Positions 1 to 33,950 of a DNA stretch of 33,950 nt are shown here, one piece after another. The DNA is taken from the NCBI GenBank assembly GCA_014381555.1, contig JACNLO010000035.1, positions 1-33,950 of the forward strand. The letters run 5' to 3'. The position numbers were made by a program, and so were the translations under genes. Numbering within the stretch: position 1 is the first letter of the stretch; the number at the start of each line of letters is the position of its first letter. Source of the stretch: Planctomycetota bacterium (lineage in GTDB: Bacteria > Planctomycetota > Phycisphaerae > Phycisphaerales > SM1A02). A model generated the notes under the pieces. That model was not told the DNA's origin and did not search any database. It worked only from the letters and a program-made list of their open reading frames with translations.

Positions 1-368
1 TCGTCTACGAAGGCGATTGTAGTTCGATGACTCAAATTTCCTGTAATGGTGATGGCGATGGTTGTGGAGGATATTCTTCTATCCTAACTACGAATGTCAC
101 TGAAGGAAATATGTACATGATTCGAGTTGGCGGTTGGGGCTCTAGTTCTATTGGCAGTGGTGAGTTACTCATTGATGGCCCCGTCGGTGATTGTGCTGGA
201 GAACCATGTGATGGTGATGTGAACGAAGATGGCTCTGTTTCAGTGAGCGACTTGCTACTTGTCATTGACCAATGGGGTGGTTCTGGTCCCGCTGATATCA
301 ATGGCGATGGCGTTGTCGACGTAAGCGACATTCTTGCTTTGGTAGGCAACTGGGGACCTTGTCCATAA
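1..368 (+). CDS. C-terminal end of a secreted dockerin-domain protein (5' truncated)
   Basis: The reading frame is open from the window edge (first full codon at position 3), so the start lies outside. The visible part begins with a PPC-like beta-sandwich end (VYEGDCSS, then a Gly/Asp-rich stretch and YMIRVGGWG). It closely resembles the C-terminal domain of the secreted protein at 7280-9373 (ALYEGSCDN, YYIRIGGWQ). Two dockerin-like calcium repeats follow (DVNEDGSVSVSDLLLVIDQW and DINGDGVVDVSDILALVGNW), and the protein ends in GPCP. A C-terminal dockerin pair with a terminal Cys tail resembles the 'GC-type' dockerin of Phycisphaerae, thought to act in surface sorting or anchoring. Export and surface location are inferred. 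The catalytic or binding part of the protein is not in the window. Confidence 0.85.
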   Translation, partial: VYEGDCSSMTQISCNGDGDGCGGYSSILTTNVTEGNMYMIRVGGWGSSSIGSGELLIDGPVGDCAGEPCDGDVNEDGSVSVSDLLLVIDQWGGSGPADINGDGVVDVSDILALVGNWGPCP

Positions 369-377
369 AGAGGTACA

Positions 378-458
378 ATGCGCGCTAATGACTGGAGCGC
401 AACCAATAGCACCCACTGGCATCACCTTGCAACCGGAAATTCCGATTTGCCAAGGTGA
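378..458 (+). other. Possible 26-codon upstream ORF overlapping the nadA start
   Basis: An ATG at 378 lies 4 nt after GAGG (370-373), an ideal ribosome-binding distance. It opens a 26-codon frame that stops at 456-458, overlapping the first 24 codons of nadA in another frame. The peptide (MRANDWSATN...) has no recognisable features. It may be a chance ORF or a translational-coupling leader. Confidence 0.2.
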
Positions 459-1743
459 TTTGCCATTGGATTGGTACCAAGAGGAGTTCAAGCCCTACGC
501 AGAGGAATATATCGCCCTCTCCGATCGCACCCCCGAAAATGTTTTGCCGTGGCTTGATAGTTATATTAAGCCAGCCCTAGACCATTTTGGAGAAAGTTTG
601 CTCTTGCTCGCTCATTACTACATGGGCGGAGAGATTGTCAAACTTGTCGAGAGATATGGCGGTAAAGTTGCTGACAGTTACGCGCTTGCTTTGCAGGCAT
701 CAAGAAACCCAGAAAAGAAAGTTATTGTTGAATCAGCCGTGCACTTTATGGCGGAAACGATTGCAACGCTCGCAAGTGACGATCAGCAAGTTTGGATTAC
801 CAATCCAAAAGCTGGTTGCACGATGGAGATGATGGCTAAAGACTGGATGGTCAAGCCAATTGAAGACCAACTCCTTGCAAAATATGGAGATGATTTACTA
901 GTTGTTGCGTATATGAATACGTCTGGTCGAATTAAAGCACTCGCTGGTCGCACTGGTGGTGCCGTTTGTACAAGTTCTAACGCGCATCTTGTCGTTGACT
1001 GGGCACGCAAACAAAACAAAAAAATACTGTTTGTTCCAGATGAACATCTTGGAAGAAACACTGCTGCAAAACTTGGTATGGATTTGAACAAAGTAGTGGC
1101 ATTCCCAAACCCGCTTTACGAAGGCATTGATTGGAAACTCGACGAATTGCCTGGTGTTGATGAAGCAGAAATGTATTTGTGGGGCGGTTTCTGCGGCGTC
1201 CATACCGTCTTTACACCTGAGCAAGTTTTGTGGTGGAAAAACAAAGGGTGGCGCGTCATTATTCATCCTGAATCAAGACTTGAGGCAGTCCAACTTGCAG
1301 ATGGCTCAGGCAGCACAGCATACTTGTGGAACGAAGTGATGAACTCGCCCGCCGGAAGTAAAATTGCTGTGGGGACTGAGGGGCATTTTGTTCGTAATTT
1401 GAAGGAGCAAGCCGCATTTAAAGGCATCCAAGTGGCACATCTTGCAGATATTACCTCTGAGGTAACCTCTGTGGCTTCCTCTGAGGTAACCTCTGTGGCT
1501 TCCTCTGAGGCGGGGTGTGGATGTGCCACGATGAGTCGTAATGACCCACCGCATCTAGCAGGCATGCTCGATTTGCTACGAAAAGGTGAAGCGCCAGACT
1601 TAAATCTAGTACTTGCGGGTGATACTGTGGATGAGACGACCGCAAAACGCGAACGGCTAACCGGATCAGACCGAACCAGAATGGTTTCTGATGCCAAGTT
1701 GGCCTTAGAACGCATGATTCAAATTACAGAGTCTACGTCATGA
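388..1743 (+). CDS. nadA: Quinolinate synthase NadA
   Basis: NadA condenses iminoaspartate with dihydroxyacetone phosphate to quinolinate, the second step of de novo NAD synthesis, using an oxygen-sensitive [4Fe-4S] cluster in the cytoplasm. The 451-residue product shows family landmarks: LLAHYYMGGEIV near residue 72, ESAVHFMAET, NPKAGCTMEMM, CTSSNAH, LFVPDEHLGRNTA and WGGFCGVH. Likely cluster cysteines are C144, C269 and C377 or C379 (EAGCGCATM). At 451 residues it is longer than the common ~350-residue form. Part of the excess is a duplicated SEVTSVAS unit (about residues 357-372) just before the third cluster Cys. The stop overlaps the nadB start by 4 nt (ATGA), so the two are translationally coupled. 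The GAGG at 370-373 is 14 nt from this ATG and better placed for an out-of-frame ATG at 378. No nadC is present in the window. Confidence 0.95.
   Translation: MTGAQPIAPTGITLQPEIPICQGDLPLDWYQEEFKPYAEEYIALSDRTPENVLPWLDSYIKPALDHFGESLLLLAHYYMGGEIVKLVERYGGKVADSYALALQASRNPEKKVIVESAVHFMAETIATLASDDQQVWITNPKAGCTMEMMAKDWMVKPIEDQLLAKYGDDLLVVAYMNTSGRIKALAGRTGGAVCTSSNAHLVVDWARKQNKKILFVPDEHLGRNTAAKLGMDLNKVVAFPNPLYEGIDWKLDELPGVDEAEMYLWGGFCGVHTVFTPEQVLWWKNKGWRVIIHPESRLEAVQLADGSGSTAYLWNEVMNSPAGSKIAVGTEGHFVRNLKEQAAFKGIQVAHLADITSEVTSVASSEVTSVASSEAGCGCATMSRNDPPHLAGMLDLLRKGEAPDLNLVLAGDTVDETTAKRERLTGSDRTRMVSDAKLALERMIQITESTS
1456..1510 (+). repeat. 24-bp in-frame tandem repeat inside nadA
   Basis: The unit TCTGAGGTAACCTCTGTGGCTTCC occurs twice without mismatch (1456-1479 and 1480-1503) and is followed by seven bases of a third copy. 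It encodes the eight-residue unit SEVTSVAS twice. The junction sequence TTACCTC-T-GAGGTAA (1451-1465) is a perfect 7-bp inverted repeat. A 24-bp unit preserves the frame, so copy number can vary by slippage without breaking nadA. Confidence 0.95.
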
Positions 1744-3410
1744 CAATGCAGTACGACCGACATCTTCTGGAAATTGATCTGCGTTCTATTCCTGCATATC
1801 GTTTTGATGTTGTAATAATAGGCGGAGGTGTTGCTGGAGATGCAGCAGCACTTACAGCGGCTAGTGAAGGCAAAACAGTTGCGGTAGTTACTAAATCTTC
1901 TTTAGACAACAGCAATACCAACATGGCTCAAGGCGGAATGGCAGCTGTCATGACCCGCGGAGATTCATTTAAATCTCATATTGAAGACACGCTTGAAGTT
2001 GGTGTTGGTCTTTGCGACACCTCTGTAGTAGAAACAGTCGTAAAGCGCGGACCAGATGCGGTAAACCAACTCTTATATCTCGGGGCAGAATTTGATTCGA
2101 ATTCTCAGGGTGATTTGGATTGCTCTCGCGAAGGTGGACATAGGCACGCTCGAGTTGTACATGCTCATGGCGATGCAACTGGTCGTGAAATTCAAAGAGT
2201 CTTAACAAATGCCATAACTGGTCATGATTTAATTACTACGTTTCAAAATACTTTTGCGCTAGATATTGTGACAGCAGATGGTGAAGCGTATGGGGTTGTT
2301 GCTCAAGACGCTTCTGGAAAACTAGTGCTGTTTTCGTCAACGAAAATTATTTTAGCTACAGGTGGCGGAGGTCAACTCTACAGAGAAACAACAAACCCAA
2401 CAATTGCAACAGCTGACGGAGTTGCAATGGCCTTTCGTGCTGGAGCAACTATTCGTGATCCCGAATTTTTTCAGTTTCATCCAACTTGTTTGTACATTGC
2501 TGGTGCAGCAAGGGTGTTGATAAGCGAAATTGTACGAGGGCACGGTGGTATCCTTCGTAATCGACATGGTGAACGATTTATGCCAACTTCTCATCCAGAT
2601 GCAGAACTTGCGCCTCGCGATGTTGTCAGCAGAGCAGTTTTTAGACAGATGATTGCTACCAAGGACACTAACGTTTACCTTGACCTTTCAGAAGTTGATA
2701 GCGACCCCCACCTCTTGTTTCCTGGGATAAGCGAGATGTGCGGTTTTTTTGGGATCGATATTGCAAAAGACCCAGTACCGGTTCGTCCGGGTGCGCATTA
2801 CATGATTGGCGGCATTCATGTTGATCATGAAGCCCGCACTTCAATTCCGGGTGTCTGGGCAGTTGGTGAATGTGCGAGCAGTGGTTTGCACGGCGCAAAT
2901 CGGATGGGTTCAAACTCTCTACTTGAAGGAATGGTGTTAGGGGGAGCTGCAGGTGCAAGTTCCGCACTTCAATCCGGAACAAGGTCTCGACACCGTCCAT
3001 CTAGAATCTTACGACGAAAATTAGACGCTACTCCCCACGGCATTGAACTTGGGATTTCTGATTTACTCTATTCGATGAAATCATTGATGTGGAGAGATGT
3101 AGGCCTAGAAAGAAATGCAGAGTTGTTACGTGATGCTAAAGAGCACTTGTCTTTTTGGTACGATGCGGCTCGGCGGTTAGCTCCATCACACCCTCGGGCG
3201 TGGGAACTCGTCAACATGTTGACGGTGGCTAACATCGCAACTATAGGTGCTACTGAACGACGAGAATCACGAGGCGTACATTTCCGGACTGATCACCAGA
3301 AGTTGAGCGACCCATGCCATACTATTATCGAATCTATTGAAGTAGATGACCATTGCATCGTAAGCAACACTTCACATGTGGGTGTTAATCAGAAATTAAC
3401 TTACGGTTAA
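1740..3410 (+). CDS. nadB: L-aspartate oxidase NadB
   Basis: NadB oxidises L-aspartate to iminoaspartate with FAD, feeding NadA. The 556-residue product has the N-terminal dinucleotide-binding motif VVIIGGGVAGDAAALTAA (about residues 25-42), the NTNMAQGGMAAVM segment and the substrate-site block SREGGHRHARVVHAHGD. It also has FHPTCLY, EIVRGHGGILRN and the C-terminal FAD motif WAVGECASSGLHGANRMGSN. The SREGGH...HAHGDATG and GLHGANRMGSNSLLEG signatures separate it from succinate dehydrogenase flavoproteins. The C-terminal helical domain is present, including ERRESRGVHFRTDH. Length is normal for the family (about 530-560). The start overlaps the nadA stop by 4 nt. The 3' end overlaps the small minus-strand ORF at 3396-3542 by 15 nt. 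No clear terminator follows. Confidence 0.96.
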   Translation: MTMQYDRHLLEIDLRSIPAYRFDVVIIGGGVAGDAAALTAASEGKTVAVVTKSSLDNSNTNMAQGGMAAVMTRGDSFKSHIEDTLEVGVGLCDTSVVETVVKRGPDAVNQLLYLGAEFDSNSQGDLDCSREGGHRHARVVHAHGDATGREIQRVLTNAITGHDLITTFQNTFALDIVTADGEAYGVVAQDASGKLVLFSSTKIILATGGGGQLYRETTNPTIATADGVAMAFRAGATIRDPEFFQFHPTCLYIAGAARVLISEIVRGHGGILRNRHGERFMPTSHPDAELAPRDVVSRAVFRQMIATKDTNVYLDLSEVDSDPHLLFPGISEMCGFFGIDIAKDPVPVRPGAHYMIGGIHVDHEARTSIPGVWAVGECASSGLHGANRMGSNSLLEGMVLGGAAGASSALQSGTRSRHRPSRILRRKLDATPHGIELGISDLLYSMKSLMWRDVGLERNAELLRDAKEHLSFWYDAARRLAPSHPRAWELVNMLTVANIATIGATERRESRGVHFRTDHQKLSDPCHTIIESIEVDDHCIVSNTSHVGVNQKLTYG

Positions 3411-3542
3411 AAAGAAGGCTTGAATGCCCTTTCCAACCAATAGCCCAATGAACAAGCCACTTGTGGCAATAAGGACTTTCATCAGAATATCTTCTTTTTT
3501 GAAGATCCAACCATATCTAGTTTTTAATTTTTCCCAATTCAT
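3396..3542 (-). CDS. Possible small single-pass membrane protein (48 aa)
   Basis: On the minus strand an ATG at 3542 opens a 48-codon frame ending in TAA at 3396-3398. The product has a basic, aromatic N-terminal part (MNWEKLKTRYGWIFKK) followed by one hydrophobic segment (about residues 22-45, VLIATSGLFIGLLVGKGI...AFFL), as in small inner-membrane proteins. It lies 81 nt downstream of the secreted-protein gene at 3624-5003 on the same strand, with no terminator seen between them, so co-transcription is possible. It overlaps the end of nadB by 15 nt on the opposite strand. No strong ribosome-binding site is visible and I recognise no family. It could be a chance ORF, but its amphipathic-plus-TM layout and the otherwise empty gap favour a real gene. 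Confidence 0.4.
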   Translation of the reverse strand: MNWEKLKTRYGWIFKKEDILMKVLIATSGLFIGLLVGKGIQAFFLTVS

Positions 3543-3623
3543 AGGTATTCTAAAATCGTCGTTTTCTGATGCAAACTTCAGTTAAGAGTACATTTAATTT
3601 CAAAAAATCTATGTAGGTCCTCT

Positions 3624-5003
3624 TTATTCACAGCCCCACTCAGACATAACAATAAGCAAGTCATTGACATCAATAATGCCATCTTCATTCACATCAGCTT
3701 GTGAGTTATGGGACCCCCAATAACTTACAATCAGGAGAATGTCAGAAATGCCTACAGTCCCATTGTCATCTACATCAGCTGCGCAATTTGATTCACATTT
3801 TGGAACGATAGCAGTATGAGTCATCGAAGGGACCCCACCTGGCTTGAACAACTCCAACTCTAAATTTCCGTACTCAGGTGCGGTATCCGCTGTGAACCAG
3901 AAAGTGTACATGCTCCCCCATCGAATTGCATTGGCCCACTCATTCGACTCGTAAGTTTCAGTTGACCATTTAATACTATCTACTTCAACTGTGGCTTCCC
4001 AATCGGTTCCATCGATAATCTCACCGCTATGGTAATCAATGTCATTAAAACCAATTTCACTTATGGAAATGCAATCTCCTAATGGCACGGAAAACGATCC
4101 AACACTTCGGTCGCTGTTTAGGTTGTGTACTGCGTAAACATAATCCCAAGTCCCATCGCCATTATCATAAACGCGTACTCCAACGTGCAATAACCCTTCA
4201 TCTGGCACACGCGCTGCACGAACATCTACTTCGTGATCGAAGAACTGCCACGCAAAAATAGCTGGTTTGCCAACTTGAGTTGAACTTAAACCAATAGGGT
4301 TTAATGAATTTGAGAACTTAAACCATTTATAGGAGGCGTTGTTATCTTGATTATTCCACTCTGCATCATCAGGCGAGACGTATTGGGCTTCGATAAAATA
4401 CTCAGCACCTACGTTCAGAGCGGGGTCAATGTCATCTAATTTTAACTGGAGTTTCCCTTTCATTGATCCATCGCCAGTTGGCGCTATATCAAATGGGAAA
4501 TCGTAATACCCTGTATGCGCATTAATGGCTGAGCGTGGACCAATGGCATCAGCGTTGAGACCAGCCCAATATGTGTCAGCGCAACCAATCCCCAATGTAT
4601 CGCAGCTAGTCGCTTGGCAATCCCCGCAACCCGGCTCACTTACCGCGCAAAAAGAATGTTTAAGCCATGCAGTTCCGATTTGTTCGAAGCGACCGTCTTT
4701 AAGTCGGTAGCACGTTTGGGCAATGACTGGCACTCGATTTGTGTTGTTGTACCAGTCTGCAACCATGTCTCCGAAATTGCAAGAAGTTGTACCAAAAGCA
4801 AATGATTGGATGCCGTCCTGTTGACCATAGATATCCATGTCAATCCCTGTGCCACTTCCTCCGGTGTACCAAGAGACAACGTCAGGTCCAATTTCATGGC
4901 TCCCGCCTCTGTCTATTGCTTCTTCCTTATCAGCTAAGGTAAGATTTAAAAGTGATGCAACTACAGCGACAGTTGCCGAAACTGTGATAATTGGTTTAAA
5001 CAT
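3624..5003 (-). CDS. Secreted protein of unknown function with C-terminal dockerin pair
   Basis: This 459-residue protein starts with a signal peptide (MFKPIITVSATVAVVASLLNLTLA) and ends in two dockerin-like repeats (DVDDNGTVGISDILLIVSYW, DVNEDGIIDVNDLLIVMSEW) with a terminal GCE tail. The start is supported by AGGAGA at 5009-5014, 5 nt upstream. The body (about residues 35-395) is clearly paralogous to the first ~400 residues of the protein at 7280-9373. Shared blocks include IGPDVV.W, KNGRFEQIG or KDGRFEQIG, KHSFCA(V/L)SEPGCG.CQ, CDTLGIGCADTYWAGLN and a NGDGT.(D/L)Y.YA(V/I)HNLNS block. Conserved cysteines suggest disulfides in an extracellular fold. I do not recognise a catalytic motif. The dockerin pair suggests surface anchoring or assembly, which is inferred. 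Confidence 0.88.
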   Translation of the reverse strand: MFKPIITVSATVAVVASLLNLTLADKEEAIDRGGSHEIGPDVVSWYTGGSGTGIDMDIYGQQDGIQSFAFGTTSCNFGDMVADWYNNTNRVPVIAQTCYRLKDGRFEQIGTAWLKHSFCAVSEPGCGDCQATSCDTLGIGCADTYWAGLNADAIGPRSAINAHTGYYDFPFDIAPTGDGSMKGKLQLKLDDIDPALNVGAEYFIEAQYVSPDDAEWNNQDNNASYKWFKFSNSLNPIGLSSTQVGKPAIFAWQFFDHEVDVRAARVPDEGLLHVGVRVYDNGDGTWDYVYAVHNLNSDRSVGSFSVPLGDCISISEIGFNDIDYHSGEIIDGTDWEATVEVDSIKWSTETYESNEWANAIRWGSMYTFWFTADTAPEYGNLELELFKPGGVPSMTHTAIVPKCESNCAADVDDNGTVGISDILLIVSYWGSHNSQADVNEDGIIDVNDLLIVMSEWGCE

Positions 5004-5061
5004 TTATTTCTCCTATGGTTACCATATGACCATGGATAGAGGTGTAATGCAAGGTAAATCT
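5004..5061. promoter_or_regulatory. Divergent intergenic region between the secreted-protein gene and arfB
   Basis: This 58-bp gap separates the start of the minus-strand secreted-protein gene from arfB on the plus strand, so it should carry both ribosome-binding sites and promoter elements. The minus-strand RBS is AGGAGA (5009-5014). On the plus strand, AAGG at 5051-5054 is 7 nt before the ATG at 5062 and supports that start. I could not assign -35 or -10 boxes with confidence. Confidence 0.5.
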
Positions 5062-5487
5062 ATGATAAAAGTTACGAAATCACTTTTTATATCCCCACGA
5101 GAACTTAAGTTTATTGCCTCCACAGGATCTGGTCCCGGAGGCCAACACGTTAATCGCGTAGCCACCAAAATAGTCTTGCTCTGGGATGTTGATTCTTCTG
5201 AAAATGTAAGTACAGCTCAAAAAAACCGAATTAAGCAGAAACTCTCTACAAGGATTAACAAGGCAGGTGTATTGCGAGTGACTTCTTCTAAGCATCGATC
5301 TCAAAAAGCGAACAAGGAAGCAACTATTGCACGTTTTGCCCTATTACTTTCTGAAGCTTTGGCAACGAAGAAAACCAGAAAAAAAACAAAAGTGTCCAGC
5401 TCTCAACGGGAAAAACGCCTTGAAAGCAAGAAGAAGCGAGGAGTAACCAAGAGATTGAGAGCTCGGGTGCAACCTGACAAACATTAA
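5062..5487 (+). CDS. arfB: Alternative ribosome-rescue factor / peptidyl-tRNA hydrolase ArfB
   Basis: ArfB hydrolyses peptidyl-tRNA on ribosomes stalled on non-stop mRNAs. The 141-residue product has the release-factor GGQ motif at residues 26-28 (GSGPGGQHVNRVATK), the same position as in the E. coli protein. The catalytic domain is followed by SKHRSQKANKEATIARF and a long Lys/Arg tail (KKTRKKTK, EKRLESKKKRGVTKR) that in this family enters the empty mRNA channel. In-frame ATGs also occur at 5026, 5032 and 5047. I chose 5062 because MIKVTKSLFISPRELKF aligns end to end with the E. coli N-terminus and AAGG lies 7 nt upstream. Longer starts would add a non-homologous extension overlapping the divergent gene's leader. 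It is flanked by secreted-protein genes with no functional link. Confidence 0.92.
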   Translation: MIKVTKSLFISPRELKFIASTGSGPGGQHVNRVATKIVLLWDVDSSENVSTAQKNRIKQKLSTRINKAGVLRVTSSKHRSQKANKEATIARFALLLSEALATKKTRKKTKVSSSQREKRLESKKKRGVTKRLRARVQPDKH

Positions 5488-5538
5488 TTCGTATGTTTAA
5501 TTAGTTTGATTGGCACCCTTTTTGGGTGTATATTTATT

Positions 5539-5544
5539 GGAGAG
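5539..5544 (+). promoter_or_regulatory. Ribosome-binding site that fixes the deiminase start
   Basis: GGAGAG lies 6 nt before the ATG at 5551. An in-frame start at 5506 would place this site inside the gene and bury the signal peptide, so 5551 is preferred. Confidence 0.7.
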
Positions 5545-5550
5545 AGTTTC

Positions 5551-7122
5551 ATGTTCATAACACCCACGTTATACATTGCAGCAACATTGGTCGCAGTACC
5601 CTCCTACCCAGAGGGTGCCGATATTCCTCGCAACTTAACGAAAGAGGAAGCGCGGTATATCAAACGCCATCCAATAACTGTGCCAAGAGGGATTACCTCA
5701 CCGCCAAGTGGTCCAATCCACTGTGTTGCAGAATATGAACCCATGGATGGCATACTTCTCGCTTGGGAAGGTTATTCTTCGATTGTTGCAGAAATGGCTG
5801 CAAGAATTACAACAGTTGGAGATGCGGATGCTGTCATAGTTATTGATCAGTCCAATGAACAATCGCAAGCACTCGCTCAAGTTGCATCGTATGGAGGAAA
5901 CACCGACCGAGTAAAGTTCTACTATCGCACTATCGACACTGTTTGGATTCGTGATTACGGTCCAAGGTATATTTACGAAGGCGACTGTCGAGCAATTGTT
6001 GACCATACCTATAATAGACCACGCCCCAACGACAATGCACTGAACGGACATTTTGCAGAAGAAGTTGGTCATGCACTTTATGAACTTCCGCTTGTGCATG
6101 GAGGTGGTAATTTTCACTTGAATGGTATTGACGCGAAGGGATGGGCGACCGAACTCATTTCAAATGAAAACAATGGCATGTCTGACGCAGAAATTCGTGG
6201 ATATTGGCAGGACTACCAAAACCTGCAGGTAACGATTACAGATGCTTTTCCCACTTCCGTTGATTCGACTCAGCACATTGATATGTGGATGTGCTGGGCT
6301 TCTGATACAACGTGTGTTATTAGCGATTGGCCTTATAACAGTGGTTCAACGCAAGATCAAATATGTGATTCGGTTGCAACGAGTTTGCAATCACAGGGTT
6401 ATACCGTAGTTCGTATTCCTGCAAGAAGCGTAAGTTGGACACATTATACTTATGCTAACTCTGTCATTTGCAATGACCTTGTCTTAGTACCTAGTTTTAC
6501 CAATTCTCAGGTTTCCCAATACAACGATGATGCCGTTGCTGCTTGGCAACAGGCATGCCCGGAAAAAACAATTCTATCTGTTCCTTGCGAATCAATTGTT
6601 TCTTCAGCAGGCGTTATGCACTGCATTTGCATGCATATTCCAAAGCATCTTGGAGGCGAATCCCCAACGGTCTATGTGCAATCTCCCAATGGAGGGGTTG
6701 TGTATGAACCCAACCAAGTTGTTCCTGTAACCTGGATCACTGACGATGATAATGCTGTTAACTATGTAGATATTGATTTCTCTGCAGATGGTGGAATCAC
6801 CTGGCAATCCATTTCCTCTGGAACCTCTGATGATGGTTTCCATCCTTGGCAAGTTCCTGATGTTAATACTTCCTCTGGTCTGATACGAGTTGTTGCGTAT
6901 GACAACGATGGCAATTCTGGCGTAGATCAGGGCGATGGATTCTTTTCAATCAATGGAACGGCGGTGGCGGGTGATGTGAATGGCGACGGGTTGGTGAACG
7001 TCTCAGATTTGCTTGCAGTAATTGATGCTTGGGGAGATTGTGACTTCAGTTGCCCAGAAGATCTCAACGGTGATGGTATGGTTGATGTAGTTGATTTGCT
7101 TGCTGTCATCGGAGCTTGGTAA
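5551..7122 (+). CDS. Secreted agmatine/peptidylarginine deiminase-like protein with Ig-like and dockerin domains
   Basis: The 523-residue protein starts with a signal peptide (MFITPTLYIAATLVAVPS). Residues about 50-370 match the bacterial agmatine deiminase / PPAD fold (PAD_porph family). Visible catalytic landmarks are WIRDYGP (D135), HGGGNF (H183), a DSTQHIDMWM block and GVMHCICM with C358 as the expected nucleophile. A beta-rich module follows (NAVNYVDIDFSADGGITW), similar to Ig-like domains in secreted hydrolases. Two dockerin-like repeats come last (DVNGDGLVNVSDLLAVIDAW, DLNGDGMVDVVDLLAVIGAW), ending directly in AW without a Cys tail. Export separates it from cytosolic agmatine deiminases of polyamine metabolism. 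Extracellular citrullination, or agmatine or arginine use, is inferred. Substrate specificity cannot be read from the sequence. Most bacterial members are shorter and cytosolic, so the modular export form is notable. Confidence 0.85.
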   Translation: MFITPTLYIAATLVAVPSYPEGADIPRNLTKEEARYIKRHPITVPRGITSPPSGPIHCVAEYEPMDGILLAWEGYSSIVAEMAARITTVGDADAVIVIDQSNEQSQALAQVASYGGNTDRVKFYYRTIDTVWIRDYGPRYIYEGDCRAIVDHTYNRPRPNDNALNGHFAEEVGHALYELPLVHGGGNFHLNGIDAKGWATELISNENNGMSDAEIRGYWQDYQNLQVTITDAFPTSVDSTQHIDMWMCWASDTTCVISDWPYNSGSTQDQICDSVATSLQSQGYTVVRIPARSVSWTHYTYANSVICNDLVLVPSFTNSQVSQYNDDAVAAWQQACPEKTILSVPCESIVSSAGVMHCICMHIPKHLGGESPTVYVQSPNGGVVYEPNQVVPVTWITDDDNAVNYVDIDFSADGGITWQSISSGTSDDGFHPWQVPDVNTSSGLIRVVAYDNDGNSGVDQGDGFFSINGTAVAGDVNGDGLVNVSDLLAVIDAWGDCDFSCPEDLNGDGMVDVVDLLAVIGAW

Positions 7123-7279
7123 GGTAGGCAATTTAGTAATAAAAATACCGTCCTATTAATCTAAATAAACGCAACCTAACGTAAAAAAACCACGAATAAT
7201 ACTTTGTAATACGGTTAAGCCGTGTTATCTTTAACCAATTACCAGAACCCCCCACCTTGAAATCAGTAGGAGAGACTCA

Positions 7280-9373
7280 ATGCGAGGAACAACTTTATTA
7301 ATCACAGCTGCCACGGTAGCGACAGCCACGATTGGCATTATTGCCGTGAACAGCGATGCCGGTCGTAAAAAGAGCAACCAGAGACTGAATGTCATCGGAC
7401 CTGACGTTGTCGCTTGGACAATTGGTGGACAAAATAGCGCAGACATTGATTATTATGGTTCGTTTGAAGGAATTGGCGGTTACGCAATCGCTACACAATC
7501 CTGCAACTGGGGTGATGAGGAACTTGATTGGTACGGTGGAACTAATCAATCTCCAATCATTATGCAAAATATGTTCCGTCTGAAAAATGGACGGTTCGAA
7601 CAAATTGGTTTGCAAGCCTTTATGAAACACTCTTTCTGTGCATTGAGCGAACCAGGATGTGGGAGTTGTCAATCAACAAATTGTGATACTCTTGGCATTG
7701 GTTGCGCTGATACGTACTGGGCTGGGTTGAACTCCAACGGTGAATGTCCTCGTTCCGACGTGAATGGTTTTACAGGTGAATACCCATACCCATTTACACT
7801 CAATTCAACAGGTAACAGTTCAATCAAAGGTAACCTTCAAGTGCTGAATGCTGATGTTGATCCAGCGCTAAATGCTGGCGCTCGATACTTCATCGAAGCG
7901 CAATATGTTGCACAAGACGATCAGCAATTCGGAAATGGTGACAACAACGCTTCCTATCGAGAAATTGGCTTCAATTCAATTTCCGATCCATACGTTCTTA
8001 ACAACGATGGTGCATCAGAAACAGTTGCTGGCGAACCAGCAATTCGCGCATGGGCATCAATCGATCCGAGTGTTCGACTTACGGAAATACACCTTCCAGA
8101 TGATGGGAAAGTTATTATTGGTGCTAAAGTTTCTGATAATGGTGACGGTACTTATTTGTACGAATATGCAATTCATAACCTTAACAGCCACCGCAGTATT
8201 CAGTCGGTAACTATTCCAACTGGCGATGCGATTCTCTCAGACGTTGGATTCAAAGATATAGATTACAACAGTGGTGAACTTTACGACGGCACAGATTGGC
8301 AATCAAGCGTGGTTCCTGGTTCTGTTTCTTGGTATGGACCGACTTTCGAACAAAATGAAAACGGTAATGCTCTGCGTTGGGGAACCATGTACAACTTTAG
8401 TTTTACTGCTACTGCCCCACAAGAATATGGTGAAATAACTCTTGGTATTTTCAGGCCTGGAGGTGACCCTTCAGCTACTGCTTCTACATTTATACCTTCA
8501 GGAGCCGCAATTGATCCTTGCGATTTACCACTTGGCGATTGCCCAGAAGATGTGGATGATGATGGCATGGTTGCTGTTGGTGATATTCTTGCAGCAGTTG
8601 GAAACTGGGGCGACTGTGGTGATGGAACGTATCGACCGCTTGGCGATGTCGATGGTGACTGCTGCGTTACAGTTGGTGACCTTCTTACTATCATTGGTGT
8701 TTGGGGCAACGACTGTACTCCTGTTGGTGCTTGCTGCCTTCCAGGTGGCGGTTGTTCAGATGCTGTGACAGAAGCTACCTGCATTGCTGCTGGTGGTGAC
8801 TATTCGGGTGATGATGTAAGTTGCGTGCAAGCCAATTGTCCAGAGCCTGGAGCTTGCTGCTTCGATGATGGCAGTTGCATTTTTATAATGCAAACAGAAT
8901 GCTCTGGTTTAGGTGGCGGCTTCCAAGGCGAGGGTACAAACTGCAAGACCGCTAACTGCCCTGTGGCAGGTGCTGGTGATGAATGTAGTAGTCCTCTAAT
9001 CGCAGTCAACGGCGCTAATCCTTTTGAGACAAACACAGCAACTCCAAGTTCACCTGAGCCTGATGAATCGCAGTGCTCAGGCACCTATCTAGATTGGAAC
9101 AACAGCCAAGATATATGGTTCTTGTATGTTGCAGGTCAATCAGGCAGCGTGCACTTCACAACATGTGATGCAGGAAGTTACGATACTTCTATGGCTTTAT
9201 ACGAAGGTAGTTGTGATAATCAAGTTGCTTGTAACGGCGATTCTGATGGCGGCTCCAACTGCCAAGCCTACTACTCAGCAATCGATTACAACGTTCAAGC
9301 AGGATCTACCTATTACATCCGTATAGGTGGATGGCAAGCTGCAACAGGACAAGGCACGCTCACAATCGAATAA
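7280..9373 (+). CDS. Large secreted multidomain protein (unknown domain, dockerin pair, GACC modules, PPC-like end)
   Basis: The 697-residue protein begins with a signal peptide (MRGTTLLITAATVATATIGIIAV) and has AGGAGAG at 7268-7274, 5 nt before the ATG. Residues about 35-410 are paralogous to the protein at 3624-5003 (CDTLGIGCADTYWAGLN and KNGRFEQIG blocks). Two dockerin-like repeats follow at about 421-475 (DVDDDGMVAVGDILAAVGNW, DVDGDCCVTVGDLLTIIGVW). Next come two six-Cys modules starting GACC (about residues 482 and 524). The last ~130 residues are a PPC-like beta domain (DIWFLYVAGQSGSVHFTTC...ALYEGSCDN), matching the truncated protein at the window start. The dockerin pair is internal rather than terminal, so it may serve calcium-stabilised assembly. 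Function is unknown. The gene ends at a strong terminator and was probably transcribed alone. Confidence 0.88.
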   Translation: MRGTTLLITAATVATATIGIIAVNSDAGRKKSNQRLNVIGPDVVAWTIGGQNSADIDYYGSFEGIGGYAIATQSCNWGDEELDWYGGTNQSPIIMQNMFRLKNGRFEQIGLQAFMKHSFCALSEPGCGSCQSTNCDTLGIGCADTYWAGLNSNGECPRSDVNGFTGEYPYPFTLNSTGNSSIKGNLQVLNADVDPALNAGARYFIEAQYVAQDDQQFGNGDNNASYREIGFNSISDPYVLNNDGASETVAGEPAIRAWASIDPSVRLTEIHLPDDGKVIIGAKVSDNGDGTYLYEYAIHNLNSHRSIQSVTIPTGDAILSDVGFKDIDYNSGELYDGTDWQSSVVPGSVSWYGPTFEQNENGNALRWGTMYNFSFTATAPQEYGEITLGIFRPGGDPSATASTFIPSGAAIDPCDLPLGDCPEDVDDDGMVAVGDILAAVGNWGDCGDGTYRPLGDVDGDCCVTVGDLLTIIGVWGNDCTPVGACCLPGGGCSDAVTEATCIAAGGDYSGDDVSCVQANCPEPGACCFDDGSCIFIMQTECSGLGGGFQGEGTNCKTANCPVAGAGDECSSPLIAVNGANPFETNTATPSSPEPDESQCSGTYLDWNNSQDIWFLYVAGQSGSVHFTTCDAGSYDTSMALYEGSCDNQVACNGDSDGGSNCQAYYSAIDYNVQAGSTYYIRIGGWQAATGQGTLTIE

Positions 9374-9400
9374 AAATGTCGATCATTGGCAAATAACGCA

Positions 9401-9438
9401 CACCCCGAAGACCTTTTTGATCTTCGGGGTGTTTTTTT
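9401..9438 (+). terminator. Rho-independent terminator after the 7280-9373 gene
   Basis: A perfect 11-bp stem (CACCCCGAAGA, 9401-9411, with TCTTCGGGGTG, 9421-9431) encloses a 9-nt loop and is followed by seven T residues (9432-9438). It lies 27 nt after the stop codon. Confidence 0.95.
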
Positions 9439-9500
9439 ACTTGCACTAACAATAAATTGCTGTCAGAATAAGACAACTAAATTAAAAGGAGAGTTGAGAA

Positions 9501-11741
9501 ATGAAACTATTCAGTACTGTAACAATCGTGCTTGGGGCAACTACTTTTGCTTCTGGCCAAACCGTCATTATGGATCAGATTGGCTCCATGGATGGCTCTG
9601 ACATAGCTAGTGGTATAACTGGTTGTCAAGATTTTGAATCAGCGTATGATATTTACGATATCGTGACGGCAGATAGTTTTACAGGTAATGGTGATACTAT
9701 TTCCATGGTCGAGATGGTTCTAAATGGCTGGAACGGTTTTACCGATCCTTCGTCAGTCACTGCATACACCGCAAACATCTATACAGATGAAAACGCTGCA
9801 GCAAATTCATTGACCGGAGATATTGCAACTGAGATTATCGATGCTGCAGACGCAACTCAAAGTCCAGATTGGACTGGTGATGGTTTCTTAATCTCGGTCA
9901 ATACTTCGATTACAGATTCCGTTGGTGTCCAACTCATTGGTTTAATCCCGACAAACGAATTTGCAACAGGTGGACAAACTGGGACCCACTCGTCAACTCT
10001 TGGCGATGGATCTGCATGGCAAGCAAATCCAGGCGGTGGCTTCGGCATGCCAGGTAATATGCAACAAACAACTGCAGATGCAGCGTATCGAGTAACAAGT
10101 GATGGTGCTTTTGACCCTTGTAACACGCCACTACCAACCGAGTGCACAAATGATATCGATGGCGATATGTTAGTTTCTGTTTCAGATGTACTCGCAATAA
10201 TTGGTAACTGGGGAGTTTGTGGTGATGGCACCTTCCGTCCCGTTGGCGATGTTGCTCCACTACCAAATGGCGATTGCTGTGTTGGTGTAAACGATGTTCT
10301 TGCTGTCATTGGCTCTTGGGGTGACGACTGTACTCCCACTGGAGGATGTTGTTCTGCTGATGGAGTTTGTACAGATGATATGACTCAAGCAGATTGCGAA
10401 GCTCTTGGCAATTCATATGAAGGCGATGATTCTGTTTGTGCTGATATTATTTGCGGAGTTCCTTATACGGGCTGCCCTGACGGCGCTGATTCCGATTGCG
10501 ACGATTGCTGGGAAGACGGAGATGATTCTTCAACAGATTGCAATTCCGGTCTTAATGGTGATGGAGCAATGGATCCGCTAACAGTCGGCGTGCCCCTTTG
10601 CGGCGAATCATCAGTATATTTCGACCCTAACTACGATAACGGAGATGGTACTTTTGGCACTACATTGCGAGACACGGACTGGTTCTCGTGCCCTGACTTA
10701 AACGTAGGCGGAAGTTTCACGCTTACTGCCGAAACAGAAAACACTACTTTACTCTTTGGTATTGTTGATCTTGACGCAGGTGTATTCGTTGAATACGTTG
10801 TAGTTGAACCAGGCCAAGTTGTAACTCATGAGTATGCGAATTTTGTTCCCGGGAATTATGGCTTCTGGGTTGGCGCTTCTGATTGGAATACTGACTGGAC
10901 ATGCGCAAATGGAGGCAACTATTGGATGCAACTTGACGCAGGTGAGCCAGCTACTGGAGCTTGTTGCTTAAATGACAGTTGTGTTGGCGAGAATTCAATG
11001 GATGAATGTGGTTCTCTTGGTGGAGTCTGGCATTTTGACTTGACTTGTGCTGATGTGAACAACTGCCTTCCAGTATTGGGTGCATGTTGCTTTACCGATA
11101 ACAGTTGCCTAGATAATGTCTCTTCCGATGACTGTTCTTCTTTCGGTGGCATGTTCGCTGGTGAGGACGCCCTCTGTGCAGATGATGTTTGCGGTTCAGT
11201 CGAATACGACCAAATTGGTGGATCAGATGGCAGTGCTATAGGTTCTAATATTACAGGTAGCCAAATATTTGAGGATGCCAATGCTGCATACAATATCGCT
11301 ACTCTTGATAACTTTACTTTTGATGCAGATACTCATGTAACTGCTATTGAAGCGGTTATCAGTGGATGGAATGGTTTTGTTGACATTTCACCAGTCACTA
11401 ATTACACCATTAGTATTTATAGTAGTCCAGATGCTGCAGGTGCTGACTTAGTTGGCGATGTGTACTCGATTGACATTGTTACTCCTAACTTACCAACTTG
11501 GACTGGTGTAGGTGAACTTGTAGGTTTCGATATCGATGTAAATCTTTCTGCTGGCGAATATTACTTTGCGATTATTCCATGGAATGATTTTGGCGTGAAT
11601 GGACAAACTGGAATTACTGATTATGTTGGCGGTCTTGCTGGTGATGGAACTTACTGGCAAGCAAACCCAGCCGGTGGCTTTGGTTTCGGCGCATGGCAAG
11701 AGGGTATTGGTGACGCCGCCTATCGTTTGACTGTCGAATAA
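9501..11741 (+). CDS. Large secreted modular protein with duplicated end domains, dockerin pair and GACC modules
   Basis: This 746-residue protein has a signal peptide (MKLFSTVTIVLGATTFASG) and AAGGAGAG at 9487-9493, 7 nt before the ATG. An N-terminal beta domain (about residues 20-210; DQIGSMDGSDIASG, VEMVLNGWNGFTD, GSAWQANPGGGFGMPG) is repeated at the C-terminus (about 567-746; DQIGGSDGSAIGSN, IEAVISGWNGFVD, GTYWQANPAGGFGFG). Between them lie two dockerin-like repeats (about 218-275), one six-Cys module beginning GGCC (~281), and an Asp/Cys-rich stretch resembling thrombospondin-type calcium loops (CPDGADSDCDDCWEDGDDSS). A beta domain (~340-480) and two further GACC modules (~486 and ~527) complete the middle. 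It is probably an extracellular structural or adhesive protein. No catalytic motif was seen. A strong terminator follows. Confidence 0.85.
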   Translation: MKLFSTVTIVLGATTFASGQTVIMDQIGSMDGSDIASGITGCQDFESAYDIYDIVTADSFTGNGDTISMVEMVLNGWNGFTDPSSVTAYTANIYTDENAAANSLTGDIATEIIDAADATQSPDWTGDGFLISVNTSITDSVGVQLIGLIPTNEFATGGQTGTHSSTLGDGSAWQANPGGGFGMPGNMQQTTADAAYRVTSDGAFDPCNTPLPTECTNDIDGDMLVSVSDVLAIIGNWGVCGDGTFRPVGDVAPLPNGDCCVGVNDVLAVIGSWGDDCTPTGGCCSADGVCTDDMTQADCEALGNSYEGDDSVCADIICGVPYTGCPDGADSDCDDCWEDGDDSSTDCNSGLNGDGAMDPLTVGVPLCGESSVYFDPNYDNGDGTFGTTLRDTDWFSCPDLNVGGSFTLTAETENTTLLFGIVDLDAGVFVEYVVVEPGQVVTHEYANFVPGNYGFWVGASDWNTDWTCANGGNYWMQLDAGEPATGACCLNDSCVGENSMDECGSLGGVWHFDLTCADVNNCLPVLGACCFTDNSCLDNVSSDDCSSFGGMFAGEDALCADDVCGSVEYDQIGGSDGSAIGSNITGSQIFEDANAAYNIATLDNFTFDADTHVTAIEAVISGWNGFVDISPVTNYTISIYSSPDAAGADLVGDVYSIDIVTPNLPTWTGVGELVGFDIDVNLSAGEYYFAIIPWNDFGVNGQTGITDYVGGLAGDGTYWQANPAGGFGFGAWQEGIGDAAYRLTVE

Positions 11742-11768
11742 CGTTAACGGTACTTTTTTAAATCTAAA

Positions 11769-11798
11769 GGGACGACCATAAGGTCGTCCCTTTTTTTT
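11769..11798 (+). terminator. Rho-independent terminator between converging genes
   Basis: A perfect 9-bp stem (GGGACGACC 11769-11777, GGTCGTCCC 11782-11790) with a 4-nt ATAA loop is followed by eight T residues (11791-11798). It ends the gene at 9501-11741. The minus-strand exporter gene stops at 11801, and the stem lies just beyond its stop, so the same hairpin may also serve that gene, although its T-tract on that side is poor. Confidence 0.93.
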
Positions 11799-11800
11799 AT

Positions 11801-13012
11801 TCAAATATGTTTTCGAGCGGGCAGAACAAGATTTGCAAAGAGGAGTCCTGTAACTAGTCCAGCTGCGATAATGAAGACAGTCATGACAAGATTCATGTTA
11901 GCAGCTGCTTTAGATTCAACTAGATGTTCAACGCTTTGTAGCCCAAGTCCACCGGGAACAAGTAACATGATGCCTGGGACAGTAAGGGTTGCAGATGGAG
12001 CGTCAAGAATCCGCCGGTAGAGATTTCCCGATATACCGACCATAAATGCTCCAATAGTTACCCCAAGTTCGGGACCAAGCGATTCCCCTCCAAAACGAGC
12101 ACATGCGAATCCTAATACGCCGGAGATAATTATCCATGGCATGTCACGCATCTTGGCATCAAAGAGAACCGATAGTGCAATCCCAGATAGAAGTAATGCA
12201 GGAATGAACGTCCAAGGTTCAAGAGGAGTTGCAACTGTTGAGTGAACATTTGGAATGCACAAAGCAAGGTTTTCTCCAATGAGTGAACCAATTGCGAGTG
12301 CTAAAAAACCCATCAGTGCTTGCATAAGTCGAGCGGAGCCAGAAGCGAGATGACGAGTTGCTAGTTCGTTTAATGACAGAGTAAGTGTCAGACCTGGTAG
12401 AAGTACAACTATTGCAGCGAGCACTACCACACTGGGTGAAAGCGAGGGAACAATAAGAGTTGATATCCAAGCGAGAAATGACGCAGCTGCAGCAGCTAGC
12501 AAATCAGCGAGCGGTTCACGTTCCGGGCGTTTTCTTGGCAGAAGCATGATGAACCCAACAACTAGCCCCGCAACCCCAGCAACTATAATTTCTGAAAGTC
12601 CGCCGCCGAAAAATCGAGCTGCAGCACATCCTGCAAGCGTGAATCCAAAAATCATGGATTTGCCTCCCCATTCTTGTGGCTCAGAGAGGACTTGTTTTAG
12701 TTGTTTAAGTGCTTCATCATTAGCAATGGTTTTAATTAAAATCTGATTCAGGATTTTGTCTACTTTACTGAGGCGTGCAAGATCAATAAAACCAGGCTCT
12801 ACGCGAATAATTGCCGTTTGCATGTCATCTGGTTCGCCAAACGAAAGCATCAAAGAAGTTGGTACAGAAAAGAGAGAAACTTGTATGCCTAAAGCTTCCC
12901 CAGCTTGGTTTACGGCACATTCAAGACGATGTGCAGGTGTGCCAAGGGTATGAAGCGTTTTAGCCAGCTCAATAATGAGTTGGAGAATTTGTTCGCGTTC
13001 AAGGTTTGTCAT
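11801..13012 (-). CDS. Threonine/serine exporter family (ThrE-like) membrane protein
   Basis: The 403-residue product has the two-part layout of ThrE-type exporters. An N-terminal cytosolic part (about 1-110) contains LAKTLHTLGTPAHRLECAVNQ, a signature-like opening of the family. It is followed by about ten hydrophobic segments in two groups, separated by a basic loop (LLPRKRPEREPL) and a soluble stretch around DAKMRDMPW. Conserved-looking features include VLLPGLTLTLSLNELA and VPGIMLLVPGGLGL. ThrE proteins export threonine, serine or related small solutes using the ion gradient. The substrate here is unknown. I chose the ATG at 13012 (MTNLEREQIL). A start at 13054 is possible but would overlap the divergent lipoprotein start. 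The gene is transcribed away from the DUF1573 lipoprotein operon, with a 33-nt gap. Confidence 0.85.
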   Translation of the reverse strand: MTNLEREQILQLIIELAKTLHTLGTPAHRLECAVNQAGEALGIQVSLFSVPTSLMLSFGEPDDMQTAIIRVEPGFIDLARLSKVDKILNQILIKTIANDEALKQLKQVLSEPQEWGGKSMIFGFTLAGCAAARFFGGGLSEIIVAGVAGLVVGFIMLLPRKRPEREPLADLLAAAAASFLAWISTLIVPSLSPSVVVLAAIVVLLPGLTLTLSLNELATRHLASGSARLMQALMGFLALAIGSLIGENLALCIPNVHSTVATPLEPWTFIPALLLSGIALSVLFDAKMRDMPWIIISGVLGFACARFGGESLGPELGVTIGAFMVGISGNLYRRILDAPSATLTVPGIMLLVPGGLGLQSVEHLVESKAAANMNLVMTVFIIAAGLVTGLLFANLVLPARKHI

Positions 13013-13045
13013 AGTGTTCAATTTGAAGAAGAACCGTATGGTACA

Positions 13046-14158
13046 ATGAGCCACATGAAATTACTTTGTTTACTAATATCCCTTCTTTCGATGGTGCTTT
13101 TTAGTTGTAAAAATGATACCGAAAACTCCTCACCTCCCACAACACCTAAAAGCACTACGGTGGTTTCAACGGTAGCCAAGGTCGCTACAGACCCCACCGT
13201 TCGAGGTGCAGATATTACCCTACAAGTTGAAGAGCGAGACTTTGGGTCGATCTGGGATTTTCAACCTGTAACAACAACATTCCCCTTTACCAATACCGGC
13301 TCTAAAACTCTAGTTGTTACTCGCCTACAGGCGGGTTGTGGTTGCACTACTCCAGTTGCAGACAAAAAAGTACTTCAACCTGGCGAGAGTGGAACGATTA
13401 CAGTTACTTTCGATCCCAAAGGAAAATCAAATAAACAAGACAAGAAGGTGACTATCTTCTCAAACTCAGTTCGAAACCCCGAAAAAGCATTTTGGATTCG
13501 GTCATATGTGAATCAATTTGTAGACATCGAGGAAAAATTCCTAAAGTTGAACGAGATGACACTTGGCCAAGCGCATTCAGTCGAGTTTAATTTCTTCCCA
13601 GTTGACCCTGATTTTGAGATCCTTTCGATGTCAGGAATGGGTAAGCATGGGCAGTACATTTCTGGTGAAGAATTAGTTGTTCCCGAAAGGTCGCCTCGAC
13701 GAATACGAATTAATGTTAGCCCAAATATTCCTTGGGGAGCCTTTCATAGTCAACTTAAAATTCGTGGCAGAGGAAAAACCCCAGATGGTTCTACAATTAC
13801 ACATGAATTTACGGTATTTGCTAATGGAAAGACGTTTGGAAAAATACGTACAGATAACCATATTCTTAGTTTAGGCACTCTTGCTAAAGGTGGCTCCTTT
13901 GAGAAGAGTACCTTGCTTTATCGATCAGATGGTGAGCCATTTCAGATATTAAACACTGCGGTGCTCCAAGCAACAGTACCTGGAATTGCTGCAAATGTTG
14001 AACAAAACTTTGATGGATCTTACAAAGTTGTTGTTAGCGGAACTCTGCCACCTACTCATCAAGGTCCAATCAATGCTGAATTAATGGTTCAAACAGATGT
14101 TCCTGGTGAAGAAGTTTTAAAATTTAGAATTACTGGCGTTGTGCCACCAAAGAGATAA
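13046..14158 (+). CDS. DUF1573-domain lipoprotein
   Basis: The 370-residue product begins with a lipoprotein signal (hydrophobic stretch, then VLFSC with the acylated Cys at residue 21) and a Ser/Thr/Pro linker. A DUF1573 domain spans about residues 60-150: RDFGSIWDFQPVTTTFPFTN, then LQAGCGCTTP and TVTFDPKGKSNKQDK. This is the Ig/ASPM-like beta-sandwich common in Bacteroidetes and planctomycetes. A second, weaker beta domain with a similar feel follows (LSLGTLAKGGSFEKSTLLYR). The role is probably envelope structure or binding; no enzyme motif is visible. Another ATG at 13055 would give a cleaner signal peptide (MKLLCLLISLL). No good ribosome-binding site decides between them, and starts further upstream would bury the signal. 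The gene heads a tight four-gene operon, ending 2 nt before the dCMP deaminase. Confidence 0.85.
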   Translation: MSHMKLLCLLISLLSMVLFSCKNDTENSSPPTTPKSTTVVSTVAKVATDPTVRGADITLQVEERDFGSIWDFQPVTTTFPFTNTGSKTLVVTRLQAGCGCTTPVADKKVLQPGESGTITVTFDPKGKSNKQDKKVTIFSNSVRNPEKAFWIRSYVNQFVDIEEKFLKLNEMTLGQAHSVEFNFFPVDPDFEILSMSGMGKHGQYISGEELVVPERSPRRIRINVSPNIPWGAFHSQLKIRGRGKTPDGSTITHEFTVFANGKTFGKIRTDNHILSLGTLAKGGSFEKSTLLYRSDGEPFQILNTAVLQATVPGIAANVEQNFDGSYKVVVSGTLPPTHQGPINAELMVQTDVPGEEVLKFRITGVVPPKR

Positions 14159-14160
14159 TC

Positions 14161-14607
14161 ATGAGTGAGAAATGGGACGCACGTTTTTTAGATTTAGCTG
14201 ATGGCATTGCTACTTGGAGCAAGGACCCTTCCCGCGGAGTCGGAGCAGTTATTGTTTCACCGATGCGTCAAGTTCTTGCAACTGGATTTAACGGATTGCC
14301 TCGGGAATTTGAAGATCATGTCGAACGGTTGGAACGGCCTGTGAAATATGACTTAATTGTGCATGCAGAGATGAACGCAATTATTCAATGTGCAAGGAAT
14401 GGAGTGTCTCCGGTTGATGCAACAATGTATTCCTCATTTAGCCCCTGCATACATTGCACCCTTTCCATAGTTCAGGCAGGAATCACTCGAGTTGTTACTC
14501 GTTCAATAGCTAAAGGTGATGCACATTGGAACGAGTCAATTGACAAAAGCATTTCGATGTTCAAAGAGGTCGGGGTTGAATACGTTGTGTTAGAGGCAGC
14601 GACATAA
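14161..14607 (+). CDS. Deoxycytidylate (dCMP) deaminase
   Basis: This 148-residue zinc hydrolase should convert dCMP to dUMP, supplying thymidylate synthesis. It has the cytidine-deaminase zinc motifs HAE (H68, E70; VHAEMNAII) and SPCIHC (C96, C99). The N-terminal WDARFLDLADGIATWSKDP and GAVIVSP blocks are typical of the dCMP/ComEB branch. GFNGLPREFEDHVERLERP matches the phage T4-like and bacterial dCMP deaminase loop. Length is normal. It starts 2 nt after the DUF1573 lipoprotein and shares one base with the next gene (TAATG), so it is co-translated within a mixed-function operon. A comEB-type late competence role is less likely because no competence genes are nearby. Confidence 0.92.
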   Translation: MSEKWDARFLDLADGIATWSKDPSRGVGAVIVSPMRQVLATGFNGLPREFEDHVERLERPVKYDLIVHAEMNAIIQCARNGVSPVDATMYSSFSPCIHCTLSIVQAGITRVVTRSIAKGDAHWNESIDKSISMFKEVGVEYVVLEAAT

Positions 14608-16499
14608 TGAGACTAGCCCTTCTTGTACTAATCCTGATGAGCATTGGTTGTGAAGGAAGCAAAAAACAGGAGTCATTCTTACACAATGGTGATGTATTTC
14701 GGATGAAGTCTCTGCCTGAACCATCTGGAGTCAGAACCGGAAGTGGCGCTCCAGGAGAAAAGTATTGGCAGCAGCGAGCCAATCATTCGATTCAAGTCCG
14801 ACTCGATGTAGAAACAAATACCATCCATGGTAATGAAGTTATAACTTATTACAATAATTCTCCGGATGAGTTGAGTTATATTTGGATTCAGTTGGAACAA
14901 AATGTGCATCGTGAAGATAGCATTCGCTCTCGAGAAGGCCGATCAACTGGCGAAAGAGAGTTTCAGGGAATTCATATTTCACATCTAGCAATTAATCGCA
15001 AGAATGCCAAATGGCAAGAATACTGCACGATTGCCAAAGTGTTGCTAGACGAACCTTTACTGCCAAATAATAAACTGGAACTTTCGATTGAATGGTCTTT
15101 TGCAATGCCTACCAAGGCAAGTATGCGTATGGGTTACGATGAATCATATGAAGATGGTCCCGTATGGGAATTGGCACAGTGGTTTCCAACGCCATGCGTT
15201 TACGATGATGTGCATGGGTGGAATACATTGCCATACATTGGGAGAGGTGAGTTCTACACAAACTTTGGAGATTACGATGTAGAAATTACTGTCCCTGACA
15301 ACCATGTTGTACTCGCTTCCGGTGCTTTGCAAAATCAAAAGATTGTATTGACCGATGAACAAAACAAACGTTTAGAAGAAGCGAAACGTTCTGATAAGAA
15401 AGTAATCATTCGGTCTGAAGACGAACTGATCAAAAACTCAAGTGGAGAACAAACTTGGAAATTTAAGGGCAAACAAATTCGGACTTTTGCATGGGCAACA
15501 AGCGCAAGTTTTATCTGGGAGGCAGCAAGTGTTGAAATTGACACGCTAGATGGCTCTGCAAAGCGAGTGTTATGCCAAGTTGGATATCCAAACGAAGAGA
15601 GTGACATTTGGGATGAGGGAGTTGAGTATTTACAACATTCAATTAAGTATTACAGCGATACGATGTACCCATACCCTTGGCCTGTGATGTCGATGGCTCG
15701 CGGCAAGGCAGGCGGGATGGAATATCCCATGCTTATTTTTTGTCGTGGCAGTTCACATGAGGGTTTGTTTAACGTGACCGACCATGAAGTTGGGCATAAC
15801 TGGTTCCCTATGATTGTCAACACGGACGAACGTCGGCATGCGTGGATGGACGAAGGTTTTAATACTTTTGTCAATCACTATTCACTTGAAGCATTCTACG
15901 GAGAACGTGAACATAAGCCCGATGTTTCAAAATACATCGCTTCTAAATTTATGCATGATTTGAAAGCAATCAACACGCCTCCTGATTTGCTTAAATCAAG
16001 GCGACACTTAAGTTATCGCAAGCCAGGTTACGGGTTACGTTTTTTGAGAGAGGAAATTCTCGGTGAAGATCGTTTTGACGAAGCGTGGAAAGCATATATT
16101 CACAATTGGGCATTCAAGTCACCCCGCCCTGCTGATTTTTACCGTGCAATGGAGAATGGTGCTGGCGTGGATTTGCAATGGTTTTTTAAGGGATTCTTTG
16201 AAGAAACAATGCAACTCGACCAAGCAATTACGTCAGTTAAACAAAACAAAGATGGTGTTGCAATTACTTTTGAAAATCTTGAGGATTGGGTTTGCCCAGT
16301 CGATGTAACCATAACCTGTGAGGATGGCTCATCGCACTGGTATAAATTGCCTGTGACAATTTGGGCGTGGTCAAACCAACATAAACAGACCTTCAAACTG
16401 CCCTCAAAAGTAATGAAAGTGGAACTTGATGCAAGCAGCGCCTATCCAGACATTAATCTAGCAAATAATACATGGACCTTACGTGATGTCAAAAAGTAA
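14607..16499 (+). CDS. M1-type zinc metallopeptidase lipoprotein
   Basis: The 630-residue product starts with a lipoprotein signal (MRLALLVLILMSIGC). An N-terminal beta domain of M1 type (RLDVETNTIHGNEVITYYNN, then YIWIQLEQN) precedes the catalytic domain. That domain has GGMEYP (about residue 370, the exopeptidase GxMEN-like loop) and the zinc site HEVGH (H393, E394, H397) followed 18 residues later by E416 (WMDEGFNTF), the canonical M1 spacing. It probably trims peptides at the cell envelope. The start shares one base with the dCMP deaminase stop. The end overlaps the next ORF by 14 nt. Related bacterial proteins are often annotated 'M1 family metallopeptidase'; true aminopeptidase specificity is not proven. 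Confidence 0.92.
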   Translation: MRLALLVLILMSIGCEGSKKQESFLHNGDVFRMKSLPEPSGVRTGSGAPGEKYWQQRANHSIQVRLDVETNTIHGNEVITYYNNSPDELSYIWIQLEQNVHREDSIRSREGRSTGEREFQGIHISHLAINRKNAKWQEYCTIAKVLLDEPLLPNNKLELSIEWSFAMPTKASMRMGYDESYEDGPVWELAQWFPTPCVYDDVHGWNTLPYIGRGEFYTNFGDYDVEITVPDNHVVLASGALQNQKIVLTDEQNKRLEEAKRSDKKVIIRSEDELIKNSSGEQTWKFKGKQIRTFAWATSASFIWEAASVEIDTLDGSAKRVLCQVGYPNEESDIWDEGVEYLQHSIKYYSDTMYPYPWPVMSMARGKAGGMEYPMLIFCRGSSHEGLFNVTDHEVGHNWFPMIVNTDERRHAWMDEGFNTFVNHYSLEAFYGEREHKPDVSKYIASKFMHDLKAINTPPDLLKSRRHLSYRKPGYGLRFLREEILGEDRFDEAWKAYIHNWAFKSPRPADFYRAMENGAGVDLQWFFKGFFEETMQLDQAITSVKQNKDGVAITFENLEDWVCPVDVTITCEDGSSHWYKLPVTIWAWSNQHKQTFKLPSKVMKVELDASSAYPDINLANNTWTLRDVKK

Positions 16500-17004
16500 A
16501 AAAAAGAAAAAGGGTGGGTACAAACCACCAGTTCAAACGGCTCAAGACATTGTTGATGCAATTGTTGAGGTTGCAGATAAAATTTATGCAACTGATGAAC
16601 CCGGACCACTTTGGGGCGAACTTCATAAAGCATTTTTGAAATCGGATGTCGATAAGCAAGTTGCAGCGAAGATTATTATGCATAAAGATATCCAGGAACT
16701 TCGAACGGTAGTTGCCCAATTACAAACTAGCGGGCAAGTTGAACTTCAAGAAACAGAAGTAACAGAATTGCCAACACTAGACCATGAAACGCAAATCGAA
16801 GCAATGCGTTGTTTTCGAAAGCGCGTCAAGTTCATTAAACTCGACAGAGAATCAAAACTTGGTGTTGGCCCACTCTCGGGCGGCAAAGAAGCGAAGGTTG
16901 AGTCAATGATGGCACCACACGATTACCCAATGGAAGTCTGGCTTGCTCTTGCCCGTGATGGGCTCCTCGTCGACGATGGCGGTGGCTTTTTCCACTCACC
17001 CTAG
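16486..17004 (+). CDS. Hypothetical protein, last gene of the 13046-17004 operon
   Basis: This is a 172-residue protein with a very basic start (SKSKKKKKGGYKPP), then largely helical sequence (QDIVDAIVEVADKIYATD...ELHKAFLKSDVDKQVAAKII) and a C-terminal part containing MRCFRKRVKFIKLDRESKLG, with Gly-rich DDGGGFF near the end. There is no signal peptide or membrane segment, so it is likely cytosolic, perhaps nucleic-acid or ribosome associated given the Lys run. I do not recognise the family. A GTG three bases upstream (16483) is an alternative start. The 14-nt overlap with the peptidase gene indicates translational coupling. Its stop is followed directly by a GGGGTCAGAC motif. Confidence 0.7.
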   Translation: MSKSKKKKKGGYKPPVQTAQDIVDAIVEVADKIYATDEPGPLWGELHKAFLKSDVDKQVAAKIIMHKDIQELRTVVAQLQTSGQVELQETEVTELPTLDHETQIEAMRCFRKRVKFIKLDRESKLGVGPLSGGKEAKVESMMAPHDYPMEVWLALARDGLLVDDGGGFFHSP

Positions 17005-17041
17005 GGGTCAGACACAGGGTCATGTCAAGGGGCAGACCCAT
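17005..17041. repeat. Possible dispersed GGGTC/GACCC repeat between converging genes
   Basis: Right after the plus-strand stop (17002-17004) lies GGGGTCAGACACAGGGTC, then GGGGCAGACCCA ending near 17041. The motif pair GGGTCAGAC / GCAGACCC is imperfectly inverted (GGGTC with GACCC) and resembles the short GGGGTCTGACCCC-type repeats scattered through some bacterial genomes. The minus-strand gene ending at 17025 reads its last residues (HGSAP) out of this element. Only one copy is visible here, so its repeat nature is not shown by this window. Confidence 0.35.
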
Positions 17042-18815
17042 GTATTAGCCGACCGGAGGGTTCAAAGACTCGGCGGAGTAAGGTTTCGTTTGCATTCCAG
17101 ATGACGGAAGTGTCTTTGGTGTAATACCAGATAAAACGTAGCCGTTCCCAACCAGCATCGCCAACACTATAAAACACGGTTATGAACTCTCCATCGTTTG
17201 TTGGATGATTCATAGTGTGTAATACCGCAAGATCATCTCCTTCATACGTTTCGCCGCCGACAGTAAAACCGTTTTTATGAAATGAAATCAAATCTTCGCA
17301 TTGGGCAAGTAACCCTGCATGCTCTTGAATTGGCGCATCCCCTATTAAAAGCAAATTCTTTCCATCTTCAACATCTGCAAGCCACGCACCGGTGTCCTGG
17401 AGCACTTCTTCAGTTGTGTCAACTTTCACAGTAGTCCCAGATAGTGTTCCTGCGATAGTTGGGCTGATTTGTCTTTTTGGGAACAAACGATAATATTTGT
17501 AATCAGGATCAATTGAAATCCAACTTTTACCCGACTCGGTTTCAAGCACTTGAGGAGGAACTGCCTTAAGTTCTGGAGATGTAACTGGCACGTTATGTTC
17601 GTAGACCCATTGTTTGAAGAATGGGTCTAGCCAACCAGATGGTCTTTCGGGATACTGTTGTTCGGCTGATAACTGAATTGCCTCCCAAGAAGCCGCCTTA
17701 CCCATGTTGTCTTTGGCGAACCTTGCTAGCACGGGCCAAATCTTGCTTTGGCTAGCATCTTTAATATCCGTTCCTGCGTTAAGAACTTCTTCAAGCATCA
17801 TAAATACGAAGGCGCCTTTGTCATAACCAACAAAACGGTCAACTGGACCATCAGAGGGGTCTGCAGAACCAAATTTGGACAGAGCTCCGTTATCAAGCGT
17901 TGGGTCAAGGGAAACCTTGTTAAGCAACCCGCGGCGGTAAGTTCTTGCGGCATCTTCGCCATCTTCAAGTCCTCGTCTTCCATAATTGGCGGAATAACTT
18001 GTTAGCGCTTCGCACCAATTGCCATTCGACGAATCTACGTAAACACCATTGCCCCACCAATTATGAAGCAATTCATGGTCAAGGTAGCCAGGAGCAAGTG
18101 ATTTAGGCGCCATCCCCACAACTCTTGGTCCAAGGACAGTAAAACCTGGGTAGGCAAAACCACTTGAAAAAAAGTTTTCAACAATAGCGAACTGCTCGTA
18201 CGGATATTCTCCAAGTAATGGTGTGTAAAGTTGCAGATAATCATCCGCAGCATCGAGATAGAACATAGATTTGTCAGCGTGTGAGGAGTCAAGATGGACA
18301 GAGATAACCACATCACCTTTTGGAGTTTGTACCGTTCTCTTCGTAACAACGTGTTTATTTCCAACAAGCGCCATCCCATCCACAGGACGTGGCGTTACCC
18401 ACTTTTGACCTTCTGGATTTCCACTCCCAACAAAAGTCCATTCATCTACCGGTTCAACGGACATCGATATCGTACGCTGAATGGGGTTGCCCTCACTATC
18501 AACAGGCGTTGGGTACCACCCAGCCCAATCCGACAAAAATACGCCATTTTCACTGATATGTGCATCAACTGAAAAATTATGAATCTGTCCAACTCGTTCG
18601 CCACTTGCAACATCATCATTAAAGACAGCTCTCCAACGTATTTTTCCATTCGTTGTGGGTAACACTTCGAGACCTTCTGCGTTAACTGAAACTTCGTCGC
18701 AATCGGAAATAGTCGTTGTTCCAACTAAGGTGTGGGTCTTCGGATCTAGTTGGATTTCAAGGTGTTGATGCGGTAAAAAAGAGAGCGAAATAAGGGTACA
18801 TATATGTATAGTCAT
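17025..18815 (-). CDS. Divergent M1-type metallopeptidase, probably exported
   Basis: This 596-residue protein has a short hydrophobic N-terminus (MTIHICTLISLSFLPHQH) that may be a signal peptide, then an M1-like beta domain (LEIQLDPKTHTLVGTTTISD, with SDWAGWYPTP). The zinc site is DHELLHNWWGNGV (H247, E248, H251), followed by GNWCEALTSY with E269. The spacing is 17 residues rather than the classic 18. A helical domain follows (GYDKGAFVFMMLEEVL, WLDPFFKQWVYEH). The last ~170 residues contain a beta domain of unknown role. It is not a close paralogue of the M1 peptidase at 14607-16499. It converges on the 13046-17004 operon and diverges from the kor-rnf operon. Its last residues lie inside a possible repeat element, so the true ancestral C-terminus may differ. 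Confidence 0.85.
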   Translation of the reverse strand: MTIHICTLISLSFLPHQHLEIQLDPKTHTLVGTTTISDCDEVSVNAEGLEVLPTTNGKIRWRAVFNDDVASGERVGQIHNFSVDAHISENGVFLSDWAGWYPTPVDSEGNPIQRTISMSVEPVDEWTFVGSGNPEGQKWVTPRPVDGMALVGNKHVVTKRTVQTPKGDVVISVHLDSSHADKSMFYLDAADDYLQLYTPLLGEYPYEQFAIVENFFSSGFAYPGFTVLGPRVVGMAPKSLAPGYLDHELLHNWWGNGVYVDSSNGNWCEALTSYSANYGRRGLEDGEDAARTYRRGLLNKVSLDPTLDNGALSKFGSADPSDGPVDRFVGYDKGAFVFMMLEEVLNAGTDIKDASQSKIWPVLARFAKDNMGKAASWEAIQLSAEQQYPERPSGWLDPFFKQWVYEHNVPVTSPELKAVPPQVLETESGKSWISIDPDYKYYRLFPKRQISPTIAGTLSGTTVKVDTTEEVLQDTGAWLADVEDGKNLLLIGDAPIQEHAGLLAQCEDLISFHKNGFTVGGETYEGDDLAVLHTMNHPTNDGEFITVFYSVGDAGWERLRFIWYYTKDTSVIWNANETLLRRVFEPSGRLIHGSAP

Positions 18816-19038
18816 AAGCGCAATACCTTACACAATCAGAGTGGAAAAGTGACGTTTTTTAGGGGTAAATAATGGACATATCTGGTATCATTAACCGCTT
18901 CACGATAGCGTGAGGCAAGTACCCTGAAATATGGGTTTGTGGCACCGTCCGTCACGTTTTGATTGTCCTCGCAACAACCCCCACTGAGCCAGAAATTAAC
19001 TCTGCGCTCGCCTATGTAATCGGAGCTAAGACGATTCA
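18816..19038. promoter_or_regulatory. Divergent promoter/leader region of the kor-rnf operon
   Basis: This 223-bp non-coding stretch separates the minus-strand peptidase from korA and should hold the promoter of the long operon. TGGTATCAT (18883-18891) looks like an extended -10 box, but no convincing -35 box sits 16-18 bp upstream. Just after it, GCTTCACG (18897-18904), ATAG loop and CGTGAGGC (18909-18916) can form an 8-bp stem with one G-U pair. A weaker ACCC/GGGT hairpin follows (18921-18936). GGAG at 19022-19025 lies 13 nt before the korA ATG. A structured leader is possible, but I recognise no known riboswitch. Confidence 0.45.
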
Positions 19039-20949
19039 ATGAGCAAGGCAACCACCAAAAACGGAACCGCGCAAACAAAGCCGCAAACTATCGACGAACA
19101 TATCGTCGAAATCGTTTGTGACTCTGGTGAAGGCGCCCAAAAAGCAGGGACTCTTTTTGCAACGATTAGTGCAAAAATGGGTAACGGAATTTGGACAGTT
19201 GAAATTATTCCTGCAGAAATTAAGCCTCCTGCTCGTTCCCGTGAAGGAGCGAGTGGAAACCGCATTCGCGTTGGAAGCAAAGAAATGACCAATGCCGGGG
19301 ATGAAGCTAACCTTGTTGTTGCTTTAAACGAACAAGTTTTATATGGCCGGCTTTCCCAAGACGCCTATGGTCCTGAAACAACAATCCTACTTGAGAGCGT
19401 TTGGGCAACTGACCCAGATGCAAATATTCGTGATGCATACACCGCAGCGCTTGCTGACTTTTCTGCTCGTGGCTTGAACGTTATCGAGCTTCCAATCCAT
19501 GAAGCTTGCTCAGAACTCATGACGGATCCACGATTAGGCAAAAACATCTTTGTACTTGGCATTCTTTGTTACATTTATCAACGAGATACTGCTCTTGCTA
19601 AACAAGAGATTGCAAACATCTTTGCCAAGAAAGGCGAAAAAGTCATTTCGACCAACCATGCATTACTTGATGCAGGCGTCGAATTTGCTATTAAACATAT
19701 CCCATTCACCTACACAATTCCAAACATGGACGTTACAGACGACCAAGTAGTTATGAATGGAAATGTAGCAGTTGCGCTTGGAGTAATGGCTTCTGGAATG
19801 GACATGGTTTCCATGTATCCAATTACCCCCGCAACTTCTGCTTCACATTACCTTGCGGGCGTGTTTGATCAAGCAGGTGGATTCGTTCACCAAGCCGAAG
19901 ATGAAATTGCAGCGATTGGCTTTGCGTTAGGAGCATCGTATGCTGGCAAGACTGCATGTACTATTACATCTGGTCCTGGTATGGCTCTTAAAACCGAATT
20001 TATCGGCTTGGCTGTAATGTCTGAGATTCCGATTGTTATCGTTAATGTTCAACGCGGCGGGCCGTCAACTGGTCTCCCAACCAAAGTAGAACAGGGAGAC
20101 TTATTAAATGCAATGTATGCTGCTACTGGCGATGCACCAAAAATCATTATGGCTCCTGCCACAATCGAAGAGAGCTTTTATAGCATCATCACCGCAAGAC
20201 AACTTGCAGAGGCATTCAGAACACCAGTTATTGTTCTAACCGATGCGAACCTCGCTACAGGGCAAACACTCTACAAACGTCCGGTTACCAAAGAAGATTG
20301 GCTTGCTCCGCCAATTGACCAAAGCGATTGGCATGCAGGGACTCCTGCTTACGCTTGGAACGAAGAAACAGGCATTTCACCAAGACCTATTCCCGGCCAA
20401 AAAGGTGGCGAGTATGTTCTAACTGGACTTGCCCACACACCAGAGAGCCATGTCGCCTACAACCCACAAGCAAACCAAGTGGGTTGTGATATGCGAAGTA
20501 GAAAAATAGCTGCACTTGAACAAACCTTCACCCCTCCAAAGGTTCATGGTGATGAATCGGGAGATTTACTTATCGTTGGTTGGGGATCAACGCTTGGAGC
20601 AATCGAAGAAGCAGTTGACCGTGCAAGAGCGAAAGGTCATAAGGTCTCTTCAGTTCACCTACGTTACCTTTCGCCAATGGAGGTTGGTCTTGAAGAGATA
20701 TTCGCAAAGTTCAAGAAGGTGATGACGGTAGAAATCAATTACAGCGACCCTATGGGAAGTGTTGCACATCCAAGACCATCGCAACTTGCGATGATGTTAC
20801 GAGCACATTTGATGCAGGAAGTTGATTTTTGGTCCATAGTTCCTGGACAGCCACTTGGTCCAAATCAAATTGTCGGAGTCATCGAAGACAAACTTGGAAC
20901 AACCAAACCATCTAAAAAGAAAAACGAAAAAGCAGGAGCGGGTAAGTAA
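19039..20949 (+). CDS. korA: 2-oxoacid:ferredoxin oxidoreductase, fused gamma-alpha subunit (KorA type)
   Basis: With KorB this subunit oxidatively decarboxylates a 2-oxoacid (probably 2-oxoglutarate) to the acyl-CoA, reducing ferredoxin. Residues about 12-195 form the gamma domain (EIVCDSGEGAQKAGTLFATI, then AGDEANLVVALNEQVL). Residues about 230 onward form the alpha domain: YPITPAT (260-266), HQAEDEIAAIGFALGASYAG, TSGPGMALKTEFIGLAV and RGGPSTGLPTKVEQGDL, typical KorA signatures. A domain-II-like stretch follows (DLLIVGWGSTLGAIEEAV, HLRYLSPM). The Lys-rich tail (KKKNEKAGAGK) is unusual. Length (636) fits fused KorA proteins. It opens the operon and is 2 nt upstream of korB. Pyruvate or another 2-oxoacid cannot be excluded without binding-site comparison. 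Confidence 0.93.
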   Translation: MSKATTKNGTAQTKPQTIDEHIVEIVCDSGEGAQKAGTLFATISAKMGNGIWTVEIIPAEIKPPARSREGASGNRIRVGSKEMTNAGDEANLVVALNEQVLYGRLSQDAYGPETTILLESVWATDPDANIRDAYTAALADFSARGLNVIELPIHEACSELMTDPRLGKNIFVLGILCYIYQRDTALAKQEIANIFAKKGEKVISTNHALLDAGVEFAIKHIPFTYTIPNMDVTDDQVVMNGNVAVALGVMASGMDMVSMYPITPATSASHYLAGVFDQAGGFVHQAEDEIAAIGFALGASYAGKTACTITSGPGMALKTEFIGLAVMSEIPIVIVNVQRGGPSTGLPTKVEQGDLLNAMYAATGDAPKIIMAPATIEESFYSIITARQLAEAFRTPVIVLTDANLATGQTLYKRPVTKEDWLAPPIDQSDWHAGTPAYAWNEETGISPRPIPGQKGGEYVLTGLAHTPESHVAYNPQANQVGCDMRSRKIAALEQTFTPPKVHGDESGDLLIVGWGSTLGAIEEAVDRARAKGHKVSSVHLRYLSPMEVGLEEIFAKFKKVMTVEINYSDPMGSVAHPRPSQLAMMLRAHLMQEVDFWSIVPGQPLGPNQIVGVIEDKLGTTKPSKKKNEKAGAGK

Positions 20950-20951
20950 AT

Positions 20952-21905
20952 ATGTTTGGATTAAAACAAGATTGGTCACTTGATGTATTGCCTAGGTATT
21001 TTACACTTGATGACTACGAATCATCAGTGCCACGATGGTGTGCTGGATGTGGAGACCACGGCATCCTTACTACGGTTCAACGAATTTGCAGGGACAAACA
21101 ACTCCTTCCTGAGAAAACTGTTTGTGTTTCTGGTATTGGTTGCTCTAGCCGTTTTCCGCACTACATGTCAACGTACGGTTTTCATGGTTTGCACGGACGT
21201 GCGTTTCCAGTTGCATGTGGAATTAAATCACGACGCCCAGACCTAGACGTTTGGGTTGCAACTGGCGATGGCGATTGTTGTTCGATTGGCGCGGGTCATT
21301 GGGTGCATGCTGTTAGGTACAACATGGATATGGTTGCAATTCTTTTTGACAATAATGTCTACGCATTGACAAAGAAACAAAGTTCACCTACAAGCCAAAT
21401 TGGACAATCAACAAACACCCACCCTAAAGGGGCACCTCTTCCTCCGCTCAATCCTTCAACAACTACTCTTTCTATCACAAATTGTTCGTTCGTTGCTCAA
21501 ACGGTTGACTGGAATCCTGTGCACATGCACGAGACCTTAAAAGCAGCGCATGAACATAAAGGGTTTAGTTTTGTACGAATTTTTCAGCGGTGCCCTGTCT
21601 TTTCTGAAGAATGTTTTGCAGAAGCACAAACTGATCCGGACTTGGTGCAACTTGTAGAACACGATAATGGATTACAGGTATCCGAATCCGGTACTCGAAT
21701 CTACAAAAACCGTCGCACCCACGACCCTTCCGATTTGGTTCAAGCAATGGCTGTTTCAAACCAGACTGATGTACTTCCAATTGGTTTGCTTTACCAAAAT
21801 GAGACTATGCCTATTTACAACGAATATAGTTCTGTCGGTATTAACTCAACGCCTGAAGACAAAATAAACGCACTGAATCATCAACTCGACCGCTTCGCAA
21901 TCTAA
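20952..21905 (+). CDS. korB: 2-oxoacid:ferredoxin oxidoreductase, beta subunit (KorB type)
   Basis: This TPP- and [4Fe-4S]-binding subunit partners KorA. In the 317-residue product, RWCAGCGDHGIL (C30, C33) and SGIGCSSRFPHY supply cluster cysteines, and FQRCPVF near residue 216 supplies the likely fourth. The TPP/Mg site is TGDGDCCSIG (G105-D108) followed by LFDNNVYALTKKQSSPTS, as in KorB. HGRAFPVACGIKSRRPD is also family-typical. The gene starts 2 nt after korA and ends 10 nt before the PFOR-derived gene. KorAB carries just this one cluster, so it needs an external ferredoxin. The next gene encodes a protein with a C-terminal ferredoxin domain, an attractive candidate acceptor. Confidence 0.95.
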   Translation: MFGLKQDWSLDVLPRYFTLDDYESSVPRWCAGCGDHGILTTVQRICRDKQLLPEKTVCVSGIGCSSRFPHYMSTYGFHGLHGRAFPVACGIKSRRPDLDVWVATGDGDCCSIGAGHWVHAVRYNMDMVAILFDNNVYALTKKQSSPTSQIGQSTNTHPKGAPLPPLNPSTTTLSITNCSFVAQTVDWNPVHMHETLKAAHEHKGFSFVRIFQRCPVFSEECFAEAQTDPDLVQLVEHDNGLQVSESGTRIYKNRRTHDPSDLVQAMAVSNQTDVLPIGLLYQNETMPIYNEYSSVGINSTPEDKINALNHQLDRFAI

Positions 21906-21915
21906 GGATTTACCT

Positions 21916-24276
21916 ATGTCATCTCCTGATGTTATTGATCATGAAATGGAAGAAACACAACTCATAGACCTAGAAGGTCTGCATTTCCCTCCTGATGAGG
22001 GCTTGCCTTCCGGACACACATTACCAGACGTACTACGAGATGCTCGTAGGTTTCATGCTGGAGACCCCTCAGTTGTATCTAGTATGAGTACGGACCTGTT
22101 GCCAGCGGTCATGCACACACTTCGTCGCCCCGAACTTATACGTACCGATTACCCCTTGGTACTTCTCCCTTGTGGGAAAGTTCAGCCACTCGTTGAGTTC
22201 TTTATTGAAATTATCGCGAAAATTGAGAATTCCAAAGTTCTCTCAGACAATCTTGTTCGTGTTGAGCGCCAAGTTCGAGAAGGTCTTAAGACAGTCGCTG
22301 ATGCTGCAAAAGTAATTGGCTCCGCTGGTTCAAAAGTTGGAGATATGCTTGCTCTCAACGAAAAAGCTGACCACGACTTCAGAACAAAAGGCGCAGAGTT
22401 AGTACAGTCAATTCCAAAGGGCACGATTCTTGTTCCATGTACCAGCGTTGCTGGCCCAGCTGTTGCACTACACATTATTGAGGCGCAAACAAGGGGAAAT
22501 CACCTTCGAGATAGCGTTATCAAAATGCGAGACGCACTCAAGAGTATGAACAGCCGCGAGCCAGCCGTCGAAGCCAGTGGCATTGATTCAAGTAAACTCC
22601 AAACAGTCCTAGGGAAAACTACATCGGGTAGTGTGCCTATGGACGAAAGTAGAACAAAACGAGTTAAAGCAACTATTAAAACCATCGAGGCATGGCTAAC
22701 AAACAGCGATTCTCCTCTTTATGTTGTCACTTCCTCTTTTGCTGATGACATTTCTGTTCCACACTCTGCTACAAAAGTAAAAGCTGGTGATTCTCTTTGC
22801 AACAAGGCAATTGAGACATTTGATGAACTTGCTCAGCGCTATGCTCAACTATTTGGCGCAATGCGTACCGCTCGATTGGAACTTGCAAATGCTTACGAGA
22901 GCCCCCGTCATGACCACCTTCTTGAAAATTTTTGTAGAAAATGTTTTTCTGATGCTGAGTTTGACCTTATGCCAAAAGTTGTAGCAGTTGGTTCTGTACA
23001 AGACGGACTTGCAAACATGGCTTCGCTTTCAACTATTTTGCGTTCAGCAAGACCTGTCACATTGCTTTTGCTTGGAGACGATCTTGCAACTCTAGATCAT
23101 GAAAGAATCGAACTAGCATATCTAGCAGTTGCACACCGAAAATGTTTTGCAACGCAAGTTTCAATTGCACATCCATCCCATTTAGTAGATTCAATTAAAA
23201 GCGGAATTGATTCAGTTCGTCCAACTTTGCACACAATAGCGAGCGAAGACACTCATCCACTTGGCGCTTGGCTTGAAGGCAATGCGGCTATAGAGGGGCG
23301 AGCATGTCCACTTCTTAGGTACGACCCTTCGCAGGGTTTAACATGGGCGGAGCGATTTGACCTTGTAGATAACCCTCAGACAGAACATGATTGGCCCATT
23401 TGGACTGGCGAAATTGACAACCAAAAACTTGAACTATCTTTTACTTTTGCACACTGTGCAATGTTAACGACCAATTTGCAACAATACTTTATGCAACTTC
23501 CTGATGGCGTTACATCCAGTGATTTGTTGCCAATTGAACAGTGGCTCCATCTTTCACTTGATGAGTCTGCGACGGTGCTTCCATACCTATGGGCAGCAGA
23601 TGCAGATGGAGCAATTCATAAGTTGGTCGTCGCAAGAGTTGTTACTGATGTTTGCAGAGAGCGGCTTGATTACTGGAATACTCTGCAAGAATTAGCCGGT
23701 ATCGATAATTCTTATGTTGAACAAGCAATTCAAGAAGAACGTGAGATATTAGATACAGCATTTGCAACTGAACGTGAGACACTTGCAAGTAAACATGCAA
23801 CTGAAATTGAATCCCTTAGAACAACTGCATCACAAGTTGCAATGCAACAACTTGCAGAGGTGCTCCTCGGCGGAGGTGGCGGATTTGTGAATCCACTTGT
23901 TTCTGCGTCGGCTCCAACGATTGCTCCAGTTGCGAACGGTACTATTGCAACTCCAACCGAAGCAGGTGAAGAAGTTGCAACTGAGGAGTCTGCAACTACA
24001 GAGCCCGAAGATACTGGCTCAGGCGACCTAGGCGAAGCATGGATTGACAGCCCGCTTTGCACAACTTGCAATGATTGTATGGATGTCAATGCACAGGTAT
24101 TTGTTTACAACGAAGATAAACAAGCGTACATTAAAGATGCTTCTGCGGGAACGTATGAAGAAATGGTTCGGGCTGCTGAGGCATGTCCTGCACGTTGTAT
24201 TCATCCTGGCGGGCCGCTTAACCCAAGCGAACCAAATCTCGATGAACTTAAAAAGCGTGCGGCTGATTTTATTTAA
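21916..24276 (+). CDS. PFOR-derived protein with coiled coil and C-terminal ferredoxin domain
   Basis: This 786-residue cytosolic protein is not a family I can name. Residues about 352-480 resemble the C-terminal TPP-domain region of pyruvate:ferredoxin oxidoreductase (PFOR). MASLSTILRSARPVTLLLLG aligns with the segment after the PFOR GDGW motif, and ACPLLRYDPS corresponds to the PFOR WPLxRYxP motif. The TPP glycines are lost (GSVQDG instead of GDGWxxD). After a linker containing YWNTLQELAG there is a charged coiled coil (about 600-650; EREILDTAFATERETLASKH) and a Pro/Thr/Glu-rich linker. A single-cluster ferredoxin domain ends the protein: CTTCNDC (C715, C718, C721) and ACPARC (C757, C761). 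The N-terminal ~350 residues are unrecognised. It is related to the protein at 25137-28703 over the PFOR-like and coiled-coil parts. Its place between korB and rnfB suggests an electron-transfer or coupling subunit. Confidence 0.75.
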   Translation: MSSPDVIDHEMEETQLIDLEGLHFPPDEGLPSGHTLPDVLRDARRFHAGDPSVVSSMSTDLLPAVMHTLRRPELIRTDYPLVLLPCGKVQPLVEFFIEIIAKIENSKVLSDNLVRVERQVREGLKTVADAAKVIGSAGSKVGDMLALNEKADHDFRTKGAELVQSIPKGTILVPCTSVAGPAVALHIIEAQTRGNHLRDSVIKMRDALKSMNSREPAVEASGIDSSKLQTVLGKTTSGSVPMDESRTKRVKATIKTIEAWLTNSDSPLYVVTSSFADDISVPHSATKVKAGDSLCNKAIETFDELAQRYAQLFGAMRTARLELANAYESPRHDHLLENFCRKCFSDAEFDLMPKVVAVGSVQDGLANMASLSTILRSARPVTLLLLGDDLATLDHERIELAYLAVAHRKCFATQVSIAHPSHLVDSIKSGIDSVRPTLHTIASEDTHPLGAWLEGNAAIEGRACPLLRYDPSQGLTWAERFDLVDNPQTEHDWPIWTGEIDNQKLELSFTFAHCAMLTTNLQQYFMQLPDGVTSSDLLPIEQWLHLSLDESATVLPYLWAADADGAIHKLVVARVVTDVCRERLDYWNTLQELAGIDNSYVEQAIQEEREILDTAFATERETLASKHATEIESLRTTASQVAMQQLAEVLLGGGGGFVNPLVSASAPTIAPVANGTIATPTEAGEEVATEESATTEPEDTGSGDLGEAWIDSPLCTTCNDCMDVNAQVFVYNEDKQAYIKDASAGTYEEMVRAAEACPARCIHPGGPLNPSEPNLDELKKRAADFI

Positions 24277-24279
24277 GGA
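24275..24279 (+). promoter_or_regulatory. Ribosome-binding site supporting a TTG start for rnfB
   Basis: AAGGA overlaps the stop codon of the preceding gene and lies 6 nt before TTG at 24286. The first in-frame ATG (24316) would remove half of the N-terminal membrane helix that RnfB proteins have, so TTG is preferred. Confidence 0.7.
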
Positions 24280-24285
24280 TTTGTT

Positions 24286-25140
24286 TTGGATACAACCCTT
24301 ACAGCCGTTCTCATCATGTCATCAATCGGTACCTTTTTTGGTATTTGTTTAGCGGTTGCACATAAATACTTAAAAGTAGAAGAAGATCCCCGCCTTGATG
24401 TTGTTGAAGAAATGTTGCCCGGAACAAATTGCGGCGCTTGTGGAGAGCCCGGATGTCGCGCTTTTTCTGAAGCATTAGTTGGCGGCATCAAAGAACCTTG
24501 CCAGTGCACGGTTGGTAGCCCAGATGACATCGAGATAATTGCTTCGTTTCTTGGAGTAGTTGCAGGTGAACAAGACAAAGTCGTTGCACGCCTTCATTGC
24601 GCAGGTGGGCTTGGCCTTGCAAGACAAATTGCAGAATACGAGGGCTATTCAAATTGCCGGGCGGCACACCTTGTAGGTGGTGGTGGCAAAGGCTGCAGTT
24701 GGGGATGCCTCGGGTTAGATGATTGTATGGTCGCCTGCGACTTTGATGCAATACACATGAATGAACAGCGCCTTCCAGTTGTAAGCGTCGAAAATTGCAC
24801 TGCGTGTAATGATTGTGTTGAAGCGTGTCCTCGCGATCTCTTTGATCTTATGCCTTTATCACAAAAATTGATAGTCCAATGCAACGCGCCACTAGAAGGT
24901 GATGATGCTTACGCCGTCTGCAGTGTTTGTTGCGATGGTTGCCAGCGATGCGCAGCTGACGGAGATGGAAAAATAACCATGCAAAATAATTTACCAGTCG
25001 TTGATTGGAGTGATGGCAATATCGCTGCCTCTCCAAAAGCAACTTGGCGGTGCCCCACTGGCGCAATTACTTGGGTTGAAGATGGACAATTCATTCAGCC
25101 AACTGTTGAGTATTCCACTCGCAAGGAGGTAGCAGTATGA
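24286..25140 (+). CDS. rnfB: Electron transport complex subunit RnfB
   Basis: RnfB is the ferredoxin-accepting, multi-cluster subunit of the Rnf complex. The 284-residue product has an N-terminal membrane helix (about 4-24; LTAVLIMSSIGTFFGICLAV) and the Fes domain LPGTNCGACGEPGC (C49, C52, C57) closed by C72 or C74. [4Fe-4S] motifs follow in CSWGCLGLDDCMVAC and CTACNDCVEACP. A Cys-rich C-terminal part (CSVCCDGCQRC, then WRCPTGAI) extends it, as in longer RnfB forms. Initiation is at TTG with a good AAGGA site. The stop overlaps the next gene by 4 nt (ATGA). RnfB is separated from rnfCDGEA by the large PFOR-like gene, an unusual insertion in the cluster. Electrons would pass from ferredoxin (or the ferredoxin domain of the upstream protein) via RnfB toward RnfC and NAD+. 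Confidence 0.95.
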   Translation: MDTTLTAVLIMSSIGTFFGICLAVAHKYLKVEEDPRLDVVEEMLPGTNCGACGEPGCRAFSEALVGGIKEPCQCTVGSPDDIEIIASFLGVVAGEQDKVVARLHCAGGLGLARQIAEYEGYSNCRAAHLVGGGGKGCSWGCLGLDDCMVACDFDAIHMNEQRLPVVSVENCTACNDCVEACPRDLFDLMPLSQKLIVQCNAPLEGDDAYAVCSVCCDGCQRCAADGDGKITMQNNLPVVDWSDGNIAASPKATWRCPTGAITWVEDGQFIQPTVEYSTRKEVAV

Positions 25141-28100
25141 ATGCCTTTACAACAATAACGAATCGGCTATTTGATAAGGTTTTTCGCAGGGACAATGAAA
25201 CAATAGTCTCTGGTGAACCGTGCACTGTTGACCCACTTACTGCTGTTGCTATTGTTGAATCAAAACACCTTGGCTCAACTGCATTCTGCGGACCATTGCC
25301 CGAATCCATTTCAAAAGAAACCTTCTCTGCAACAACTGATGAAGAAAGCACACTGCAAGAAGTCCACACTGCGCTCCTATCACCAAACCCTCGAAGTGCA
25401 TTTGCCAGCGCGATGGGTCTCTCGTTAACTGGGCAACGAGCAACGGTCTTTTTAACAGCAACGGATCTTCACGCTTGTCAGGATTTGCTCATCGAGTGTG
25501 TGCGACAACATCTTCCAATTGTTATTCATGTTGCTCTATGTGATCATTGTCTTAATGTCACCTACGATGCTTACCTAGCTTCTTCAAACACTGGCTGCAT
25601 GCAATTTCTTGCCTCTACAACGCAAACCGCTGTGGACTACACAATGTTTGCAAGGAAAGTGGCAGAAGAAGCCTTAATCCCAGCAATCGTCGCTGTCGAC
25701 ACATTCAAACCGACACTCGCCGAGTTACCATCGGAAGAACTTTCTACTGCTTGGATTAGTCAAGCAGATACATTTATTGCTTCTCCTAACGATGCCCAGC
25801 GGTTGATTTTCGGCGAGCAACGAAGGCAAGTTCCAGATAGATGGAATCTTGAACGACCTCTTTTGCTTTCTCCGATTCATAAACATTCAAGTGCAACTTT
25901 TAGCGCAACAAGAGCACCCTTCTACGATTCGCAGTTGCCAAAAATTTTAGATAAATCGCAAACGGATTGGGAAAAACTTTCTGGAAGAACCTGCCAGTCA
26001 CTTCAACAAACAACTAACGCGGACTCGGAAACGTTATATGTTTGCCAAGGTGCCATGTATAACATTGCATCTGGAGTTGATAAATTAAACATTGTATCTG
26101 TGCATTGCATGCGTCCTTTTCCAGTTGGCGAACTTTACAATGCAGCATCAAACTGCAAACAGGTTATTGTGCTTGACACAACTAGTGTCACTCTTTGCGG
26201 CGACTCACAATTTGCTACTGAAGTAAAAGCTACTCTTGCCTCTTTGCCTTGCATTATCTCCGTTGTTCGATGTTTGGATGCTCAAGTAGAAGACATTGCA
26301 GCCCTTGACAAAGTTGCTAATGAGAGCGGAACTATTCCCTCAATGCTTGGCGTCTCTTTCATTCAAAAGAATACACCCTATCCAAAACAAACTTCTGCCT
26401 TGCAGGAAATTGCAAGAGCGTATCCTGACATTCCCTCTCACTCTCTATCGAGCAAGAAGGAAATCACGCTTAATCAATCGCAGCAAGTTTCAAAGTCCCC
26501 CCTGCTTGACTCGAACGCTTGGCAAGATAATTTTGGAAACTTGCCTCAGTTTTGGGATCATATCGGCACGCTGTATAACGACGGCAATGAACTGCTGCTT
26601 ACTCCAAGTCCACTTCTAAGCACAAACTCTGTGCCACCTCTGACTGCAGCGCTGCGCAACGTGCAATCTGATGCGCAAGTGCTCCCTATCTTTGATCCAC
26701 TCCACTGCGACGGAGACCCTTCGTTGTGGATGTCATGTCCTGATGGTTCTGTTTCTGCTTTGGTACTATCACCTAAAGCACTTCTTGACTCTGGCATTGC
26801 AAAGGCAAGAGGTGCTTCCTCTGGTCTTCGCTCCATTTCTGGTGCGCTTTGCAAACAAATGATCGCCGTTGCAAAAACAAATATGCAACCAACACTTGGC
26901 GACTTATTAGAACTCTCTTTTGCGGAACTTGACATAGCCCAAGAGCGGCTCGCTTCTTTGCAAGAAGGGCTAGATGCTGTTGTGCAAGCAGTTGGCATTA
27001 TTCCAATTGCAAAGACACCCACTTTCTTTGACAAAGATGGGGCTAATGAGTTCTTAATTTTGAGTATCGACCCTGATGCTTGCAAATCACCTGAACTCGT
27101 TATTGCTTCTTGTGCAGGTCATGGTCTCGAACCAACCGCTCGCACAGACGAAAGTATTCAACTCGCTCGTGAACTGCGAGATTTGATTTTTGAACTGCCT
27201 GATACAAGTGGAAATACAATTCACCGCATCGCGCAGTTTGATGGGATGAAACTCCCTGCAATTATGCTCAGCCGCCATTGCCATCATGCCATGGCAGCAG
27301 GAGACGAATCAGAGGTTGGCTCGGGGGCAAAACTTGTCCTAAGACAAGCACTTGGCCTTGCCGAGTATGCATTGCAACCGCACCTGCAAGCTTTATTGAC
27401 AGAAATCGATGGACTAAAAGAATCACTGCAAAGTGGCGCGACAAGTTTGCTTATTGACGCTATTCCTACTAGCAACTTAGATGCAATTGCAACGGCATTT
27501 GAAGAGGTTGGACAGGATGATGTAGACTTGGCAACTGTACTTTCAGCAATGCAAGTCGATGATGATTCCCCAACTGTTGATGGAGAAACAGTTCGCGTGA
27601 TGGCCTCATTAGTAACAGAATTAGACAACATAGCCAACCGATTAACTCACTCTTCGGGAGGTCTTGGTAGAGCTCGCAGTGGCTTGACAATCTCAGGAAG
27701 CGCAACAGGTAATTGGGCAGCGTTGTTTCCATGGAACCCATTCTCGTCACCTGTTGCAGTTAATACAACGCACACTGGCTGTAGCATGTCGGTGGGTTTA
27801 TTTGAAGGACAGATGCAGAGTGTACTTACGGACTTAAACACGATTCGAAAGGCAAAACTTGTATTAGAAAATCCAATTAAGGCAGCCCATCCTGAGCAAG
27901 AAATTGAAGCGCACTCACTTGAAGAATTAACGAATGAAGAACGAGCACTTTGCCCACCACTTATCATTGTTGCGGATGCTGCTTCGATGCACCGCAATTC
28001 GCTTTCTGAACTTGCTTGGATATTAGATAGCGACCTTCCAGTTAAGGTCCTTGTACTTGGTGATGGCACAGAAGACGTTGCATTATTTGGGTTAACTTCC

Positions 28101-28703
28101 TGCAGCGCATTTATTGCGCAATGTTCACCAGCAAATCCAGATCACTTTGCTTCTTCTTTGATTGGCGCTCTTCAATACAAAGGCCCCGCACTGGTTAGCG
28201 TTTACGCTCCAAGCCCAAAACAACACGGCTTTGCAGTGGAAGACCTTATGATTCAGGCAACGCTTGCAGTAGATTGCAGGGTCTGTCCACTCTTTACCTA
28301 CAACCCAAGTGAAGAAGGTGTGTTTGGCACTTGTATCGACATAACAGCAAACCCCAAATTTACTTCTTTGCTAGCCCAAGAGGATTTAACTCCAGCAAAA
28401 TGGGCTTCTTCCCAACAACGGTTTACTGACGATTTTGATGGAGACGAAGTGATACTCGCTCGTTGGAAAATGTTACAAGAACTTTCAGGTGTAATCACCC
28501 CGTTTGATGATTTAGCAAGAGCAGAACAAGATGAAGCGGCTCGCCAACATTCACTAGACCTTGAAGCACTAGCAAGGGACTATCAAGTAAAAATGGCAAC
28601 TCTTAAGGAGCAGTACCATTCAGAAGCAGTGGCATCTGTAACAAGCGGATTGATGCAGATGGCTTCCAAAGCTCAACCGAAAAAACCGGAGGATGCTACC
28701 TGA
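25137..28703 (+). CDS. Full-length PFOR-like protein lacking catalytic motifs (pseudo-PFOR)
   Basis: The 1188-residue length matches single-chain PFOR, and the domain order can be followed. There is a domain-I-like start (DPLTAVAIVESKHLGSTAFCG; MGLSLTGQRATVFLTATDL). A domain-II/III-like block comes next (VSVHCMRPFPVGELYN, KQVIVLDTT), then a ferredoxin-like region, and a TPP-domain-like end (LAWILDSDLPVKVLVLGDG; GPALVSVYAPSPKQHG; VCPLFTYNPSE). Key residues are gone. YPITPSS is absent. Both ferredoxin Cys motifs keep only the first and last Cys (C524 and C534; C649 and C659). The TPP motif GDGWxxD is ADAASMH at 946-952, and no NTGGQ follows. A charged helical tail ends it. This points to a non-catalytic, structural or regulatory role. 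It overlaps rnfB by 4 nt and rnfC by 1 nt, so it is made with Rnf. The PFOR alignment was done by eye. Confidence 0.75.
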   Translation: MNAFTTITNRLFDKVFRRDNETIVSGEPCTVDPLTAVAIVESKHLGSTAFCGPLPESISKETFSATTDEESTLQEVHTALLSPNPRSAFASAMGLSLTGQRATVFLTATDLHACQDLLIECVRQHLPIVIHVALCDHCLNVTYDAYLASSNTGCMQFLASTTQTAVDYTMFARKVAEEALIPAIVAVDTFKPTLAELPSEELSTAWISQADTFIASPNDAQRLIFGEQRRQVPDRWNLERPLLLSPIHKHSSATFSATRAPFYDSQLPKILDKSQTDWEKLSGRTCQSLQQTTNADSETLYVCQGAMYNIASGVDKLNIVSVHCMRPFPVGELYNAASNCKQVIVLDTTSVTLCGDSQFATEVKATLASLPCIISVVRCLDAQVEDIAALDKVANESGTIPSMLGVSFIQKNTPYPKQTSALQEIARAYPDIPSHSLSSKKEITLNQSQQVSKSPLLDSNAWQDNFGNLPQFWDHIGTLYNDGNELLLTPSPLLSTNSVPPLTAALRNVQSDAQVLPIFDPLHCDGDPSLWMSCPDGSVSALVLSPKALLDSGIAKARGASSGLRSISGALCKQMIAVAKTNMQPTLGDLLELSFAELDIAQERLASLQEGLDAVVQAVGIIPIAKTPTFFDKDGANEFLILSIDPDACKSPELVIASCAGHGLEPTARTDESIQLARELRDLIFELPDTSGNTIHRIAQFDGMKLPAIMLSRHCHHAMAAGDESEVGSGAKLVLRQALGLAEYALQPHLQALLTEIDGLKESLQSGATSLLIDAIPTSNLDAIATAFEEVGQDDVDLATVLSAMQVDDDSPTVDGETVRVMASLVTELDNIANRLTHSSGGLGRARSGLTISGSATGNWAALFPWNPFSSPVAVNTTHTGCSMSVGLFEGQMQSVLTDLNTIRKAKLVLENPIKAAHPEQEIEAHSLEELTNEERALCPPLIIVADAASMHRNSLSELAWILDSDLPVKVLVLGDGTEDVALFGLTSCSAFIAQCSPANPDHFASSLIGALQYKGPALVSVYAPSPKQHGFAVEDLMIQATLAVDCRVCPLFTYNPSEEGVFGTCIDITANPKFTSLLAQEDLTPAKWASSQQRFTDDFDGDEVILARWKMLQELSGVITPFDDLARAEQDEAARQHSLDLEALARDYQVKMATLKEQYHSEAVASVTSGLMQMASKAQPKKPEDAT

Positions 28704-30040
28704 TGAGCGTTGCTGAACTTGTGGGCACATTTAGAAATGGTGTGCATCCACATGAAAATAAGGAGCAAACTGAGAACTTCCCAATTGCCAGAATGGCTTT
28801 TGGCAAGATTTTCACTTTGCCACTTTCACAGCATCTTGGAGCACCATCAAAATCAATTGTAGAAGTTGGACAAACAGTTTTTCGAGGGCAATTGTTAGCA
28901 GAAGCAGGTGGTTATGTTTCCGCGAATTTGCATTCACCAGTTGATGGCAAGGTAATTACAATTGGACCACGAAGGCATCCCCGCGGTGACCTTGCCACTT
29001 GTATTGAACTTGAAGCAGACCCATTTTCAACACAAACTATTAACGCATCACCGCAAAATGATCCAATGAATATGTCAACGGATGACTTCGTTGCGAGTAT
29101 TCAGGATTCTGGGCTCGTTGGCCTTGGAGGTGCTGCCTTTCCAACCCACGTTAAGTATAAATTGCCAGAGGGCAAAACTTGTGAACATCTTGCAATCAAT
29201 GGCTGCGAATGCGAACCATACCTTACATGCGACCACCGAACGATGGTTGAGCGTCCAGAGGCAGTTGTTCGCGGCATAACAATCGCAGCAAAAATATTAG
29301 GCGCAAAGAAAACAAGTGTAGGTATAGAAAAAAATAAACCAGATGCAATTGCAGCGATGCAAGAAGCAACAAAGAACTTGGATGATATTGAAGTTTACCC
29401 TCTCAAAGTTAAATATCCGCAAGGCGCTGAAAAGATGCTCATCAAGGCAATCTATGGAATTGAAGTTCCTGCTGGAAAACTACCTCTTGATGTTGGCGTA
29501 GTCGTAAACAACGTCGCAACGATGACGCAGTTTGCTGATTGGTTTGACGAAGGGCTACCTTTGATAGAACGTGTGGTTACAGTTGCAGGAACAGCAATTG
29601 CAAGACCTGCAAATTTAATTATTCCTGTTGGCACTTCGGTTCGCGAAGTTCTTGATTTTTGCGGTTTAGATATGAACACGCAACAGGTAATCATGGGCGG
29701 ACCAATGATGGGGATGCCCCTAAGTTCTCTTGACGTTCCTGTTCTTAAAGGAACAAGTGGGCTACTCGCGTTTACTGAAGCTCCCAAGGGTCATCAAAAT
29801 ACACTTGCCTGCATCAGTTGCGGGCAGTGCTTAGAAGCATGCGGGTACTTTCTAAACCCTGCTCGACTTGCTAAGTTAGCCCAAGCAAGGCGCTGGGACG
29901 AACTCGATGATTTTTACGTAAACGATTGCATGGAATGCGGCGCATGTAGTTGGGTTTGCCCCTCCTCTATTCCAATCGTGCAACTAATTCGCACTGGTAA
30001 AGGCGCGCTTCGTGAACTGAAAGCGAACCAACAAGCATGA
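28703..30040 (+). CDS. rnfC: Electron transport complex subunit RnfC
   Basis: RnfC is the peripheral NADH/NAD+ (FMN and FeS) subunit of Rnf, related to complex I NuoF. The 445-residue product has the N-terminal biotinyl-like hammerhead (GGYVSANLHSPVDGKV), the FMN/NADH-site GLGGAAFPTHVKYKLP and the family block INGCECEPYLTCDHRTMVE. Two [4Fe-4S] motifs lie near the C-terminus: CISCGQCLEAC (about residue 370) and CMECGACSWVCP (about 414). Length is normal and no extended C-terminal repeat region like that in E. coli RsxC is present. It shares one base with the pseudo-PFOR stop (TGATG) and overlaps rnfD by 4 nt. Confidence 0.97.
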   Translation: MSVAELVGTFRNGVHPHENKEQTENFPIARMAFGKIFTLPLSQHLGAPSKSIVEVGQTVFRGQLLAEAGGYVSANLHSPVDGKVITIGPRRHPRGDLATCIELEADPFSTQTINASPQNDPMNMSTDDFVASIQDSGLVGLGGAAFPTHVKYKLPEGKTCEHLAINGCECEPYLTCDHRTMVERPEAVVRGITIAAKILGAKKTSVGIEKNKPDAIAAMQEATKNLDDIEVYPLKVKYPQGAEKMLIKAIYGIEVPAGKLPLDVGVVVNNVATMTQFADWFDEGLPLIERVVTVAGTAIARPANLIIPVGTSVREVLDFCGLDMNTQQVIMGGPMMGMPLSSLDVPVLKGTSGLLAFTEAPKGHQNTLACISCGQCLEACGYFLNPARLAKLAQARRWDELDDFYVNDCMECGACSWVCPSSIPIVQLIRTGKGALRELKANQQA

Positions 30041-31077
30041 TTAAGAAACCTATGCAACTTCTTCTTCAAACATCGCCTTTTTTGCGGCGTGGCATTACGA
30101 CCCCGCGTTTGATGAGCGAAGTAGTCATTGCAACCATTCCCGTCATTTTTGCAGCATGCTGGTACTTTGGCCTTAGTGCTCTGCTTCTAATCTTTGCATC
30201 AGTCGCTGGAGCGATGCTCACGGAATGGTTTTTTACCCCAAAGAAGTCAAGCACGCAACCTAGCAATTCGCTACTTGATGGTAGTGGTTTACTCACAGGC
30301 ATCTTACTTGGGCTTACCCTCCCTCCAGGCATGGCAATGTGGATGGCATTCCTTGGCGGAGTTGTTGGGATTTCCATAGGCAAACTCGTGATGGGCGGTC
30401 TTGGACAAAACATGTTTAACCCAGCGCTTGTTGGGCGTGCATTTTTGCAAGCGGCATTTCCAACTGCAATCACAACTTGGAACCCTCCTGCCACATCCCC
30501 CGGAAGTTTAGAATCTTTTACTGCAATCCGTGAAAGCAATCTTGCAGCCCCATTCATGCAGTCAAGTACTGATGCAGTCACTACTGCTTCACCACTTGGC
30601 TTAATGAAGTTTGAACATGAACCAACACCTTGGTTTGATTTATTCATTGGAAATACAGCAGGTTCACTCGGAGAAACATGCGCCATCGTAATCATTGTGA
30701 TGGGTGTAATCATGGCAATACGGCGTGACTTCGATTGGCGAATTCCTGTTTCGATTTTGCTTGCAGTTGCTGCTTTCTCTGCTATTCCTTGGTTCATAAA
30801 ACCCGAACTTTACCCTACACCTTTGGGAATGCTTCTTTCAGGTGGCTTGCTCTTTGGTGCTGTTTATATGGCTACCGATCCTGTGACCTCCCCAGTTACA
30901 CCAAAGGGTGCATGGATTTTCGGCGCTTCTATTGGCTTGCTTGTTGTATTGATTCGTTTATGGGGCGGACTGCCAGAAGGTGTGATGTACGCGATTTTGC
31001 TGATGAACGCAGCAACGCCTCTTATTGAACGCATCGCGCAGCCGCGCGTCTTTGGTCGAGGAAGGAGCGCAGTATGA
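30037..31077 (+). CDS. rnfD: Electron transport complex subunit RnfD
   Basis: RnfD is an integral membrane subunit carrying covalent FMN on a threonine, part of the ion-pumping path. The 346-residue product shows the opening LLQTSPFLRRGITTPRLMS, multiple membrane helices, and LLDGSGLLTGILLGLTLPPG and GGLGQNMFNPALVGRAFLQA, both family hallmarks. The FMN-attachment region is DAVTTASPLG (T182 or T183 as the acceptor). MATDPVTSPVTPKG near residue 280 is also conserved. It overlaps rnfC and rnfG by 4 nt each. ApbE encoded at the end of the operon would flavinylate it. Confidence 0.97.
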   Translation: MIKKPMQLLLQTSPFLRRGITTPRLMSEVVIATIPVIFAACWYFGLSALLLIFASVAGAMLTEWFFTPKKSSTQPSNSLLDGSGLLTGILLGLTLPPGMAMWMAFLGGVVGISIGKLVMGGLGQNMFNPALVGRAFLQAAFPTAITTWNPPATSPGSLESFTAIRESNLAAPFMQSSTDAVTTASPLGLMKFEHEPTPWFDLFIGNTAGSLGETCAIVIIVMGVIMAIRRDFDWRIPVSILLAVAAFSAIPWFIKPELYPTPLGMLLSGGLLFGAVYMATDPVTSPVTPKGAWIFGASIGLLVVLIRLWGGLPEGVMYAILLMNAATPLIERIAQPRVFGRGRSAV

Positions 31078-31781
31078 AAGAAGTAGAACTCACTTGTTCC
31101 GCTACTGCCAAGGAACCAAGTGCACTTCGACTTGTGCTTACACTTGGTATTGCTGGACTTATTTCTGGGTTCATCTTGGTTTTTGTCTATCAATATACTG
31201 CTCCAATTATTGCTGCAAACAAAGCGAAGGCGCTTCGCGAAGCGGTCTTCAAAGTTGTTCCAAACTCCGCTTACTTGCAAGAACTCCATTACAAAGACGG
31301 CGAGTTAGTCAGAGTCGCAGATGAGTCTGGTGGCGAAAAGGTACAGCCGGGCGAAATTCTTTATGGTGCGTATGGTCCAGATAGTGGGTTCATGGGCTAC
31401 GCAATTGTTGGCTCAGGCAACGGTTTTCAAGACACTATCCGTCTTTTGTATGGTTATGACCCAGTGCAGCGAGCAGTCCTTGGCATGCACATCCTTGACA
31501 GCAAGGAAACACCTGGGTTGGGAGATAAGATTTACAAAGACGCTGATTTTGTTTCCCAATTTAGTCCCGTTTTAGTGGACCCAAGTGTCGAACTTGTCAA
31601 AGGTGGCCGCAAAGCCGACAATCAAATTGACGCGATTACCGGTGCAACTATCTCATCCGATGCAGTTGTAAAAATTATTAATAATGCGCACCAAAAATGG
31701 GATGACAAAACAAAGGGAGCACCACCTAAATTCGTTCCACCTCCTCCTCCAAAAGAAAAAGAGAAGGACGGCAACGAATGA
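31074..31781 (+). CDS. rnfG: Electron transport complex subunit RnfG
   Basis: RnfG has one N-terminal membrane helix (about residues 20-42, LTLGIAGLISGFILVFVYQY) and a periplasmic FMN-binding domain. In the 235-residue product the flavinylation motif is DAITGATISSDAV, with T192 as the likely FMN-linked threonine. The block HILDSKETPGLGDKIY is strongly conserved in RnfG/NqrC. The C-terminus has a Pro run and a Lys/Glu-rich tail (PPPPPKEKEKDGNE), which may lie in the periplasm. It overlaps its neighbours by 4 nt on both sides. Confidence 0.96.
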   Translation: MKEVELTCSATAKEPSALRLVLTLGIAGLISGFILVFVYQYTAPIIAANKAKALREAVFKVVPNSAYLQELHYKDGELVRVADESGGEKVQPGEILYGAYGPDSGFMGYAIVGSGNGFQDTIRLLYGYDPVQRAVLGMHILDSKETPGLGDKIYKDADFVSQFSPVLVDPSVELVKGGRKADNQIDAITGATISSDAVVKIINNAHQKWDDKTKGAPPKFVPPPPPKEKEKDGNE

Positions 31782-32395
31782 GCGCAACGAAGAGTTATTC
31801 TGAAGAGTTTCTCAAAGGAATTTGGAAGGAAAACCCAGTCTTTATCCAAGTGCTTGGCATGTGTCCAATGCTTGCAGTTACAAACACCGCAGTGAACGCA
31901 ATTGCAATGGGTGTTGCGACTGCTTTCGTGCTTCTTGGTTCGAGTATTCTTGTTTCGTTACTTCGCAAGGTGATCGCCAAGCCCGTACGAATTAGTACGT
32001 ATATTGTCATCATCGCAACATTTGTAACGGTAGCAGATTACTCAATCGAGGCGTTCTCCCCTGCTCTTCACCGTGAACTTGGCGCATTTATTGCACTCAT
32101 TGTTGTGAATTGTTTAATTCTTGGAAGGCAAGAAGCATATTCGAGTAAAAACACCGTTGGATTTGCAATCGTAGATGCCTCTGGCATGGCAATTGGTTTT
32201 GCGTTTGCATTATTCTGTTTAGGAGCAACTAGAGAAATTCTTGGTTTTGGTACTTTCTTTGGCTCCCCTATTTTCGGTGAACACTTTGAACCATGGGTCA
32301 TCATGGCATTGCCGCCAGGCGGCTTCTTAATGCTTGGTTTTATCCTTCTCTTCTTCAACTGGCTTGAGCAACGCAAGAAAGGAGCAGCAGTATGA
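31778..32395 (+). CDS. rnfE: Electron transport complex subunit RnfE
   Basis: RnfE is a six-helix membrane subunit that, with RnfA, forms the transmembrane FeS/ion path. The 205-residue product opens with FLKGIWKENPVFIQVLGMCP, the family signature, including the Cys thought to ligate the intramembrane cluster. It continues with TNTAVNAIAMGVATAFVLLG, then IVVNCLILGRQEAYSSKN containing the second conserved Cys. Length is normal. It overlaps rnfG and rnfA by 4 nt each. Confidence 0.97.
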   Translation: MSATKSYSEEFLKGIWKENPVFIQVLGMCPMLAVTNTAVNAIAMGVATAFVLLGSSILVSLLRKVIAKPVRISTYIVIIATFVTVADYSIEAFSPALHRELGAFIALIVVNCLILGRQEAYSSKNTVGFAIVDASGMAIGFAFALFCLGATREILGFGTFFGSPIFGEHFEPWVIMALPPGGFLMLGFILLFFNWLEQRKKGAAV

Positions 32396-32967
32396 GCGAT
32401 CTTGCTTGGATTTTCATAAGCGCACTGCTTGTAAATAACTTTACGTTGTATTACTTCCTTGGTCTTTGCCCATTCTTTGGTGTCTCAAGCAAAGTAAGCG
32501 TCGCTGTTCGACTTGGACTTGCCACTATTTTTGTCATGATTATTACTTCGCTTGCTGCAACGTTCCTTACAACGTTTGTCTTGCCGCACGCTCCTTACTT
32601 AAAATTAATTAGTTTTATTATTGTTATTGCTAGCACCGTGCAATTCGTTGAGATGGTTATTAAGAAACTCAGCCCTACGTTATTTAGAGCGATGGGTATT
32701 TTCTTGCCTCTTATTACAACAAACTGCGCAATTCTCTTTTTGGCACTTACCCAAACAAGTAAGGAATACACGCTTGTTCAAGGGCTTGTGTTTGCTCTTG
32801 GCGCAGGTGGCGGCTTTACAATTGCACTTGCCTTAATGGCTGGGCTACGCGAAGAAGGCGAACTATCTAAGGTTCCTAACATCGTAAAAGGAACTGCGCT
32901 TAACATGATTATTGCGGGCTTGCTCTCACTTGCCTTTATGGGGTTTGCTGGTTTGTTTAGTGCGTAA
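32392..32967 (+). CDS. rnfA: Electron transport complex subunit RnfA
   Basis: RnfA is the inverted-topology partner of RnfE. The 191-residue product (family about 190-195) has SALLVNNFTLYYFLGLCPFF with the conserved Cys, a chain of six hydrophobic helices, PLITTNCAILFLALTQTSKE with the second Cys, and a Gly/Ala-rich C-terminal helix. It overlaps rnfE by 4 nt, and its stop shares one base with the ATG of the apbE-like gene (TAATG). Confidence 0.97.
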   Translation: MSDLAWIFISALLVNNFTLYYFLGLCPFFGVSSKVSVAVRLGLATIFVMIITSLAATFLTTFVLPHAPYLKLISFIIVIASTVQFVEMVIKKLSPTLFRAMGIFLPLITTNCAILFLALTQTSKEYTLVQGLVFALGAGGGFTIALALMAGLREEGELSKVPNIVKGTALNMIIAGLLSLAFMGFAGLFSA

Positions 32968-33950
32968 TGAAATATGCGATTGCCATTCTTAGTCTTGGAA
33001 TAGCTTGTGCGCTTTGGATGACACTGCAACTTTGGACGGGCAAGAAAAATAAAAATAATCGTTGGCGAGGTGGCGGCGGTTGTGGTGGGCACGTAATTCT
33101 GTTCTCAATTTTGCTATGTTCAATTGGGTGTAGCAACGAAAACGAACTTACTCAAACTACGCAAGAGATAATGGGCACTTCTATTATCGTTACTGCACCA
33201 AGCATATACCACGACGTCGTATTTGAAACTTTTCGTCAAGTTGATTCTGATATGAGCGAGTGGAAAGAGAACTCTCCACTAACGAAAGTGAATAATGCAG
33301 CAGGTCAAGAGCCAGTCGTTGTTCCAGAGGATCTATTCAAAACGGTTCAGCGATCGTTAGAAATTGCACAGACAACTTCGGGGGCATTTGACCCAACTTG
33401 GGCATCGCTTTGGGAGCTTTGGAAGTTTGATGGTAAGAATATCGTTCCTTCCATGGAAGTTGTTGAAGAAATATTGCCGCGGGTCAATTGGAAAAACGTT
33501 CAACTAGATGAGAACACGTCAACAATCTATCTTCCCCAAGGAGCGATGCTTGGTTTAGGCGGAATTGCAAAAGGCGTTGCGCTCGATTTAGCAAGAGATG
33601 CACTTATTGGAAAAGGCGTTAACGACTTTATGATTGTAGCTGGCGGTCAGGTTTTAGTTAACGGTCTTAAGAACGGCAAATCGTGGCGAGTTGGCATCCG
33701 TGACCCCAAAAAGGAACAACATGAATATTTTGCTGTCTTAAAAGTAACCGATACTTGCGTATCAACTAGCGGGAACTACGAAAAGTTTTTTATCAAAGAC
33801 GGCGTTCGCTATCACCATATCATTGACCCTCGAACTGGCTTTCCTGCTAAAGATACAGTTAGCGTTACTGTTCTTTGCAAAGATGCATCATTAGCAGATG
33901 CACTCTCAACGGCCCTATTTGTGATGGGTACAGAGAAGGGAATGCAATTT
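32967..33950 (+). CDS. apbE: FAD:protein FMN transferase ApbE, with extra N-terminal membrane segment (3' truncated)
   Basis: The frame is open to the window end (328 codons, no stop). Residues from about 60 match ApbE, which attaches FMN to threonines of RnfD and RnfG outside the membrane. Landmarks are MGTSIIVTAP, FDPTWASLWELWKFDG, GLGGIAKGVALDLARDAL, VAGGQVLVNG, STSGNYEKFF, HHIIDPRTGFPA and KDASLADALSTALFVMG. Ahead of the lipoprotein-like signal (ILFSILLCSIGC) the frame carries about 42 extra residues: a membrane helix (MKYAIAILSLGIACALWMTL), a basic stretch (KKNKNNRWR) and GGGGCGGH. There is no in-frame ATG, GTG or well-placed TTG between this part and the lipobox, so a fused protein is the simplest reading. 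It begins at the rnfA stop (TAATG). Confidence 0.9.
   Translation, partial: MKYAIAILSLGIACALWMTLQLWTGKKNKNNRWRGGGGCGGHVILFSILLCSIGCSNENELTQTTQEIMGTSIIVTAPSIYHDVVFETFRQVDSDMSEWKENSPLTKVNNAAGQEPVVVPEDLFKTVQRSLEIAQTTSGAFDPTWASLWELWKFDGKNIVPSMEVVEEILPRVNWKNVQLDENTSTIYLPQGAMLGLGGIAKGVALDLARDALIGKGVNDFMIVAGGQVLVNGLKNGKSWRVGIRDPKKEQHEYFAVLKVTDTCVSTSGNYEKFFIKDGVRYHHIIDPRTGFPAKDTVSVTVLCKDASLADALSTALFVMGTEKGMQF

Follow-up and report, generated by a model that had tools for sequence, protein, structure and literature searches.

The protein encoded at positions 25137..28703 (+ strand) of the Phycisphaerales contig analyzed here is a descendant of a fused pyruvate:ferredoxin oxidoreductase (PFOR), and its sequence supports the view that it is catalytically dead, since the motifs expected for thiamine, the proximal cluster and the substrate are all gone. 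We refer to this 1188-residue PFOR homologue, delineated from its open reading frame, Pfam matches, profile searches, AlphaFold fold and alignments, as psPFOR. Rather than being confined to the genome in which it was noticed, it is one member of a conserved family of pseudoenzymes that is present in three phyla. We infer, with somewhat better than even confidence, that psPFOR is a non-catalytic adaptor coupling the 2-oxoacid:ferredoxin oxidoreductase KorAB to the Rnf pump, with which it would associate, and that it descended from an active PFOR occupying the slot between rnfB and rnfC. To our knowledge, such a subunit is absent from the known Rnf structures.

The window, by which we mean the whole stretch of 33,950 nucleotides, is one complete contig of a 2.0 Mb genome. 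The operon lies on its + strand and begins with korA (19039..20949; TIGR03710, 4.8e-152), which encodes the alpha subunit and fused gamma domain of a 2-oxoacid:ferredoxin oxidoreductase of the 2-oxoglutarate type, followed by korB (20952..21905; TIGR02177, 2.2e-66), encoding the beta subunit, and by the gene for a 786-residue protein, hereafter X (21916..24276), with a pseudo-beta PFOR-like domain, whose best Foldseek matches are PFORs, and a C-terminal ferredoxin (Fer4_13). The psPFOR gene is preceded by rnfB (24286..25140; Pfam FeS, 5.2e-12; TIGR01944 above cut-off), coding for the electron-input subunit of Rnf, and followed by rnfC (28703..30040; Pfam RnfC_N and Complex1_51K), coding for the NAD(H) subunit, then by rnfD (30037..31077; PF03116, 9.2e-103), rnfG (31074..31781; FMN_bind, 1.5e-15), rnfE (31778..32395; Rnf-Nqr, 1.1e-60) and rnfA (32392..32967; Rnf-Nqr, 3.2e-51). 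Pfam matches and gene order indicate that this full set of rnfB, C, D, G, E and A genes adjoining psPFOR is intact.

The 1188 codons of psPFOR contain zero internal stops. Its start codon, preceded by AAGGAGG, shares bases with the rnfB stop (ATGA, 25137-25140), and at the other end its stop codon runs into the ATG of rnfC (TGATG, 28701-28705), in agreement with the intact frame and translational coupling to both neighbors proposed in the first-pass annotation. The open frame, these overlaps and the existence of 47 full-length relatives rule out a frameshifted gene or artefact, and the 66-75% DNA identity of the upstream flank to congeners rules out a misassembled or foreign contig. Elsewhere in the window, segments 8536-8775 and ~10139-10390 match each other at 66%; they correspond to a domain repeated in two large ORFs lacking a Pfam match, and the genus contains many more stretches like them.

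Single-sequence Pfam searches with psPFOR return modest matches to POR_N (3.3e-7) and PFOR_II (1.5e-5). Searched against the PDB, a profile of 45 family sequences retrieves the PFORs of Moorella thermoacetica (6cin, E=1.8e-63) and Desulfovibrio africanus (1b0p, 3.5e-56), with aligned segments in domains I-II, III, V and VI. The AlphaFold model (mean pLDDT 79.2, pTM 0.80) comprises both the alpha-type and the beta-type thiamine-enzyme fold. The alpha-like domains I-II (residues 26-408; 25212..26360, +), to which the POR_N and PFOR_II matches and the alignment also point, superimpose on the oxalate oxidoreductase alpha subunit (5c4i_A) with a VIA Z of 35.0 and an rmsd of 2.4, and the beta-like domain VI (residues 699-1115; 27231..28481, +), likewise delimited by alignment, superimposes on the beta subunit of the same type of enzyme (5exe_C) with a VIA Z of 25.0 and an rmsd of 2.6. 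A long C-terminal helix (residues 1122-1178; 28500..28670, +) completes the model. When a whole PFOR is compared with it, 776 residues align with an rmsd of 23, and the domains appear to be placed differently from those of PFOR, at least in the model.

The family profile and the two superpositions, with alpha- and beta-type folds both recovered by structure prediction, bear out the PFOR homology put forward by the first-pass annotation, and the motif equivalents it could read are present as GPALVSVY, SDLPVKVLVLGD and CPLFTYNPS. Its statement that PFOR length and domain order are retained stands in part: homology extends across the domains, but domain III, present in relatives of ~1540 residues, is almost missing from the window copy, and because of this loss the PFOR-like length is partly coincidence. 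Compared with 6cin and 1b0p, psPFOR thus has the same ancestry and the same domain series, I, II, (III), V and VI, of which domain III has all but disappeared from the window copy, but differs by the absence of thiamine, substrate and proximal-cluster residues, by the additional C-terminal long helix and, in Phycisphaerae, by the loss of the ferredoxin clusters.

Neither PITPS nor GDGxxxD stands in its expected place in any of 48 aligned rows, comprising the 47 full-length relatives and the window copy. A ten-row alignment that includes active relatives further shows that the catalytic glutamate is replaced in psPFOR (EGEHAA becoming xPRxAL or xARxAL), as are NTGGQ and the proximal cluster cysteines (CxGC, TGCSS and the Cys before HG), the latter being kept in the active relatives. 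In the window copy, other residues stand in place of PITPSS and the Glu, and CxGC, GDGxxxD and NTGGQ are absent, which upholds the earlier claim that YPITPSS, the TPP motif and NTGGQ were lost. The proposal of a PFOR-derived pseudoenzyme inside an rnf cluster is likewise sustained, with every catalytic motif missing and the gene kept in the rnf operon. An ordinary active PFOR is ruled out for psPFOR; a canonical PFOR with its motifs kept is encoded elsewhere in the genome (contig C74).

Both 4Fe-4S motifs of the window copy are also degenerate, a feature absent from the first-pass description. The first (CDGDPSLWMSCP, residues 524-535; 26706..26741, +), which reads CxxCxxCxxxCP in gammaproteobacterial relatives, has C524-D527-L530-C534 at the cluster positions, and the second, located by alignment (CKSPELVIASCA, residues 649-660; 27081..27116, +), has C649-P652-V655-C659. 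The inner cysteines of both motifs are lost in all eight planctomycete psPFORs, window included, whereas both CxxCxxCxxxC motifs are kept in 40/40 full-length gammaproteobacterial psPFORs and in a frame-broken psPFOR from Eisenbacteria. Having lost domain III and both ferredoxin clusters, the window copy is among the most reduced members of the family.

No relative was found when genome contigs were scanned with the window protein (P0001) alone as the query; 60 loci were recovered once the query was a profile built from P0001 and four relatives. These are distributed among Phycisphaerae, Thiotrichaceae, Chromatiaceae, Sedimenticolaceae, other Gammaproteobacteria and one Eisenbacteria MAG, the gammaproteobacterial hosts being sulfur oxidizers. 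The complete order korA-korB-X-rnfB-psPFOR-rnfC-D-G-E-A is found at 22 loci from three phyla, and some further loci are interrupted by contig ends. KorAB and X are not adjacent to psPFOR in several Chromatiaceae and in giant sulfur bacteria; in genomes where psPFOR lies away from KorA and X, an X orthologue (8/8) and KorA (8/8) are encoded all the same. The giant sulfur bacteria also have psPFOR apart from rnfC, so the linkage is not universal. Separately, one psPFOR (G051; L024, 10462-13683) is split over several frames, through sequence error or real damage.

Active-looking PFORs occupy the same slot elsewhere. In other planctomycete classes, the operon reads korA-korB-Y-rnfB-[PFOR]-rnfC-D-G-E-A, with an active-looking long PFOR that has PITPST, GEHAA, C[MSA]GCG, GDGxxxD, NTGGQ and two ferredoxin motifs and, in most cases, an additional C-terminal ferredoxin similar to that of X. 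Some of the Gammaproteobacteria that encode psPFOR, namely Thiocystis violacea, a Thiotrichaceae MAG and a Chromatiaceae MAG, have a further rnf operon in which rnfB and rnfC flank a long PFOR; this PFOR, read over its whole length in the first two, looks active there. In a Pseudomonadales MAG (L035, 19300-24635), a KorAB-X-psPFOR operon is followed in tandem by rnfB and an active-looking PFOR. These Rnf-linked active long PFORs (L088-L099, L119-L125, L146 and L147), for which we found no family name, have the rnfB-rnfC slot, the clade, the ferredoxin motif context and the C-terminal region in common with psPFOR but keep every catalytic motif, and most have, unlike psPFOR, a ferredoxin domain at the C terminus.

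In a full-length tree, psPFOR groups with the Rnf-linked active PFORs in a single clade (support, 99) and is itself monophyletic (support, 100), with a long stem of 1.48; the unlinked long PFORs and canonical PFORs fall outside; the row C_L109, which was in the wrong reading frame, is excluded from our trees. The simplest reading is that a PFOR-Rnf operon was duplicated and that catalysis was then lost in one copy. That the family extends across three phyla and has active relatives that share its slot strengthens the finding and explains its origin. Protein Y, of ~340 residues, takes the place of X between korB and rnfB in active-PFOR operons (L119-L124); it looks like a beta domain that has degenerated, is very short and contains no cluster, and its branch in the beta-domain tree is too long for placement. 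Another active-looking long PFOR, of ~1600 residues or encoded by two genes, occurs in planctomycetes outside these rnf operons (L112-L118, L126 and L127).

The partner enzyme looks active: KorA keeps YPITPATS and KorB keeps CAGCG and GDGD, motifs that suggest that KorB is catalytically competent. Their closest solved relative is the 2-oxoglutarate:ferredoxin oxidoreductase of Magnetococcus marinus (best PDB match 6n2n_A for KorA, 1.7e-79; 6n2n_B for KorB, 1.1e-52), a comparison that concerns these partners of psPFOR rather than psPFOR itself. A role of KorAB in standing in for a missing 2-oxoglutarate dehydrogenase is ruled out in this species, as SucA is present (contig C25); SucA is present in the genus, and G000 is its one genome that yielded a canonical PFOR. 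The C-terminal single-cluster ferredoxin domain of X (residues 709-765; 24040..24210, +) is defined by Pfam, by Cys 715, 718, 721 and 757, invariant in 28/28 members, and by a Foldseek match to ferredoxin I (1fxr; TMt 0.84, rmsd 0.9). Identity between the window proteins and their relatives is ~28-39% for psPFOR and X and ~53-70% for KorAB and RnfB/C/D, and such faster evolution of psPFOR and X is the expectation for non-catalytic scaffold parts.

That a PFOR is encoded between the genes for the input (RnfB) and output (RnfC) subunits suggests contact with the pump. As an adaptor, psPFOR would hold KorAB and the ferredoxin-bearing X next to RnfB, and electrons released by oxidation of 2-oxoglutarate would enter Rnf and be passed on at RnfC to NAD+ while ions are exported, or would flow the opposite way. 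The duplicated operon would then obtain catalysis from KorAB, a ferredoxin domain from X and shape from psPFOR, with clusters in addition in Gammaproteobacteria, where psPFOR probably also conducts electrons via its two [4Fe-4S] clusters. In Phycisphaerae, the C-terminal ferredoxin of X would be the only cluster-bearing connector remaining besides KorB and RnfB. We infer the docking of psPFOR, the direction of electron flow and the division of roles between psPFOR and X against the observed background of PFOR ancestry, active-site loss, operon conservation, KorAB and X co-occurrence and active relatives in the slot. Rnf-type pumps are known to accommodate subunits that carry no cofactor, and two of these set a precedent within the same pump family: NqrA of Na+-NQR, which is related to RnfC, and the cytoplasmic RnfH of Azotobacter Rnf1 (PMC12174285). 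Unlike psPFOR, they bear no sign of PFOR descent, and the likeness claims no sequence relation.

Several points weigh against the adaptor role, among them the lack of such a subunit in the known Rnf structures, the non-universal linkage of psPFOR to rnfC and the different placement of its domains in the model. The long branch of the window copy (2.2-2.8 changes per column) and its loss of domain III would also fit weakened constraint. Together with the absence of both clusters, they could mean that psPFOR is a relic in this species, lost ahead of the rest of an operon on its way out. The gene cluster was detected in 1/13 genomes of the genus, and psPFOR in 0/12 congeners. In congener G002, blastn of locus L135 against the window reveals that positions 19252..32931 are missing as one piece: on a 6.2 kb contig, the empty site (G002:C78, 5183-6249) joins the first 71 korA codons to the near-end of rnfA onward, such that ~13.7 kb is gone as one block and a korA stub is left. 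This deletion and the failure to detect psPFOR in the 12 congeners imply that the operon is dispensable in the genus; its loss as a unit is also in keeping with the adaptor reading. Against a relic, however, stand the 1188-codon open frame with its overlapping start and stop, the intact and well conserved KorAB and Rnf, and the retention by P0001 of 105/150 family-invariant columns versus 131/451 moderately conserved ones; moreover, cluster loss is common to all planctomycete psPFORs, whose frames are open. We regard a relic as unlikely and agree with the first-pass annotation that psPFOR is probably a selected protein rather than a decaying gene, being kept as a protein in the rnf operon. Decay in this species, which we hold to be improbable, would leave the psPFOR family unaffected.

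Despite the loss of the PFOR catalytic motifs, conservation reaches at least 95% in some 150 columns of the psPFOR family (e.g. PSPxxHGF and LQELAGxxTPF), as might be expected if psPFOR had acquired a new chemical or sensing role, for instance binding CoA, a 2-oxoacid or a nucleotide in a remodeled pocket and regulating KorAB or Rnf. However, we noticed no new metal or nucleotide motif in psPFOR, and many of its conserved residues are Gly, Pro or hydrophobic, as is typical of structure; such a role seems to us unlikely as well. Quite improbable, in our estimate, is that psPFOR is mainly an electron wire whose two [4Fe-4S] clusters link KorAB and X to RnfB, with the PFOR body as a mere carrier. 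The clusters retained throughout the gammaproteobacterial proteins and in the Eisenbacteria one would suit a wire, but the planctomycetes have kept the gene and the operon after losing the inner cysteines.

Rnf is commonly seen as fed by soluble ferredoxin. A PFOR, alive or dead, encoded between RnfB and RnfC suggests instead a hard-wired connection of the pump to a carbon enzyme in planctomycetes and sulfur-oxidizing bacteria. The broader proposition, that some bacteria fix a 2-oxoacid:ferredoxin oxidoreductase permanently to Rnf and that in one branch a dead PFOR docks KorAB instead, has in our view slightly less than an even chance; if true, 2-oxoglutarate oxidation would be coupled directly to NAD+ reduction and to ion pumping, with no free ferredoxin in between. 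The family further provides an evolutionary series, from an active PFOR in the slot to a dead one with clusters, a dead one without clusters and finally operon loss. The purpose of the dead enzyme is testable in the culturable Thiocystis violacea DSM 208, Thiorhodococcus minor DSM 11518 and T. mannitoliphagus DSM 18266.

We did not find this gene arrangement, a dead PFOR or a PFOR within an rnf operon described in the open-licence papers searched, where korAB, rnf and PFOR of sulfur oxidizers are given as separate items (PMC6315080, PMC4914600, PMC6593406). In the Riftia symbiont, a 'PFOR-like' gene responds jointly with dimeric korAB (PMC11636981). The psPFOR family bears on this unexplained expression of 'PFOR-like' and korAB(3) genes, the former being a candidate member only. 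Finally, upstream of korA at several gammaproteobacterial loci, we observed a ~430-residue RnfC/NuoF-related protein with the motif CGQCPxCKTGT (L049, 1700-3340; L055, 1900-3490; L082, 1500-3300), which is perhaps another NAD(H) module.
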